Shown one piece after another: positions 1-64,000 of a stretch of DNA of 64,000 bases. Every line of letters starts with the position of its first letter. The stretch's first letter is position 1. The stretch is from contig NZ_CP012034.1 in NCBI RefSeq assembly GCF_001050475.1, forward strand, positions 496,001 through 560,000, given 5' to 3'. The position numbers and the translations under genes are program-made. The DNA is from Companilactobacillus ginsenosidimutans. Its GTDB lineage: Bacteria; Bacillota; Bacilli; Lactobacillales; Lactobacillaceae. The notes below the pieces were generated by a model. The model was not told where the DNA came from. It saw only the letters and a list, made by a program, of their open reading frames with translations, and did no database searches.

Positions 1-163
1 TGAATTTAATGAAATTATAGATAATGCCGATTGCAATTTGATTATTGATTGAGGGATGTTTAGTCATAGCAAATGACAAAACTGATTGCAGAATAACTGC
101 AGTACAGGCGATTATCTTCATAAAGTCACCTACATCTGTTTTTTGTGATGGACTATTTTTCAT
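1..163 (-). CDS. Partial acyltransferase-like membrane protein (N-terminus only)
   Basis: The first 54 codons of a leftward gene that runs off the window edge. The ATG at 163 follows a GGAGG box (171-175). The peptide begins MKNSPSQKTDVGDFMKIIAC and continues into a hydrophobic segment. This resembles the start of acyltransferase-3 (OafA-like) integral membrane proteins of lactobacilli, which O-acylate cell-surface polymers. The family call rests on about 50 residues and is tentative. It is divergent from recQ. Confidence 0.45.
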   Translation of the reverse strand, partial: MKNSPSQKTDVGDFMKIIACTAVILQSVLSFAMTKHPSINNQIAIGIIYNFIKF

Positions 164-258
164 ATATTTTCCTCCAATTTTAAAAAAATAAGTTTTCAAC
201 TCAACTAATTTTCATGGTAAATGATATTCTAGAAGTACAGATATTTAAAGGAGTTTTC

Positions 259-2049
259 ATGCTTAGTAGTCCTAACGAAATTTTAAAAGATACATTTGGA
301 TACGACGACTTTCGTCCTGGCCAATTGCAAATTATTCAAGACGTTCTTCAAGGAAAAAGAACTCTTGGAATTATGCCGACTGGCGGTGGCAAATCCATTT
401 GTTACCAAATACCAGCATTAATGTTTTCTGGTGTGACATTAGTCGTTTCACCATTGATTTCATTGATGAAAGATCAAGTCGATAGTTTAAATGAAATGAA
501 TATTCCTGCAACATTTATCAATAGTACACTTAATTATTCTGAAGCAAATGAACGGATGAGATATATTGAGTCCGGTGCCGTTAAACTTCTATACGTGGCT
601 CCAGAGCGAATTGAGAACCCTGATTTTTATAATTGGTTAACGCATTTGCCAATTGATTTAATTGCTGTTGATGAAGCTCATGTGTTGTCATCTTGGGGTC
701 ACGATTTTAGACCTAGTTATTTGAATGTTGTCCAACCATTAAATGAACTGCCAGGCAACCCACCTGTTTTGGCCTTAACTGCCACTGCTACTAATCGTGT
801 ACAGGAAGATATCACGAGCATTTTGGATATTGACGATGCGAATGTTATTAAAACTGGATTTGAGAGAACAAATTTAGCTTTGAAAATTGAACGTGGTGTC
901 AATAAACCAAGATATGTCTTGGAATACGTTCAATCGCATCAAGATCAATCAGGGATTATCTATGCTGGAAAACGTAAAGACGTTGAAAAAATTTACGATC
1001 ACCTAAAAGAGAAAGGCATCAAAGTTGGAAAGTACCACGCCGGCTTGAGTGATGATATGCGTCATGAAATGCAAGAAGCCTTTCTTTTCGATGAAATCGA
1101 TGTCATGGTTGCAACAAATGCTTTTGGAATGGGAATAAATACGACTAACGTTAGATATGTTATTCATTATTCAATTCCGGGTACTATTGAAAGTTATTAT
1201 CAAGAAGTAGGTAGGGCAGGGCGTGATGGATTGGCTGCCGAAGCCATTTTGCTGTATTCACCAGGTGATTTACAGTTACACCGTTTCTTTATTGAACAAT
1301 CAGATGCAGACGATGAGTATAAACAAAGTCTGATGGAAAAACTCAGAGAAATGAACCAGTATGCTAAGACTGAGCTTTGTTTAATGAACTATATTTTAAA
1401 GTATTTTGGTGAAACAAAAACTGAGCCTTGTGGGCATTGTTCTAATTGTCTTGACGAGAGACCAGCACATGATGTTACTGGCGATACACAAAAAGCTTTA
1501 AGTTGTGTTGTTAGAATGAATCAAAAGTATGGTAAGAAAACTGTCTCACGTGTGCTTGCTGGAAAGCCTGATGTGGCTAACGACTGGCGCAACTTTGGTG
1601 AATTAAGTACATTTGGTTTAATGCATAATGAAACTTTGAAATTTATTGAAGAATTTATTGATTTTCTAACTGCTAATGATTATTTGCGTACATCCGATGG
1701 GCCTTATCCGGTTCTTCAATTAACTGAAAAGGGAGTATTGGTTTTAAAGAGTAAGTTGTCAGTTGAAAGACGTGAGACAAGAATTACTCAAGCAAGCAGA
1801 TCGATCGTTGACGATGGTAATTTTGATACAAAGTTGTTCGAAAAGCTTCGTAAACTAAGACTTTCGTTGGCACATGCTGCAGATGTACCGCCATTTGTAA
1901 TTTTTTCTGATAAAACTTTACGTGATATGTGTAAGGTTATGCCCAAAACAAGTCAAGAATTTTTGAGTGTATCAGGTGTTGGACATGCAAAATTGGAAAG
2001 ATACGGCGATAAATTTATTCACGAAATTAAAGAATATCAAACTGAATAG
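259..2049 (+). CDS. recQ: ATP-dependent DNA helicase RecQ
   Basis: A 596-residue 3'-5' DNA helicase of the RecQ family, acting in recombination repair and fork restart. Walker A TGGGKS lies at residues 41-46 and the DEAH box at 138-141. A Cys-rich zinc site (ELC then CGHCSNC, about 374-400) is followed by a winged-helix region, and a C-terminal HRDC domain occupies about 525-596. The frame is open from 214, but the AAAGGAG box at 247-253 lies 5 nt before the ATG at 259, so that ATG (MLSSPNEIL) is chosen. Length and domain order are usual for RecQ of Firmicutes. Confidence 0.95.
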   Translation: MLSSPNEILKDTFGYDDFRPGQLQIIQDVLQGKRTLGIMPTGGGKSICYQIPALMFSGVTLVVSPLISLMKDQVDSLNEMNIPATFINSTLNYSEANERMRYIESGAVKLLYVAPERIENPDFYNWLTHLPIDLIAVDEAHVLSSWGHDFRPSYLNVVQPLNELPGNPPVLALTATATNRVQEDITSILDIDDANVIKTGFERTNLALKIERGVNKPRYVLEYVQSHQDQSGIIYAGKRKDVEKIYDHLKEKGIKVGKYHAGLSDDMRHEMQEAFLFDEIDVMVATNAFGMGINTTNVRYVIHYSIPGTIESYYQEVGRAGRDGLAAEAILLYSPGDLQLHRFFIEQSDADDEYKQSLMEKLREMNQYAKTELCLMNYILKYFGETKTEPCGHCSNCLDERPAHDVTGDTQKALSCVVRMNQKYGKKTVSRVLAGKPDVANDWRNFGELSTFGLMHNETLKFIEEFIDFLTANDYLRTSDGPYPVLQLTEKGVLVLKSKLSVERRETRITQASRSIVDDGNFDTKLFEKLRKLRLSLAHAADVPPFVIFSDKTLRDMCKVMPKTSQEFLSVSGVGHAKLERYGDKFIHEIKEYQTE

Positions 2050-2130
2050 TTTTTTTGTTTATTTGTGATAATAAATGTTTTACGAAAACATCTCAAACAA
2101 AAATACCCAGTTATTCAGGAGGAATAACCC

Positions 2131-2994
2131 ATGGATCACAGAATTGGAATTTTGTCAGACATACATGGTAATGTAACAGCACTTAAAACAGTTCTCAAAC
2201 AGTTGCAAACTGAAAACATTACCGAATACTGGTTTCTGGGCGATCTAATGACTCCTGGACCAGGCGTTAATGAGATTTTTGATATGCTCAACTCACTCAA
2301 TACGACTGTATTTATTCGTGGGAATTGGGACGATCTAGTCATCAAAATTCTTTCTGATGATGAACAGTACCTAGATTTTGATAATGATGGCTATGTTCAC
2401 GTTGCGCGCATGGTTGAATATTTATCAGAAACCATCACAGCAGCAAACTTTAAACAACTTAGAGATGCTCCAACTTTTAAAAAGTTTTCCATCAATGGAC
2501 TTAATATTCAAGTGTCACATAACTTAACACTCAAGAATTTTGGGCATGAATTACTTCCTTATGAGATTCAAGGCAATTTTGATGAACTTGTCGAAGATTC
2601 TAAGATCGATTTAGCATTCTATGGACATACACATCATCAACTAATGCGTACAACGTCTGACGATCAGATGATTATTAATCCCGGTTCAATTGGAGATCCG
2701 TATACTGACTGGAAAAAGTTTAGCAATGACTTTCGTGCAGAATACGCCGTGTTGGACATTGATTCGTCTGGATACTCGAACGTGTCCTTTAAACGCGCGG
2801 CATACGACGTCAATGCAGAGCTTGAATTGGCAAAGTCAATGAAGTTACCATACATTGAACAATACGACAAATTATTGCATACAGGACAAGCAAGTACACA
2901 TGATATTGATTCATTGAAAAAATATAATGATCAATACGGTTATAAGAAAGATGTACGTGAATATTTTAAACGAATTAGGAAAAAACATTTTTAA
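2131..2994 (+). CDS. Calcineurin-like metallophosphoesterase (YfcE/MJ0936 type)
   Basis: A 287-residue phosphodiesterase-like protein. The dinuclear metal motifs of the family are in order: SDIHGN (9-14), GDL (38-40), GNWDD near 70, and GHTHH near 163. The C-terminal 90 residues are charged and not typical of the minimal YfcE enzyme, so the substrate cannot be told. An AGGAGG box lies 8 nt before the ATG. It follows recQ by 81 nt in the same direction and ends at its own terminator (3005-3033). Family assignment is firm; physiological role is unknown. Confidence 0.85.
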   Translation: MDHRIGILSDIHGNVTALKTVLKQLQTENITEYWFLGDLMTPGPGVNEIFDMLNSLNTTVFIRGNWDDLVIKILSDDEQYLDFDNDGYVHVARMVEYLSETITAANFKQLRDAPTFKKFSINGLNIQVSHNLTLKNFGHELLPYEIQGNFDELVEDSKIDLAFYGHTHHQLMRTTSDDQMIINPGSIGDPYTDWKKFSNDFRAEYAVLDIDSSGYSNVSFKRAAYDVNAELELAKSMKLPYIEQYDKLLHTGQASTHDIDSLKKYNDQYGYKKDVREYFKRIRKKHF

Positions 2995-3004
2995 TCGATA
3001 ATTT

Positions 3005-3033
3005 AGTCAACTCAATAATGGGTTGGCTTTTTT
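3005..3033 (+). terminator. Rho-independent terminator after the phosphoesterase gene
   Basis: AGTCAAC pairs with GTTGGCT (one G-U pair) around a loop, followed directly by a run of six T. It starts 10 nt after the stop codon of the phosphoesterase gene. Confidence 0.7.
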
Positions 3034-3148
3034 ACTGATTTAGCCTTACTTCGTATAATATATATTATGTAACCTTGAACAAGCAAAACGATTTTACGTC
3101 TCTCTTACCTCATCCTTTGTAGTTAAAAATCAACTTTATTGAAAATCA

Positions 3149-3592
3149 TTAAAAGAAAAAGAAAACATCACAATCGTCATCATCATTATCGGTAAACAGA
3201 TAATGCAATATTGAGATGATACATAATATAATCCAAATAAAAAAGCAAATCGCAGCTACAGCCGGAAATACAAATAATAATGGAAAAATAGCAAAAAATA
3301 TAAATTTCCGCATTAAACTTATTAATTCATATTGAAGTAAACAGAAAAATAAAAAACCAATGATATATATCGGTATCAACACTAATAGCAAGCAGATCAA
3401 ACCTGCTAACTGTAGAAATTCGATAAAATATTTCAAAATTGATTTTATACTGAATTTTGACGTTTTTAATGTTTGTTTCGAAAATAATTGTTGAATGCAT
3501 TCAGAAATCCAATTAACACAACTAATCGGAATTTGAATAATTGTACGACACACATAAATAATAAAAAGTAAGAATTTTAATGATTTGGTCAT
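3149..3592 (-). CDS. Small hypothetical membrane protein
   Basis: 147 residues, not recognised. The ATG at 3592 has a good AGGGAG box 7 nt upstream. The protein is very hydrophobic, with likely membrane segments near residues 5-25, 58-86 and 93-135. It ends in an acidic tail with a cysteine (TDNDDDDCD) and five terminal Phe. No partner gene is evident: it stands alone, convergent with the phosphoesterase gene and divergent from the M20 hydrolase. Start signal and membrane-like composition argue that it is real; the base composition is more AT-rich than neighbouring housekeeping genes. Confidence 0.55.
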   Translation of the reverse strand: MTKSLKFLLFIIYVCRTIIQIPISCVNWISECIQQLFSKQTLKTSKFSIKSILKYFIEFLQLAGLICLLLVLIPIYIIGFLFFCLLQYELISLMRKFIFFAIFPLLFVFPAVAAICFFIWIILCIISILHYLFTDNDDDDCDVFFFF

Positions 3593-3767
3593 TTTGATAC
3601 TCCCTAAATATCCTGATGGTAGGCTTCATAATTTATATCTTAAACCTTACTTTAAGTATACTGTACTCGATTGATTTAGCATATCAATTTTGACAATATG
3701 GTAGCTTACCCTACCCTAATTAGTGTTAAATTGAGTAGAGATATTTATTTTTAGGAGGATGAAAATT

Positions 3768-4949
3768 GTGACCTTAGAAACTGATTTAATGTCAAAACTA
3801 AATGATTCTTCAGTTGAAATCATTAATTTACGTAGGTACTTGCATCAGCATCCAGAGACTTCATTTCACGAGAAAAGAACATCTGAATATATTAAAAACT
3901 ACTATCATGATTTGGGCATTGAAACTAAGAATTTTGGCTCTGGATATGGGTTCGTAGTGGATATTGACTCTGGAAATCCTGGTAAAACAATTGGTCTGCG
4001 TGCTGACTTTGACGCACTGTCTATTCAAGAGAAAAACGATTTGCCATTCAAATCGCAAAATGCTGTTGTCATGCATGCCTGCGGACATGATGGTCACACT
4101 GCATATATGATGGTTTTAGCAAAAACTTTGTATCAAATAAAACATAAGCTTCATGGAAAAATTAGAATTATTCACCAACCAGCTGAAGAAGTTTCTCCAG
4201 GTGGTGCTCAATCTATGATCGATGCCGGCGTATTAGATGGACTTGATCATGTAATCGGAGCTCATGTGATGTCTTCAATGCCCACGGGATCAATTGGTTA
4301 TCATCGTGCTGAAACACAGACTGGTCGCGCTAATTTCACCATCAAATTCATTGGCAAAGGTGGACACGCGTCAATGCCACATTTATCAAAAGATGCAATT
4401 GTCGCTGGAAGTTATTTTGTGACAGCATTACAAACTGTAGTATCTAGGAATATCGATCCTTTTGATACTGCCAGTGTCACTATTGGTTCGTTTGATGGTA
4501 CAGGTTCATTTAATGCAATCAAAGAAAGTGTTGAGCTCAAAGGCGATGTTCGAATTATGAAGGAGTCCACACGAAGAATAATCCGTCAGCGTATCGAAAA
4601 AATTGCTAATGGCATTTGTGACATGTTCGATGTTAAATATGAGATAGATTACGATGACAATTATCCAGTACTTTTTAATGATCCAGATTTAACAAATCAA
4701 GTAATTAAAAGCGTTGAGAATGCTAATATACCCGAAATTAATAAGATATTTGATTGTGGGCCACAAGATCCCTCTGAAGATTTCGCATATTTTGCACAAA
4801 ATCGGCCTAGTTGTTTCTTTTATATTGGTTGCCAAACTGCTGATGGAGCAAATCATCCACACCACAGTCCTGATTTTTTGATGAATGAGGATTGTTTGAT
4901 TATTGCTGCTAAAGCTATGGGAGCAGCAGTATTATCCTATTTGAATTGA
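3768..4949 (+). CDS. M20D family amidohydrolase/aminoacylase-like peptidase
   Basis: A metal-dependent amidohydrolase of the M20D group, which includes hippurate hydrolase, N-acyl-amino-acid and N-acetyldiaminopimelate deacetylases. It has RRYLHQHPE near the N-terminus, the metal motif HACGHDGHT, PAEEVSPGGA, the dimerisation segment GGHASMP, and HHSPDF at the C-terminus. The substrate cannot be decided from sequence. The ATG at 3759 touches the AGGAGG box (3753-3758), so it cannot be served by it. The GTG at 3768 has correct 9-nt spacing and is preferred, giving 393 residues. Monocistronic, closed by a hairpin at 4964. Confidence 0.88.
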   Translation: MTLETDLMSKLNDSSVEIINLRRYLHQHPETSFHEKRTSEYIKNYYHDLGIETKNFGSGYGFVVDIDSGNPGKTIGLRADFDALSIQEKNDLPFKSQNAVVMHACGHDGHTAYMMVLAKTLYQIKHKLHGKIRIIHQPAEEVSPGGAQSMIDAGVLDGLDHVIGAHVMSSMPTGSIGYHRAETQTGRANFTIKFIGKGGHASMPHLSKDAIVAGSYFVTALQTVVSRNIDPFDTASVTIGSFDGTGSFNAIKESVELKGDVRIMKESTRRIIRQRIEKIANGICDMFDVKYEIDYDDNYPVLFNDPDLTNQVIKSVENANIPEINKIFDCGPQDPSEDFAYFAQNRPSCFFYIGCQTADGANHPHHSPDFLMNEDCLIIAAKAMGAAVLSYLN

Positions 4950-4960
4950 TAAAACAAAAT

Positions 4961-4990
4961 GCCTATCCAAAAATTTGGATAAGTCGTTTT
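4961..4990. terminator. Bidirectional terminator between convergent genes
   Basis: An inverted repeat TATCCAAA/TTTGGATA (4964-4981), with a T-rich stretch on the right and an A-rich stretch on the left. It sits between the stop codons of the M20 hydrolase (4949) and the DUF2207 gene (4998) and can serve both. Confidence 0.65.
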
Positions 4991-4997
4991 TAATTAT

Positions 4998-6791
4998 TTA
5001 ATATGCGCCACCGCTGGATCCACCACCATTTCCGCCAAATCCACCATCACCTAGATTTCCTAATCCATCTATATTTCCAAATCCAGCATTGTCACCCGGA
5101 TACATAGCACCAGCTAAACTTCCTAAGAAGCCAACCTGAGTGCCAGCTCCAAGTGCATAATATAAGGCCAAATTGGAATCGTCGGAAATACTGTCACCAA
5201 AGTCAACTCGCAATTGTTGTAAGACATTTTGAGAAACTTCAAATGCAACCGCATATGGTAATATTTTTTCCCATAGAACTAAGTCACCGACTTTGGCTGT
5301 TCCAAGATCATCAATTTGTCCTAGCATCTTCTTAAAAGCAATTAACTTGGCCGCTGTTTGCTCACCAAGAGGAGTGTAAGAAGTGATTTTATGTTTACCA
5401 ATATAATAAATGATCCATGGAACAACGATTGCTAAAGCAGCAAAAGCTGTTGAGATCCAGATGAATTTTCCGAATAAGAATGGAGTCGCAATTAATACAA
5501 TTGCTGCAAAGATACTTGATAGGGACGCAACGTTAGCCAAACCACTTTTTGCATTAGTATTCTTAACATCAATATATCTTGCCCTACCCTGTGCAGCCCT
5601 ATTTTTCCATTTTTGGAATTCGTAGTAGAGATCTACACCTTGATAATCGGAGATTTGTTGGGTAGTTACTTTGTTATTTGCGCCAATTTTTGTCACCAAA
5701 AAAGTGAAAAAATCATCTTCCGGAATGTGCATTAATTCAATCTCATAAGTATTATCAATTTTAGATATCTTGATATTATTCTTATTAACCTGTACTAATA
5801 ATTCTCCGATGAAACTGGGTAAATCGGCAGTTTCATTTTGAGTTAGAATGATTTTTGCCATACTAGGAGATACTTCGGGAATATCAAACCAATCGTCCAA
5901 ATTGTTAATTTTATATTTGTCTTGATATTTATTGGTGTTAATACGTTTATGAATTATCACAAATAATAAAATTATAATTAGAGCAAAAATTCCAATGATG
6001 ACAAAATAGGAAACATCTAGAACTTTCTGCTTTCTTTCTATTTGTGTCTCACTTGCTAAAATTTTAGATTTCATATTTTTACGGGTAATATTTTGATTAT
6101 TTGGTGTGACTGAAGTTGGGAATATTAATCTACTGGATAAGGACTGGTGATTACTGTAGTTATTAATGTTAATGTCTACAACTCCAGACTTTGCGTTAAC
6201 TCTGTTTTTAAAACCTTGTTGCACTTTAACCCAAGAGTGTAAATTGGAAATATTACTTTCAGGTAACTGATATTTAATGTGAACATGTTTCATTGACGAA
6301 TCCCAATCACTACTAATGACCTTCCAATTAATTTCAGCAATATCGTTGTAATTAGTTACCAAATCAACAATGTTATATTTATAAACTGCAGTTACTTTAG
6401 CATCAGATGATTCATGCCGAATAGTCGCATTTATTTGGTCTGGTGACTCATCTGTAGTCACTCCGGACAATCCAAAAGTTTGATAACTATTATTTCCATT
6501 TCCATATTTGAGCGGAATCTCGTTCCCGTCCTCAAATAGCTGGACTCTAGGCAATGATGCATCAGCATGTCCATTCATCTGTTGTGAATATTGGATGACA
6601 TGAAATTTTCCAGTGAATTTGTATGTAACTTTTTGGACAATATCTGCTGAACCATCTTTTTTTACTTTAATGGAAGTGTCGTAATCAGTAATAGAATATT
6701 TGGAACCAGCATTAACCTGTTGCTGTGTAACTTGCGAAGTTAATATCAATGGAAATATTGTAAATATAATTACGGTAAATATTTTTTTCAT
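4998..6791 (-). CDS. DUF2207 domain membrane protein
   Basis: 597 residues with the layout of DUF2207 proteins: an N-terminal signal or anchor segment (about 5-22), an extracytoplasmic beta-rich domain (about 30-240), a membrane helix near 255-280, a cytoplasmic domain, a pair of membrane helices around 420-470, and a Gly-rich C-terminus ending GGNGGGSSGGAY. The family is widespread in Firmicutes and its function is not established. The ATG at 6791 is followed by a typical MKKIFTVIIFTIF leader and preceded by an AAAGGTG box. It is the leftmost gene of the surface-protein region and has no obvious operon partner. Confidence 0.85.
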   Translation of the reverse strand: MKKIFTVIIFTIFPLILTSQVTQQQVNAGSKYSITDYDTSIKVKKDGSADIVQKVTYKFTGKFHVIQYSQQMNGHADASLPRVQLFEDGNEIPLKYGNGNNSYQTFGLSGVTTDESPDQINATIRHESSDAKVTAVYKYNIVDLVTNYNDIAEINWKVISSDWDSSMKHVHIKYQLPESNISNLHSWVKVQQGFKNRVNAKSGVVDININNYSNHQSLSSRLIFPTSVTPNNQNITRKNMKSKILASETQIERKQKVLDVSYFVIIGIFALIIILLFVIIHKRINTNKYQDKYKINNLDDWFDIPEVSPSMAKIILTQNETADLPSFIGELLVQVNKNNIKISKIDNTYEIELMHIPEDDFFTFLVTKIGANNKVTTQQISDYQGVDLYYEFQKWKNRAAQGRARYIDVKNTNAKSGLANVASLSSIFAAIVLIATPFLFGKFIWISTAFAALAIVVPWIIYYIGKHKITSYTPLGEQTAAKLIAFKKMLGQIDDLGTAKVGDLVLWEKILPYAVAFEVSQNVLQQLRVDFGDSISDDSNLALYYALGAGTQVGFLGSLAGAMYPGDNAGFGNIDGLGNLGDGGFGGNGGGSSGGAY

Positions 6792-7156
6792 TTTTCACCT
6801 TTTTAACAATGAGAAAATCATTTGATTTTGTTGTTTATCGCTTGCATGATTTCTGGTATTCAAAACTCGTAAATATTATCAAAAATCATCACTTAAGAAT
6901 ATATACGAACAACATAATTTAGTTCAAGTCCCCATTCTCAGCTGCTAGAAATTTTAGACGAAAGAACTTTAACAAACATCAATTTGCAGAATAACTTTGT
7001 TCAGAATATGTCAGTTTTTTGATTGATTTCAGATTTACTTGCGGTTTTGAAGACAAATAGATGCATATATATTGACTCTAATTCAAGTGAGTTATGACCA
7101 TTTCAAAAACCAATGGACATTTATTAATACAACACTTGGCTTGTTGGAAATAAAAA
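6792..7156. other. Intergenic region without a recognisable gene
   Basis: About 365 AT-rich bases upstream of the DUF2207 gene, which probably hold its promoter. I see no ORF with a ribosome binding site, no RNA gene and no long repeat here. Confidence 0.5.
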
Positions 7157-7187
7157 AAACTCTCATGTCTAAACCAGAGAGTTTTAA
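7151..7187 (-). terminator. Rho-independent terminator of the secreted protein gene
   Basis: AAAACTCTC pairs with GAGAGTTTT around a 12-nt loop. Read on the minus strand it ends in eight T, and it lies 42 nt after the stop codon of the gene at 7229-7780. Confidence 0.8.
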
Positions 7188-7228
7188 TTTAGAATGAACA
7201 ACACAAATGAATATTAATTCGCCTATTT

Positions 7229-7780
7229 TTAATCAGTGACATAAATTGGATAAATGTAAGAACTGAATGATTTTGCAACGGCGCCTGGTGCAAGTGCCCA
7301 TCCGTTCCCACTCAAAGTTGCAGAATATGTTCCCTTACCACCCGCTTTGAATTGTTTGCTATATCCGATTCGACCGGTTGTGGAATTACGACTAAAACTA
7401 TCGAGTCTCGTACTATTAAGGTAAATATCACAACTCATTGCCATTGGTAAGGTTGTATATGGTACATCTAGGTCATATTCAAGCATATCATTTCCCACAG
7501 AGTATACTTGAAGATCAATAAGTGAATAACCGGCAATTATAGATGAAGCACCTTGTATATTTCCTCCTCCAGATTTATTTTCTAACCGCTGATCTATTCT
7601 AATTGTCCTGCTTACCAACAGCTTCTTCGATTGGGTTGAAGAAGATTGTGTTAGAGCAAAATTATTTTGCAAGTTTGAACTTGTCGAAGCTGATGATGAA
7701 TTTAAATCAATTCCAAATGAGATAATTCCTAGCACCAATGCGGTGGCTAAGCCCTCAAAAATTTTTTTCAAATTATGCAT
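7229..7780 (-). CDS. Hypothetical secreted protein
   Basis: 183 residues with an N-terminal signal peptide (MHNLKKIFEGLATALVLGI, then a Ser-rich cleavage region). The mature part is rich in Ser, Gly and Tyr and looks beta-stranded; no family is recognised. The frame is open to 7852, but a GGGGGA box at 7788-7793 lies 7 nt before the ATG at 7780, so this start is chosen; the same kind of G-rich box precedes the CAP/SLAP gene at 13161. It lies downstream of the interrupted SLAP-like gene in the same direction, and may belong to the same surface-protein set. Confidence 0.6.
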   Translation of the reverse strand: MHNLKKIFEGLATALVLGIISFGIDLNSSSASTSSNLQNNFALTQSSSTQSKKLLVSRTIRIDQRLENKSGGGNIQGASSIIAGYSLIDLQVYSVGNDMLEYDLDVPYTTLPMAMSCDIYLNSTRLDSFSRNSTTGRIGYSKQFKAGGKGTYSATLSGNGWALAPGAVAKSFSSYIYPIYVTD

Positions 7781-8161
7781 TAGATAATCCCCCATATCAT
7801 TACGTTGTAAGAGTGGTAACAACAAAACAAGAAAATAATTGATTATCCACATAGACTGTTAGTAACCTCTAATCAATAATTCAAGATTAATAGTTAATGT
7901 AACTCAAATATGGTAATCAAGTTTGTGTAGTTATTTTTTAACACATATTCATTAGTAGATATTTGAAAAAAAACATCTCCTGAACTAGATTGTACAGTTG
8001 ATCCAATAATCCATTCGGAGTCCTTAGCAACAGATAGAGATGTTTGAATTAACCTACCATTTGAAATACGATATACTGGCTGGATTTCGGAACTTTTCAA
8101 TATTGAACCAGAATAAAGCATTCCATCTCTAAATATAGTCGCATTGTTAATATCAATAGAC

Positions 8162-8166
8162 TCTAT
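8162..8166. repeat. Target site duplication, left copy (TCTAT)
   Basis: The 5-bp direct repeat TCTAT is found here and again at 10314-10318, immediately outside the two ends of the IS. Confidence 0.85.
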
Positions 8167-8228
8167 TGTCAATAGCGGAATAAAAATGCAGGTTTATAGC
8201 GGTTAAAAATGTAGGTTTTTAGCGGTTT
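8167..8228. repeat. Left IS end with multiple terminal repeats
   Basis: Contains TAGCGG at 8173, 8197 and 8220 and two copies of AAAAATG(C/T)AGGTTT (8182 and 8205). These are likely transposase binding sites. Confidence 0.75.
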
Positions 8229-8978
8229 TTATTTCTTGATTAAATCGTTGTTTCTAAGACGATATGATTTACCTGTAATCTTGATGATTTGTGCATGATG
8301 CACTAATCTATCAAGAATTGCCGAAGCAGTTACTGTATCTTGGAGAATATCCCCCCAACTAGACAAGCTGGCATTGCTAGTAATAATTGTAGAATGTCGT
8401 TCATATCTATTGTTGATGAGCTGAAAGAGTAAATTGGCTTCTTGCTTTTCAATTGGTAAGTAACCAAGTTCATCAATTATTAAAAGCTCATAATTTGAAT
8501 ATCTTCTTATTTGTCTATCCAAGGTTCCCTTGTCATAGGCTTTTTTTAGTTTCAACAAGAGGTCATTACAATTGATGAATAAAGTTCTTATATCCTGTCT
8601 ACATGCAGATACCCCAATGGCAGTTGCTAGATGAGTTTTCCCAACACCCGGAGAACCGAGAAATATCAAATTATCATGTCGCTCCATGAAGCCCATATTT
8701 TGAAACTCTCTAATTTGAACTTCATTGATGCTTGTTTGAAATCCAAAATCAAATTCTTCAATGGACTTTTTGACGGGAAAACGTGCTTTCTTGATAATCG
8801 AATCGATATGCTTTCTTTCATTGGCATGTATCTCTTCGTCAGTTAGCTTCAATAGTGATTCTGTTAGTGGTACAGTTTTATGGCCAGTTTCATCGAGGTA
8901 CTCTGGCAGGTAGTTACACATATTGTTCAAACCAAGTTCTTGTAGATTATTCATTAATTCATGGTAGTTATCGCGCAT
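8229..8978 (-). CDS. istB: IS21-family ATP-binding transposition helper IstB
   Basis: An AAA+ ATPase that helps the IstA transposase choose its target and assemble the integration complex. 249 residues: an N-terminal helical part, Walker A GSPGVGKTHLA (about 105-115) and Walker B LLIIDELGYL. The frame is open to 9008, but a GGAGG box lies 8 nt before the ATG at 8978 (MRDNYHELM). This start lies 11 nt inside the end of istA, the usual coupled arrangement in IS21. Confidence 0.93.
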   Translation of the reverse strand: MRDNYHELMNNLQELGLNNMCNYLPEYLDETGHKTVPLTESLLKLTDEEIHANERKHIDSIIKKARFPVKKSIEEFDFGFQTSINEVQIREFQNMGFMERHDNLIFLGSPGVGKTHLATAIGVSACRQDIRTLFINCNDLLLKLKKAYDKGTLDRQIRRYSNYELLIIDELGYLPIEKQEANLLFQLINNRYERHSTIITSNASLSSWGDILQDTVTASAILDRLVHHAQIIKITGKSYRLRNNDLIKK

Positions 8979-10209
8979 TGTTGTTACCTCCAAATTCAAT
9001 TGCATCATATTGAACCAAGTTATTCTCGATGTAGTTTCTTATCTCATCTTCAGATTTGTTTTTCTTAAGGTCAGATTGAAGAATCTCAATTGTATCTTCT
9101 TGTGTATAGTTGAATTTGTTTGAGGTTATCAAGTGCGATTTTATTAATGCTCCGTTATAATATATTTGTAATTGATCCCCATTATCGGATAAGCGAACTT
9201 CGACTGTCTTACCGATATATTGGGTGCTAACGGAATACTTACATTTACGAAATTGGACCATTGATTCAGAAGATACGATACGGGTAATATCGTCTTCGAA
9301 GTATGGATTAAGTAGGTCTGATGGTAGTTTATGTAAGTATTCTTTTTCTTTGTCATTCCATAGATCTATCGGTTTAATATCTGTCGCTTGTGAGATGTCA
9401 TTGTTCAAACTATTCATAGTTTCATCAACTAACTTGATAACGTCATCATCAGTTTCAAACTCATAATTAAAAGCACGTAATCTCTCAGTTGTTCTAGCTA
9501 GTGCCTCGACACATCCTTTAGTTTGAGGTCTGAATGGTCGACAAGCAATTGGCTTGAAGCCTGCGTCTTTGGTAAAAGCAAGAAATCTAGAATTGAAGAT
9601 GGTTTTATGATACTGACTCTTAGAATGGTCCACAACAATCTTCATATTGTCGAACCATATTTCTTTTGGAATGCCTCCAGTGTATTTAAAAGCTTCATTA
9701 AGACATTCGAACAAAGTATCCTGATTACGTTCAAAAGTGAGCGTCATGAATTTCATCTTTGAGAAGGGAAGAACATATAGAAAGATATTAAACTTGTGTG
9801 GCTTTCCAAATTTATCATAGAGAACCATATTTTCTTTCCAATCAACCTGAGCGGATAATGCAGGGGAATGTGTCACACGAATCGTGGCTTTCTTTGATCT
9901 CTTCCTTTTGAAGTCATGACAATAATCCTTAACCAAAGTGTATTTACCGGGATAACCTTGAGTTTGTATAAATTTGAAGATTGCCATCGCACTACATCCA
10001 AGTTCTAATTTGTCATCAATTATTGCAGTGTATGGATCTAACTTACTTTTTCGCTTCTTTACCATTTTGTTTGGTGGATTAGAAGCCTCGAGGTAAGCTT
10101 TTTTTATTGTTCGATAATCGGCATTGTAAGTACGGCCTAAAGCAGTGAAGTTAGGTTTAATATTTTCATTCACGTAGAACTCCATCCTTTCGCGAATATC
10201 ATTTCTCAT
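8968..10209 (-). CDS. istA: IS21-family transposase IstA
   Basis: A 413-residue DDE transposase/integrase of the IS21 family. An N-terminal helix-turn-helix region is followed by a catalytic core with D in VDWKENM, D in WFDNMK and E in KGCVEALAR, in that order. The ATG at 10209 lies 8 nt after a GGAGG box and is preferred to the TTG one codon upstream. No frameshift or stop interrupts it, so it is probably functional. IstB overlaps its 3' end. Confidence 0.94.
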   Translation of the reverse strand: MRNDIRERMEFYVNENIKPNFTALGRTYNADYRTIKKAYLEASNPPNKMVKKRKSKLDPYTAIIDDKLELGCSAMAIFKFIQTQGYPGKYTLVKDYCHDFKRKRSKKATIRVTHSPALSAQVDWKENMVLYDKFGKPHKFNIFLYVLPFSKMKFMTLTFERNQDTLFECLNEAFKYTGGIPKEIWFDNMKIVVDHSKSQYHKTIFNSRFLAFTKDAGFKPIACRPFRPQTKGCVEALARTTERLRAFNYEFETDDDVIKLVDETMNSLNNDISQATDIKPIDLWNDKEKEYLHKLPSDLLNPYFEDDITRIVSSESMVQFRKCKYSVSTQYIGKTVEVRLSDNGDQLQIYYNGALIKSHLITSNKFNYTQEDTIEILQSDLKKNKSEDEIRNYIENNLVQYDAIEFGGNNNAR

Positions 10210-10245
10210 CAAATTGACCTCCAGGATCTTGATAAGAAAATGATA

Positions 10246-10313
10246 CTAAAAAATGTAGGTAAACCGACAGTTTTAAACCGGCGATTACCTACATTTTATT
10301 ACCGCTATTAACA
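10246..10313. repeat. Right IS end with multiple terminal repeats
   Basis: On the minus strand it begins TGTTAATAGCGGTAATAAAA and contains a second, inverted copy of the ACCTACATTTT unit near 10250. It mirrors the left end. Confidence 0.75.
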
Positions 10314-10318
10314 TCTAT
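10314..10318. repeat. Target site duplication, right copy (TCTAT)
   Basis: Matches the left copy at 8162-8166. Confidence 0.85.
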
Positions 10319-10420
10319 ATCGTTGTTCGCAAAAACTGTAGCAGGTTCGGTTCCAATAATTCCTAAAGTAATAATACAAATTGTTATAATAAATGCCTTT
10401 TTCATAAAGCCCACCTTTCT

Positions 10421-11810
10421 GTCAATTGTCATTTTCTTTGTAAATATCATACTAAATCGAATTACAAATGACCAATATTTAATAAAAGTAATTCAAATTA
10501 ATTGTACTTAAAGATTTTCTATGATCCGAATAAATACCACTCTACAACGCTTATTGAAATCATTTTATCACTACAAATAAACACTTAATATAAAATGATT
10601 ACGCTTACATAATAACGTATTTAAAAATCTTAGTCTAAAAATTAAATACAATTAGTAAAAATAATTTCTATTCATTTTCATTAAAAGAAGATGAAACTAA
10701 TTGAAAAGTGAACTATTAAATGAGTTCGATACTGTTATTCTATGGAAATACACAAACGATGAGTTTTTATGCAATATTAAGATGAATTTCATTAGTATGT
10801 CTATTCAAGCTTCCGCAATTAGACATAATTTGATCCTCATTTAGTTAGATGCTAGTTATTGATGTAATTGACTAAACTCACTGCAATTATAGTAATTAAT
10901 CCACTTTGAAATTACTTGTGCTAGATGTTATTGATTTTCGTATTTGTAATTCCAAATGGTGTCAACTTTTAGTTGATTAATAATCCGGTACTATGAGGTA
11001 TTCGTGAGGCGACAATTTTCAAGACAAGTTTTATTGAATTCAATTTTTCCTCAATTTCTTTTGATATCTTCTAGATTGAAATTAAAATGAGTGTGTTAAT
11101 TAGAATATATCGTTGCTAAGTAACCGGTATCGTGTGTCATTTTATGAAATGGGAGAACGTTTCGATTATTTATATTTTTTATGCAGTCGGAGACTGTTAG
11201 TAAGTATTTTCACAAAGCAAAACTCGTCAAAAATTTAGAATGTAGTTCTTCATCTGACGTTCCATAGCCCCATTTGCATCAGTTATAACAGTTCCAAACT
11301 TCTGTAAAGGACTTTTTGTCAGAAATTTTTGATTGATATTATCTTGCGCTCTTCCCCTTTAAAAATTTTTTAACGCAAATATTCGGCTTTTTTATTTTAC
11401 AAATGTAAACAGCTTTGTAAATCATTATGTTATTTACGGGTGCTTCATCACACGTATGCTACAACGCATTGACAATCTTATGTTAATAGATCCATCCGAT
11501 CCTCTTTATTTTAAGTATGCAATGCGTTTTTCCAGATCAATATTTCCTAATTATGGAGTTACTTTTTATTTTCAAACATGGAGATGACTCGTTTTCGTGA
11601 ACTGTGAATGCATGATTTCGGCTGTGATCTTATAGATATTTCTATTTCAAAACACTACATGCATTGGAAATGTCAAAATGATATGCAGTCTAAGGACTAT
11701 GATTCCTTGTGGTTGGCCAATTTTTTGTTCTGGTAATTGTAGTTGCGACCAGTCCTTTTCAATAGAGTACAATTGTTTAAATCTTCGTTTCGATATTATA
11801 TTTAGCCATA
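10421..11810. other. Gene-free AT-rich stretch, about 1.4 kb
   Basis: No recognisable gene on either strand. Two short open stretches stand out but lack a clear ribosome binding site: a minus-strand one ending at 11227 (about 44 codons, FGTVITDANGAMERQMKNY inside it) and a plus-strand one ending at 11587 (last 43 codons from an ATG at 11456). They could be remnants of decayed genes, or chance. A short inverted repeat AAGGACT/AGTCCTT flanks about 11692-11758. No CRISPR, tRNA or known riboswitch is seen. The stretch should hold the promoter of the interrupted SLAP-like gene at its left edge. Confidence 0.5.
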
Positions 11811-11850
11811 GAAAAACCACTTGAATTGGAGGAGTCCATTTCGAGTGGTT
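11811..11850 (-). terminator. Long terminator hairpin of the CAP/SLAP gene
   Basis: A 16-bp stem with two imperfect positions (AACCACTTGAATTGGA opposite TCCATTTCGAGTGGTT) around a GGAG loop. On the minus strand it is followed by TTTTT. It lies about 120 nt downstream of the stop codon of the gene at 11971-13161. Confidence 0.7.
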
Positions 11851-11970
11851 CAGTTTATCTACACTGTTCTGTTGATGATGAGTTGTTTTTCCGATATCAT
11901 ACTCGCCTTGTGAATTAAAGTTTCAAAGAAAGAAATCTACTAATCTCTTAATCGAATTTATTGACATGAT

Positions 11971-13161
11971 TTAACCTTTTATAGTATTGATGTCATCTGA
12001 TGATAGCCAAGCGTTAGTGCCAATACGGCAATATTTTGTATTGTTACCAAAATCTATTGACCTTCTGTCAGTAACCCAAGTGGTCCCAGCTGGTGCGTAT
12101 CTGCCACTTGGTATTCCAAAATCGTCATATATGGGGGCGTCAGTATTTGTCGTCACGGTAATTCCAGCTAAGAAAGTTGCCCAAGGTAAAACATCGACGG
12201 CCTTTACAAATCCATTTGTAGATACATGAAGAAAATAAATTCCGTTGATAATTGAGACAATATCTGATGACCAATCTGTATTTGGAGCTAGTCTCAAATT
12301 ATTATAGATATTCCCATCTCGGTCATACATGTGTACGTAAGTATCCCTTGTGCTTACACCACCACGTATATCACCAAAAATATACTTATTCCCATTTTGA
12401 GTATAATCGGCTGATCGGCGAGTTGAATCAAGCACTTCATTTTTTGACACATTAGAATAATCATTTTTAGTCGTGTAATAATAATTATTTTTTTCTTCAT
12501 ATGTACTTCTAGCAGCATATTCACTGTCATTACCTATTTCTTGGCTGAAATATAACATTCCATTTTCACCAAAAGTAATCCCAAATCCGATATATCCAAC
12601 ATACGGATTTAACATATTTTTCCTGTGGCCGTAATCAGGTAGTCTATCGTTCTTTTCAATATAAAATTCTTGTGTAATAGCATTAGCAACTCCAACGGAA
12701 TCGTTTGGCACCATTGTTATTGGAATCTGACCTATGTTTTCTTCAGCATTATGGTTATATGGTGCCATTAGTGCTGAATTCCAGCCAACATGTTTGTCAA
12801 TACCTGTACCGTTACTGTTAAAGGAATCACTTCGTTGTTGTGCATAATTGTTCAGTACTTCAACACTAGTCAAAGAATTTAAACCATTTTGTGCACGCAA
12901 GTCATTGATTGCATTTAACATTGCGGCCTTAATTGCAGCAACGTCAACTTGTGAATTTGCTTGAACATTTGGTGTTGTGGCAGAATCAGTTGATTTTGTC
13001 TGAATGTTTGCTGAATCGTTATTTGCAGTAGTATCCGTTGTTTGTACATTTGTATCTGCAGTAGTTGTATCGGCAAAACTCGTTGCAGCGTTGCCAAGCG
13101 AAGTTGCCATTAATAGAGCAGTTGAAAATAATACCGCAATATTTTTCTTGTTAATTTTCAT
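11971..13161 (-). CDS. Secreted CAP-domain protein with SLAP-like C-terminal repeats
   Basis: 396 residues, surface-associated. A signal peptide (1-31, ending TSFA) is followed by a Thr/Asn/Gln-rich linker (32-72). Next comes a CAP (SCP/PR-1) domain at about 75-215 with NAINDLRAQNGL, AEENIG and YGHRKNMLNP. Two repeats of about 55 residues close the protein (about 265-325 and 330-390), each ending with a pattern like RIGTNAWLSS, as in S-layer/SLAP cell-wall binding domains of lactobacilli. CAP domains in bacteria are often cell-wall proteins of unknown activity. A GGGGGA box lies 6 nt before the ATG. Confidence 0.85.
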   Translation of the reverse strand: MKINKKNIAVLFSTALLMATSLGNAATSFADTTTADTNVQTTDTTANNDSANIQTKSTDSATTPNVQANSQVDVAAIKAAMLNAINDLRAQNGLNSLTSVEVLNNYAQQRSDSFNSNGTGIDKHVGWNSALMAPYNHNAEENIGQIPITMVPNDSVGVANAITQEFYIEKNDRLPDYGHRKNMLNPYVGYIGFGITFGENGMLYFSQEIGNDSEYAARSTYEEKNNYYYTTKNDYSNVSKNEVLDSTRRSADYTQNGNKYIFGDIRGGVSTRDTYVHMYDRDGNIYNNLRLAPNTDWSSDIVSIINGIYFLHVSTNGFVKAVDVLPWATFLAGITVTTNTDAPIYDDFGIPSGRYAPAGTTWVTDRRSIDFGNNTKYCRIGTNAWLSSDDINTIKG

Positions 13162-13212
13162 AAAAATCCCCCGTCCTCGATATGAAAATATGGATAGAAT
13201 TTGTTTAAAGTC

Positions 13213-14079
13213 TTATGATTTCTCGAAGTCACGCATCCAAGCAATAGCTAATGCATTTCGACCAAGATGGGCTCCAATTACCGGGCCAAAATATGATCGG
13301 TCAAGAGTTAGATCTGGGTATTTTTGACGAAGATGATCTGCCCACTCGTCCCCTGCCTCTTTATTATCAGCATCAATAACCAATAAACGAAGTGGGTATT
13401 CTGATTCTTTCACTCCACGTTTCAACTTGTCCTCAGCCTTTGCTTTTGCTTTTTTAAGTGAACGAACTTTATCATAGGCAACAATGTGATGACTGACTGA
13501 GTCAAACTCTAACAATGGCTTGATATTTAACATTGTCCCAATAACAGCGGAAGCATTGGATAAACGACCACCCTTAACCAAGTTTTTAAGGTCATTAACT
13601 ACGAATGATTCATCAATTGTGTTTCTTAAAATATTAAGGCGTTTAATGATTTCATTTAAAGCTTTACCATCCTGAGCCATTTCAGCTGCTTCTTGAACTA
13701 AATAGCCCATAAGTCTAACAGTGATCCATGAATCATAGACAACCACGTTAATGTCATCTAAAGAATCTGCAGCACTTTTCAAGTTGTTTACAAACCCTGA
13801 GATTGAAGATGCTAAATGGATTGAAATAACTGCGTCATAGCCTTCTTTCGCTAACTTTTCATAAAGAGTAAGCATTTCTCCGATTGGAGGTTGGGCAGTT
13901 GATGGTAATTCTGGTGATTTTTGCAATAAATCGTAAAATTCAGATGTAGTAATATCTATATCTTCACGATATGATTTTGTATCAAACACGACCTCTATCG
14001 GTACAACAGTAATGTTATATCGCTCAACAATTTCTTGAGGTAGGTATGATGTGCTATCAGTAACAATGGCAATTTTCAT
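13213..14079 (-). CDS. DegV family protein (fatty acid-binding)
   Basis: 288 residues of the DegV family. In Firmicutes members such as FakB, these proteins bind fatty acids for presentation to the fatty acid kinase FakA. It starts MKIAIVTDSTSYLP, has the lipid-site motif IHLASSISGF near residue 90, and the family segment VKGGRLS. The frame is open to 14127, but the conserved N-terminus begins at the ATG at 14079, with a GAGGA box upstream. No fakA is in the window. The particular fatty acid bound cannot be told. Confidence 0.9.
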   Translation of the reverse strand: MKIAIVTDSTSYLPQEIVERYNITVVPIEVVFDTKSYREDIDITTSEFYDLLQKSPELPSTAQPPIGEMLTLYEKLAKEGYDAVISIHLASSISGFVNNLKSAADSLDDINVVVYDSWITVRLMGYLVQEAAEMAQDGKALNEIIKRLNILRNTIDESFVVNDLKNLVKGGRLSNASAVIGTMLNIKPLLEFDSVSHHIVAYDKVRSLKKAKAKAEDKLKRGVKESEYPLRLLVIDADNKEAGDEWADHLRQKYPDLTLDRSYFGPVIGAHLGRNALAIAWMRDFEKS

Positions 14080-14281
14080 AAATTTATCTATTCCTCGTTT
14101 AGTCACGTATAATGAATGTATAACCATTTGATTATATCATATTAAAGGCATATTATATTTATCGCGCTCTAAAATCAATGCCTTTCTAAAAATAAAGTAT
14201 ATAGGAATAATTTTTAGTTAGATAGCTCAAAATTTGGATAAATTAATATAAAAAAAGAAGTAAACTAAGAGGTCACAATTA

Positions 14282-15958
14282 ATGTCATTTGATGGAATGT
14301 TTACCCATGCAATGGTAAACGAACTAAATAGAACTCTGAAGGGTGGTCGGATTTCAAAAATACAACAACCTTTCGCAAATGAACTCATCTTGACAATTCG
14401 CAGTGAACGCAAAAACCGCCAATTGTTATTATCAGCTCACCCCAGTTATGCGAGAATTCAAATAACTGACCAACCGTTCGAAAACCCGGCTAAGCCTGCT
14501 ACATTTGTTATGTCACTTCGTAAGTACATAACAAGTGCTATCGTACAAGATTTTCGACAATTAAATAATGATCGTGTCGTGAATATCGATTTGTCAGCAA
14601 AAAACGAACTTGGTGATATTCATTCATATACGATGACTATTGAAATAATGAGTCGTCATAGCAATATTTTCCTAATTAATAATGATACTGGGAAAATTGT
14701 TGATTTAGTAAAACGTGTCTACCCTGAAGATAATTCTTTCCGTGGATTACTTCCTGGTGATACATATCAGCTACCACCTGCACAAAATAAGATGAATCCT
14801 TTTGAAGCAACAACTGACGATTTTAAAGATTTGAAAACCGCGTCTGATATTCGTGAGAAGTTTGAAGGTATTGGAATTGACACTTCCGCGGAATTGGCGT
14901 CAATCATTATAGGTGGTGCCGATCCAGTTGAATTCATTTCTAATTATAATGATGTCGTCTCACCTAACACTGCCAAGCAGGAAAAGAACAACAAATTAGG
15001 CTTTTTCCCTGTCGAGTTTAAGAATACGACCAATGTTATTGGCTATTACCCTACTCTAGGTGAATTGTTAGATAATTACTATCTTGATCGAGCAAGAATT
15101 GATCGGATTGAGCAACAAACTAAGAGTATTACTCATCGTTTATCCATTGTTTTGAAGAAGGATAAATCCAAAATTAAAAAGTTGAACAAACAACTTAAAC
15201 AAACAAAGATAATGGATGAATATAATTTGTATGGCGAGCTTTTGACAACTTATATGTCAAAAATAGAGCGTGGCTCAAAATCAATTAAATTGACCAATTA
15301 TTACAATGACGAAGAAGTTACGATTCCACTTAATCCTGAATTTTCTCCTTCAGATAATGCACAGAGTTATTACAAACGTTACCGGAAACTCCAAAATTCA
15401 ATACCACATATTAACGAACAGCTAGAAATCACTACTTCTGAAGTCAATTATCTTGAATCAGTTTTGGCCTCACTGGAATATGTTGATATCGAAGATGTTG
15501 ATGGAATTATTGAAGAACTTGAAGAATCTGGTTATATCAAGAAGAAGAAAAAGGGACCTCGCCGTAAGAAGAAAAAGACCGTTGGTGAACACTTTGTAAC
15601 CTCAACGGGAATTCCAGTAATTGTTGGAAAAAATAATATCGAAAATGATAAATTGACTATGAAATTAGCTCAAAAAAATCATTATTGGTTCCACGTTAAG
15701 GATATCCCTGGTTCTCATGTAATTTTGGAATCGAGCGATCCAGATGAACAGTCTATTGTCGAAGCAGCAACCATCGCATCTTACTATTCTAAAGCTCGTG
15801 AATCTGCTAAAGTACCTGTAGATTATTTACAGGTTAGAAATATTCGCAAACCCAATGGAGCTAAACCTGGTTTTGTAATTTTCGAAGGTCAAACAACTAT
15901 CCTGGTTGATCCAGATAGGAACCTAGTTGAAAAACTTCGAGATGTAAAGAAAAAATAA
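14282..15958 (+). CDS. rqcH: Rqc2/NEMF homologue RqcH (NFACT, 'fibronectin-binding' family)
   Basis: 558 residues. RqcH recruits tRNA-Ala to stalled 50S subunits and adds C-terminal alanine tails to nascent chains in ribosome quality control. The NFACT-N domain has the D97-R98 pair (LNNDRVV) at the same numbers as the residues needed in B. subtilis RqcH. A coiled-coil/HhH middle region follows, then a basic stretch (KKKKKGPRRKKKK, about 420-435) and an NFACT-R domain (about 445-550, with HYWFHVKDIPGSHVIL). A GAGG box precedes the ATG. Older annotations call this family fibronectin-binding protein FbpA. Confidence 0.93.
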   Translation: MSFDGMFTHAMVNELNRTLKGGRISKIQQPFANELILTIRSERKNRQLLLSAHPSYARIQITDQPFENPAKPATFVMSLRKYITSAIVQDFRQLNNDRVVNIDLSAKNELGDIHSYTMTIEIMSRHSNIFLINNDTGKIVDLVKRVYPEDNSFRGLLPGDTYQLPPAQNKMNPFEATTDDFKDLKTASDIREKFEGIGIDTSAELASIIIGGADPVEFISNYNDVVSPNTAKQEKNNKLGFFPVEFKNTTNVIGYYPTLGELLDNYYLDRARIDRIEQQTKSITHRLSIVLKKDKSKIKKLNKQLKQTKIMDEYNLYGELLTTYMSKIERGSKSIKLTNYYNDEEVTIPLNPEFSPSDNAQSYYKRYRKLQNSIPHINEQLEITTSEVNYLESVLASLEYVDIEDVDGIIEELEESGYIKKKKKGPRRKKKKTVGEHFVTSTGIPVIVGKNNIENDKLTMKLAQKNHYWFHVKDIPGSHVILESSDPDEQSIVEAATIASYYSKARESAKVPVDYLQVRNIRKPNGAKPGFVIFEGQTTILVDPDRNLVEKLRDVKKK

Positions 15959-15963
15959 GTAAA

Positions 15964-15999
15964 AAATAGGAGTTAGGCCATTTGGTCTAACCCCTATTT
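15964..15999. terminator. Bidirectional terminator between rqcH and the carB homologue
   Basis: AAATAGGAGTTAGGCC pairs with GGTCTAACCCCTATTT (two wobble positions) around a short loop. It lies 5 nt after rqcH and overlaps the last codons of the convergent carB homologue. Confidence 0.85.
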
Positions 16000-18393
16000 A
16001 AATTTATCTGAAATAATCTTCTGAATTCCCTTAGCATCGTAACTGTTGAATTTTTGATCATTCGTCGTAACCAAGAAATCCTCATCATCGTTTTTAAAAA
16101 TTTGGTCAACAGTCATATCAGCTTGGAAATTATTGCCTAAAATCAATTTCACCAGTGTGTCTATTACATGAACGGAGCTTGCAAGTTCATGCCTAATAAT
16201 ATCTTGATTCATACCTGATGTAATCTTTGTAACCATCCAATGATCATGTGAATAGGCAAATTCAAAATTGTAAGTATTGATCTGATGGGAATCTTCTAAC
16301 TCATTTTTGACGATATTAGTGATTTCTGACTTATCAGTATCGGTCAAAAAGTTATTGAATGCGCTAATCTCATAGCTTCTTTCGCCAACCATTTTGCGGA
16401 AGATTACAGACGGAATGCTGAAAGATGTTCCATCAGATACAACGATAATTCTCATTGTGGTATCAGCTTTCAGATCAACCGATTTGATAGGTTGGGTACT
16501 GATTTGGAAAACTCTATTGTTCTCGGTATCTTCATCACTAAGTGTTTGAGAAAAATCAATGATTTTAAAAATTGTTTTTTCTTGAATTAAATTGAGATGT
16601 TGTAATTCCATATGCGGATCAGCAATTTCTACAGCAACATTTCTAATTTCAAGTGGAGAATTCCATGGTTCACGTCCAAGAATTACAGCTTCTAATCCAT
16701 TTTGATTTATGGATTTAACTAGTTGCATTAGGACAAACTGACGAACCATAATATTCTTTTTAGATGTGATTATTGGTGAGCGCACAATAATTTTGTTGCG
16801 ATCGGTAAACTCCAAATCATTACTAATTCCACTAGTTAGAAAGTAATTTTGTTGTTGAAGTTTATCCATATTAACGGATACGGATTTCTTACTTTTAACA
16901 ACAGTTCTGGTAACGACATCATCACGGTCGAGCAAAACCTTGCTGTACCCTATTCCTTTGACACCCATACCCACTACATTTTCGATATTATTTTCATCGA
17001 TCTCATCATCGCGAATGATTGCACTATTTTCTTTAATATTTTTGAGTGCAACTAGATAAGGAATATTGATACCGGTAACCTCAGATAAGACAGAAAGTTC
17101 GAAGTCACGTCTGATAGCTTCAATCAAAACATCCAGCATCCAATTTGTTGGATGAATAATTTTTTCAAATAGTTGATCGTCATCCATCTGGTGAAGTTTT
17201 TCATATCGATTTAAAGTGTCGTTTAATTTGTCATTTAAAGCACCTTTATTGAATACTTCTTCAATACTGAATCCACTTACGATAATGCTTGAGTCCGAAG
17301 TCTTGCTTGGCCCAATATAACGTTGATCAGTAGTATTCCATTGAGGAAAACGTGATGTTATATGATCCATAAAAGGCTCACTAGCGCCATTGAAACTACT
17401 ACCTGAATCGAGCTGTAATTTATCTAGTTGATATCCAAGATTAAGTTCAACTGATACGGTGGCTAATGGATAACTCGTAGCATATTCAAGAAATTTGGTT
17501 TCTTCACTTAAACGTGGAATGAATTCAGTAATGTAACATTCGTTGGTTTTATGATTATAGGCGAAATGCACCGTACAAGCTCCAACAACATCAAATACAC
17601 GAGCTAGTTTCATTGCAAAATTACGCAACTTTTGAAGTTTTGAATCATTTAATGAAATTGCTGGTGAGACAAGATTTGAATCCAAGTGATGAATACCAAT
17701 GGGTTCAACGTCTTCAATTGTTCCAATTAGAGCTGAGTTATCGAATCGATCTCTCACAACAGTAAATGAGTATTCACTAAAACCACGAATACTACGTTCA
17801 ATCTCTATTTTGGCACTTTGTGAATCCTCTAGTGCCATAAAATTATCGAGTTCAAACAAGTTATTAATATTTGTCCAACCGCTTGAATGACGATTGGAGA
17901 ATCGGCGACGTGCGATAATTGGAAAACCAATTGACCGAATGAAATCGTACAATTCTTTTTCATCATCTGAAGAGATGAAGTTAATAACTGGCAAATCATT
18001 TTCGTTAAGTTTGCTGATAAACATTTCTCGTTTAAAAGTAGCTAGAGATGCAAAGTAATCAGTACCTAACACATTGGTTGATGAAATCTTACCGTTAAGT
18101 CCGGATATAATTCCGAGAGCATTCTTGTCCCCAACCGTCGGCAAAATTGCATCAGGATGAAAATTGTCAACGTAGTCAAGAATATTTTCACCATTAACCT
18201 TTTCTACAACGACTTTATCAAAGAATTCACTGGATGATAACAATGCTGTTGGATTTTCTACCATGATGGTAGTTTTGTAACCCAACTGATGTAGAATTTC
18301 GGCTGTATCATACAACGCAGTAGACAGGTCAACATTTTTGTCACTGTTAGTTGGGCCAATTATTAAAATGTTATGAATTCCACTAGTAACCAA
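15994..18393 (-). CDS. carB: Shortened, degenerate carbamoyl-phosphate synthase large-subunit homologue
   Basis: 799 residues against about 1060 for CarB. Residues 1-450 align with the first synthetase half and oligomerisation domain; GIHHLDS (233-239) and FAYNHKTNE are readable. But the glycine loop RPSFTMGGSGGG of normal CarB is RRRFSNRHSSGW here (162-173). The metal ligands Gln285 and Asn301 (E. coli numbers) appear as H276 and I292; only E290 remains. The second half (about 530-755) is much shortened and equally eroded: where CarB has IEVNPRASRT there is VTKITSGMNQ (721-730). The C-terminal MGS-like allosteric domain is missing. The frame is open throughout. It follows the carA homologue by one base. 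It is unlikely to make carbamoyl phosphate; true role unknown. Confidence 0.8.
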   Translation of the reverse strand: MVTSGIHNILIIGPTNSDKNVDLSTALYDTAEILHQLGYKTTIMVENPTALLSSSEFFDKVVVEKVNGENILDYVDNFHPDAILPTVGDKNALGIISGLNGKISSTNVLGTDYFASLATFKREMFISKLNENDLPVINFISSDDEKELYDFIRSIGFPIIARRRFSNRHSSGWTNINNLFELDNFMALEDSQSAKIEIERSIRGFSEYSFTVVRDRFDNSALIGTIEDVEPIGIHHLDSNLVSPAISLNDSKLQKLRNFAMKLARVFDVVGACTVHFAYNHKTNECYITEFIPRLSEETKFLEYATSYPLATVSVELNLGYQLDKLQLDSGSSFNGASEPFMDHITSRFPQWNTTDQRYIGPSKTSDSSIIVSGFSIEEVFNKGALNDKLNDTLNRYEKLHQMDDDQLFEKIIHPTNWMLDVLIEAIRRDFELSVLSEVTGINIPYLVALKNIKENSAIIRDDEIDENNIENVVGMGVKGIGYSKVLLDRDDVVTRTVVKSKKSVSVNMDKLQQQNYFLTSGISNDLEFTDRNKIIVRSPIITSKKNIMVRQFVLMQLVKSINQNGLEAVILGREPWNSPLEIRNVAVEIADPHMELQHLNLIQEKTIFKIIDFSQTLSDEDTENNRVFQISTQPIKSVDLKADTTMRIIVVSDGTSFSIPSVIFRKMVGERSYEISAFNNFLTDTDKSEITNIVKNELEDSHQINTYNFEFAYSHDHWMVTKITSGMNQDIIRHELASSVHVIDTLVKLILGNNFQADMTVDQIFKNDDEDFLVTTNDQKFNSYDAKGIQKIISDKFK

Positions 18394-18394
18394 A

Positions 18395-19471
18395 CTATCT
18401 ACTCCAATCTTGATTCTTAATTGAATCGATTAAATCGATAAATTCATCAAACACGTAATATCCATCTGTTGGACCAGGAGCTGCTTCAGGTTCAAAGAGC
18501 ACACTAATAATTGGTAAGTATTCATGTCTAATTCCCTCGATACTACCATCGGAAACACAAATATTTGTCACAATGAAATCAGATGATCCAATTGATTTTT
18601 GGTCGATTGTGTATGAATGATTATGATTAACAAAATCAATTTTTCCACTGGCGACTTCTTTCACTGCCAATGATGATTCGTGGTGCGGGTGCTCTAATCT
18701 GGTGATTTGGCAATCGTTTGCTAAAGCCACGAGTAAACTACCTAATCCGATTCCCATTGTCGGAAATTGCTTTTGTATCACTTTAATGTTCTCAATGGTT
18801 TTTGGTAAATCTTTAGGATCTCCAGGTCCATTCGAAAAGATGACCCCGTCAGGATGGAGACTAGCAATCTCCTCTGGAGTTGAGTTGTAATTAACAATGA
18901 CTGAATTGCAATCACGATATGACAATTGTCTCAATATCGAATACTTTAGTCCTAAATCAACAATAACCATTTTTAAGCCAATATTTGGATTTGGATATGA
19001 TTGTTTAGTTGAAACTTGTTTGACTAAATCACTAGGTAAAACCAATGCTTTGATTTGATCCATGGCATGTTCATCATGAGTATCCATGATACTTGCCTTC
19101 ATTTCACCATGCTCGTAAATATGTTTTGAAAGAGCGCGAATATCAACATTTTTAATTCCAGGAATTTTCATGCTAGTAATCCACTCTTCAAATGGAATTG
19201 ATCCATCGACACTGTCAGAACTACTGGAGCCAATTACGATTCCCTTACATTGATAATTAATAGATTCATAAAAATCGCGGTTAATTCCCGAACTGCCGAT
19301 TCCCGGAGTTGTAAAAGCCAAGATTTGTCCCTCAGCATCAGGGTCAGTGACTGACTGTTCGATACCAGTTCTATTATTAGAAACAACAAGTTGACCAGTA
19401 GTAATCACTGAAGAACCAAATCCCTCACCTGGAAAAACTGTTCCGTCTTCTAATATTAAATAACGTTTCAT
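18395..19471 (-). CDS. carA: Carbamoyl-phosphate synthase small-subunit homologue lacking glutaminase residues
   Basis: 358 residues, full length for CarA. The N-terminal CPSase_sm domain (LEDGTVFPGEGFG at the start) and the class I amidotransferase fold (FSNGPGDP at 212-219) are present. The nucleophile elbow, normally GICLGHQ, is GIGLGSL (240-246): the catalytic Cys is G242 and the next His is S245. The active-site His in the HPE motif is E327 (FEPEAAPGP), while the Glu of the triad is kept. Glutamine hydrolysis should therefore be lost. It lies between pyrR (21 nt upstream) and the carB homologue. Read as a retained pseudo-glutaminase. Confidence 0.85.
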   Translation of the reverse strand: MKRYLILEDGTVFPGEGFGSSVITTGQLVVSNNRTGIEQSVTDPDAEGQILAFTTPGIGSSGINRDFYESINYQCKGIVIGSSSSDSVDGSIPFEEWITSMKIPGIKNVDIRALSKHIYEHGEMKASIMDTHDEHAMDQIKALVLPSDLVKQVSTKQSYPNPNIGLKMVIVDLGLKYSILRQLSYRDCNSVIVNYNSTPEEIASLHPDGVIFSNGPGDPKDLPKTIENIKVIQKQFPTMGIGLGSLLVALANDCQITRLEHPHHESSLAVKEVASGKIDFVNHNHSYTIDQKSIGSSDFIVTNICVSDGSIEGIRHEYLPIISVLFEPEAAPGPTDGYYVFDEFIDLIDSIKNQDWSR

Positions 19472-19492
19472 CTGCCCACTCCAATTAACTGT

Positions 19493-20035
<543 letters not shown>

Positions 20036-20067
20036 CTAAAGAAAAGCCAGGACGATCGCCCTAGCTT
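20036..20067 (-). terminator. Terminator or attenuator hairpin directly upstream of pyrR
   Basis: On the minus strand AAGCTAGGGCGA pairs with TCGTCCTGGCTT (two G-U pairs), followed by TTTTCTTT. It lies 74 nt after the rluD stop codon and only about 10 nt before the pyrR ribosome binding site. It could end rluD transcripts or act as an attenuator of pyrR-carA-carB. Confidence 0.75.
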
Positions 20068-20140
20068 CGATTTAATTAGTAATTTAATACAAAAATGTCT
20101 TTCAATTCATTATTCAGAATAAAATATTGCTTTAGTCGTG

Positions 20141-21055
20141 TCAACCACGCAATTTGTTTACGGTATCATTAAATATCTTTGGAGGCTCAACTGAAAATTC
20201 CATCCACTCATGAGTTCGTGGATGTTCAAACCCCAATGTCTTTGCATGTAGAAATTGACCATTACCGAGTAGTGTATTTTTTGGTCCGTAAAGAGGATCT
20301 CCAGCAACTGGATGACCAATATATTGCATGTGAACCCTGATTTGATGAGTTCTACCAGTTTCAAGTCGAAGTTTGACTAGTGAGTAACCTTCAAATTGTT
20401 CAATCACTTCAAAGTGAGTAACAGCATGGCGACCATCGTCAACAATTGCTTGTTTTTTGCGATCACTTTTAGACCTACCTAAAGGTGCATTGATAACACC
20501 CTTCTTCTCTTTAAAGTTACCATGAACAATCGCAACATATTCGCGCAAATTAGTTTTGTTTTTCAATTGTTCCATTAGTGATTGTTTAGCTAAATTATTT
20601 TTTGCAATCATTAATAAACCTGAGGTATCTTTATCAATTCGGTGTACGATTCCTGGTCTAATCATGTCATCATCATTAATTTTGCTATGATACAAGATTG
20701 CATTTACCAAGGTACCATCTGGATGACCAGCTGCTGGGTGAACAACCATCCCTTGTGGCTTATTAACAACCAGAACATCTTCATCTTCGTAAATAACATC
20801 CAGAGGGATATTTTGAGGAATTGCCTCGATAGGTTTTTCTTCAGGAATAGTAAATTCCACAACATCCCCTTGAGATAACTTGTATCCGGCTTTTTTTATG
20901 ATTTGATCGTTCACACTGATTTCGCCATCTTTAATAAATTTTGTAATCTGTGAGCGGCTAACCTCGTCGACTGATTCATCAACGAACTTATCTAGTCGTG
21001 CTTTTGTAGTTTCTTCAAATTTAAGAGTAATTAAATTATTTGCTATTTTTTTCAC
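20141..21055 (-). CDS. rluD: RluD-type 23S rRNA pseudouridine synthase
   Basis: 304 residues of the RluA/RluD family that convert uridines of 23S rRNA to pseudouridine. An S4 RNA-binding domain (about 15-75) is followed by the catalytic domain with HRIDKDTSGLL (the Asp is the catalytic residue, about 140) and the LETGRTHQIRVH motif. It begins 20 nt inside the end of lspA, so the two are translationally coupled. In B. subtilis the homologue (ylyB) also lies between lspA and pyrR. The exact uridine targets cannot be told. Confidence 0.93.
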   Translation of the reverse strand: MKKIANNLITLKFEETTKARLDKFVDESVDEVSRSQITKFIKDGEISVNDQIIKKAGYKLSQGDVVEFTIPEEKPIEAIPQNIPLDVIYEDEDVLVVNKPQGMVVHPAAGHPDGTLVNAILYHSKINDDDMIRPGIVHRIDKDTSGLLMIAKNNLAKQSLMEQLKNKTNLREYVAIVHGNFKEKKGVINAPLGRSKSDRKKQAIVDDGRHAVTHFEVIEQFEGYSLVKLRLETGRTHQIRVHMQYIGHPVAGDPLYGPKNTLLGNGQFLHAKTLGFEHPRTHEWMEFSVEPPKIFNDTVNKLRG

Positions 21056-21500
21056 CTGCTGTCGATCGGAATAAATAAATAATTAGTAAGATGACACCAA
21101 CAGTTATATAAGTGTCTGCTAAATTAAATATTGGAAAATTAATGAAATCTAAATTAAACATATCAATCACAAATTGACGAGTAAACCTGTCAATCGCATT
21201 ACCCAATGTACCGGCAAATAAGAACAATAATGAGAATCTGTATAAATAATCTGTCTTATCAGCTTTTACAAATAAATATATTAAAACAATTACGGCTATT
21301 GCGGTAATTATGTAGAAGAAATACATCTTACCTTCCAACATACTCCATGCTGCGCCGGTATTTCTGACATTAGTTAACGAGATTAATCCAGGAATCAACT
21401 GCTGGTCACCAAGTGAAGGTACATTGTTAAACACATAAAACTTCAAGGCTTGGTCACCAAAGATCAAACCAATTAAAACTAATAAATAAACAAAAGGCAT
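21036..21500 (-). CDS. lspA: Lipoprotein signal peptidase LspA
   Basis: A 154-residue aspartic signal peptidase II that cleaves prolipoprotein signal peptides in the membrane. Four hydrophobic segments are seen. The motifs RNTGAAWS (46-53), GNAIDR (100-105, catalytic D104) and FNLADT (125-130, catalytic D129) are all present. The ATG overlaps the fhs stop codon as TAATG, and the 3' end overlaps rluD by 20 nt. Confidence 0.96.
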   Translation of the reverse strand: MPFVYLLVLIGLIFGDQALKFYVFNNVPSLGDQQLIPGLISLTNVRNTGAAWSMLEGKMYFFYIITAIAVIVLIYLFVKADKTDYLYRFSLLFLFAGTLGNAIDRFTRQFVIDMFNLDFINFPIFNLADTYITVGVILLIIYLFRSTAGEKNSK

Positions 21501-23182
21501 TAGAAGAGTCCACTTATCTTTCCTGTATTGTCAACATCCATATTTAAAGCGGCTGGTTTACTTGGTAATCCAGGCATTGTAAGAACACTACCAGTTAACA
21601 CAACAATAAAACCTGCGCCTAACTTTGGAATTAAGCTTTGAACATGAAGCGTAAAATCTTTGGGACTTCCCAACTTCTTAGGATCATCGCTCAATGAATA
21701 TTGAGTTTTCGCAATACATACTGGTAAATCATCCCAGACATTATCTTTTAGAGTCTGGAGTTGTTTCAATGCTTGAGCTGAATACTCAACGTTGTTGGCA
21801 CCATAAATTTCTGAAGCAATTGTAGCAATTTTTTCTTCGGTTGTTTGTTCATCCTCATATAAGCGAGTGTAATTGGCTTCTTTTTCAGTGGCTTTAATTA
21901 CAGCCTTTGCAAGGTTTAGACCACCTTTACTACCCTTGTGATGAATTTCAGTTAATTGAACATCAACACCGACCTCATCACATAAACTAGTCAATAGTTT
22001 GATTTCATTATCAGTATCAGTCGCGAATTCATTAATCGAAACAACGACTGGAACATTGTAATAACGCATGTTGTGAATATGACGTTTAAGATTTTTAAAT
22101 CCTAGTGTCAAGGCATTTAAATCTTCATTTTGAAGATCAGCTAATTTTTGGCCACCGTTGTATTTTAAAGCTCTGATTGTTGCAACAATTACAACTGCAT
22201 TTGGTGCGTGATTTAGTTTAGGCGTAACAATATCCATAAACTTTTCACCACCGAGGTCAGCACCAAAGCCACCTTCAGTCACGGTGTAATCACCTAATTT
22301 CATCGCTAATTCAGTAGCAAGAATGCTGTTACATCCATGGGCAATATTAGCGAATGGCCCACCGTGAATGATGGCTGGTGTATTTTCAAGTGTTTGAACT
22401 AAGTTTGGTTTCAAAGCGTCCTTAAGCAACATAGTAATTGCTCCCTGGACCTTCAAATCTCTGACAAAAACTGGTTTGCGGTCATAAGTGTAAGCAATTA
22501 AGATGCTTGCAATACGTTCTTTCAAATCGTCAATGTCTTGAGCTAAACATAAGATAGCCATCAGCTCACTAGCAACCGTAATTTCAAAATGTTCTTCACG
22601 GGGAATTGAATTGATCGGTCCACCTAATCCAATTACAGCATTCCTTAAAGAACGATCATTAATATCTAAGGCACGTTTCCAAATAATACGTCTTGGATCG
22701 ATATTTAATTCATTACCTTGGTGCAAATGATTATCAATCAAAGCTGCCAAAGTGTTAACCGCACTGGTCAGTGCGTGCATATCTCCAGTGAAATGAAGAT
22801 TAATATCTTCCATAGGAACGACTTGAGCATACCCACCACCAGTAGCTCCACCCTTCATTCCCATGACAGGTCCTAATGAAGGTTCACGAAGAGCCAAGAC
22901 AGTTTTCTTGCCTAAAGCTTGTAAGGCATCAGCTAAACCAATAGCAACGGTCGATTTTCCCTCACCCGCTGGAGTTGGATTGATAGATGTAACTAAAATC
23001 AACTTACCATCGTCATTCTTCATGGCTTTGTTAATACCGGAACCACTAATCTTGGCCTTGTAATGACCATATGGTTCAATATCAGCGTCATCTAATCCCA
23101 CCTTATTAGCAATCTCACTAATATTCTTCATCTTATCGTGTTCATTAATTTGTGCAATTTCAATATCACTTGGAAAAGCCAT
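21500..23182 (-). CDS. fhs: Formate-tetrahydrofolate ligase
   Basis: A 560-residue enzyme that makes 10-formyl-tetrahydrofolate from formate, ATP and THF, supplying one-carbon units for purine and fMet-tRNA synthesis. The ATP-binding motif [10 protein letters not shown] lies at about 68-77, and [16 protein letters not shown] and the C-terminal [12 protein letters not shown] are as in the family. Length is standard. The start overlaps the upstream stop as TAATG, and its own stop overlaps lspA in the same way, giving an ebsA-fhs-lspA-rluD coupled run. Confidence 0.97.
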
Positions 23183-23568
23183 TATTGATCACCCACTCTT
23201 TTTTTAATTTCTCTTAGAATTTTCTTTGTAGAAGTAATCTTTACAGGAAAATAATCATGGTTTTCGAAATCAAATTCTAATTGCCATTGATTATTACTTT
23301 TAACAGTCACATCTGAACGATTAAACGTTCTGGTTTTGTGATAATTTGGTTCTTTGATTACAACTTTTGAATCTGAAATTTTAACCCATGAACTTTTGAG
23401 TATATACAAAATATAAACTAATCCAATTATCCATATAATAATAGGAATAACACTTAAGCTGAAAATTTCCAATTGCAAAACAACGCCCAGGAAGATAATA
23501 ATTAGAGCAAAAGACCACAGAATAATACCCCAAGCACCTGTGGGCTGAATGTAATACTTCTTCGACAT
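23182..23568 (-). CDS. EbsA-like small membrane protein
   Basis: 128 residues with two membrane helices (about 12-34 and 38-58) and a soluble C-terminal beta-rich domain. It resembles the EbsA family (named from Enterococcus), which in lactobacilli often sits beside an RNase H-like gene and fhs, as here. The molecular function is not established. The ATG at 23568 begins [14 protein letters not shown], and a GGAGGG box lies just upstream. It is divergent from the RNase H-like gene at 23597. Confidence 0.65.
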
Positions 23569-23596
23569 AAAATACCCTCCGAAAGGTCAAATTGAC

Positions 23597-23992
23597 ATGA
23601 TTAAATTGTACACCGACGCCGGTTTAAATACTAATCAAAACTTAGCCGCAATCTCATTTGTTTATCACACTGAAAAAACTTCAAAAAGCTTTGTTGAACC
23701 ACAAAAAGAACAGGACAATCATTATCTAGAATTTTTGGCTGTCCAAGCTGCATTAACCGATCTAATTGATCAAAAATTGAACGATGACATTCTACAACTG
23801 AACTGTGATAGTCAAATAGTTGTCGACAGCATTGGTAAAAATTATTCTAAGCATTATCAGGAGATGGTAGACGTCATTATGCCATTACTTGATAAATTTC
23901 CAACTTACTTTGTAAAACATATTTCTGACAAAGAAAATGGAGCAGCACACGCCCTAATTCATCAGGAACTAATCCACCTACGAAAATCATAA
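23597..23992 (+). CDS. RNase HI-fold protein (reverse transcriptase-like family)
   Basis: 131 residues with the RNase H fold: YTDAG (6-10), the central Glu in HYLEFLAVQAAL, and NCDSQ near 75. The last acidic residue of the usual D-E-D-D set appears to be replaced: the C-terminal helix reads ENGAAHALIHQE, with His where Asp is normal. Activity on RNA/DNA hybrids is therefore doubtful, as for several short RNase H-like paralogues of Firmicutes. A GAAAGG box precedes the ATG. Confidence 0.8.
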   Translation: MIKLYTDAGLNTNQNLAAISFVYHTEKTSKSFVEPQKEQDNHYLEFLAVQAALTDLIDQKLNDDILQLNCDSQIVVDSIGKNYSKHYQEMVDVIMPLLDKFPTYFVKHISDKENGAAHALIHQELIHLRKS

Positions 23993-24018
23993 AAAAACAT
24001 AAGTATTCTAATTATAAA

Positions 24019-24047
24019 TTGACTTGAGATTGTGATACGATTAAATC
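24019..24047 (+). promoter_or_regulatory. Possible promoter of lplA (first copy)
   Basis: TTGACT at 24019-24024 and TAAATC at 24042-24047 with 17-bp spacing, about 33 nt before the start codon. The -10 box is weak. Confidence 0.35.
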
Positions 24048-24079
24048 GCTTACAAATTTAAGCTAGGAGGATTTTGCTG

Positions 24080-25093
24080 ATGTATTACGTTCTAATGAAA
24101 GATCGAGATATTCGTGACAATCTTGCAACTGAACAATATCTCATGAACAACGTTGAATTTGATGAACCATTAGTTCTTTTTTACATTGAAAAACCATGTA
24201 TCATTGTAGGAAGAAACCAAAACACACTTGAAGAAATTAACAGTGACTACGTAAAAGACAACAATATTACTGTTACTCGTCGTATTTCTGGTGGTGGTGC
24301 AGTTTATCAAGATCTTGGTAACTTATGTTTTAGTTTCGTTGTCAATTCTGACGACAAGAATTTTGGTGATTTCAAATCATTTACTCAACCTATTATTGAT
24401 GCGCTTCATGATATGGGTGCAACTACTGCCGAAGTTTCAGGTAGAAATGATTTATTAGTTGATGGTAAGAAATTCTCTGGTAATGCCATGTATTCAAGAA
24501 ACGGAAAAACTTTCTCACATGGAACATTATCACTTGACGTTGATTTAAACGTCCTTACAGACGCATTAAAAGTTGCTAAAGACAAGATTGCGTCCAAAGG
24601 TATTAAATCAATCAGAAGTCGTGTTACTAACTTAAAACCTTATCTTGATGAAAAATATCAAAACTTGAGTACTGAAGAATTTAGAGATCGTTTACTTCTT
24701 GAATTATTCCATGCTAACTCAGTCGACGAAATCAAAGATAAAGAATATATTGTTTCCCCAGAACAACAAAAAGAAATCGATAAGATTAAAGAAGATTATT
24801 ACTACAACTGGGATTGGGTTTACGGTAAATCACCTGAATTCACTGCCAAACAACGTAAACATTTTGATATGGGAACTGTTGATGTTAGATATAATGTTGC
24901 TGATGGTAAAATTGACCATGTTGAAATTTACGGAGATTACTTTGGTATGAAGGATTCTACAGATATCAAAAATAAATTAACTGGAACAGTGTTTGACCGT
25001 GATGACATTTTAAAAGTATTAGATTCATTTAATTTGGATTACTATTTCCATGGAATTCCACAAGACGAACTTTCAAAACTATTTACACCCTAA
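24080..25093 (+). CDS. lplA: Lipoate-protein ligase A, first of two tandem copies
   Basis: 337 residues. LplA activates lipoate with ATP and attaches it to lipoyl domains of 2-oxo acid dehydrogenases or GcvH. The ligase core has RRISGGGAVYQDLGN (about 70-84) and the adenylate-binding Lys in DGKKFSGNAM (about 130-140). A C-terminal accessory domain follows (about 245-337). The ATG at 24080 lies 9 nt after AGGAGG; the TTG two codons upstream is rejected. The next gene is a close paralogue. No lipoyl-domain gene is in the window. Confidence 0.95.
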   Translation: MYYVLMKDRDIRDNLATEQYLMNNVEFDEPLVLFYIEKPCIIVGRNQNTLEEINSDYVKDNNITVTRRISGGGAVYQDLGNLCFSFVVNSDDKNFGDFKSFTQPIIDALHDMGATTAEVSGRNDLLVDGKKFSGNAMYSRNGKTFSHGTLSLDVDLNVLTDALKVAKDKIASKGIKSIRSRVTNLKPYLDEKYQNLSTEEFRDRLLLELFHANSVDEIKDKEYIVSPEQQKEIDKIKEDYYYNWDWVYGKSPEFTAKQRKHFDMGTVDVRYNVADGKIDHVEIYGDYFGMKDSTDIKNKLTGTVFDRDDILKVLDSFNLDYYFHGIPQDELSKLFTP

Positions 25094-25115
25094 TATATAA
25101 TTACGAATAATTTTG

Positions 25116-25147
25116 GCTTGAGTTTTTTCAAACTCAGGCTTTTTTTC
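25116..25147 (+). terminator. Terminator hairpin between the lplA copies
   Basis: GCTTGAGTTT pairs with AAACTCAGGC (one G-U pair), followed by seven T. It ends about 3 nt before the AGGAGG box of the second lplA, so no promoter fits between them. Confidence 0.9.
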
Positions 25148-25161
25148 TTGAGGAGGACAAA

Positions 25162-26175
25162 ATGTATTTTTACAGAATGAGATCAACAGATATTCGAGAT
25201 AACCTAGCAACTGAACAATATTTGATGAATAACGTCGAGTTCGATGTGCCACTAGTTTTATTTTATATCCAAAAACCCTGCATAATTGTCGGCCGTCACC
25301 AAAATACGCTTGAGGAAATCAACTCCGATTATGTTAAGAAACACAATATTACTATTACAAGAAGATTTTCTGGTGGTGGCGCAGTATATGATGATCTAGG
25401 AAATATCAGTTTTAGTTTCGTTGTAAACTCTGATAGTGACAATTTTGGTAATTTTAAAAAACTTACGAAACCAATTATTGATGCATTAAAAGATATGGGT
25501 GCAACTACCGCTGAAGTGTCGGGTAGAAATGACTTAATGGTTGATGGTAAGAAATTCTCTGGTAATGCTATGTATACCAAAAATGGGAAAATGTTTTCTC
25601 ACGGTACCCTAGCCTACGATGTAGATCTTACTGTCCTCAGCAAAGCATTAAATGTTCCAAAAGATAAGATCGAATCCAAAGGAATAAAATCAGTTAAGTC
25701 TAGAGTTACAAATGTTAAGCCATATTTGAAACCAGAATATCAGAAGCTAACGACTGAAGAATTCCGTGACCGATTAATAATGGAGTTATTCCATACTGAC
25801 AATCTAAATTCTATTGCAAATAAGGAATATAAATTAACAGAGGCAGACAAAACTGCAATCCAAAAATTAAATGATGACTACTATTACAACTGGGACTGGG
25901 TCTATGGAAAGTCTCCTGACTTCACAGTTAAAAATCGCAAACATTTCAACATGGGAACAATTGATGTCAGATATGAAGTGTCTGAAGGTAAAATAAAGTC
26001 CCTCGAAATCTATGGTGATTATTTTGGAAAAAAAGATTCTAACGACATTAAGCAAAAATTAATCGGAATAGATTACGATTCAGAACAAATCACAAAAGTT
26101 CTAAAAACATTTGATTTAGATAATTACTTCAGTGGAGTATCAGAGAATGAACTCTTCACCCTTTTCACAAAATAA
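25162..26175 (+). CDS. lplA: Lipoate-protein ligase A, second tandem copy
   Basis: 337 residues, the same length and domain layout as the preceding copy and clearly similar along the whole protein (for example RRFSGGGAVYDDLGN, DGKKFSGNAMYT, YYYNWDWVYGKSP). All recognisable core motifs are kept. Differences are spread along the protein, which points to an old tandem duplication with both copies under selection, perhaps for different lipoyl-domain acceptors. AGGAGG lies 5 nt before the ATG. A terminator hairpin ends just upstream, so expression depends on read-through of it. Confidence 0.94.
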   Translation: MYFYRMRSTDIRDNLATEQYLMNNVEFDVPLVLFYIQKPCIIVGRHQNTLEEINSDYVKKHNITITRRFSGGGAVYDDLGNISFSFVVNSDSDNFGNFKKLTKPIIDALKDMGATTAEVSGRNDLMVDGKKFSGNAMYTKNGKMFSHGTLAYDVDLTVLSKALNVPKDKIESKGIKSVKSRVTNVKPYLKPEYQKLTTEEFRDRLIMELFHTDNLNSIANKEYKLTEADKTAIQKLNDDYYYNWDWVYGKSPDFTVKNRKHFNMGTIDVRYEVSEGKIKSLEIYGDYFGKKDSNDIKQKLIGIDYDSEQITKVLKTFDLDNYFSGVSENELFTLFTK

Positions 26176-26197
26176 TTAAGAAATTAATACAAAACAG

Positions 26198-26229
26198 GCG
26201 AGCCCACATTTTTTAGGGACTCGCTTTTT
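26198..26229 (+). terminator. Terminator after the second lplA
   Basis: GCGAG(C)CC pairs with GG(GA)CTCGC around an AT-rich loop, followed by five T. It starts 23 nt after the stop codon. Confidence 0.8.
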
Positions 26230-26340
26230 AATTGATATTATTGAACCTGACCGGAAGACGACAGTGAACCATCAATAAAATTAAAATTATCGCTACAACC
26301 TCACTATGATAAAATATTTTCAACGAGGTATTTATCAAAA

Positions 26341-27279
26341 ATGATTAAAACAGAGCAACTGCAACAAAATTTCAAACTAGTCGACATAGCATCAAAAACC
26401 AATTTAAATGATGATGATCGAACAAACTTAATTGAAAACTTCGAACTTACGAACGAAGTACTTGATTATGCTGATGACGTCAATGAGCGTGCCAGACTTG
26501 AGTTTGATGAAGATAATCAAATTTGGCTAGTAGTTTATTATGTCCAAAATGAAATTAAGTCATCCCCTTCAGAAAGTACTCGACCAATTGCATTGGTAAT
26601 TAAGGATGATAATTTGTTCCTATTCACAAATAAATATACTCATTATGTATATGATTATATAAAAAATGCTGACACTCACTATGGCACTAATATTAAGGAT
26701 CGAATTTGGACATTGATCTTTTATGCGTTTGACAGCATATCCGATGATTTCAGCGATACGATCAATGAAATTAATGTTAAACGAAACAAAATCCAAGAAC
26801 ACATCGAAAAAAGAAAGACTTCCTATAAACAAATTATTAGCCTCTCAAATTTACAAGATATGATGATTTATGCAAGTACTGCAATCAACAGCGATTACAG
26901 TGTTGCCAGACAAATTGACACAATTGCTAACAGCAAAGTTGAGACAGTCAATTTAACCGCTAGAACAAAAGAACGGCTCCATGATTCAGTTGTTGAGATT
27001 GAACAACTAAAAGATGAAGCCGATCTGGCGTCAGATATTATTGATCGAGTGGCAAACACAAGTAACAATATCTTGAATAATCAAATGAACAATACCATGA
27101 AAGTTTTGACTATTTATACGATTGTTTTAAGTGTACCAACGATTATTTCTGGATTTTACGGAATGAATATGAAACTTCCAGTCGCTGATAAGCAGTGGTC
27201 ATGGATTTTTTCTATAGTCATTACGATTGCAATGATAATTTTTGTTTTATGGGATTTACATCGTCGAAATAGTTTATAA
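26341..27279 (+). CDS. CorA-family divalent cation transporter
   Basis: 312 residues of the CorA/2-TM-GxN family, which moves Mg2+ or related divalent ions as a pentamer. A large N-terminal cytoplasmic domain with long helices (about 1-245) is followed by two membrane helices near the C-terminus. The first ends with the signature FYGMNMKLP (about 278-286). A GAGG box lies upstream of the ATG. It is convergent with the THUMP methyltransferase gene, with adjacent stop codons and no clear hairpin between them. Confidence 0.9.
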   Translation: MIKTEQLQQNFKLVDIASKTNLNDDDRTNLIENFELTNEVLDYADDVNERARLEFDEDNQIWLVVYYVQNEIKSSPSESTRPIALVIKDDNLFLFTNKYTHYVYDYIKNADTHYGTNIKDRIWTLIFYAFDSISDDFSDTINEINVKRNKIQEHIEKRKTSYKQIISLSNLQDMMIYASTAINSDYSVARQIDTIANSKVETVNLTARTKERLHDSVVEIEQLKDEADLASDIIDRVANTSNNILNNQMNNTMKVLTIYTIVLSVPTIISGFYGMNMKLPVADKQWSWIFSIVITIAMIIFVLWDLHRRNSL

Positions 27280-28395
27280 CTATCTCTCAGTTGCCCAAAA
27301 TTGGTAATAATCTGTTCTAATTGCACCGTTATATAGTTTACGTTTCTTTGTAGCACGCTTACCATAAAACTTTTCAAACTCGAGGTCTGAAGTAACAATG
27401 TACTTACTCCATGATGCATGTGGTTCAAAGACATCTCCCATTTGCTTGTAAAGTGTATGAACACTGTCCATATCGCTCATACGTTGACCGTAAGGAGGGT
27501 TAGAGATGATTACTCCATCTTCCCCTTCAATCTTCAAATCCTTCACAGCAACTTGTTTGAAATTAATATCGTGCAATACGCCAGCACCATGAGCATTTAA
27601 TTTAGCAACATCGATCATTGAACCATCAATATCGCTAGCAAAAATATTTAATTCGGGAGCAACCTGTAATTCTTTGGCTGCTTCTTTTTCTTTTTCCAAA
27701 ATCATTGGATCGAACCAGTCGAAATCTTCAAAAGAAAATTTTCTAAGAATTCCAGGTGCGACATTTTTAGCTAATAATGCAGCTTCAATGGCAATAGTTC
27801 CTGATCCAGTGGTTGGATCAACAAACGGCATATCTGCGTGCCAGTTAGTTAGCATAATCAATGCGGCAGCAAAGTTTTCCTTCATTGGAGCAACACCGTG
27901 TTCTGTACGGTATCCACGTTTATATAGAGAATCTCCTGTTGTATCGAGGGTGATCTCAACAATATCATTATGTATTCTGGTTTCAATTTGGAATTTAGCG
28001 CCTGATTCAGGTAAACGTCCACGACGTTTATAGATGTCAGCCATTTTATTAACGATTGCTTTTTTGGTAATTGCTTGAATATCACGTTCAGAGAACAATT
28101 TTGACTTTACAGTTCTTGCTTTAATTGGAAAGGCAGCATTTAATGGCAACCAGTCATCCCAGGCAATATCGTTAACTTTATCAAAAAGTTCTTCGAAAGT
28201 TTTGGCTTCAAAAGTAGAAATTAGAATTTTTATTCTGTCAGCACTTCTTAGCCACAAATTTGCCTTAGCTATATCTTCGTAGTCACCATCAAAATACACT
28301 TTTCCATTTTCAGTTTGAACGTCATAGCCTAAATCTTGCAATTCTTTTTTAGTAACAGCTTCGAAGCCACTAGACATAGTTGCAATTAATTTCAT
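27280..28395 (-). CDS. ypsC: THUMP-domain class I rRNA guanine-N2 methyltransferase (YpsC/RlmL-like)
   Basis: 371 residues. An N-terminal ferredoxin-like plus THUMP RNA-binding region (about 1-155) precedes a Rossmann methyltransferase domain with DPTTGSGTIAIEAAL (about 190-204, SAM site) and the catalytic motif NPPYGQR (about 302-308). E. coli RlmL N-terminal half and B. subtilis YpsC share this layout; the expected target is a 23S rRNA guanine. It lies just downstream of rnpB and its terminator, the same order as in B. subtilis. Confidence 0.92.
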   Translation of the reverse strand: MKLIATMSSGFEAVTKKELQDLGYDVQTENGKVYFDGDYEDIAKANLWLRSADRIKILISTFEAKTFEELFDKVNDIAWDDWLPLNAAFPIKARTVKSKLFSERDIQAITKKAIVNKMADIYKRRGRLPESGAKFQIETRIHNDIVEITLDTTGDSLYKRGYRTEHGVAPMKENFAAALIMLTNWHADMPFVDPTTGSGTIAIEAALLAKNVAPGILRKFSFEDFDWFDPMILEKEKEAAKELQVAPELNIFASDIDGSMIDVAKLNAHGAGVLHDINFKQVAVKDLKIEGEDGVIISNPPYGQRMSDMDSVHTLYKQMGDVFEPHASWSKYIVTSDLEFEKFYGKRATKKRKLYNGAIRTDYYQFWATER

Positions 28396-28425
28396 ATTTT
28401 CCTCTTTTTAAATCAAATTGTTGTA

Positions 28426-28450
28426 CAAAAAAAGGACGAGCAAGTCGTCC
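28426..28450 (-). terminator. Terminator of rnpB
   Basis: GGACGA pairs with TCGTCC around a GCAAG loop, followed on the minus strand by seven T. It is directly after the 3' end of the RNase P RNA. Confidence 0.88.
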
Positions 28451-28827
28451 CTTACCAAGTAAATTTCTATAAGCCACGTTCTGTTCATGTATCGGCTCGG
28501 TCTTCCGATACAATTAGTAATCATCTATCTACAATTAAGCCTTCACAGTAGATTCATTTCTCGTTATGAAGCGCCCCTACCAAAGTTTGGGTTGCCAGCT
28601 CGTGGGGTTTACCTCGTTCCACTATCAAGATTTCCCTTGATACTACGTCTCTGTGGCACTTTCAAGCTATTAACACATAGTAAAACCTTAGTGCTTTCAC
28701 TGCCGTTACCAAAAGGTACCTTAGCTTATTGGGCTAAGCGCGAACACTACAAGCATCTCAGCTCGTGCTGGCGTGGACTTTCCTCAGCCTAGATAACTAG
28801 GCCGCGATTACTCAAAATTTACCAATG
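28451..28827 (-). ncRNA. rnpB: RNase P RNA, type B
   Basis: The catalytic RNA of RNase P, which matures tRNA 5' ends. On the minus strand it carries the signature GAGGAAAGTCC (near 28775), followed by GAGATGCTTGTAGTGTTCGC, then GAAAGTGCCACAG, GTGGAACGAGGTAAACCCC and the 3' region ACAGAACGTGGCTTAT. The order and spacing match Bacillus type B RNase P RNA. The ends are approximate: the 5' end is set from the promoter and the 3' end from the terminator. Position between gpsB and ypsC is conserved with B. subtilis. Confidence 0.97.
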
Positions 28828-28832
28828 CGAAT

Positions 28833-28861
28833 ATTATACCTAAAATTGACCCATATTTCCA
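28833..28861 (-). promoter_or_regulatory. Promoter of rnpB
   Basis: A perfect TATAAT on the minus strand (28833-28838) with a -35-like TGGAAA 17 bp upstream. It overlaps the 3' end of the gpsB coding sequence. Confidence 0.65.
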
Positions 28862-29604
28862 TTATTATTTAGATTTGGGTTAAATCCGTTCATATTTTGA
28901 CGATTAGAATCAAAATGATTTGGATTTACATCTTGGTTATTATTTTGATTCATATTGTTATTATTGTTATTCATATTTTGCATAGGGTCAGGATTTATTT
29001 CATTATGACCACTTTCAAAAGGATTGTTACGATTGTTGTTATTGTTCATATTATTGGGAACAGCAGCTGATGCAAATTGTTTGATTGAATCATTATTTTT
29101 ATTTTGATCAGTAGCATTATCTTGATTAGGAATTCCGTTTGCAAAATCATGTCCAAATACGTGTTTTTCAAGATTTGAAATTCTTCTCAAGATATCGTAG
29201 TTTGTAGCGGCGTCAGCTTTAGGAGCAGCATTTGTAGTATTCATGCCACCCATATTAGGCTTTGGTTGGACAGGAATAGTTCTGTTGGTTCTTTGACGAG
29301 AAACAGGTCCTTGGTTTTGATTAGTATTATTGGCATTGTCTTGTGGCATTGAGTTCAATTGAGTTTGAAGACGGTTATTTTCTGCCTTTAATCTGTTTAA
29401 CTCGTTTGAGTATGCTTCGTAATCCTTAATGATTCCATCCAAGAATTGGTCAACTTCGGCTTGGTCATATCCACGCATCTTTGTTTTGAATTCTTTTTGT
29501 AAAATATCATTTGGTTGGAAATTTAAAAAGAATTTACCATTATTATTGTTGTTACCTTGTTGTGGATTGAATCCATTTCCATTCATTTGGTTCATGTTAT
29601 TCAT
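28840..29604 (-). CDS. gpsB: GpsB cell-division protein with Asn-rich extensions
   Basis: 254 residues, more than twice the usual GpsB (about 100-115). GpsB couples division and peptidoglycan synthesis by binding PBP tails. A DivIVA-like N-terminal domain (about 24-85, with LQKEFKTKMRGYDQAEVDQF) and coiled coil are followed by a Pro/Asn/Gln linker and the typical C-terminal helix DILRRISNLEKHVFG (about 136-151). Added to these are an Asn/Met-rich N-terminus and a tail of about 90 residues with long Asn runs. The ATG at 29604 lies 8 nt after GGGG. It is near pbp1A, whose product is a known GpsB partner in Bacilli. Confidence 0.9.
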   Translation of the reverse strand: MNNMNQMNGNGFNPQQGNNNNNGKFFLNFQPNDILQKEFKTKMRGYDQAEVDQFLDGIIKDYEAYSNELNRLKAENNRLQTQLNSMPQDNANNTNQNQGPVSRQRTNRTIPVQPKPNMGGMNTTNAAPKADAATNYDILRRISNLEKHVFGHDFANGIPNQDNATDQNKNNDSIKQFASAAVPNNMNNNNNRNNPFESGHNEINPDPMQNMNNNNNNMNQNNNQDVNPNHFDSNRQNMNGFNPNLNNNGNMGQF

Positions 29605-29650
29605 TATTTGCACCCCAATTGTTTAATGTTCTTACTAAAATGTAGTAAAA

Positions 29651-30202
29651 TTACTCTTCTGACAAACTATTAGCAAAATCTTGCATTTCATCAAAGTCGA
29701 TTAACTCAATTGAGTAATCGTTCCCTCGGTCAACATAACTTTCCATTGCCGAATAGTCATATTTAGGCTTCCCTCCACTATCCGGATCATAAAAAATTAG
29801 CGCCCCATCGGTATGTTGAAGCATAAAATTCTGCCATGTTCTGAGTTGTATACCTGAATGATAACCCAAACTAGTGAGTTTATTGACATAGTCGGCATTT
29901 CTTAAAAAAATATTTAGTAATGACTTATTGTTATCATTCCACTGATCACCAAAATTCGCGAATGGTAACATAACTGCATGTTTGATATTATAACCTTTAT
30001 TCTTCACTTCTTGTACTGCTGGACCGATAATTTGTTCAGTACCAAGCTGAGCTCCAGATAATACCCATTCCATACCATCTTCAGCATAGTTAACAAATCT
30101 TTCTTCAAATAATTTTTGAATTACTTTAATCTTTGGGTCATCTGGTTTAAAAATTCCTAACTCATAGGATCTATAGCCAGTTACCCACAAGTTCTTTATC
30201 AT
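29651..30202 (-). CDS. ypsA: YpsA, SLOG-family protein (DUF1273)
   Basis: 183 residues of the YpsA family, which has the SLOG nucleotide-binding fold (VTGYRSYELG at 8-17, LSGAQLGTE near 50). In B. subtilis and Staphylococcus aureus YpsA affects cell division; its ligand is not firmly known. GGAGGG precedes the ATG. It lies upstream of gpsB and is divergent from recU, the same arrangement as in B. subtilis. Confidence 0.93.
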   Translation of the reverse strand: MIKNLWVTGYRSYELGIFKPDDPKIKVIQKLFEERFVNYAEDGMEWVLSGAQLGTEQIIGPAVQEVKNKGYNIKHAVMLPFANFGDQWNDNNKSLLNIFLRNADYVNKLTSLGYHSGIQLRTWQNFMLQHTDGALIFYDPDSGGKPKYDYSAMESYVDRGNDYSIELIDFDEMQDFANSLSEE

Positions 30203-30267
30203 ATAAATCCCTCCAATAATTAAAAATCACTTAACATGGTATAATTCTGAAAGTAGGAGTTGATATA

Positions 30268-30891
30268 TTGAATTTTAACTATCCAGATGGACGGAAATTT
30301 CAACAAGAATCCAAACCTTCAAAACTAAATACGACAGGTGCTAAAAAATTAATCTTTGGTGACCGTGGTATGCGACTTGAAGATGAGATCAATGAAAGCA
30401 ACAAATATTATCGCGCACATGAAATAGCAGTAATATACAAAAAACCAACGCCTATTCAAATCGTAAAAGTTGACTACCCCAAAAGAAGCCGTGCTGTAAT
30501 TAAAGAAGCATACTTCAGACAGGCATCAACTACTGATTATAATGGCATTTATCAAGGGCATTATGTCGACTTTGAAGCTAAGGAAACAACTAATAAAAAC
30601 ACGTTTCCATTAAAAAACTTTCATCAGCATCAAATTGATCATTTACGTGCCTGTTTAAAGCAAGGTGGAATTTGTTTCGTGATTATTAAGTACGTTACTC
30701 TTAATAAATATTTTATCATGCCGGCTTCCAAACTTTTTAAGTATTGGGAAGGTCAAAAAGATGATGGTCCCAAGTCTATTCAATTGTCAGAAGTCGAAAG
30801 AGATTCTTATGAAATCACGGCAAATTACAACCCAACTTTGCCCTATATTGAAATTATAAATAAATTAATCGAGAGTAGAAAGGAGCAATAA
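30268..30891 (+). CDS. recU: Holliday junction resolvase RecU
   Basis: A 207-residue endonuclease that cleaves Holliday junctions, in the Gram-positive RecU family. It has GDRGMRLEDEINESN (about 31-45), the catalytic region YQGHYVDFEAKET (about 93-105) and NFHQHQIDHL. The start is a TTG at 30268 supported by a TAGGAG box 8 nt upstream and by the NYPDGRKF sequence typical of RecU N-termini. Its TAA overlaps the pbp1A ATG (TAATG), so recU-pbp1A is a coupled operon as in other Firmicutes. Confidence 0.95.
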   Translation: MNFNYPDGRKFQQESKPSKLNTTGAKKLIFGDRGMRLEDEINESNKYYRAHEIAVIYKKPTPIQIVKVDYPKRSRAVIKEAYFRQASTTDYNGIYQGHYVDFEAKETTNKNTFPLKNFHQHQIDHLRACLKQGGICFVIIKYVTLNKYFIMPASKLFKYWEGQKDDGPKSIQLSEVERDSYEITANYNPTLPYIEIINKLIESRKEQ

Positions 30892-33332
30892 TGAATAATA
30901 AACCTAGCAATAGACACAATAACACTTCAGTCTCGCCTTTTAAGAAATTTATGAAGTGGATTGGAATTGCACTAGGAACAGTAATTGTTTTATTCTTAGC
31001 AGTTTTTATTTTTTATGCTTTTAAAGCCCCTGCAATTAGTCAAGAAACTTTGCAAAGTGGCGGCAGCTCATCGATTGTTGATTCTGAAGGTAATCAAATT
31101 GGATCTTTAGGGTCCAATAAAAGAAATTACGTAACAATTGATAAAGTACCTCAACAAATGCAGGATGCCGTCGTATCTATTGAAGACAAAAATTTCTACA
31201 ACGAAACTTTTGGTATTGATCCAATCAGAATTGTGAAGTCAGCATTTAATAATGCGACACAAGGAACATTACAAGGTGGAAGTACTTTAACTCAGCAATT
31301 AGTGAAGTTAACAGTCTTCTCTACTGATGCAAAAGATCAAACCTTTAAACGTAAGATGCAAGAGGCATGGTTAGCAATTAAAGTCAGCCATGATTACTCT
31401 AAACAGCAAGTTCTCGAATTTTATGTCAACAAAGTTTATATGAATAATGGTATTTACGGTATTGAAACCGCCTCGAACTATTATTTTGGTAAATCTTTGG
31501 ATCAATTATCACTTCCTCAAATGGCTTTCCTAGCTGGATTGCCAAACGCACCTAGTGATTACGATCCATATAAACATCCAGAACAAGCAAAACAACGTCG
31601 AGACCTAGTTCTCAGTGCAATGTATAACAATGAAAAAATCACTAAATCTCAAGAAGAGTCAGCTATTGCAACTCCAATTGATTCTGGACTTGAACCATAT
31701 AAAGAAGTAACGACTGGAAACGATACTGATAAAATGATTACTGATCCTTACATCAAGGAAGCAATTTCCGAAGTGCAAGCCAAAGGATTTGATCCATATC
31801 GAGATAATTTAAAAATCACGGTCAATATGGACTATAATGCTCAAAAACGTTTGTATAACATTGTAAATTCATCAAATTACGTGCAATTCCCTGATTCAAA
31901 AATGCAGGTTGGTGCATCAATTGTCGACCCTAACAACGGAAAAGTTGTTGCTATGATTGGTGGACGTAACTTAACTAATATCCAATTTGGACTGAATCGT
32001 GCGGTTCAAACATCTCGTAGTAATGGTTCTACCATGAAACCAATCTTGGATTATGGTCCAGCTATTGAATATCTAAATTGGTCAACATATCATCAATTGG
32101 ACGATGAAAAATATACTTATCCAGGAACTGATATAGTTCTAAAAGATTGGGATCAAACATATAAGGGTCAAATGAGCATGCGTGAAGCATTGGTGACATC
32201 ACGAAACGTGCCTGCCATCAAGACTTTGCAAGAAGTTGGTTTTGAACAAGCTAAATCGTTTTCTAAGAAACTTGGTGTCCCTGTAACTGGTGAAGATACT
32301 GGTCTTTCTGCTGGTATTGGTACCGATGCCTCAAGTCTGCAAGGAGCATCAGCGTATGCAGCATTCTCGAATGGTGGTAATTATTACAAACCCACATATG
32401 TCTCAAAGATTGAAAAAGCGGATGGAATTACTCATTCTTACCACTCAGAACCAAAAAGAGTTATGAAAGCATCGACAGCTTATATGATTACTGACATGTT
32501 GAAAGGTGTTCCAACTAGTCAAGGATTTGCGGACTATGCTCAAATTGCCGGATTACATCAAGCTGGTAAAACTGGTACAACAAATTATGATGATAAATCA
32601 GTTGAAGGAAATCCAGAGCTAAGTGGAACTTCAAAAGATGCCTGGTACAACGGATACACTCGTAACTATTCAATGAGTGTTTGGACTGGATACGATGCAC
32701 AAAACACCAAAGGTGTATCCCCTACTTACCAAAGTGTTGCAGGAAAGATTTACAAGGCAGAAATGGAGTATCTAGCAAGAGAATCCACGAATCCAGATTG
32801 GAAGAAACCAAGCTCGGTTGTTTCAATGAAGATTAGAACCGGTGGTTCTGAATCACCTATCGTTGCATCACCAAGATCACCAAGTGGAACTTATACTAAC
32901 GAGTTATTCGTTCGAGGACACGCACCAACAAATCCTTACAAGAATTACTCAAGTTCCTCATCAAGTTCAAGCAGCTCATCAAGTAGTGAGGAAGTAATTC
33001 CAAACCGTTCTCAAAATTCTGAAAATAATCAAGAAAATGAGAATTCCGATGAGAACGAGCCAAATGGTAATACACAAACTGGTGATGGTACTGACGGCAA
33101 TAACCAAAATAACAATGGAAACACCACAACTAATCCTCCATCAACTGGTGGAAACAACAATTCCTCCAATAATGGTGGTAATAATTCAGGTAATAATGGC
33201 AACAACGCTGGTGGTGGTAATACTGGCGATAACAATGGAGGAACTACTCCCCCAAGCGGTGGTGGCACCCAAGGTAGCAATACTCAAGGCGGTAACACAA
33301 TCGATACAGAACCGGAAAATGAAAATGAATAG
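30891..33332 (+). CDS. pbp1A: Class A penicillin-binding protein 1A
   Basis: 813 residues. It polymerises and cross-links peptidoglycan at the outer face of the membrane. One N-terminal membrane helix (about 22-45) is followed by a GT51 glycosyltransferase domain (EDKNFYNETFG, GGSTLTQQLVK; about 65-240) and a transpeptidase domain with SxxK in GSTMKP (about 380), SRN (about 442) and KTGTT (about 562). The tail from about 685 is low complexity: a Ser run, then Asn/Gly/Thr-rich sequence to the end. Such tails are usual in lactobacilli and may span the wall. Confidence 0.95.
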   Translation: MNNKPSNRHNNTSVSPFKKFMKWIGIALGTVIVLFLAVFIFYAFKAPAISQETLQSGGSSSIVDSEGNQIGSLGSNKRNYVTIDKVPQQMQDAVVSIEDKNFYNETFGIDPIRIVKSAFNNATQGTLQGGSTLTQQLVKLTVFSTDAKDQTFKRKMQEAWLAIKVSHDYSKQQVLEFYVNKVYMNNGIYGIETASNYYFGKSLDQLSLPQMAFLAGLPNAPSDYDPYKHPEQAKQRRDLVLSAMYNNEKITKSQEESAIATPIDSGLEPYKEVTTGNDTDKMITDPYIKEAISEVQAKGFDPYRDNLKITVNMDYNAQKRLYNIVNSSNYVQFPDSKMQVGASIVDPNNGKVVAMIGGRNLTNIQFGLNRAVQTSRSNGSTMKPILDYGPAIEYLNWSTYHQLDDEKYTYPGTDIVLKDWDQTYKGQMSMREALVTSRNVPAIKTLQEVGFEQAKSFSKKLGVPVTGEDTGLSAGIGTDASSLQGASAYAAFSNGGNYYKPTYVSKIEKADGITHSYHSEPKRVMKASTAYMITDMLKGVPTSQGFADYAQIAGLHQAGKTGTTNYDDKSVEGNPELSGTSKDAWYNGYTRNYSMSVWTGYDAQNTKGVSPTYQSVAGKIYKAEMEYLARESTNPDWKKPSSVVSMKIRTGGSESPIVASPRSPSGTYTNELFVRGHAPTNPYKNYSSSSSSSSSSSSSEEVIPNRSQNSENNQENENSDENEPNGNTQTGDGTDGNNQNNNGNTTTNPPSTGGNNNSSNNGGNNSGNNGNNAGGGNTGDNNGGTTPPSGGGTQGSNTQGGNTIDTEPENENE

Positions 33333-33336
33333 ATTA

Positions 33337-33370
33337 AAAAGGCTTAGAACAATTATGTTCTAAGCCTTTT
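33337..33370. terminator. Perfect bidirectional terminator between pbp1A and nth
   Basis: AAAAGGCTTAGAAC and GTTCTAAGCCTTTT form a perfect 14-bp stem with a 6-nt loop. It overlaps the last 11 bases of nth and serves both convergent genes. Confidence 0.93.
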
Positions 33371-34007
33371 CATTTGCACTGTTAAGTTTGTCGCACTCGA
33401 TAATTAACTGATTAGTTTCTTTTTCTACAGGAAGTTTCATTGAGTACTTTCGACCATATTCAATCATCGTATGATGAGCTTGATGTAACTCTTCTGGTTT
33501 CAAAGCACCAACAATCTTCTTCTCAACTTGAAGTGGATTAGCTTTTTGATCGATAAAATGTAATCTTTTGGCTATAGCTGAAACATGTGTGTCAACGGCA
33601 AAAGTTGGTTGATTGAAAACGTCACTTAATACGACGTTGGCTGTTTTTCTCCCTGCCCCTGGCAACTTCATTATTTCTGACCTAACCTCTGGTACAACGT
33701 CATTATATTGCAAATGAAGCACTTCTGCAGTTTTAATGATATTTTTAGCCTTATTATGAAATAAACCAACGCTTTTAATAATCCGCTCGACATCCTCTAA
33801 ATTAGCTGACATTAAATCCTTTGGATCTGGATATTTTGCAAATAATTCTGGTGTCACCTTGTTAACTGACACATCAGTGGCTTGGGCGCTGAGTATCACT
33901 GAAACCAAATATTGAAATGGTGTTCTCGAATCTAATGATGGTTCAACAGTTCCAATGTCATTTTCCATTTCATGAATTGCCCATGCGATTTGTTTATCAT
34001 TAAGCAT
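33360..34007 (-). CDS. nth: Endonuclease III homologue without the Fe-S cluster motif
   Basis: A 215-residue DNA glycosylase/AP lyase that removes oxidised pyrimidines. The helix-hairpin-helix LPGAGRKTANVV carries the catalytic Lys (K121), and FAVDTHV the catalytic Asp (D139), matching E. coli K120 and D138. The C-terminal loop that binds [4Fe-4S] by four Cys in E. coli is here GRKYSMKLPVEKETNQLIIE with only one Cys (C205) in the whole protein. The fold core is intact, so it may work without a cluster. Its ATG overlaps the dnaD stop codon. Confidence 0.93.
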   Translation of the reverse strand: MLNDKQIAWAIHEMENDIGTVEPSLDSRTPFQYLVSVILSAQATDVSVNKVTPELFAKYPDPKDLMSANLEDVERIIKSVGLFHNKAKNIIKTAEVLHLQYNDVVPEVRSEIMKLPGAGRKTANVVLSDVFNQPTFAVDTHVSAIAKRLHFIDQKANPLQVEKKIVGALKPEELHQAHHTMIEYGRKYSMKLPVEKETNQLIIECDKLNSANEKA

Positions 34008-34630
34008 TAGTATCCCAACTTCTTTCGACGTTCTTGTAATTGCTCTGGAGTTTTAATATTACTTTTTTCCCAACTAATTAAAATTCTGTCCATATATTTT
34101 AGTGAATACGCCTGATTTAATACAGCTTCTCGTAAAGCTAAATCGATTAGTTTGATTCCATAATGATCATCATCGATCCATTGATGAACTTGTTCTTGCT
34201 CAATAGGTGAAATTGGTCGGCCAAATTCAACTTCAATTTTTTTAAATAATTGCTCAGTATCCGACATTAATTTTTTTTCTGCGTTTGAATCGTTTTCTTG
34301 AATAAATAACGCATTCAAACGATTGAAAATGGGCGTCAGTGAGTAAATATCACGTTGTTGGTGATTTTCTACAATCGTTTTTAATTCGATAATACCTAAT
34401 TTAATCAAAGTTTGAATACCATTAAAAATATCATTCTCTTCAAATCCAGTATTATTGGCAATATTAACGACAGGCGGGAATTGGTTTCCTTGTTGAGCAA
34501 ACATTTGTAAATTCAAATAAATGACTAAATCCTTTTCAGTCATCCCTAGTTTACGATAATTTTGAACTATCAAGTTGCTTATATTGGTACTACCACTATT
34601 TAAAAAGCGGTTAAAAAATTTATCTTCCAT
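34007..34630 (-). CDS. dnaD: DnaD-domain replication initiation protein
   Basis: 207 residues of the DnaD family, which remodels DNA and helps load the DnaC helicase at oriC and during restart in low-GC Gram-positives. The N-terminal winged-helix part (about 1-100, with LGMTEKDLVIYLNL) and the C-terminal DnaB_2/DnaD domain (about 125-200, ending near YMDRILISWEKSNIKTPEQ) are both visible. The gene precedes nth, as in B. subtilis (dnaD-nth), with TAATG overlap. Confidence 0.92.
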   Translation of the reverse strand: MEDKFFNRFLNSGSTNISNLIVQNYRKLGMTEKDLVIYLNLQMFAQQGNQFPPVVNIANNTGFEENDIFNGIQTLIKLGIIELKTIVENHQQRDIYSLTPIFNRLNALFIQENDSNAEKKLMSDTEQLFKKIEVEFGRPISPIEQEQVHQWIDDDHYGIKLIDLALREAVLNQAYSLKYMDRILISWEKSNIKTPEQLQERRKKLGY

Positions 34631-34674
34631 TCGATATCTCCAAATAAAAAAGGTAAAGGCATTACTGCCAATAC

Positions 34675-35154
34675 CTAAATGTTATTTAATACTTCAATAC
34701 TTTTGCCAGTCTTGAAATCAATCAAGTTATACCCTATCGTGCCATTTTTGTTTTTAAATGCGACTTCCCAGGTGGGTTGTTTTTTGTAAACACCGAGATT
34801 GATATGCAATATTTTGGTTGGATTATAACGTTCCGCCACACCATTTAACACAGATTCTCTAAGTGGTGCATTGCCCTTGTTAATAGTTTGCGTTTTACCA
34901 GATTTTGCATTGATAATAATGTATCGATACTGTCTGTTCTTTGTTAAACCACCAACTGAATAATATCTATCGGCTCTTGTATAGTCACCAAAATAATCAG
35001 GATCAACGATTCCGGCATTATCCTTTGCAATACTATTTGACTGTGATTTTGCACTCGAGTACGGCGCAAAAGAGAGGTTAATGTAAGTCAATGCAGAAAC
35101 AATGACTAATGTAACCAATGAAATCGCTAGTAAAATTTTTGTACTTCTATTCAT
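34675..35154 (-). CDS. YpmB/TseB-like membrane-anchored PepSY protein
   Basis: 159 residues: an N-terminal membrane helix (about 5-25) and an extracytoplasmic part that resembles PepSY/YpmB domains. In B. subtilis the YpmB homologue (TseB) lies between dinG and dnaD and affects cell-wall elongation through PBP2A; the same gene order here supports the call. The ATG at 35154 has an AAAGGA box 6 nt upstream, better than the start at 35181. Confidence 0.75.
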   Translation of the reverse strand: MNRSTKILLAISLVTLVIVSALTYINLSFAPYSSAKSQSNSIAKDNAGIVDPDYFGDYTRADRYYSVGGLTKNRQYRYIIINAKSGKTQTINKGNAPLRESVLNGVAERYNPTKILHINLGVYKKQPTWEVAFKNKNGTIGYNLIDFKTGKSIEVLNNI

Positions 35155-35202
35155 AAATTTGTCCTTTAGGTTAGTCAACAAACATAGTATAGCAACTTTT
35201 GT

Positions 35203-38007
35203 TTATTTCAAAAACTTATTTATATCCTTTTTAATATACTTCATATTGTCTTGAATAACTGGCAATCCGTCTGGCAATGAATCTAAAATCTTTTTCCCAT
35301 AACTTTTTGTCAAAATTCGATTGTCGAGTAACAAGATCACACCACGGTCACCTGTTGTTCTGACTAATCGACCAAGACCTTGCCTCAATTGTAAAATAGC
35401 CCGAGGTAAGGTATCTGCTTGAAAAATATTGAAACCATTTTTTGCCATAACCTCTTGTCTGACTTTGACGTCAAGCATCTCAGGCGATTCAAATGGGATT
35501 CTAGTTACAATCAAAATCTCCAACATCTTATTAGGAAAGTCGACACCTTCCCAGAATGAATTTGCACCAAGTAAAACGGAGCGATTTCCGATTGCAAATC
35601 GTTTTTTGATCTTTTCGTTTGTTCCAGTAATTCCTTGGGCTAATATCTCCCATTTTTCTTTGACATCTGTCTCCATCAACAATTTGTATACTGCCTCAAG
35701 AGTAGTCAACGAATTAAATAATATCATTGTTTGATAGTCCATGTCGTCCAAAATTTGAACAATGTGTTTTGTAACCATCGCATAATATTGATCATTATTC
35801 AACTTGGTAATATCGGGTACATCTTCAGGGACATAAATCTTGCTATTGTGAATCATGTCATTGGAATCTGGCAATATTAACATTTCGTTTATTTGTTCGC
35901 TATCAAGTTGCATATCAAGAATAAAATGAGAAAAATCTTTTTGAACAGTAATTGCAGCTCCAATGGCAAATATTTGACTAAATTCATCCGTCGTATCTTT
36001 AACTAATTCACGAATATCATATTGACGCCAACTCAATTTCATTGTATTTGGCTCATAATAATCGCGCATATCGATTTGAATACCAAAATCAGAATCTTTT
36101 TTCTGAATAACTTGTAGCAGTTCATCCATGGCAGATAGCACATTTCTAATCTTGGCATTTTCGATAATCAGACTAGAAATAATTTTTGAGAGTTCAACTG
36201 AAATAAAATTTTTTTGAAAGTTATATTGATCAAATAAAACATCGATTCGATTGACGACCATTGAAAGTTCAACAATCAAATCTGATAATAAATCAACTAA
36301 ATCAGTATTGTCTTTTTTGAAATCTGACTGATTAAGTAGCAAATTAACTAACCCATTACGATCCTTTAAGCTAACAAAGTCTTGAACATCATTTTCAAAA
36401 ATGTTGAATTCAAGTCGTTCCATTAATTCATCGATGGCTTGAAAATGCGTTTCCATATCCTGCAAGTCTTGATAATTCCAAAGTTGTGTTGTTACTTCTG
36501 TGAACGCATATCGCAGAGTGACACGATTTTGATATAAGATATCGCTCAATTTTTTAACATATTCATTCAATCTGAAAAAGTCGATTGTTGGTGATGCGAC
36601 ATCTCTCAAATTATCGGCAAGATGATTGGCTTCATCGACGACTAAATAAGAATTTTCACCCCAAATGGGACTGTCTAAGTTACGAGCTAAATAAGCCTGG
36701 TTTGAGACCAAGATTAATGACTCGTGATACTTATTGGTTTGATATTTCCAAAAATCATCATCAGCAAATAAACTACTGTCCTTATCCTCACCACGATGGC
36801 GAATAATTGTAAACAATGGATTATTGTAATTAGTTAGATGAAGCTCATTCAAGTCGCCAGTCGTCGTAATTGTCAACCAGACGATTATTTTCATCTTCAA
36901 GAGTGCCGTGTGACGGTGTCCCTGATAATTCTCGATTGACTCATAGAATCTATCAATATCGATGAAATTATAACTACTCTTGACCACCTCAGCATGATAG
37001 TTATTCTGAGAAACTTGATTTAATAAAGGAATCGATTGATCAACTATTTGTTGTTGCAAAACTTTAGTAGTCGTAGCAATTACCAGTTTTTGCTGAGAAT
37101 TGACCAAATATGAAAGAGGCAATAAATATCCTAGAGTTTTTCCCGAACCAGTTGGGGCTTCAATCAAATTCCACTTCTTATTTTTCTTACGATTGTTAGC
37201 TGTAGTAAAGATATGATCCATCAAATCTGCTTGGTTGCGGCGAAATTCTAGTTTGTTTTTCAATAAATCTTTTTTCTTCTTGTCAGTAGTCGGAAACGTA
37301 GTAGTTTTATCAATTTGCTCACTAATATGAAAGTTTTTCTTGCGTAATACTAGACCATTCTTTTCATACAAATAGTCCGGCAAAACCTTGTTTGAATTTT
37401 GTCGTTCGTTATATATGTTTTTAAAAGCAATATTTGATTCACGAATTGTTTCTGTACCTAAATTGACCAAACTTTTTAAAGTAGTGATAGGTAAATCCCT
37501 TACTTGACTTTCGATGACTAGGAATAGTTTAGCGGTTACCAAAGCATCGCTATCGGCTGAATGAGGATTATCATGCTCAATACTTAAATAGCTAGTTAGA
37601 TCCTGAAGCTTATAACTACTTACAGTTGGAAACATTATTTGTGACAACTCAACCGTATCAATGGCTTTGACGTTAAGCTCGTTAAGACCAACACGGTTAA
37701 GTTCTCGATTTAAGAAAGGTAAATCAAAGTTGACGTTGTGGGCAATAAATACCCTATTTTTCAAAAGTTTAAAAATATCTGGTGCGACTTGTTTGAATGT
37801 TGGAGAGTCCTTAACATCCTTATCACTTAAACCAGTAAGGGCTGTAATTCTGCTGGGAATTGGAACCTCAGGATTAACTTTTTGGTTGAAGACTTTAGTA
37901 ATCTCCCCATTTTCAATTAAAGCACAGCCGAATTGAATAATACGTCCGTTGTCATGCCAATTGGCATTGGTTGTCTCAAGATCAACAACAGCGTAAGAGT
38001 TTTTCAA
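35203..38007 (-). CDS. dinG: DinG-family helicase/exonuclease
   Basis: 934 residues. An N-terminal DEDDh 3'-5' exonuclease domain (about 1-165; VVDLETT, HNVNFDLPFL) is fused to an XPD-like superfamily 2 helicase with APTGSGKT (about 286-293) and VVDEANHL in place of a DEAH box. No cysteines lie between these motifs, so there is no Fe-S cluster as in E. coli DinG; Gram-positive DinG proteins are known to differ in this way and some act as nucleases. The start is TTG, with a GGTGA box 7 nt upstream. It is 13 nt after addA. Confidence 0.93.
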   Translation of the reverse strand: MKNSYAVVDLETTNANWHDNGRIIQFGCALIENGEITKVFNQKVNPEVPIPSRITALTGLSDKDVKDSPTFKQVAPDIFKLLKNRVFIAHNVNFDLPFLNRELNRVGLNELNVKAIDTVELSQIMFPTVSSYKLQDLTSYLSIEHDNPHSADSDALVTAKLFLVIESQVRDLPITTLKSLVNLGTETIRESNIAFKNIYNERQNSNKVLPDYLYEKNGLVLRKKNFHISEQIDKTTTFPTTDKKKKDLLKNKLEFRRNQADLMDHIFTTANNRKKNKKWNLIEAPTGSGKTLGYLLPLSYLVNSQQKLVIATTTKVLQQQIVDQSIPLLNQVSQNNYHAEVVKSSYNFIDIDRFYESIENYQGHRHTALLKMKIIVWLTITTTGDLNELHLTNYNNPLFTIIRHRGEDKDSSLFADDDFWKYQTNKYHESLILVSNQAYLARNLDSPIWGENSYLVVDEANHLADNLRDVASPTIDFFRLNEYVKKLSDILYQNRVTLRYAFTEVTTQLWNYQDLQDMETHFQAIDELMERLEFNIFENDVQDFVSLKDRNGLVNLLLNQSDFKKDNTDLVDLLSDLIVELSMVVNRIDVLFDQYNFQKNFISVELSKIISSLIIENAKIRNVLSAMDELLQVIQKKDSDFGIQIDMRDYYEPNTMKLSWRQYDIRELVKDTTDEFSQIFAIGAAITVQKDFSHFILDMQLDSEQINEMLILPDSNDMIHNSKIYVPEDVPDITKLNNDQYYAMVTKHIVQILDDMDYQTMILFNSLTTLEAVYKLLMETDVKEKWEILAQGITGTNEKIKKRFAIGNRSVLLGANSFWEGVDFPNKMLEILIVTRIPFESPEMLDVKVRQEVMAKNGFNIFQADTLPRAILQLRQGLGRLVRTTGDRGVILLLDNRILTKSYGKKILDSLPDGLPVIQDNMKYIKKDINKFLK

Positions 38008-38020
38008 TGTTAAATCACCA

Positions 38021-41000
38021 CTAATCTTTTTTCTTTAATTCCTTCATTTGATTGATTTTTAAGAAATAAAGATATTTTCCGACATTTGGTTGGTTCTTAA
38101 TTACGGAAATAGCTTTAGCATATAAGTTTAATTGACCTGAATAATTCTCAATTTTTTCTTCGATGTTGTCAGAATTGACGTTATCAGTTTTATAATCAAA
38201 AATTATTATTTTGTCAGCTAATTCAATCACTCCGTCAATAATACCATGAACCAGTATTTTATCGTCAGTAGACTGAATATCTTTTGAAGAATTAAACAAA
38301 TTATCAGCGTTCATTAACACGGAAAATGGATATTCCCTTGATACTGAATCTTTATTTTCAATAATCTTGTGTCCCAAATCACTTTCATAAAACTTAACTA
38401 GACTATTAATATCAATTTTTTTAGCTACTTCAGAATCGACCACATTGTCTTTTACCAGTTTTTCAATTAAATTCTTGAAATCCGAATCTTGTGGCTGCTT
38501 GTCTATAGATATTTTTTGTAATACCAAATGCGTAGCACTACCAACATCTGTAGCATTAACTTTTTTATTTTGGGCCAAGAAACGAGGCTTTCCAAATGTT
38601 TGAGCAGTATATTTACCAGACGGGTTCAGAACATCCGCACGAGCCATCTCATTGTCATCCGGATCTGAGAATAATCCCTTTATCTCTGAAACTGATTGGT
38701 ATGCTGTTGTTTTGGTTAAATCTTCAAAGCCGTATTTAAAGTCAAGAATATTATTAACAGATTTTTTGAAGATATCACTTGCAGGAATACTTTCGCCTTG
38801 ATTGGTGGAAACTCCTCTAGTTTCTGGGGTAAATGAGGATTGATTGACAATATTTAAATTAAACTGACTGGTTTCATTAGAGAAGTGTTTTAATTCTATG
38901 TCATTTTTTGTGTCATTTTCAGGAATAATACTCATTCCGATTAAATTCTGATAACTTTTGGCAGCTAATCTAGCGCCTTCTGTTATTACACCCTTTTGAT
39001 TTTTATGAACATGTTCCCAATTACTCAGCATCTTTTCAGGTTCCTTATTAAAACCAACTAAGATTAACTTTTGTTTTGCGCGCGTAAGTGCAACGTACAA
39101 TAGTCGCATTTCTTCTGAAACGCTTGAAACTTGTTTTCTATCACTAATTAGTGCTCGTTGCATTGTTCTTGCATTTGCTCGAGTAATTTGATCGAGTATC
39201 GTTATACCAATACCTGATTTTACGTCATAAAGGGTTTCGGCCGTGTAATCTTTTTTATTGAATTCATCATCAGTATTCACAAGAAATACAATTGGAAATT
39301 CCAAACCTTTGCTGGCATGAATTGTCATAACTTTGACACTATCATCTGTGGTTTCAATGCTGTTTGGTTGTGATAAATCACGATCCATATCTTGCATGCG
39401 CTTAATAAAATCGATGAATTTATGAAGTCCCATAAAATTGTTTTTCTCGTAGGTGTTCGCACGCTGATAAAGTGCATGTAAATTTGCTGCACGCTGTTTA
39501 CCACCAGGCATACCAGCAACGTATTCCAAAATACCGGTATCTTGATAAATCTTCCAAATCAATTTTACTAAGCTGTTTTTATTTGAAAAGTCACGGTAGC
39601 CTTCAATTCGTTCCAAGAATGAAATTATCTTCTTGGAAATATCGTCTTTCGTACCTTCAGAAGCAACATATTGAAGCATGGCAGTGTAATAATCAGTAGA
39701 GTTACCGACAATTTTTATTTCTGCAAGCTCTTCCTCGTTCAAACCAACGATTGGTGAACGTAGTACTGCTACTAAGGGGATGTCTTGTCTAGGGTTATCA
39801 ATAATATTAAGCATTGCCATCATTATTTGTAGTTCAGTTGTCTGAAAATAATTTTGAGCATCCGTTACCATGACAGGAATTTCTGCCTTAGAAAAATATG
39901 AAATTAAATCTGTATTACTATTTTTGTTTCTCATTAAAATAGCAATATCGGAATATTTCAGAGATCTTGTTATACCCTTCTTGGCATCATAAATTTGAAA
40001 ATTTGAGTCGATTAGCTTTTGAATTTTTTCAGCCACGAAACCAATTTTATTAACCCGTTTATCAACATTTGCAGTTTCTAGTTGTGGTTTAGAGGTATCT
40101 TTATCAGCATCCTCTTCAGAATCGCCACTAAGAATGTACATTTCATTTCGAGAATCAATGTCTTCAGGAAAATTCGTTCCAGGAATTAATTGGACACTCT
40201 TGTCATAGTTTATATCGCCAATATTTTCATCAAAGATTCGCTCAAAAATTGAATTTACAAAATCATCAACACCAACGGATGAACGGAAATTCTTAGATAA
40301 TTGAATCAATTCATCCGGATTATCATCTTTCTGGAACTTTTGATATTTACCCGTAAAAATATATGGTGCGGCTTGTCTAAATCCGTAAATGGATTGCTTG
40401 ATATCACCAACCATAAAAATATGATTTTCGTCATTTGAAAGTAACTGAATAATATTCTCTTGCATGGCATTAACATCTTGATATTCATCAATCATAATTT
40501 CATGAAATCTATTTTGATAAAATTCCAACGCAATTTTTTTGCCATCGACTTCAGTCGATAAAATTTGGACAGCTTTGTGTTCCAAATCATTAAAATCAAG
40601 CGTGTGATTGTTTGTTTTGATTTTATTAAATTCTTTAATAAATGCATGTTGCACTTCAACGAGCTTTTCAATCACCTTTTTAGAACGCTTGATGGCATCT
40701 AAAGTTTGTTCTTCATCTTGAACGAAATAGCTGTTGTAAATATCCTCGATTTGTTTTTTCAAATCTGTTTTTTGCTTTTTGACTGTTTCAACAATACTAT
40801 TGTCATCTCCGGCAGATTCCTTATCGACTTTTGATAAGGGTTTAACACGATCATAACTGAAGTTTCCAATTGTCTCCCTAATTTGGTCAAAAGATTCATT
40901 AATACTGATTTCGTCGATAATTTCACCAATTGAAACAATTGCATTGTTCAAGACAGTGACATAGTTTTTACTCAAAGTATCGTTTTCAGCGATTTCCTTG

Positions 41001-41701
41001 AGACTCTCCATTTCATTTGCAATATTTTTAAAATCATTGATTACTTGAGGTTTCACAGATTCGACAAAGAACCTTGAATCTGTAATCGAAGCGCCAAAAT
41101 CATATGAGTCAACTAATCTATCGAGCCAACCATCCGTATCTTCATTAGTAATGGCAAAATCATACAGTCTAAAAATCGTGTCTTCTAGTCCGTCATCATT
41201 TTTGTCATTCGAAAAATTGTCCGTCAGGTTAAGAAAGTCTACGTCGGCTTTAGCATAATATTCTCCACGAACCGCATCAAAAGCTTGTTCTTTTAACATT
41301 GAAGTTTCAGTATCGTCACTTAATAGTCTGAAATTTGGATCAAGGTTTATCACGTAATAGTAGTTTTTAATAACGCTCAGACAAAAAGCGTGTAGTGTAG
41401 AAATATTAGCGACTGCAACTTTATAAATCTGTGACTGCATATGTTGTTTTTGGTCAGGATCCAGCTCGTCACTTGCTACTAATTCTTTAATCCTGGTGAC
41501 CAAGCGATCCTTCATTTCCTTTGCTGCTGCGTCAGTAAATGTAGCAACTAAAAGATTATCAACATTTTCGTTGTTCTTTAATAGCTCAATTATTCTTTCT
41601 ATCAGAATAGTAGTTTTACCAGATCCTGCAGCAGCAGAAACTAGTATGTCATGTCCATGATGAAAGATGGCTTTTTTTTGATTTTCTGTCCACTCAGGCA
41701 T
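38021..41701 (-). CDS. addA: ATP-dependent helicase/nuclease subunit A (AddA/RexA)
   Basis: 1226 residues. With AddB it processes double-strand breaks for RecA loading, as RecBCD does. UvrD-like helicase motifs are present: SAAAGSGKTT near the N-terminus, MIDEYQDVN, GDIKQSIYGFR, LRLLYVALTRA. The C-terminal RecB-like nuclease domain has IIFDYKTDN. Two ATGs are possible. The one at 41713 overlaps the GAGG box, while the one at 41701 (MPEWTENQKKAI) is correctly spaced and is preferred. Its start lies within the end of addB. Confidence 0.96.
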   Translation of the reverse strand: MPEWTENQKKAIFHHGHDILVSAAAGSGKTTILIERIIELLKNNENVDNLLVATFTDAAAKEMKDRLVTRIKELVASDELDPDQKQHMQSQIYKVAVANISTLHAFCLSVIKNYYYVINLDPNFRLLSDDTETSMLKEQAFDAVRGEYYAKADVDFLNLTDNFSNDKNDDGLEDTIFRLYDFAITNEDTDGWLDRLVDSYDFGASITDSRFFVESVKPQVINDFKNIANEMESLKEIAENDTLSKNYVTVLNNAIVSIGEIIDEISINESFDQIRETIGNFSYDRVKPLSKVDKESAGDDNSIVETVKKQKTDLKKQIEDIYNSYFVQDEEQTLDAIKRSKKVIEKLVEVQHAFIKEFNKIKTNNHTLDFNDLEHKAVQILSTEVDGKKIALEFYQNRFHEIMIDEYQDVNAMQENIIQLLSNDENHIFMVGDIKQSIYGFRQAAPYIFTGKYQKFQKDDNPDELIQLSKNFRSSVGVDDFVNSIFERIFDENIGDINYDKSVQLIPGTNFPEDIDSRNEMYILSGDSEEDADKDTSKPQLETANVDKRVNKIGFVAEKIQKLIDSNFQIYDAKKGITRSLKYSDIAILMRNKNSNTDLISYFSKAEIPVMVTDAQNYFQTTELQIMMAMLNIIDNPRQDIPLVAVLRSPIVGLNEEELAEIKIVGNSTDYYTAMLQYVASEGTKDDISKKIISFLERIEGYRDFSNKNSLVKLIWKIYQDTGILEYVAGMPGGKQRAANLHALYQRANTYEKNNFMGLHKFIDFIKRMQDMDRDLSQPNSIETTDDSVKVMTIHASKGLEFPIVFLVNTDDEFNKKDYTAETLYDVKSGIGITILDQITRANARTMQRALISDRKQVSSVSEEMRLLYVALTRAKQKLILVGFNKEPEKMLSNWEHVHKNQKGVITEGARLAAKSYQNLIGMSIIPENDTKNDIELKHFSNETSQFNLNIVNQSSFTPETRGVSTNQGESIPASDIFKKSVNNILDFKYGFEDLTKTTAYQSVSEIKGLFSDPDDNEMARADVLNPSGKYTAQTFGKPRFLAQNKKVNATDVGSATHLVLQKISIDKQPQDSDFKNLIEKLVKDNVVDSEVAKKIDINSLVKFYESDLGHKIIENKDSVSREYPFSVLMNADNLFNSSKDIQSTDDKILVHGIIDGVIELADKIIIFDYKTDNVNSDNIEEKIENYSGQLNLYAKAISVIKNQPNVGKYLYFLKINQMKELKKKD

Positions 41702-44700
41702 TTCTATTACCATCCTCTAAAATCAATTGAATTCGTTTCAAGACTTCTTTTTTAGCATTGCGACCATGATTTATGATTTCGTGATACTCATTTTCAGGTA
41801 GCATTGCATCAAATTGAAGTATTGATTTATAGTCACTAAATTGTAATCCTGTTCGATTATTGCTATCCCTAAATGGATTTATTTGAAGTTTTCCAGAATA
41901 AATTTTCTCACCAGCTTGTTTAATTAAATGCTGATTATAGTTTAAAATTCTGGCTAAATCTTCTTGGCTCAAAGCGCTCTTAGAATTGATTGATATTCCC
42001 TTTGATTTAGTTTGTCCTATTGGCAATATCAAAGAAGTCCTACCCATCAAACTATCAAGGTTTTCCAGTAACTCGTCATCATCAACTATTAATCCGTCAA
42101 GTTTAAATTTTTTAAGTAATTCTTGCTCAACGTTGATGCCCTTTTTGAGTTGAATCTTGGGATTAGAAATATGGGCATAAAAGGCACCAGCAATTTTCAC
42201 ATCGTTATTTGAAGAAAACATATTTTTATTGGAAACAAGGTTTTCCAAATATGTTGGCATTTGCATAGTTAGACCGGCTAAGAAGTTGTCGAAGTCAAAT
42301 GATCTTGCACTCGATTTATAATCGATAACAGCTAAATAGTCTGTATTATCAATCGACATTTCATCGATACGATCAATCTTTCCACGAACATTAATCGTGT
42401 GATTTCCAGCAATTTGATAAGAAAGTCCGGGCAAGTCTTGTTTGGTATTATTCATTTTCCCAAAGGCAACTTCTGTCGCTCTGGGTACAAATTTATTACG
42501 CGAGAGTTGTTGTTTAATAGCCTTCACTAATTGTAAAAGAGTTTGTTCAGCTTTCTTCGAAATAAAGCCCATCCGATCCGAAGATAAAAAGATTTTATTC
42601 TCAGGAAGTTTTATTTGTTGCTGGAAAATATCATGAACGAAGTCAGTCAACTGCTGATCATTTAAATTGCGAATATCAACACCTTGATTATTCAACATTT
42701 TGACTAAGCCATCTAACACTGCATGATAAAGTGATCCCGTTTGTGCAGGTGTGACTTCAAATACCTTTCGTGGCTGTAACTTCAAGCCGTACTTTAAGAA
42801 ATACTCGTATTCGTTTTGATAAAAAGTTTCCAATCTTGAAATAGAAACGTTGATATTATCACCGTATAATTTTTCAACGGTCTCAGGTTTTAAATCCATC
42901 GGAATATTTTTATATTCCAAAGAGTTTAAAACTTTTGTAGCTTGTTCATTATCGTCGGTTAGTAATTTTGATCTGATGTACTTCCACTGATTTGAAAGTT
43001 TATCTTTGTTATCAAGGGCAGCACGAGACACTCGAATAATGTAATTCAAACTTGATTCGGGTGAACCAATATAACGAAGAACCTCATTTTCCCTATTTTC
43101 ATTTGGTGTTGGATTCAGGAGAATATCTTGTTCTTCAATATCAAAATTATTTTCTATTCGACTAACATAACTGGAAATTTCTTGTTGTTTATTGTCTTCA
43201 GTGTAATTTGGATAAGTGAAAATCAAGCGCTGTGATGGGGTCGTGAACGTCAGGTCATGCAAGTATGGTTCAGAATTATTCATCACTTCGTCTGAGGCGT
43301 TCAAATATTTTCCGCTTTCCAAATTATCAGAAATTAACTCACGTTCGTTGTCAGCAATAATACTAGTAGAAACTGATGTACCAGGCATGTTATTAACCGT
43401 AGCACCCAAAATCAAAGTGATTTTTCTGTTATTTGGTTGAACCATTCCAATTTCAGAAATATTAACTGCATCAAGGGTTGATGGAATTTGAGAATATTCT
43501 GCACTCTCAAATGCAGAATCCAAAATTTCGATAAAATCTTGACTATTAAATATCTCATTACCAAATACACTCACATATTCATCAAGAATCGTATTAAATT
43601 TATCAACCACCTGTTGAGGTTGATCAGCACTTGTTAAATCATTTTGTTCAACAGCACGTACTTGCCACTTTGATAGAACATTGAATACTCCCCTAGAGTC
43701 CATAAAATTATACAAAAAGCTGGCAGCATCAATTGCCTTTTGATCATTTTTAAAATATTCATCCAAAGTTAAATAGATATCTTTGATGTAGTTTTTCATC
43801 TCGTTTATCAGTTGATAATTATTTATGATAGTACTGTCGGTTTCCGGATCAAGTGCAGCATCACTTTCGAAGTCGTTCCCTAGCCATCGTTTGCGTGTTA
43901 CTCCGTTTGCCAGTACATAGTTTTCCAATAAATCCACTGCAGAACGGAATTCTGAAATATCTCTGTCTTGATATTTTTCTGGTATCAACAATTCTGTCCT
44001 GAGCAAGGCAATTGCATCTTCACTTCTCAATCCATGATTTCGAAGATCAAAAAGAAGATCAACCAACTTTTTAAACGGATGGTCAGACATCTTCCGTTGT
44101 AGATCAACAAAATATGGAATTTCATTTTCGTCCATAAATGCTTCGATGAAGGAACTATATTGATTTAAATCTCGAGCAAGAATAAGAAAATCTTTATAAC
44201 GATAACCTTGATTGGCAACCAATTGGCGAATATAGGTGCTTACAGCTGATACTTCTGCTTGTTTGTTGGTACTCTTCCAAATTTGAACTGAATTTCTTGA
44301 ATTCAATTTACTTGGTTGAATTGCATCATTTCCACTTGACTGAATCCAATAATTTTCTAGGACAGCAATATCGTCAGAAACACGTGGTCTATCTGCTAAT
44401 ATGCTGTGAAATGAAATTTGATTATCGTGAGCAATATTTGATAACTGCGTGAATGTTCCTGCTGGTCTTGCGTAAAAATCTGTTTTTTCCAGCGGTTTAG
44501 TTAGTGGTTTATCGAGTGATAAGGAAATATTTATCCCACCACAATTCAATAGAATAGATTGAACGACATTTAATTCTGCAGCGGTAAAAGTTGAAAATCC
44601 TTCAATGTAGAAATAATAGTGTGAAGTGTTGATTTTTTGATCAAAAAATTCTGCCAAGGCATCTAGCTTAAAACTGTTTGTAGCAAATTTAGAAATTTCC

Positions 44701-45221
44701 TCTGAATAATTTTTATAAATCAAGTTCAATTCTTCAATTTTGCCTGCAAAAATATCATTATTATTCTTTTTGATTACTTCATCGACATCTTCAGGGGCAA
44801 CTTTACCATTTTGAAATTCAGTAAATTGACCTCGTAGCTGTTCAATAAATCCTGATTTGTCAGCCATTCCAGCTAGAATCTTCAATTCAGATTTATGTTG
44901 AGAAATAATACGACGAATAATCATCGCTGATTTTGTATCTGTGAGAGTTTCAATATTGAAGACATCTGTGCCACGTAAAAAATACCAGGCCAAACGTGAC
45001 AATGAAAAACATTGAACTTTACTACTTGCTACTAGCTCATCGTCACCTTGAATTTTTCCAAAATCGGTCAGAGTTCTGATTTCAGATTCAAATTTGATGT
45101 GGTTAGGAACAATAAAAAAGAATTCTCCATTTTTATCATTTTTGAAGTCTTTTTCAAATAATTCCATCATTTTTGCATGATGATCAAATTGGTTTTTACC
45201 TAAAATAAAATTAAGTGTCAT
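41694..45221 (-). CDS. addB: ATP-dependent nuclease subunit B (AddB/RexB type)
   Basis: 1175 residues, partner of AddA. The N-terminal Walker A of B. subtilis AddB is not present (FILGKNQFDHHAK instead), as in RexB-type subunits of Lactobacillales. The C-terminal nuclease motif AVIDYKSSAR is intact. The Cys cluster that follows the nuclease in B. subtilis AddB and binds Fe-S is absent: the region reads NNRTGLQFSDYKSILQFD. A GGAG box precedes the ATG. The 3' end overlaps addA. First gene of the leftward operon to nth. Confidence 0.94.
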   Translation of the reverse strand: MTLNFILGKNQFDHHAKMMELFEKDFKNDKNGEFFFIVPNHIKFESEIRTLTDFGKIQGDDELVASSKVQCFSLSRLAWYFLRGTDVFNIETLTDTKSAMIIRRIISQHKSELKILAGMADKSGFIEQLRGQFTEFQNGKVAPEDVDEVIKKNNNDIFAGKIEELNLIYKNYSEEISKFATNSFKLDALAEFFDQKINTSHYYFYIEGFSTFTAAELNVVQSILLNCGGINISLSLDKPLTKPLEKTDFYARPAGTFTQLSNIAHDNQISFHSILADRPRVSDDIAVLENYWIQSSGNDAIQPSKLNSRNSVQIWKSTNKQAEVSAVSTYIRQLVANQGYRYKDFLILARDLNQYSSFIEAFMDENEIPYFVDLQRKMSDHPFKKLVDLLFDLRNHGLRSEDAIALLRTELLIPEKYQDRDISEFRSAVDLLENYVLANGVTRKRWLGNDFESDAALDPETDSTIINNYQLINEMKNYIKDIYLTLDEYFKNDQKAIDAASFLYNFMDSRGVFNVLSKWQVRAVEQNDLTSADQPQQVVDKFNTILDEYVSVFGNEIFNSQDFIEILDSAFESAEYSQIPSTLDAVNISEIGMVQPNNRKITLILGATVNNMPGTSVSTSIIADNERELISDNLESGKYLNASDEVMNNSEPYLHDLTFTTPSQRLIFTYPNYTEDNKQQEISSYVSRIENNFDIEEQDILLNPTPNENRENEVLRYIGSPESSLNYIIRVSRAALDNKDKLSNQWKYIRSKLLTDDNEQATKVLNSLEYKNIPMDLKPETVEKLYGDNINVSISRLETFYQNEYEYFLKYGLKLQPRKVFEVTPAQTGSLYHAVLDGLVKMLNNQGVDIRNLNDQQLTDFVHDIFQQQIKLPENKIFLSSDRMGFISKKAEQTLLQLVKAIKQQLSRNKFVPRATEVAFGKMNNTKQDLPGLSYQIAGNHTINVRGKIDRIDEMSIDNTDYLAVIDYKSSARSFDFDNFLAGLTMQMPTYLENLVSNKNMFSSNNDVKIAGAFYAHISNPKIQLKKGINVEQELLKKFKLDGLIVDDDELLENLDSLMGRTSLILPIGQTKSKGISINSKSALSQEDLARILNYNQHLIKQAGEKIYSGKLQINPFRDSNNRTGLQFSDYKSILQFDAMLPENEYHEIINHGRNAKKEVLKRIQLILEDGNRNA

Positions 45222-45329
45222 ATTTTATTCTCCTATTATTGAAATTTTATCATAGTCAAAACGGTATAGAGTGGAAATAAGTCTCAAGTATGTTTAAAAT
45301 AAAGTCTTAGAGAAACTGAGGTGAATGCC

Positions 45330-46283
45330 GTGATTACAGGTATTGGGAAAAGTCATGGGAAAATGATAATGATGGGCGAACATGCTGTAGTGTATGGTTA
45401 TCCAGCAATTGCACTGCCCCTTGTTAGTATTCCAGCAATCGTTAGGATTAAGGAAAGTAAAGAAAAAACACTTTCATCCAATTATTTCGTTGGTAAGATT
45501 TCTGAATTACCAGAATCGTTGTCAGGCGTTAAGTACTTGATCGACGTTCTAGACAATGAAATGAACCAACACAAGATCAATTATTCTATCTCTATAGATA
45601 GTGGATTACCCATTGAAAGAGGCTTAGGATCATCAGCTGCCATCGGCGCGGCGATAACAAAAGCATTCTTCGATTTTTTTAAACGTCCACTTAATGAATC
45701 TAAGTTATTAGAACATATCAACAAATCAGAAACTGTAACACATGGAAAAGCCAGTGGTTTGGATGCACAAACGGTAATTTCCGACTTCCCTATTAAATTT
45801 AGTAAGGGAAATTCAGCAGAACACTTTTCATTCAAATCTGACGGATTTATTGTAATTGCTGATTCGGGTATAAAGGGAAAAACAAAGCAAACCGTTGGTG
45901 ACGTGAGAAAAATGTATGATTCAGACAAAGATACCGTTGGCCAAGAATTAAAAGATTTGGGTACACACACAGATGTAGCCGTCACCGCACTAAAAACTAA
46001 CAATCTCAAAAGACTTGGTGAAGTCTTTACAGACGCAAATAGTATTTTAAGCAAGTTAAATCTATCTGTTCCCAAAGTCGATCAACTCATTGACGCGGCT
46101 AATAGTGCAGGATCACTTGGTAGTAAAATTACTGGTGGCGGACGTGGTGGCTGTATTATTTGTGTGGCAAGAAACTTGACTAGTGCTCAAATGATCCAAA
46201 AAGCACTTTTAAAAAATGGTGCCGAACAAACATGGATTCAACCACTAGCTATTTATGAAAACGAGGAGACTGATATTGACTAA
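45330..46283 (+). CDS. mvaK1: Mevalonate kinase
   Basis: 317 residues, GHMP kinase family; phosphorylates mevalonate in the isoprenoid pathway that supplies undecaprenyl carriers and quinone chains. GKMIMMGEHAVVYG begins the protein, the ATP loop is ERGLGSSAAIGAA, and the C-terminal motif is KITGGGRGGC. Two GTG codons are possible; the GTG at 45330 is correctly spaced from GAGGTGA (45318-45324), while the one at 45321 overlaps it. First gene of a four-gene mevalonate operon, divergent from addB. Confidence 0.95.
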   Translation: MITGIGKSHGKMIMMGEHAVVYGYPAIALPLVSIPAIVRIKESKEKTLSSNYFVGKISELPESLSGVKYLIDVLDNEMNQHKINYSISIDSGLPIERGLGSSAAIGAAITKAFFDFFKRPLNESKLLEHINKSETVTHGKASGLDAQTVISDFPIKFSKGNSAEHFSFKSDGFIVIADSGIKGKTKQTVGDVRKMYDSDKDTVGQELKDLGTHTDVAVTALKTNNLKRLGEVFTDANSILSKLNLSVPKVDQLIDAANSAGSLGSKITGGGRGGCIICVARNLTSAQMIQKALLKNGAEQTWIQPLAIYENEETDID

Positions 46284-47241
46284 GACTGCAAGAGCATATA
46301 CAAACATTGCATTAATCAAGTATTGGGGTAAGAAAAACAAAAAGTTAAAACTCCCCTATACAAATAGTCTTTCTCTGACATTAGATAAGTTTTATACCGA
46401 CACAAAAAGTTCTGTGATTGATAATGATGAGGATATTGTGTCGCTAAACGGTGAAATACTGGACTTTAAGAAAAGTTTAAGGATAAAACGATACCTTGAT
46501 GTAGTCAGGAAAATGTACGATTTCGATGAACATCTAAAAATCGAGTCTGTAAATCATGTACCTTTGTCAGCTGGATTCGCCTCTTCTGCTTCAGGATTTG
46601 CTGCTTTAGCTGCATCAATAAATTCAACTATGAAACTTAATCTTACCAACCGACAGATTTCAACGCTTGCTAGGAATGGCTCTGGTTCCGCTTCACGATC
46701 CATTTATGGTGGTTTTGTTGAATGGCATGCTGGAAATGACAATGACAGTTCATACTCTGAACCTATTGATGAAAATCCTAAAACTGATATTGTTTTGCTC
46801 TCAGTTGTGATTTCTGAAGCTGAAAAAACTATCTCTTCAACAAACGGCATGGAATTATCAGTAAATACTTCCCCTTTTTATACAAATTGGAGTACACTAG
46901 TGGCTTCAGAGATAATCGAAATTAAGCAAGCAATTGCTCAAAATGATTTGCAAAAAATTGGTGAGATCTCTGAGCATAATGCTCTGTCCATGCATGCATT
47001 AACGCTCTCAGCTAATCCGCCATTCACATATTTCGCACCAGAAACAATCAAAATCATTCAGATAGTAAAGGCATTACGTCAAAAGGGAATTTTGGCATAT
47101 GTCACCATAGATGCCGGTCCAAATGTTAAAATAATTTGTAGTAATGAATCTGTTAATAAAGTTAAAAATTATATTAATGAACAATTACCAAAGGTCTCCA
47201 CATTTGAAGCACATATTGGAAAAGGTATACAATACATCTGA
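46276..47241 (+). CDS. mvaD: Diphosphomevalonate decarboxylase
   Basis: 321 residues, GHMP family; converts mevalonate diphosphate to isopentenyl diphosphate. Characteristic segments are ARAYTNIALIKYWGKK, NSLSLTL, SAGFASSASGFAAL and GSGSASRSIYGGFVEW, and the late TIDAGPNVK. The TTG at 46276 is 7 nt after GAGGAG and is chosen; the upstream ATG at 46255 has no ribosome binding site and adds residues not seen in the family. The start overlaps the end of mvaK1 by 8 nt. Confidence 0.95.
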   Translation: MTKTARAYTNIALIKYWGKKNKKLKLPYTNSLSLTLDKFYTDTKSSVIDNDEDIVSLNGEILDFKKSLRIKRYLDVVRKMYDFDEHLKIESVNHVPLSAGFASSASGFAALAASINSTMKLNLTNRQISTLARNGSGSASRSIYGGFVEWHAGNDNDSSYSEPIDENPKTDIVLLSVVISEAEKTISSTNGMELSVNTSPFYTNWSTLVASEIIEIKQAIAQNDLQKIGEISEHNALSMHALTLSANPPFTYFAPETIKIIQIVKALRQKGILAYVTIDAGPNVKIICSNESVNKVKNYINEQLPKVSTFEAHIGKGIQYI

Positions 47242-47253
47242 TATTGGAAAGGT

Positions 47254-48342
47254 ATGATATTTTTGTCCACTGGAAAAGCACCTGGAAAACTATACTTAGC
47301 AGGAGAATATGCAGTCGTTGAGACTGGCTTCCCTGCCGTGATTGCATCTGTAAATCAATACGTAACAGTAACTGTCACAGAGGCAAAAGATAGCGGGACT
47401 ATTCAATCAAAAAACTTAAATAAAGAATTAATTCACTGGAACCGTCAAGGAACAGAATTAGTCTTCGATGATACAGAAAGCCAATTAGCCTATATATTAA
47501 CTGCTATCAAGTTTGTTGAACGATACGCATTAGAAAAACATAAAAAACTTGCCTACTACGATTTACACGTTACAAGTGAGCTTGATTCAAGGGATGGTAA
47601 AAAATTTGGTCTAGGTAGCTCAGCAGCTGTTACTGTAGCAGTTGTTAAAGCACTAGGCTCCTTTTATGACCTTGATTTGTCAAAAATGGATGTCTACAAG
47701 CTATCTTCCATTGCCCATTTATCTGTTCAAGGAAATGGTAGTCTTGGCGATATTGCTGCCAGCGCTTTTGGTGGAATCATTGCCTACAAATCACCAGATC
47801 GTAACTGGGTTTTCAATATGGTTAGAAACCATAGTTTGGGTAAGCTTCTCAAACTCGACTGGCCTAATCTAAAAATCGAACCACTAAAATTACCTAAAGA
47901 ACTTGAAATGGTCGTTGGTTGGACAGGATCACCTGCATCAACTTCTATTCTTGTCGACAGAATTGCATTGACTAAGGCTCAAAAAGTTGAAAAGTACCAA
48001 CATTTTCTTAAATCAAGTCGTAAGAGTGTTGAAAAACTTATTGACGGATTTAAAGATAGTGATGCTGACAAAATTAAAGCTATGATTAGTAATAATCGTC
48101 AGTTACTTACTGATTTAGCTAAGTTTAGTAATGTCCACATTGAAACGAAACTACTTACGAAGCTTTGTGATATCGCCGAAAAACTCGGTGGAGCGGCCAA
48201 AACATCAGGAGCTGGTGGTGGTGATTGTGGAATCGTCATTGGCGATAAAAATGTTAATGTTGATAACCTTAAAAAAGAATGGAAAAAAGTGGGAATCACT
48301 CCTCTTAAACTAAAAATTGGAGATATTATAGACCATGCCTAA
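47254..48342 (+). CDS. mvaK2: Phosphomevalonate kinase
   Basis: 362 residues, GHMP kinase; phosphorylates 5-phosphomevalonate. APGKLYLAGEYAVVE lies at the N-terminus, FGLGSSAAVTVAVVKAL is the ATP loop and KTSGAGGGDCGI the C-terminal motif. The start is uncertain: the ATG at 47254 is only 3 nt from GGAAAGG, and a TTG at 47263 (reading STGKAPGK) is better spaced. It overlaps fni by 8 nt. Confidence 0.94.
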   Translation: MIFLSTGKAPGKLYLAGEYAVVETGFPAVIASVNQYVTVTVTEAKDSGTIQSKNLNKELIHWNRQGTELVFDDTESQLAYILTAIKFVERYALEKHKKLAYYDLHVTSELDSRDGKKFGLGSSAAVTVAVVKALGSFYDLDLSKMDVYKLSSIAHLSVQGNGSLGDIAASAFGGIIAYKSPDRNWVFNMVRNHSLGKLLKLDWPNLKIEPLKLPKELEMVVGWTGSPASTSILVDRIALTKAQKVEKYQHFLKSSRKSVEKLIDGFKDSDADKIKAMISNNRQLLTDLAKFSNVHIETKLLTKLCDIAEKLGGAAKTSGAGGGDCGIVIGDKNVNVDNLKKEWKKVGITPLKLKIGDIIDHA

Positions 48343-49384
48343 ACAGGATGAACAAATTCAACGTAAGGTTGAGCATCTATTTCTAGCAGAAAAATATTTC
48401 TCAGATGAATCTTACACGGGCTTTGACCAAGTAAGACTTATTCACGATGCCCTACCCGAGTTGAAAACATCCGAGATAGACCTATCTACAGATTTCTTTG
48501 GTTATAAAGCTGACTTTCCATTTTATTTCAACGCTATTACCGGTGGTTCTGAACAGTCAAAGAAATTCAATTCAGAATTGGCGATCCTTGCACACGAATT
48601 TAATATTCCTGTTTCTAGTGGATCTATGGGCGTATACTTTCGCCTCCCACAAACCAAGTCTAGTTTCACAGTTTTGAGAGAAAAAAATCCAGATGGATTT
48701 GTTTTTGCTAATGTTTCAGGAAAAGCAAACTTAGAGCAGGCACAAGCTGCAGTGGATTTGGTTTCAGCTAATGCATTGCAAATCCATTTGAATGTTATTC
48801 AAGAACTAGCAATGCCAGAAGGTGACAGAGACTTTAACTGGTCAGATAATATTAAACAAATAGTTGCTGGATTATCTGTACCCGTTGTTGTAAAGGAAGT
48901 TGGATTTGGTATTTCAAAGGACACGCTAGAAAAAATATCAAACTTAGGTGTTAAAAATGTTGATATATCAGGTTTTGGTGGAACTGATTTTGCTGAGATT
49001 GAAAGTGCCAGAAATCATGATTTAGATTTAACAAACCTTGATTTAACCTCACTTTCTACGGTTGAGTCTTTAATCGAAAGCAAAGCTGTTCAATCCAAAT
49101 TAAATATTTTTGCTTCAGGCGGTATCCGGTCTGCATTTGACGTTGTAAAATCACTTCGAATGGGTGCACACGCAGTGGGTATCTCAGGATTAGCACTTCA
49201 TCATTTACAAAAGTACTCTTTGGATGAAACTAGAATATTTTTTGAAACAATGGCACTTGAAATCAAAATCATCATGGCCGCAATTGGTGCAAAAAATATT
49301 TCAGAGATTCAAAAAGCCCCTGTCGTTTTTGACACGGACTTAATAAATTACGCAAAACAACGCAATATTAACTTAACGTCTTAA
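48335..49384 (+). CDS. fni: Type 2 isopentenyl-diphosphate delta-isomerase
   Basis: A 349-residue FMN- and NADPH-dependent enzyme that interconverts IPP and DMAPP, closing the mevalonate route. It has FYFNAITGGS, VSSGSMGVYF, QIHLNVIQELAMPEGDRDF, DISGFGGTDF and FASGGIRSAFDVVKSLRMGA, all typical of Fni. The 3' end overlaps the convergent RsmF-like gene by 12 nt, and a terminator lies in this overlap. Confidence 0.96.
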   Translation: MPKQDEQIQRKVEHLFLAEKYFSDESYTGFDQVRLIHDALPELKTSEIDLSTDFFGYKADFPFYFNAITGGSEQSKKFNSELAILAHEFNIPVSSGSMGVYFRLPQTKSSFTVLREKNPDGFVFANVSGKANLEQAQAAVDLVSANALQIHLNVIQELAMPEGDRDFNWSDNIKQIVAGLSVPVVVKEVGFGISKDTLEKISNLGVKNVDISGFGGTDFAEIESARNHDLDLTNLDLTSLSTVESLIESKAVQSKLNIFASGGIRSAFDVVKSLRMGAHAVGISGLALHHLQKYSLDETRIFFETMALEIKIIMAAIGAKNISEIQKAPVVFDTDLINYAKQRNINLTS

Positions 49385-50725
49385 TCCTTTTGGATAGACG
49401 TTTTTTATTTGCTTATTGCTGTATCTTCCCCAGCTGAATAATTTTCCTTGGAAACTGACGCCAATCCATTTATTTGAAAAACTTGGTTGATCGGCAACCA
49501 TGACGGTCTCACCATGTAAATACTTTTTGTATTCAGAATCATCTAATTCATAAATACCCTTTAAATCATCAGGCTTGGCAGCTAATATCATGGCGATATC
49601 TGGCTCAAGTCTATTTTTTTTGAATTCTCCTAATTTTAAGCCATTTCTCAAAACATGTAACTTTTTGAATTTATTATCCAATGATGCTGCTTGAAAGAGA
49701 AAATCATTTATCTTTAATAAATTTGTATGAGGAGTGTAGGTCAAGTTTTCATCTGAGAACTTATCTATTAGTTTGCTATCTTCTTTTTTAACACCAGAAT
49801 TGATTGGTTTCACGCGGATCTCTGATGGTGTACCTGATTTCTCAAGTTTACACATAAAGTGCCCTTCACCATTGAACTGATCAGGAAACATGCGCAACGC
49901 CTTAGTTAATTCGGGATTGTTATTACCCCATGCTGGCATTCCATTTTCCATACCAGGATATTTTTCGACATTTTGCAAGGAAATATCAGGATGGGAATTA
50001 AGAAAGAAATCAATATTTTGCTCATTTTCTTCAGGCGAAAAAGTGCAAGTGGAATAAACTAATGTCCCCCCTGGTTTAAGCATCTTGTAAGCTGACTCCA
50101 AAATATGCTTTTGACGATTAGCACACTGCTCCACATAATCTTGAGACCAATATTTAACTGATTCCGGATCCTTTCTAAACATGCCTTCACCAGAACATGG
50201 TGCATCGACTAATATTTTGTCAAAATATCCTTCAAAGGTTTTTTCCATATCTTTTGGTGAATTATTAGTAACGATAGTATTTGTAATACCCATTCTTTCG
50301 ATATTAGAGGACAGAACCTTGGCACGCTTATAATTTATTTCATTACTGACTAAAAGTCCCTTAGAGCACATTATATTGGCTAAATAAGTTGTTTTACTAC
50401 CCGGTGCCGCACAAAGATCCAATACAACATCTGATTTCGTTGGATTCAACAACTCGGAAACATACATTGCACTTGGTTCTTGACTGTATAAGTAACCAGA
50501 AATATGGTCAATACTATTGCCATCAATATCTCCATAGTATCCAATTTTCGAATATGGAATTGGACGATCAAGGCTCACTGAAACGTTTCGAAAATCAGGT
50601 TTAAGTGGATTAAGTCTGAACGAATTCTCACTGGTTGATTCAATTGCTTCGAAAAGCTTGTCTGCTCGATCACCCAATAATTCAGAATATTTGTCTTTAA
50701 AGTCTGTACTTAGTTCGACATTCAT
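49373..50725 (-). CDS. rsmF: NOL1/NOP2/Sun family rRNA (cytosine-5) methyltransferase, RsmF-like
   Basis: 450 residues. The SAM-dependent m5C methyltransferase core has DLCAAPGSKTTYLA (motif I), VDAPCSGEGMFRKDP (motif IV Cys) and YSTCTFSPEENE (catalytic Cys). The C-terminal 150 residues include the extra RsmF/YebU-type PUA-like domain. The expected target is a 16S rRNA cytosine, but it is not proven by sequence. It is the last of three closely spaced leftward genes (3-nt gap to the membrane protein gene). Confidence 0.92.
   Translation of the reverse strand: MNVELSTDFKDKYSELLGDRADKLFEAIESTSENSFRLNPLKPDFRNVSVSLDRPIPYSKIGYYGDIDGNSIDHISGYLYSQEPSAMYVSELLNPTKSDVVLDLCAAPGSKTTYLANIMCSKGLLVSNEINYKRAKVLSSNIERMGITNTIVTNNSPKDMEKTFEGYFDKILVDAPCSGEGMFRKDPESVKYWSQDYVEQCANRQKHILESAYKMLKPGGTLVYSTCTFSPEENEQNIDFFLNSHPDISLQNVEKYPGMENGMPAWGNNNPELTKALRMFPDQFNGEGHFMCKLEKSGTPSEIRVKPINSGVKKEDSKLIDKFSDENLTYTPHTNLLKINDFLFQAASLDNKFKKLHVLRNGLKLGEFKKNRLEPDIAMILAAKPDDLKGIYELDDSEYKKYLHGETVMVADQPSFSNKWIGVSFQGKLFSWGRYSNKQIKNVYPKGLRR
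49375..49406 (+). terminator. Terminator of the mevalonate operon, inside overlapping gene ends
   Basis: AACGTCT...ATCC pairs with GGATAGACGTT around TTTT, with a 2-nt bulge, followed by a T-rich tract. It lies in the last bases of fni and in the coding end of the convergent rsmF-like gene. Confidence 0.8.
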
Positions 50726-50728
50726 AAA

Positions 50729-51706
50729 TTAATTATCACTCCGTTTTTTTACAAAATAAATTTGATAAATTCCAACAGCCAATGCCGTCAGCATTGATAA
50801 AATAACATACGTATCAAAAGTTGAATGAGAAATGATTACTATTTTCCATTGACTCCATAAGAATGCGGCTATATAAGGGATCATCGTGAACAATAAGTAT
50901 CTAATCAACAAACCATTACGATAGTTGTTTTTCAAGTCACCGGTCAACTGAGTTTTCTTAATGTCAAATCTCAGAGGTAATAATATGTATATTTCAACAG
51001 CAATTGCGGCGATAAATGTAAATAGTAATGAGACTATATAGAGGTTCCCATTGTTACTTGTTTGGACCGCACTAAAGTCATCACTGGTTGGGTTATATTT
51101 ATGTGTTGAAGTAACCCGCATTATTTTTTTAATCTTGCCTAAATCTTGTTTAGAAGAAACTGCCCTACCATCAATTACAGGAATGACATCCTTCAAGGTT
51201 TTCTTGATTTTTGGCTGAGTTGGTGAAAGTGATACCAGTGTTTGCTCATTTAAAATATCGGCATTATTGAACCCGATGTTTCCAATCACCGAAATATACC
51301 TATTGCCAGACTTTATATAAGCTTGACTTTGTGGTTTATAACTTGAAATATCTGATTGTTGCCCTTGTACGGCAAACGGAATTTGAGATTTAAAATCGGT
51401 TTGAGAAAAATAACGTCCCGAAATAGTGGGTATCTTCTTTAAAGTATGATTGCTATATATGTAACCAAAACTATTATTGTTTTTATCAAAGAAAATAATT
51501 TGATAATGTCCAACATCGGATTCACTGAGCTTTTTGACGACATTTGTGACATTCTTTTTAGAATTTGTCTTTAAAACCGTTGCATCTTCACTCATGCCAA
51601 GGCGATTCATCGTATTGTTATATTTAATTGAGTCGTTTTTAGAAATTGCAACGGCTGCCAGAAGAACTATAAAAAAGATAATGATGCTGGAAATAATTTT
51701 TTTCAT
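50729..51706 (-). CDS. Hypothetical membrane protein with large extracytoplasmic domain
   Basis: 325 residues, family not recognised. One N-terminal membrane helix (about 4-22) is followed by an external domain of about 200 residues and three C-terminal membrane helices (about 223-245, 265-287, 297-318). This layout recalls the outer domain plus partial transmembrane block of FtsX/MacB-type permeases, but I see no specific motif and no ATPase nearby. The ATG at 51706 has AGGTGA 5 nt upstream and is preferred to the GTG at 51715. It lies between the methyltransferase genes with 3-nt and 12-nt gaps, so it is cotranscribed with them. Confidence 0.7.
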   Translation of the reverse strand: MKKIISSIIIFFIVLLAAVAISKNDSIKYNNTMNRLGMSEDATVLKTNSKKNVTNVVKKLSESDVGHYQIIFFDKNNNSFGYIYSNHTLKKIPTISGRYFSQTDFKSQIPFAVQGQQSDISSYKPQSQAYIKSGNRYISVIGNIGFNNADILNEQTLVSLSPTQPKIKKTLKDVIPVIDGRAVSSKQDLGKIKKIMRVTSTHKYNPTSDDFSAVQTSNNGNLYIVSLLFTFIAAIAVEIYILLPLRFDIKKTQLTGDLKNNYRNGLLIRYLLFTMIPYIAAFLWSQWKIVIISHSTFDTYVILSMLTALAVGIYQIYFVKKRSDN

Positions 51707-51718
51707 TGAAATCACCTA

Positions 51719-52480
51719 TTAATGTATTAAGAAAATTTTATCATGAACTAAGTCATATGTGGAATAAACATCATTTAGCCGATTAATTCTTTCATCATTG
51801 ACTTCTTCGGCATTTTCCCAAAATCTTCGACTGTTTGTTGCGCCATATTTTTCACCAATTACAAAGAAGTTTAGATTAGTCTTTCTTATTTTCTGAAGTA
51901 TCTCATAGTCAATTTCGTTTCGATCAGGGCTCCACGCTAAAACTACGGAATTAACTTCTGGACCATATATATCCAAAGCGGATAAGGCATCCATTTTTTC
52001 AACTTTCGACATCATTTGATGCCCAGTTTGACTTTGATTTGACCAACTCAAATTGTCAGTACAAACAGATTCAATGCCATTATCATTGAATCCACGTGTA
52101 ATGTAGCCATTTCCACCCATAAGTTCAAGGTATGATCCATCAGGAAATTCAAGTGACCATTCCTTCATTAGTGACTGTGTAATTGTTGCCCAATAGCCAA
52201 ATCTGCTTTGTAAATATGTTCTGAATTCGCTTAACTGTTTATCAAACAGTTGTAATGTATCGACCATTTGTTGAAATTTATCTTGATCAAGAATCATATT
52301 GCTCTGAAGATATCTTTCAATATCTTTTGTTGTCAATTCAAATTGAGGAAATCTGTATTTTGGTAACTCTCCTGCCTTGAGTGCTTCAACAACATGCTGC
52401 ATAAAATTAATTCGAGCATTGAAAACCTTTGGCTGAGGTAAAGTTGAGACTATTTCTCGCAAGTTGTTAATGTAATCCAT
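51719..52480 (-). CDS. Putative SAM-dependent methyltransferase
   Basis: 253 residues. A helical N-terminal half (1-115) is followed by a probable Rossmann methyltransferase domain with the glycine motif YLELMGGNGYITRGF (about 119-133) and an acidic strand end VCTDNLSW. VVLAWSPDR takes the place of a normal motif IV. The substrate is unknown. Similar proteins are common in lactobacilli. An AGAAGGAC box precedes the ATG. First gene of the three-gene leftward group ending with rsmF, divergent from lepB. Confidence 0.65.
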   Translation of the reverse strand: MDYINNLREIVSTLPQPKVFNARINFMQHVVEALKAGELPKYRFPQFELTTKDIERYLQSNMILDQDKFQQMVDTLQLFDKQLSEFRTYLQSRFGYWATITQSLMKEWSLEFPDGSYLELMGGNGYITRGFNDNGIESVCTDNLSWSNQSQTGHQMMSKVEKMDALSALDIYGPEVNSVVLAWSPDRNEIDYEILQKIRKTNLNFFVIGEKYGATNSRRFWENAEEVNDERINRLNDVYSTYDLVHDKIFLIH

Positions 52481-52586
52481 AATTTATAGTCCTTCTGGTA
52501 ATTTAATCATTCCCTTATACTACATTTTATTTCAAATAATTGCCAAAAAGTGTAATATTCTAGTTAGTACAAGTTTGAGGTGAAAT

Positions 52587-53246
52587 ATGGCAAAAAATAA
52601 TAAGAAGCAAAAGGCAGAGAAGGAAGAATCCGGGTGGAAGTTCTGGCTGCAAACAATCGCGCTAACGATTGCTCTTTATGCAGTCATTATGTTGGCCTTT
52701 AAATTCACGCTTGCTAATGAGCGTGTTTCTGGACCTTCAATGCAACCAACGTTTGAAAACGGCGAAAAGCTATTAGCTGTTAAGCATACTAATATTCAAC
52801 GTGGTGATGTAATTATTCTAAAGGCTCCAGATGAGCCTGGTGCATTTTACATCAAACGTGTAATCGGTATGCCTGGTGACAAAATTGTTTCAAAGAACAA
52901 CAAAATGTACATTAACGGAAAGCTGTATAAAGAATCATTTCTTGATGCAGGTTCTAAGCTAAAAGAAGGAGATGGAAATATATTTGCCGGCCGCGCTTAC
53001 AGCTGGACATATGATTTCACTCTTAGTCGTTTAGCTCAATCACCTGAATATCAACAAATTTACAGCAAGAGCTATTTGAATAAAGTTAAGAAAACAAATG
53101 AAGTTCCCTCAGGCACATACTTCGTAATGGGTGATCACAGAACTGTTTCAAAAGACAGTCGATTGATTGGATTCATCAAGAAGAGCAGCATTGTGGGCGA
53201 AGTCAAATGGCGTTATTGGCCAATGAACAAGTGGACAATCTTTTAA
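52587..53246 (+). CDS. lepB: Signal peptidase I
   Basis: 219 residues. A membrane-bound Ser/Lys protease that removes signal peptides from exported proteins. One membrane helix (about 22-42) is followed by the catalytic Ser motif SGPSMQPT (about 50-57), the Lys motif YIKRVIGMPGD (about 90-100) and the MGDHRTVSKDSR box. A long insertion (about 120-165) separates the beta domains. GAGGTG lies 6 nt before the ATG. It stands alone. Confidence 0.95.
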   Translation: MAKNNKKQKAEKEESGWKFWLQTIALTIALYAVIMLAFKFTLANERVSGPSMQPTFENGEKLLAVKHTNIQRGDVIILKAPDEPGAFYIKRVIGMPGDKIVSKNNKMYINGKLYKESFLDAGSKLKEGDGNIFAGRAYSWTYDFTLSRLAQSPEYQQIYSKSYLNKVKKTNEVPSGTYFVMGDHRTVSKDSRLIGFIKKSSIVGEVKWRYWPMNKWTIF

Positions 53247-53304
53247 AAGTTTTGTTCAGAGTTAATTCTTAATGCTATGATGAAGTTATTGGAGGTCATG
53301 ATTG

Positions 53305-53490
53305 ATGGATAAAACTAATATTTCAGAAGCTATTATTCAATACGAAAAAGACAAGAATATGAATGACACACAGTTTGCATTTGAAAGTCACCTTTCGGTC
53401 GAACGAGTTCATAACCTCAAGTCTGGTGAATATGAAGCTTCACCTGATGAAATAAAAACAGTACTTGAATACATTAAATTGCACAGTTAA
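53305..53490 (+). CDS. Small helix-turn-helix-like protein
   Basis: 61 residues, all-helical and charged, with a segment (DTQFAFESHLSVERVHNLKSG) that reads like a short HTH of the XRE type. Similar small proteins of unknown function are common in Lactobacillaceae; I recall a family named LBP_cg2779, but cannot confirm the match. The ATG at 53305 is 9 nt after GGAGG. It has its own terminator and no operon partner. Confidence 0.65.
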   Translation: MDKTNISEAIIQYEKDKNMNDTQFAFESHLSVERVHNLKSGEYEASPDEIKTVLEYIKLHS

Positions 53491-53529
53491 TAACCAATTG
53501 TAAGTTATAAAATAAGAATTAGATTTTAA

Positions 53530-53560
53530 AAAAGGTCCGATTAAGTTCGGTCCTTTTTTT
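53530..53560 (+). terminator. Terminator after the small HTH-like gene
   Basis: AAAGGTCCGA pairs with TCGGTCCTTT (one mismatch), followed by seven T in total, 40 nt after the stop codon. Confidence 0.85.
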
Positions 53561-53585
53561 ATGTCTTTATGTTCAATAATATTCT

Positions 53586-53634
53586 ATATTGTAATATAAT
53601 TGCATTATTGAATGTGATATTATTACATATTGAA
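53586..53634. promoter_or_regulatory. Imperfect inverted repeat upstream of the PlcR-like regulator
   Basis: ATATTGTAATA on the left and TATTACATAT on the right are inverted copies (one base inserted) about 25 nt apart, ending about 25 nt before the start codon of the regulator. This could be an autoregulatory operator; AT-rich chance is also possible. Confidence 0.3.
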
Positions 53635-53654
53635 ATATTTTGGAGGGTAAGCTA

Positions 53655-54542
53655 ATGTTTATTGGCTCAAAATTTAAAAGTACAAGAATAAAATTAAATA
53701 TGAATCAATCTGATTTATCAAAGGGTATTTGCACGCAGGCGGTAATAAGTAAACTGGAAAATCAGAATACCCCACCATCAATCGATATCCTTATACAACT
53801 TTGTCAGAGATTACAATTAACTCTAAACGATGTTTATTCAGAATTTTCAAAGTTACCTTCTAAAAACCTTATTTCTGACAAAATTGATGAAATGGATCAA
53901 AAAATTCAGTCAAAAGATTTTTCCTCGATTACTGAAATCATTAGTTCGATTGATCAAGATAATCTCAGCGGTGAACAAATTGCTCACCTACACTTTCAGT
54001 TGGGCAAAGTAGCGGCATTGAATCACAATTTCGATGAAGCGATTTTCCAGTATAATTACTCACTTCAAGTAATTAATAACCGAACCATTGTTTTTTGGAA
54101 GTTCTTATCATATATTGGACTTGCTAATATTTATGAATCTAAACAAGCTCATGATAAAGTCGCATATTATTATCAACTGGCGTATAAATACATCAATGAA
54201 ATTGATTCAAAGCAAGATATTCTATACTTTTATTTTCTTGAGGCGATAAACTCTTTGGCGCAGTTCTACTTTAATGAGAAGAATTTTGATAAATGTTCAG
54301 CTCTGATTCAAATTGGTTTGAAACCACATAACGGCTATTTATCCGCTAAATTTACTGATAATCTCTACTATTTATCCGCTAGCACAGCCTTACAAAATCC
54401 AGAGGCAGATAAAACAACACTTAGTCACGATTTGACTATGGCAATTGCTTTTGCGGACTATAATAAGAATCAATTTTTGCTAGATAAAATTAATCAGCTA
54501 ATGCAGCAATACAATATCCGTGAATTAAAAATCAAACCATAA
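53655..54542 (+). CDS. XRE-family regulator with C-terminal TPR-like domain (PlcR/RRNPP-like)
   Basis: 295 residues. An N-terminal XRE helix-turn-helix (about 5-62; MNQSDLSKGICTQAVISKLE) is very like the PlcR group. It is followed by repeated helical pairs (about 95-290) that read as TPRs. PlcR-like proteins bind short secreted peptides and control surface or virulence genes; here no small secreted peptide gene is adjacent, so the signal is unknown. The ATG at 53655 has GGAGGG 7 nt upstream. A bidirectional terminator follows the stop codon. Confidence 0.85.
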   Translation: MFIGSKFKSTRIKLNMNQSDLSKGICTQAVISKLENQNTPPSIDILIQLCQRLQLTLNDVYSEFSKLPSKNLISDKIDEMDQKIQSKDFSSITEIISSIDQDNLSGEQIAHLHFQLGKVAALNHNFDEAIFQYNYSLQVINNRTIVFWKFLSYIGLANIYESKQAHDKVAYYYQLAYKYINEIDSKQDILYFYFLEAINSLAQFYFNEKNFDKCSALIQIGLKPHNGYLSAKFTDNLYYLSASTALQNPEADKTTLSHDLTMAIAFADYNKNQFLLDKINQLMQQYNIRELKIKP

Positions 54543-54575
54543 AAAAATACCCTACAAATTGTAGGGTATTTTTGT
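54543..54575. terminator. Bidirectional terminator between the regulator and tautomerase genes
   Basis: AAATACCCTACAA pairs with GTAGGGTATTT around a short AT loop, with A-rich and T-rich flanks on both sides. It lies between convergent stop codons. Confidence 0.9.
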
Positions 54576-54582
54576 TATATGA

Positions 54583-54768
54583 TTATTCGTCACTCTTAAG
54601 AACTCCACCAACAGCATAGTGTTCCTTCGCCATTTCATTCAAAACGACATGAACATGTTCTGCAGGTGCACCTGTATTTTTAACAATAGCGTCTGTAACG
54701 TCTTTAACCATACCTTTTAGTTGTTCTGGACTGCGTCCAGCGATTAAATCAATATGTACTAATGGCAT
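54583..54768 (-). CDS. 4-oxalocrotonate tautomerase family protein
   Basis: 61 residues, beginning Met-Pro (MPLVHIDLIAGRS); the Pro becomes the N-terminal catalytic base after Met removal. The arginine at position 13 and the family pattern (AIVKNTGAPAEHVHVVLNEM) fit the small DmpI/4-OT subfamily. The natural substrate in lactobacilli is not known. The ATG at 54768 has AAGGAG 8 nt upstream and is chosen because the Pro must follow it. Confidence 0.9.
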   Translation of the reverse strand: MPLVHIDLIAGRSPEQLKGMVKDVTDAIVKNTGAPAEHVHVVLNEMAKEHYAVGGVLKSDE

Positions 54769-54783
54769 ACTAATCACTCCTTG

Positions 54784-56031
54784 TTATTTTTTACGATCGT
54801 TATTTAATTTAACAATCTCTAGTATAACATCAGTTGCCAATTCCATGGACTCTTCTGCTACATATTCGTAACGTCCGTGCATATTTTCTCCACCAGCAAA
54901 TAAATTAGGAGTTGGAAGACCCATAAATGAAATTTTTGATCCATCTGTACCGCCACGAACCGGAGCCTCATCAGGTTTAATGTTGAGATTTGCCATTGCT
55001 TTTTCGGCAATTTTAACAACATCCATGTGGTCTTTCATGATATCAATCATATTGTAATATTGATCATTCATATCAATGGTAACAGTCCCATCGCCATATT
55101 TACTATTCAATTTAGAAACGATGTTATTGATTTTAGTCTTTCTATCTTCCAATCCTTGACGTTCAAAATCACGGATAATATACGACATTTCAGCTTCATC
55201 AACAGTTCCGCTCAATGATAATAGATGGAAGAACCCATCTCTGCCGTCTGTTTTTTCAGGTACCTCGTCTTCAGGTAAATCATTTTGAAAATCATTTGCC
55301 ACACGCAATGCGTTAATCATAATATCCTTTGCTGAACCTGGATGGACATCTTTACCTGTAATGTGAACTTTTAATCCAGCAGCACAAAATGTTTCATATT
55401 CCAATTGGCCAACAGGGCCACCGTCGACAGTATAGGCAAAATCTGCGCCAAAATCTTGAACGTCAAATTTATCTGCTCCAGTACCAATTTCTTCATCAGG
55501 ACCTAAGCCGATAACAATTTTTCCGTGTTTTACTTCCGGATGGTTAATCAAGTATTCCATAGACGTAATAACTTCACTCACACCGGATTTATCATCTGAA
55601 CCAAGTAAAGTATCACCACTCGTTGTAATCAACGTCTGGTCGGCATAATTTAACAATGATGGAAATACCTTTGGATCCAAAGTAAATTCCCCAGCTTCAT
55701 CAAGCTTAATTACACTTTTACCATCATAATTTTCAACAATTTTTGGTTTGATATTTTCTGAATTAAAATCTGCAGTATCAACGTGTGAGATTAATCCTAA
55801 AACTGGGACATCGTAATCCAAGTTTGATGGTAATTCAGCAAGTAAATACGAGTTTACAGGATGAATTCGAACATTCTGCATACCGATTTCTTTTAACTCA
55901 GTTTCAAGCTTTTTTAGAAACACTAATTCACGATTGGTTGAAGGAACTGTAGTTGAATTTTCGTCTGACCTTGTATTTTGTTTTACATATCCCAAAAAAC
56001 GTGGAATCAATTTTTCATATTTTACTGTCAT
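54784..56031 (-). CDS. pepT: Peptidase T
   Basis: A 415-residue M20B zinc tripeptidase that releases N-terminal residues from tripeptides in the cytoplasm. It has the metal motifs ISHVDTADF (His/Asp), LLGSDDKSG, LGPDEEIGTG and the late GGTDGSKISFMGLPTPN. Length is standard. It serves peptide use typical of lactic acid bacteria. It is 14 nt after the Nif3-like gene in the same direction. Confidence 0.96.
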   Translation of the reverse strand: MTVKYEKLIPRFLGYVKQNTRSDENSTTVPSTNRELVFLKKLETELKEIGMQNVRIHPVNSYLLAELPSNLDYDVPVLGLISHVDTADFNSENIKPKIVENYDGKSVIKLDEAGEFTLDPKVFPSLLNYADQTLITTSGDTLLGSDDKSGVSEVITSMEYLINHPEVKHGKIVIGLGPDEEIGTGADKFDVQDFGADFAYTVDGGPVGQLEYETFCAAGLKVHITGKDVHPGSAKDIMINALRVANDFQNDLPEDEVPEKTDGRDGFFHLLSLSGTVDEAEMSYIIRDFERQGLEDRKTKINNIVSKLNSKYGDGTVTIDMNDQYYNMIDIMKDHMDVVKIAEKAMANLNIKPDEAPVRGGTDGSKISFMGLPTPNLFAGGENMHGRYEYVAEESMELATDVILEIVKLNNDRKK

Positions 56032-56045
56032 TCTCAGATTCTCCC

Positions 56046-56849
56046 CTATAGAAAGTTGTATGGTTCCGTGTTAACTTTTGATTTGATAATATCAATATCC
56101 CAATGATAGTCATTGGCCCAATCTTGAACTTTGTGAGCCATTTTTTCGATGAATATAGCTTCTATATGGTGACCAGGATCGACGACATTCAATCCATTTG
56201 ACATCATATCGTGAGCTGTGTGGTAGTATACGTCTCCCGTAATAAATGTATCGGCACCAGATTTTAACACCTCTGGATAGAATTTACCTGCATCTCCACC
56301 AATAATAGCAACCCGTCTAACTTTTTGACCCAACTCAGATTTAACATAACGCAAATTTGGTAAATCATATGCATCACGAACTCTTTTAGCAAATTCAACT
56401 AAATCCATTTCTTCAGCCAACTCGCCCACTCTACCAATTGAATAATCATCGTCTGGATCAATGTAACCTGATGATTTTATTTCAACATGCTCACGTAATT
56501 TCTCCATCAGCCAGTCATTCATACCACCATGAGCTTTATCTAAATTGGTGTGTGAAGCATTCACTGAAATATTGTGCGTCATTAAGTCGGCATACATTTT
56601 ATTCTGTGGAGATGACAAATCCAAATTTCTTGGTGCATGAAACATAATTGGATGGTGAGCCAAAATCAAATCAACATTATTATCGATGGCCTCTTGAACC
56701 ACCTTAGGACGCACATCCAATGTGGTCATTACTTTCTTAACAGATTGCTGACGGTCACCGATTTGAAATCCAGTGGGGTCACCATCCATTTTGATACTTA
56801 ATGGAGCAAACTCTTCAATCTTATTTAAAATATCTTGAACTTTAACCAT
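56046..56849 (-). CDS. Nif3-like dinuclear metal centre protein (YqfO family)
   Basis: 267 residues. The metal-binding residues of the family are readable: LAHHPIMFH (about 63-71), SHTNLDKAHGG and, near the C-terminus, DPGHHIEAIF. This is the short form without the PII-like insertion found in B. subtilis YqfO (about 370). The reaction is unclear; related enzymes are GTP cyclohydrolase-like or phosphatases by annotation only. Its ATG overlaps the trmK stop (TAATG); the trmK-yqfO pair next to rpoD is conserved in Bacilli. Confidence 0.92.
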   Translation of the reverse strand: MVKVQDILNKIEEFAPLSIKMDGDPTGFQIGDRQQSVKKVMTTLDVRPKVVQEAIDNNVDLILAHHPIMFHAPRNLDLSSPQNKMYADLMTHNISVNASHTNLDKAHGGMNDWLMEKLREHVEIKSSGYIDPDDDYSIGRVGELAEEMDLVEFAKRVRDAYDLPNLRYVKSELGQKVRRVAIIGGDAGKFYPEVLKSGADTFITGDVYYHTAHDMMSNGLNVVDPGHHIEAIFIEKMAHKVQDWANDYHWDIDIIKSKVNTEPYNFL

Positions 56850-57538
56850 TACAAAATCTCCTCAATGTACTTAATATTATCGTTCATTTGAGCAATTTTT
56901 GTTTCATCGATTTTTTTAGCATTTCCCATGTTTCTAACGGCTTTTTGATAGCTGGATAATTTATGAGTCCATTTGGCGACAAAAGTAGGGGTCCTTTTTT
57001 TAATCAAAACTGGACCCATTAAAAACTCAGCAGCAGTTAGCTTCTGAGTCTTATTTGTACGTTTAGCTTTAATGATCTCGTAAACATGATTATCTTCTTG
57101 GATGATGTCTTCATCAATGATTTCAAAATTATTATCAGTTACCCATTGTCTTACCAATGGCTCTCCAATATTTGGTTGCAATATCAACGTTTTAACATTT
57201 GAAAGTTGTTCATCAGTTGCACGCTCAAGAATATCACTAATCAAGATTCCGCCCATTCCCGCAATGACAACTGTATCAATTTGATCTGCATCCTTAATAA
57301 CGGCTAAGCCATCGCCTAGTCGAACATCAATTTTATTATCTAATCCAAATTTTTTTACATCTTCCAGAGATCTATTTCGAGGTCCGGGAGCAACTTCGCC
57401 AGCAATTGCGTAATCTATTATATGGTCGTCAATAAGTTCGACTGGTAGGTACGCATGATCAGAACCAATATCTGCTAATCGAACGTTTCCATCAACCATT
57501 TTTGAAACAGCGTTTAAACGCTTTGATAAAAGTGTCAA
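56849..57538 (-). CDS. trmK: tRNA (adenine22-N1)-methyltransferase TrmK
   Basis: 229 residues; methylates A22 in the D-arm of some tRNAs. The SAM motif LADIGSDHAYLPVELI lies at about 21-36 and the motif VVIAGMGGILI at about 90. The start is a TTG at 57538, with AGGTGA 9 nt upstream inside the end of cfa; the next in-frame ATG would remove conserved N-terminal sequence. The 3' end overlaps the Nif3-like gene. Confidence 0.93.
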   Translation of the reverse strand: MTLLSKRLNAVSKMVDGNVRLADIGSDHAYLPVELIDDHIIDYAIAGEVAPGPRNRSLEDVKKFGLDNKIDVRLGDGLAVIKDADQIDTVVIAGMGGILISDILERATDEQLSNVKTLILQPNIGEPLVRQWVTDNNFEIIDEDIIQEDNHVYEIIKAKRTNKTQKLTAAEFLMGPVLIKKRTPTFVAKWTHKLSSYQKAVRNMGNAKKIDETKIAQMNDNIKYIEEIL

Positions 57539-57539
57539 T

Positions 57540-58748
57540 CTATTCAGTCACCTGTTCTACAGTTTCACGATCCTTGTCAGTCATGTATTCACGTGTCATA
57601 GGAAGGCTGCTACCACTTGGTCCATTTGTAAGTAGATATTGTATTACATCAATGTTTCCACTTTCAAATGAAGCTGCACAAGCTTGTAGGTACAAGTCCC
57701 ACATACGTACAAATTTTTCATCAAACATGTCTTCAACTTGGTCTTCAACTTTAACAAAGTTTCTGTGCCAAATTTCGACAGTTTTCTGATAATGTCTTCT
57801 GAGCGGTTCAATATCGTCAATTTGTAATTTTGCATCCATAATGTGACCAATATTTTCCTTAAGATCAGGAATGTAGCCACCTGGGAAAATATACTTAACA
57901 AGCCAAGCATCAACACCTGCACCTTCATGTTGACCAGTAATACCGTGTATTAATGCAGTTCCTTGTGGCTTGAGCATCTTTTTAACTGTGTTGAAATAAC
58001 CTTCAAGGTGAGTCTCTCCAACGTGTTCGAACATTCCGACAGAAACAACGTGATCAAATTTTTCATTGATTTCGCGGTAATCTTCTAAGATAACCTCCAT
58101 TTGATCAGTTAAATTCTCTTCTTGAATCTTGTTGTTTACGTAGTCATATTGTTCTTGACTAAGAGTAACACCTTTGGCTTTCAAACCATATTCTTTAGCT
58201 GCGGTGAACATCATGGTACCCCATCCACAACCAATATCAATAATTGTTTCGCCAGGTTTTGTATTTAGTTTATTTAAAATATGATGAACTTTATTTAATT
58301 GAGCTGTCTCCAAATCATCTTCTGGTGTTCTAAAGTAAGCACAAGAATAAGTCATCGTATCATCCAACCATAATTTATAAAAATTATTTCCGATATCGTA
58401 GTGATTTTGAATTTCTTCTTTATTCTTATCCTCTGAATGACTAAACTTAGGAACAATCTTTTTAAGTTTCGGATTTGACATAAAACTTTCAGATTGTGTG
58501 TACGCTGAGGTAATGAGCTTTTGAATGGAACCATCAATTTCGATGTCCTTGTTCATATAAGCTTCTCCCAATGTCAAAGTTGCATGCTTACGTACTTCTG
58601 ATATTGGAACCTCTTTGTTAAATGTGATTGTTATGTCAGATTTTCCCTCTGGGCCGTATGTTTTTTCCTTGCCATCCCAGAAAACTACTTTGATGGGAAT
58701 AGTAAATGAATGCTTGAATATTTGATCGTAAATTGTTTTGTCTAACAT
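57540..58748 (-). CDS. cfa: Cyclopropane-fatty-acyl-phospholipid synthase
   Basis: 402 residues. It transfers a methylene from SAM to unsaturated acyl chains of membrane lipids, which raises acid and freeze tolerance in lactobacilli. The N-terminal lipid-binding part (1-110) precedes the methyltransferase domain with [15 protein letters not shown] (about 165-179) and GVTLSQEQ, and the site region [16 protein letters not shown] near 118. The ATG at 58748 has GGAGG 6 nt upstream, preferred to 58760. It is inserted between rpoD and trmK, which are adjacent in Bacillus. Confidence 0.95.
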
Positions 58749-58791
58749 AAAATCCTCCAAAAATTGAATATAATTAATTGTAAATCAAATC

Positions 58792-58824
58792 TTGAAAAAA
58801 CAAAACTTTTATCAGTTTTTTCAA
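58792..58824 (-). terminator. Possible AT-rich hairpin between rpoD and cfa
   Basis: TTGAAAAAAC and GTTTTTTCAA form a perfect 10-bp stem, but with few G-C pairs and no clean T-run on the minus strand. It may end rpoD transcripts. Confidence 0.3.
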
Positions 58825-58927
58825 TAAAAAAGGCAAAACTTTGAAAAAAAAAGCAAAAAAAATCACAACATCCTCGATTTGGACATTGCGAAATTTTAGT
58901 CTAATTATCAGAGTTTAAATCTATATA

Positions 58928-60076
58928 TTACTCAAGAAAATCTTTAAGTTGCTTTGATCTTGAAGGGTGACGCAGTTTACGTAGTGCTTTAGCTTCGATT
59001 TGACGAATTCTTTCACGAGTAACACCGAAGACCTTACCTACCTCTTCTAGTGTTCTCGTTCTTCCGTCATCGAGACCGAAACGTAAACGTAGAACGTTTT
59101 CTTCACGATCTGTCAATGTATCAAGAACATTCTCTAATTGTTCCTTCAATAACTCATAAGATGCATGGTCCTCAGGACTAGTAGCATCAGAATCCTCGAT
59201 GAAGTCACCAAGATGAGAATCGTCCTCTTCACCAATAGGTGTTTCTAGTGAAACTGGTTCTTGAGCAATCTTTAGGATATCACGAACTTTTGTAGTTGGC
59301 ATATCCATTTCAGCACCAATTTCTTCTGGCAATGGCTCACGACCAAGGTCTTGAAGTAATTGGCGTTGAATTCTGATTAACTTGTTGATAGTTTCAACCA
59401 TATGTACAGGGATACGAATTGTTCTTGCTTGGTCAGCAATGGCACGCGTAATAGCCTGTCTAATCCACCAGGTTGCATATGTAGAAAACTTGAAACCAAG
59501 TCGATAGTCGAATTTTTCAACGGCTTTCATTAGGCCCATATTACCTTCTTGAATCAAATCCAAGAATTGCATTCCACGTCCGACATATCTTTTGGCAATT
59601 GAAACAACCAAACGTAAATTGGCTTCAGCCAATCGTTGCTTAGCTTCTTCATCACCTTGTTCAATCTTCAAAGCCAAATCGACTTCTTGTTGAGCATTAA
59701 GAAGAGGAACACGACCAATTTCCTTAAGATACATACGAACTGGATCATTAACCTTAATGTCAGTTGGTGCGGCGGTATCTTTAGAACTAGGAGCTTTTTC
59801 TCTCTTCTTTTCACTTAATAAAGCCATTTTACTTGGATTACCATCATCATCAGTAACAGCAATACCCTTGTCTTGCAATTGTTCTAGAGTGTCATCAAGA
59901 GTTTTATCTTTTAAAGAGAAAGGTTTGATGAGTTGCTCTGTAAGTTCAGCTTCTGTTACTGAACCCTTTTTCTTCTTATCTTTAATAAGAGCCTTAATTG
60001 CTGACTCTAATTCTTTACTTGATTTAACAACTTTTTTTGTTCTTGTCTTTGATACTGTTGTTTTCTTTGCTGCCAT
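58928..60076 (-). CDS. rpoD: Primary sigma factor RpoD/SigA
   Basis: 382 residues. A Lys-rich N-terminal region 1.1 (about 1-90) is followed by region 1.2 ([16 protein letters not shown]) and region 2 with [19 protein letters not shown] and the -10 melting segment [14 protein letters not shown]. Region 3 and region 4 ([22 protein letters not shown]) complete the protein. All parts of a housekeeping sigma-70 are present. GGAGG precedes the ATG by 7 nt. It follows dnaG by 22 nt, the usual dnaG-rpoD operon. Confidence 0.98.
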
Positions 60077-60098
60077 AAATATATTCCTCCAGTATGCT

Positions 60099-61928
60099 TT
60101 AATTGCTTGTTAACAATCTTCTGACATTGATCAACTCTTGAGTAAGTTCTAACTGTAATTTATTATCCCCTACCATTGCTGCCTTTTTCAATTGCCGATT
60201 GATATCGGTCATCTTGAACTCCAAATCGGAATTTTGAATATTTGATATGTAATCTTGAATCTCATCATCATTATATTCAGAAGGCATTTGCATCATCTCA
60301 ACGTCTGCCAAGACATTTTTACAATCATCATCCAATACATTCATAAAATCTGAAACATTGACATCGTCATCATATCCTTCTTTTTCAGTATAAGAAATTA
60401 AACTGTTAAAAATCTTTTGATAACTTTGATGAACAAATTTGAAATCATTTCCCTTCAACCGGACTCGAATTTCGGGGAAACTGATTGCCCAAAAAATAAG
60501 ATTACGTTCAGATTTTTCAATCCGATCAAATTTTTCAGGAACAGCTGCGGTAACCTCTTCGAGTTTAGCTTTCTGGACATTCTTGTAATTATTGGCAGGT
60601 TTCTCAATAGCATTTTTCCGCCGCAAATTATCCAGTTCTTTGTTAATTGATTCTTTGGATACTTGCAGTTCTTCAGCCACTCTACCAACATACATATCAA
60701 TCTCAACAGGAGATTTGAGTTTTACTATTTCCTGCAAAGACTGTTTTAAAAATTCCAACTGATCGTGCTCATTATTTAAATTATATCTCCTGCGGAAATA
60801 ACTTAGAATGAATGAAATTGGTGTTTGAACCGAATTCTCAGTCAGTTGTTTAAACTTATCCGCTCCAGAACTACGGATAAATTCATCAGGATCTTGTTTG
60901 TTAGGAATACTAATGACGCCATAAGTGAATCGCTCGTCATTAAGTTGAGTCAATGCACGGTAAGTAGCTTCAACTCCGGGATCATCTCCATCATAACAAA
61001 CATTAATCTGATTGGTTGATCGATTTAGAACATATAATTGTTGATCAGTGAGACTCGTTCCCATTGATGCTACACCGTTAGTAACACCTGCTGCATAGGC
61101 ACTCATCACATCCATAAATCCTTCAAAAAGAATTACGTTCTTTTGTTCTCGAATACCACGCTTAGCAAGGTTCAAGTTGAACAAAGTTTTACCTTTGTTA
61201 AAAATTGTTGTTTCTGGACTATTTAAGTATTTTGCAACACCTTGTTCTTTATTAAGAATTCGTCCAGAAAACGCAATAATTTTGCCGTTCTCATCCTTAA
61301 TTGGAATCATGATACGATCACGAAAACGGTCGAACAAATCACCATCCTCGTTTTCGGCGAATAATCCCGATTTTCGTAAAATATCTTCAGAAATATTTTT
61401 ATTTTTGAAAAACTCCAACAATAAATTCGAATTATTTGGTGCATAGCCAATATCAAATGTATCAATGAGATTGGTTGTAATATTTCTATCTGAAAGATAC
61501 TTCAAAGGTACTGTGCCACCGTCAGTTTTTGTCAAAATATGGCTATAAAGCTTGGATGCATCTGCTTGCATTTGAAGTAAAACTCGGCTATCAGAACTTT
61601 GATATTGCTGGTTTCCAGCAGACTCAAATTGTTCTGGCACAGGAATGTTGCTCATTTGGGCAACTTCAACCACAGCTTCAGGGAATGATTTATCTTGAAT
61701 TTCCATGATAAATTTAAAAACATTTCCCCCACGACCACAACTGAAGCAATGGAATATTTGTTTATTTTCTTGAACAGAAAACGAAGGTGTCCTTTCTTCA
61801 TGAAAAGGACACAATCCAAACAGGTTCTTACCCTTTTTATTTAATTGTACATATCTACTTACAACATCAACGATGTTGGTTTTTGAGGTAACTTCATCAA
61901 TAAATTCTTGTGGAATTCTCGTTGCCAT
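60099..61928 (-). CDS. dnaG: DNA primase DnaG
   Basis: 609 residues; makes RNA primers at the replication fork. The CHC2 zinc finger uses C40, H43, C61 and C64 ([23 protein letters not shown]). The TOPRIM core has [14 protein letters not shown] and YDGDDPG, and a helicase-binding C-terminal domain follows. The ATG at 61928 lies shortly after GAGGGGGTGA; the GTG three codons upstream overlaps that box and is rejected. It is separated from glyS by a terminator, so dnaG must have its own promoter or depend on read-through. Confidence 0.97.
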
Positions 61929-61954
61929 GGCCGTCACCCCCTCAAAGAATAATG

Positions 61955-61994
61955 ATAAAAAACAGTGAACTATAGTGTATCACGATTCACTGTT
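61955..61994 (-). terminator. Terminator of glyS
   Basis: AACAGTGAA pairs with TTCACTGTT around a 16-nt loop that can form GTG/CAC, followed on the minus strand by TTTTTTAT. It lies 17 nt after the glyS stop codon and shortly upstream of dnaG. Confidence 0.85.
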
Positions 61995-62010
61995 CTTTAC
62001 AAGTATTTTT

Positions 62011-64000
62011 TTATTTAACTACTATTTTAGACAAATCTCCTAATTTTGCAATTAAATGGTTTGTAATTACTAATTGAGTTAGACGATTCTTTTTAATATC
62101 CTCATTTTTATCCATAATCATATTTTCTTCGAAATAAGAATTAATTACTTCTTTCAATGAAGCAAGTTGATCATACAAATTAGTTGCATCTTTTGATTGA
62201 GAATTATAGATTGCTTGAACTTGTTTGTCCAATTCTTTCTCTGATGGATTTTCAAATAACGAATCGGCCATCTTCAAATCAGCACTATACTTGAAATCTG
62301 CTTTGGCCGCCAAGTTAACAACACGTCCAAGTGCTTCCATGATAGATTTAAAATCTACGTCGGCGACATGCTTTTGTAATACTTTAGCTGTATTTATCAT
62401 AGAAATTGGGTCGATATTTGATCCTGAAGTGACGGCATCAACAATATCGTTTCTAACTGAAGTTGTATTCAACAATTGCTTGACACGATCAATTAAGAAG
62501 TCATTTAAATCATTAGCATTAGCCTGTAAATCAAGTTTTGCTGGAACGTTTAAGTTTTCAACAACGAATTTTTGTAAATCATTTAAATTCATTGACCAGT
62601 TATTTGCATCAAGAATTCTAATAATTCCGTAAGCTTGACGTCTCAACGCATATGGATCATTTGAGCCACTTGGAATTAAACCGACTGCATAAAATGTTAC
62701 AAGAGAATCAATTTTATCAGCGATTGCTAAGGTTGCACCAACAGAAGTTGCTGGAAGTTCTCCGTCAGAAGAAATTGGCATGTAGTGTTCACGAATAGCT
62801 TTTGCAACACCATCACTCTCACCCATTATGCTGGCATATTTTTCTCCCATCACACCTTGTAATTCCGGAAATTCGTCAACCATATTAGTAACAAGATCAA
62901 ATTTGTAAATATCGCTTGCACGGAGTAGATCCGTTTTCTCAGATTCACTTAATCCAAACAATCCCGCTAGATGTTCAGAAATTTGATGTACACGTTGCAT
63001 TTTTTCATACATTGTTCCAATTTTAACGTGGAAATTAACAGTTTTAAGTTTAGCAACATAATCAGAAATTGATTTCTTTTGATCTTCCTTAAAGAAGAAA
63101 TCGGCATCTTCAAGTCTAGCAACTAGAACCTTCTCATTACCTTGGATAACATTTTCAATGTGTTCCGAATTACCATTTCTAACACCAATAAAGTCTGGTT
63201 CAAGTTTTCCATCATGACTACGTGCATAGAAATATCTTTGATTATCCTTCATCGAAGTAATCAATACTTCTTCAGGAATTTCCAAATATTTACTATCAAA
63301 TGTACCGTGGAATGTTGTTGGAAATTCAACTAGGTTATTTACTTCTTCAAGTAAATCCTCGTCTATATCTACTACCCAATCATTGTCATCAGCAATTGTT
63401 TGAATTTGATCTCTAATTAAATCCTTACGTTCCTTTGCATCAACAATAACAAATTGACTTCTAAGTTTTTCAACATAATCTCTTACGCTGTCAATCTCAA
63501 CGTCCTCACCTAAAAAGCGATGGCCACGAGTCATGCGTCCAGATTCGACATCAAGAATTTTAAGTGAAATTTCTTCATCGTCCAATAGTGAAACTAGCCA
63601 GTGAATTGGACGGATATATTCGAAGTCATAGTTTCCCCAACGCATACGTGTTGGAAATGTTAAAGATTTAATTACTTCAGTCATTCCTTTAAGTACTTCA
63701 GAAACATCTTTTCCTGATTCATGTTTTTGAATGTAGGCGTATTCAACACCCTTTAATTCTTCAAAAAAGATGTCATCAGGAGTCATTCCCTGTCCTCTTG
63801 CAAATCCTTGAGCGGCTTTACTCCAATTACCCTCATCATCTTGAGCAATTTTCTTTGATGGACCTTTAGCTTTAACATCGATGTCATCTTGCTTTTCGGC
63901 AATGTCTTTGATGATAATGGCTAGTCTTCTAGGAGTTGAATATTTATCAATTTCAGAGAAAGAAATACGGTTATCTTTTAAAAACTTTGCAGTTTTTTGA
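62011..64000 (-). CDS. glyS: Glycyl-tRNA synthetase beta subunit (5' end outside the window)
   Basis: The C-terminal 662 residues of GlyS, which with the alpha subunit GlyQ charges tRNA-Gly. The coding frame runs to the right edge without interruption (STPRRLAIIIKDIAEKQDD near the edge, then KAAQGFARGQG), so an internal ATG at 63786 is not the start. Recognisable segments are PTRMRWGNYDFEYIRPIHWL, TRGHRFLG, KDNQRYFYA and NDPYALRRQAYGIIRIL. The C-terminus has the DALR-like anticodon-binding region. The usual order glyQ-glyS-dnaG-rpoD is followed. Confidence 0.96.
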   Translation of the reverse strand, partial: QKTAKFLKDNRISFSEIDKYSTPRRLAIIIKDIAEKQDDIDVKAKGPSKKIAQDDEGNWSKAAQGFARGQGMTPDDIFFEELKGVEYAYIQKHESGKDVSEVLKGMTEVIKSLTFPTRMRWGNYDFEYIRPIHWLVSLLDDEEISLKILDVESGRMTRGHRFLGEDVEIDSVRDYVEKLRSQFVIVDAKERKDLIRDQIQTIADDNDWVVDIDEDLLEEVNNLVEFPTTFHGTFDSKYLEIPEEVLITSMKDNQRYFYARSHDGKLEPDFIGVRNGNSEHIENVIQGNEKVLVARLEDADFFFKEDQKKSISDYVAKLKTVNFHVKIGTMYEKMQRVHQISEHLAGLFGLSESEKTDLLRASDIYKFDLVTNMVDEFPELQGVMGEKYASIMGESDGVAKAIREHYMPISSDGELPATSVGATLAIADKIDSLVTFYAVGLIPSGSNDPYALRRQAYGIIRILDANNWSMNLNDLQKFVVENLNVPAKLDLQANANDLNDFLIDRVKQLLNTTSVRNDIVDAVTSGSNIDPISMINTAKVLQKHVADVDFKSIMEALGRVVNLAAKADFKYSADLKMADSLFENPSEKELDKQVQAIYNSQSKDATNLYDQLASLKEVINSYFEENMIMDKNEDIKKNRLTQLVITNHLIAKLGDLSKIVVK

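Follow-up and report, generated by a model that had tools for sequence, protein, structure and literature searches.

A putative catalytically dead carbamoyl-phosphate synthetase pair beside pyrR in Companilactobacillus ginsenosidimutans and other Lactobacillaceae

A stretch of 64,000 nucleotides from Companilactobacillus ginsenosidimutans (contig NZ_CP012034.1, forward-strand positions 496,001 to 560,000; here called the window) carries a gene for a homolog of CarB, the large subunit of carbamoyl-phosphate synthetase (CPS), that is eroded in both ATP-grasp halves, and the locus raises the question of whether the product is an enzyme, a remnant, or a protein kept for another role. A preliminary description had noted a frame open for 799 codons; the frame is open but lies on the minus strand, which that description missed, and frame 1 of the plus strand contains many stops over the same stretch. 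The gene is the last of a run pyrR-carA-carB headed by pyrR, with a single base between the end of carA and the start of carB (Table 1). The apparently dead neighboring CarA, the pyrR leading the run, and the family-wide spread of the pair had also been missed. The prefix pseudo- on CarA, CarB, or their genes denotes a paralog regarded as catalytically dead, and the pair is called pseudo-CPS.

Table 1. Positions of features of the pseudo-CPS locus, numbered from the first base of the window
Feature	Position	Strand	Basis
rqcH/fbpA (NFACT protein), convergent downstream neighbor of the conserved locus	14282..15958	plus	ORF and conserved synteny
pseudo-carB, degenerate CarB paralog, 799 aa (TTG start at 18393, end 15994)	15994..18393	minus	ORF, Pfam, residue alignment, structure model
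Destroyed phosphate-binding glycine loop of pseudo-CarB ATP-grasp 1, codons 164-173 (RFSNRHSSGW)	17875..17904	minus	residue alignment
pseudo-carA, dead CarA paralog (predicted), 358 aa	18395..19471	minus	ORF, family models, residue alignment, structure model
Glu327 codon of pseudo-carA, at the E. coli CarA catalytic His353 position	18491..18493	minus	residue alignment
Gly242 codon of pseudo-carA, at the E. coli CarA catalytic Cys269 position	18746..18748	minus	residue alignment
pyrR, 175-aa PyrR	19493..20020	minus	family model and motifs
Leader hairpin, then T-rich run, just before the pyrR Shine-Dalgarno	20043..20068	minus	folding prediction
Promoter-like TTGACA-17-TATTCT ahead of pyrR, 10/12 matches	20116..20144	minus	promoter scan; weak evidence
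rluD-type pseudouridine synthase, upstream neighbor of the conserved locus	20141..21055	minus	ORF and conserved synteny
lspA (signal peptidase II), next upstream neighbor of the conserved locus	21036..21500	minus	ORF and conserved synteny

Residue alignment of the window CarB with that of Escherichia coli (E. coli numbering) bore out the earlier report that the glycine loop SFTMGGSGGG is replaced and that the metal ligands Gln285 and Asn301 are His276 and Ile292 (neighboring columns, A278 and P293). Gly176 is also changed, and Glu299 and Arg303, whose retention had gone unmentioned, are kept. In the second half, VTKITSG was correctly reported for the 841-845 region (Glu841 to Lys, Asn843 to Thr, and Arg845 to Gly), but E. 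coli reads IEVNPRAAR there and not IEVNPRASR, and the half is about 116 residues short (266/382 positions aligned) rather than about 150. The MGS-like domain is absent as described, with 0/138 positions of the E. coli MGS region aligned. The protein fails a 12-position test of ATP-grasp residues from both halves, with the second-half set lost, and its domain order is pre-ATP-grasp, dead ATP-grasp 1, an oligomerization-like region, a second pre-ATP-grasp, and a reduced ATP-grasp 2. Pfam pre-ATP-grasp and ATP-grasp models were matched, and the Pfam oligomerization-domain model had no match in this protein. Scores were below the curated cutoffs of TIGR01369 (218 versus 1027 bits) and NF003671 (216 versus 599 bits).

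The adjacent CarA is altered in its glutamine amidotransferase (GATase) triad, in which Cys269 is Gly and His353 is Glu, with Glu355 unchanged (E. coli numbering). It nevertheless scores above the curated cutoffs of NF009475 (350 versus 221 bits) and TIGR01368 (307.9 versus 307.35 bits), so the dead site goes unnoticed by these models. Structure prediction indicates a preserved CPS fold for both subunits: the pseudo-CarA model (pLDDT 88.5) matched E. coli CPS 1c30_B with a TM score of 0.93, and pseudo-CarB, for which prediction of the protein alone had been proposed, gave a model (pLDDT 85.6) whose best match was E. coli CPS 1jdb_B (TM 0.75, rmsd 7.3). An intact CPS is present elsewhere in the same genome, including the second, 1,066-aa CarB for which the preliminary description had proposed a search. 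The window pair thus shares with E. coli CarA/CarB (1a9x, 1bxr, 1c30, 1jdb) homologous subunits, gene order, and predicted fold and differs in having lost the GATase Cys and His, the phosphate loop, some of the metal ligands, and the MGS domain and in its reduced second ATP-grasp. Mammalian CPS I has also had its GATase catalytic cysteine replaced, with live ATP-grasp halves. The pseudo-CarA and pseudo-CarB models match the fold of that enzyme (CPS1; 5dot, 5dou), but the ATP-grasp halves of pseudo-CarB appear dead, and none of the tabulated Gly269 CarA sequences has a fully intact CarB partner, in a tabulation that leaves out the partners in most Lactiplantibacillus loci, G439, and G467. That the window pair is a catalytically dead CPS is well supported by these residues, and both subunits are probably inactive.

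Pseudo-carB is present as an open frame in all Companilactobacillus genomes compared (26/26, 60–100% identity), which refutes an assembly error hiding a normal CarB, the outcome named earlier as fatal to a pseudoenzyme reading. In the phylogenetic profile that had been proposed, a Gly269 CarA with a degenerate CarB was found in 34/41 genomes, drawn from 40 Lactobacillaceae genera, and one further genome (G033) combines a dead CarB with a CarA that reads Cys-Leu-Asn at the GATase triad. The window and each of the 25 loci in the first residue table have Gly for Cys269 and a substitution at His353, and the glutamine-pocket residues Ser47, Gln273, and Asn311 are changed in most pseudo-CarA sequences. 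CarB partners of Cys/His CarA keep all 12/12 checked residues in 32/32 aligned rows; the remaining CarB rows fail at least one of the 12 (51/51). Most members have a shortened large subunit, and the family also includes longer, less eroded versions, some of which are full length and retain the MGS region (e.g., L053 and L058); three full-length dead CarB relatives that were tested pass NF003671. A single stop interrupts the CarA match in each of G027 and G028. Full-length Cys CarA accompanies the pair in 24 of the 34 genomes and was not seen in the other 10, 8 of which had no ATCase above the cutoff; in the Companilactobacillus genome G043, the single CarA match is the dead one. Lactiplantibacillus genomes, including G258 and G323, carry the pair, and protein cluster P0127 (380 members) is 99.9% identical to that of G258. 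As far as sequence can tell, the earlier proposal of a stable, derived pseudoenzyme family in lactobacilli that is not a CPS is supported, and the family is larger than proposed.

Pseudo-CPS is under strong constraint. Among four Lactiplantibacillus species, dN/dS was 0.004 to 0.017 for pseudo-CarA versus 0.020 to 0.039 for PyrR2, with synonymous sites near saturation. In Companilactobacillus, dN/dS was mostly undefined because synonymous sites were saturated, and pN was therefore compared with that of neighboring genes; between the window and four congeners, it was 0.05 to 0.07 for pseudo-CarA and 0.10 to 0.11 for RluD. In another family, L199 still has the order lspA-rluD-pyrR-pyrB-x-carA-carB. 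The CarA tree, whose deep support is weak, requires three Gly/Cys changes, in the main Lactobacillaceae set, L038 (G022), and L195 (G405), and L047, which keeps Cys and has lost His and Glu, sits among Gly rows in a weakly supported part of it. A motif, HAFDQLxAxVLP, was considered as a gained pseudo-CarA interface, with several positions at 43/43 pseudo rows. Cys-type CarA proteins from other families of Lactobacillales, and from some Lactobacillaceae, have it too; the motif is therefore ancestral, and the new-interface reading was rejected.

The gene pyrR lies upstream of the pair on the same strand in 29/34 pseudo-CPS genomes. In 24 of them it is within 70 bases of the pair; the remaining 5 (G010, G014, G021, G022, and G040) have one ORF of 421 to 457 aa between pyrR and pseudo-carA, which Pfam identifies as a uracil/xanthine-type permease in G022 and which looks similar on visual inspection in the other four. 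No PyrR was found near the pair in 5/34 genomes (G002, G005, G017, G027, and G037), and G017 (87% complete) has pseudo-CPS and no PyrR match in the genome. The window PyrR, the only one found in its genome, carries DDVLYTGRT (PRPP) and an RNA-binding motif and scores 281 bits against a cutoff of 218 bits (NF003548). That genome contains two matches to the PyrR element RF00515, one above the cutoff, preceding pyrBCFED and a Xan_ur_permease gene; none was found in the window's own pyrR leader, which has only a hairpin and a T-rich run. PyrR elements precede the pseudo-CPS locus in some other genomes, such as G010 and G014. Folding of six Companilactobacillus leaders predicted a hairpin at this place before pyrR in every one, with differing stem sequences, and the terminator scan did not pick up the window hairpin. 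The promoter-like site is weak evidence because the scan gave fewer sites than shuffles. In genomes with only the pseudo pair and no ATCase, most PyrR elements read precede Xan_ur_permease, Transp_cyt_pur, OMPdecase, UPRTase, or nucleoside deoxyribosyltransferase genes, and one precedes an MFS transporter gene. In genus g29, PyrR was found in 0/7 genomes (a search without its own positive control, although the same query matched in 40/42 genomes elsewhere), and the 8 CarA genes in its 5 near-complete genomes all encode the Cys/His type; this joint absence of PyrR and pseudo-CPS is one evolutionary event.

Two PyrRs were found in every Lactiplantibacillus genome searched (21/21), and PyrR2 lies beside rluD, followed by a Gly269 CarA and CarB, in 21/21; the other PyrR adjoins pyrB in each of the 11 loci of that kind that were retrieved. 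PyrR2 of L. plantarum reportedly mediates the response to inorganic carbon (PMC3582564). Compared at the genus level, the likeness is that the second Lactiplantibacillus PyrR sits at the pseudo-carA–pseudo-carB locus, and the window PyrR likewise heads a pyrR–pseudo-carA–pseudo-carB run.

Selection that preserves a dead enzyme is usually a sign of a regulatory function. A pair of subunits that has lost its catalytic residues and kept its pairing and synteny, under retention and constraint, is best read as a regulatory pseudoenzyme pair tied to PyrR, a role to which we assign a roughly even chance. On this reading, an ancestral pyr locus (lspA-rluD-pyrR-...-carA-carB-...-rqcH) encoded the CPS from which the pair derives; both subunits would have lost their catalytic residues, and purifying selection would then have kept the pair as a noncatalytic complex that may work with PyrR, the pyrimidine attenuation regulator. 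Such a complex could serve as a scaffold or as the binding site for a small molecule from the former CPS pathway (bicarbonate, glutamine, or a nucleotide); in either case it would adjust PyrR RNA binding or PyrR levels and, with them, pyrimidine uptake and synthesis. Adjacency to pyrR was inherited from the ancestral operon and by itself need not mean joint function. The MGS domain of E. coli CPS is the allosteric domain that binds UMP and IMP; given its absence in truncated forms and the glutamine-pocket changes in most pseudo-CarA sequences, the obvious ligands may not bind.

The first ATP-grasp half of live CPS handles bicarbonate, and a more specific, rather unlikely proposal is that the noncatalytic descendant of the ancestral CPS senses inorganic carbon (or glutamine), its first ATP-grasp half binding bicarbonate and signaling through the neighboring PyrR. 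The dependence of the L. plantarum CO2 response on PyrR2 would then be accounted for, and the proposal fits the consistent placement of Gly269 CarA and CarB at the rluD-side PyrR of Lactiplantibacillus. Residues around the E. coli His243 motif are also kept in the 51 pseudo-CarB rows (R222, D223, S247, and P252 in 51/51, D246 in 50, E235 in 49, E215 in 47, and H243 in 45), but they may be structural, and the other ATP/bicarbonate-site residues are largely lost (retained: Gly176 in 8, Glu299 in 11, Arg129 in 12, Asn301 in 12, and Arg303 in 15); at the Arg169 position, 27 rows have Arg and 21 have Lys. To our knowledge, the CO2-pyrimidine response of lactobacilli is known genetically, with no sensor identified. 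Dead paralogs that activate a live one are described for the AdoMetDC prozyme and trypanosomatid deoxyhypusine synthase (PMC5201418 and PMC3663545), and pseudo-CPS resembles them as a dead copy retained by selection. A paralog that joins and modulates live CPS as a hetero-oligomer with intact CarA or CarB would suit the retained fold and oligomerization region, the intact CPS of the window genome, and the full-length Cys CarA of 24/34 genomes. Pseudo-CPS differs from those activators in persisting also where no live CPS was found; with nothing seen to modulate in the 10 genomes that show no full-length Cys CarA, most of them also without an ATCase above the cutoff, or in G043, such modulation is unlikely.

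Cys269 mutants of E. coli CPS retain ammonia-dependent activity. A ligase or ATPase with changed chemistry, for instance, ammonia dependent like mammalian CPS I, could accordingly be imagined, and the first ATP-grasp half of L058 (G021) retains every residue checked; even so, every tabulated Gly269 CarA partners a CarB with ATP-grasp residues lost in one or both halves, and the eroded residues differ among genera and so give no sign of a new common active site, which makes this quite improbable. Decay of an old pyr operon, or an assembly artifact, is the least credible account, at only a very slight probability. The locus occupies the ancestral place of that operon, as in L199, and most large subunits are shortened, but the open frames throughout the same-genus genomes, a dN/dS far below 1 where defined, retention in most genomes of the profile, and confident predicted folds count against it, and for Companilactobacillus and Lactiplantibacillus the data speak against decay or artifact.

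Searches of the open-licence PMC literature turned up no title or abstract describing a dead CPS in lactobacilli. The earlier suggestion that the family was previously undescribed fits that literature, although two key L. plantarum papers on PyrR2 and CPS lie outside it and may mention paralogs. In pseudo-CPS, the loss of catalytic residues extends to each subunit of a textbook enzyme, in a much-studied and much-used bacterial family and beside a pyrimidine regulator. Since pseudo-CarA and the three full-length dead CarB relatives pass curated cutoffs, such pairs are easily annotated as carbamoyl-phosphate synthase; databases label pseudo-CPS as a working enzyme, and for genomes with the dead pair only, relying on such labels would make metabolic models and predictions of prototrophy wrong. 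If the pair works with PyrR, the coupling of CO2 to pyrimidine supply in lactobacilli would become testable.

The gene described preliminarily as a carB homologue closes a run, pyrR-carA*-carB*, in which carA* and carB* encode carbamoyl-phosphate synthase (CPS) paralogues predicted to be catalytically dead (asterisk) and pyrR encodes the pyrimidine attenuation regulator. Its open frame proved genuine, with the strand now placed as minus, and one base separates it from carA*. The same-strand upstream neighbors were rluD (pseudouridine synthase), lspA (signal peptidase II), and fhs (formate-tetrahydrofolate ligase), and the convergent downstream neighbor was rqcH/fbpA (NFACT); eight named Companilactobacillus contigs had the same gene order. 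A promoter-like site was present in the window pyrR leader, and six Companilactobacillus pyrR leaders contained a hairpin and a T-rich run, features which suggest that the run is itself under attenuation control.

Features of the window: the pyrR-carA*-carB* run and separate observations
Feature	Position	Strand	Remarks
carB*	15994-18393	minus (18393 down to 15994)	799-codon frame, last gene of run
carA*	18395-19471	minus	middle gene of run
pyrR	19493-20020	minus	first gene of run
two adjoining lipoate-protein ligase genes	24074-26175		LplA-B_cat and Lip_prot_lig_C in both
transposase-like ORF	8968-10212		rve and Mu-transpos_C_2; IS21-type by eye
RNase P RNA class B	28465-28819	minus	

Alignment to E. 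coli CarB (E. coli numbering throughout) bore out the changes reported in the first half (glycine loop, Gln285 to His, Asn301 to Ile) and the loss of the Glu841-Asn843-Arg845 set from the second; the catalytic status of the residues used and the domain limits are those we take to apply in E. coli. The second half, previously called short, aligned over only 266 of 382 positions, and the C-terminal allosteric (MGS) domain was absent as claimed (0 of 138 positions aligned). In the window CarA*, Gly stands at Cys269 and Glu at His353; as in the window, Cys269 was Gly at every one of the 25 loci in the first residue table, and His353 was Glu, Asp, Ser, Phe, or Gln in this set. The glutamine pocket was changed in most CarA* (Ser47, Gln273, Asn311). 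The window CarA* scored above both curated CarA cut-offs, one barely. All 12 checked residues were kept by each of the 32 CarB adjoining a CarA with catalytic residues (Cys/His CarA), and all 51 other CarB (the window and partners of non-Cys/His CarA) failed this check. Within these 51 rows, R222, D223, S247, and P252 of the first ATP-grasp half were invariant, D246 was kept in 50, E235 in 49, E215 in 47, and H243 in 45, with Gly176 kept in 8, Glu299 in 11, and Asn301 in 12. The near-invariant residues could mark a kept pocket, or the fold alone. AlphaFold models of both proteins were confident, with CPS subunits as best matches and block pLDDT of 82 to 93 in the reduced second half of CarB* (residues 600 to 799), and a CPS fold is predicted.

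That carB* encodes a stable derived protein was supported by open frames without internal stops (60 to 100% identity) in 26/26 same-genus genomes, all those within a sample of 397 Lactobacillaceae genomes; with the order shared by the eight contigs, carB* is no artefact. The window genome also has an intact CarB (single PF02787 match) with an adjoining Cys/His CarA. By all defined dN/dS ratios, which are rough because synonymous sites are near saturation, constraint on the sequences is strong. Ratios for four Lactiplantibacillus species were 0.004 to 0.017 for CarA* versus 0.020 to 0.039 for PyrR2; when the window was compared with four Companilactobacillus, CarA* evolved at about the rate of PyrR and slower than RluD, and CarB* at about the rate of RluD or slightly above.

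CarA was searched in 81 genomes, and listed full-length CarA were fetched for the first 41 (G000 to G040, 40 genera). Gly269 CarA, the dead type, was found in 34; G033 retained Cys but had Leu for His and Asn for Glu, and six had neither dead type (G011, G012, G025, G029, G030, G031). In G029, an otherwise canonical CarB (L087, 5070 onward) was split into ORFs of 853 and 207 aa, perhaps by a frameshift or sequencing error. Every tabulated partner CarB of a non-Cys/His CarA was degenerate in one or both halves, and sizes ranged from forms of 643 to 901 residues up to full-length forms of 1054 to 1067 residues (L047, L051, L053, L058, L073, L086, L097, L099). Erosion was mildest in L058, whose first half is complete. 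Because full-length dead CarB exceeded the NF003671 cut-off of 599 bits (L053, 984; L058, 923; L199, 1254), automatic annotation would name them carbamoyl-phosphate synthase. At L218 (G124:C1), the frame holding the CarA* match extended from stop to stop over 1408 codons, as if CarA* and CarB* were joined; their start-to-stop ORFs stay separate.

A same-strand rluD homologue lay upstream of the dead pair in 33 of the 34 genomes. In 20, an rqcH homologue followed carB* within 150 bases, some stretches stopping short of that place. PyrR lay same-strand upstream in 29, within 70 bases in 24. A single ORF of 421 to 457 aa separated PyrR from carA* in G010, G014, G021, G022, and G040; it is a Xan_ur_permease in G022 and alike by eye in the others, giving the order pyrR-permease-carA*-carB*. 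The PyrR adjoining the dead CPS in G009 (L100, 6532-7008) lacked the PRPP-loop motif and carried RGHRELPI...GKNVPTS. No PyrR was found near the pair in G002, G005, G017, G027, and G037, and a search of G017 gave no PyrR match anywhere, though the pseudo-CPS is present, which counts against the PyrR link. In genus g29, all eight CarA of five near-complete genomes were Cys/His type, and no PyrR was found in the seven genomes searched.

Full-length Cys CarA was not found in 10 of the 34 genomes (G009, G013, G015, G017, G020, G024, G027, G028, G034, G035; only a fragment in G020; completeness 87% for G017 and 91% for G028). ATCase, the pyrB product, was not found above cut-off in eight of these (all except G028 and G035), so the dead pair persists there without either enzyme being found. 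PyrR RNA elements (RF00515) were detected in 37 of 42 genomes, above cut-off in 25, with no match in G009, G017, and G020. Elements read in pseudo-only genomes preceded genes for Xan_ur_permease (L107, L110, L111, L120), Transp_cyt_pur (L108), nucleoside deoxyribosyltransferase (L109), an MFS transporter (L113), OMPdecase and phosphoribosyltransferase (L112), and UPRTase (L114). The window genome's two matches preceded pyrB-pyrC-pyrF-pyrE-pyrD and a Xan_ur_permease gene, and the window PyrR was the sole PyrR found there.

Gene order places the pseudo-CPS locus at the site of an ancestral pyr operon. G025 and G031 had a pyrB-carA-carB run with all checked residues, then rqcH within the stretch read; G405, from another Lactobacillales family, had lspA-rluD-pyrR-pyrB-x-carA-carB together. 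The B. subtilis pyr arrangement agrees with this placement. Among loci classified from other families (24 in one table and 19 in another, G405 in both), CarA was Cys/His in all but G405, G439, and G467 of genus g49, whose Gly269 CarA imply more than one origin of the dead GATase. The CarA tree, with weak deep support, required three Gly/Cys changes (the main Lactobacillaceae set, L038, and L195 of G405). Judged by sequence, L199 (G405, 2835-7000) is an independent dead CPS, with Gly269 CarA inside a pyr operon and a full-length CarB without the key residues of both halves. L038 (G022, 3072-7450) is apparently another; its Gly269 CarA grouped with Cys-type CarA, including the same genome's own, and its CarB is reduced to 643 aa.

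Genus g38 was identified as Lactiplantibacillus, the CarB* of three genomes being identical to L. plajomi, L. herbarum, and L. mudanjiangensis proteins. All 21 Lactiplantibacillus genomes searched had two PyrRs. The rluD-side PyrR was followed by Gly269 CarA and CarB in 21/21 (19 loci plus G071 and G323), and each of the 11 loci fetched for the other PyrR had pyrB next to it. The CarB residue table includes one of these 21 loci (L056); 12 more CarB were 852 to 855 aa. L. plantarum PyrR1 and PyrR2 are reported to respond to pyrimidine and inorganic carbon (PMC3582564). From the genus pattern, we infer that L. plantarum PyrR2 is the rluD-linked PyrR with carA*carB* downstream. Dead paralogues are already known as a class; a literature search whose coverage did not extend to key L. 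plantarum papers found no CPS-derived, PyrR-linked family. The best reading is that CarA* and CarB*, presumably inactive, would form a non-catalytic CPS-shaped complex that may bind a ligand and assist PyrR.
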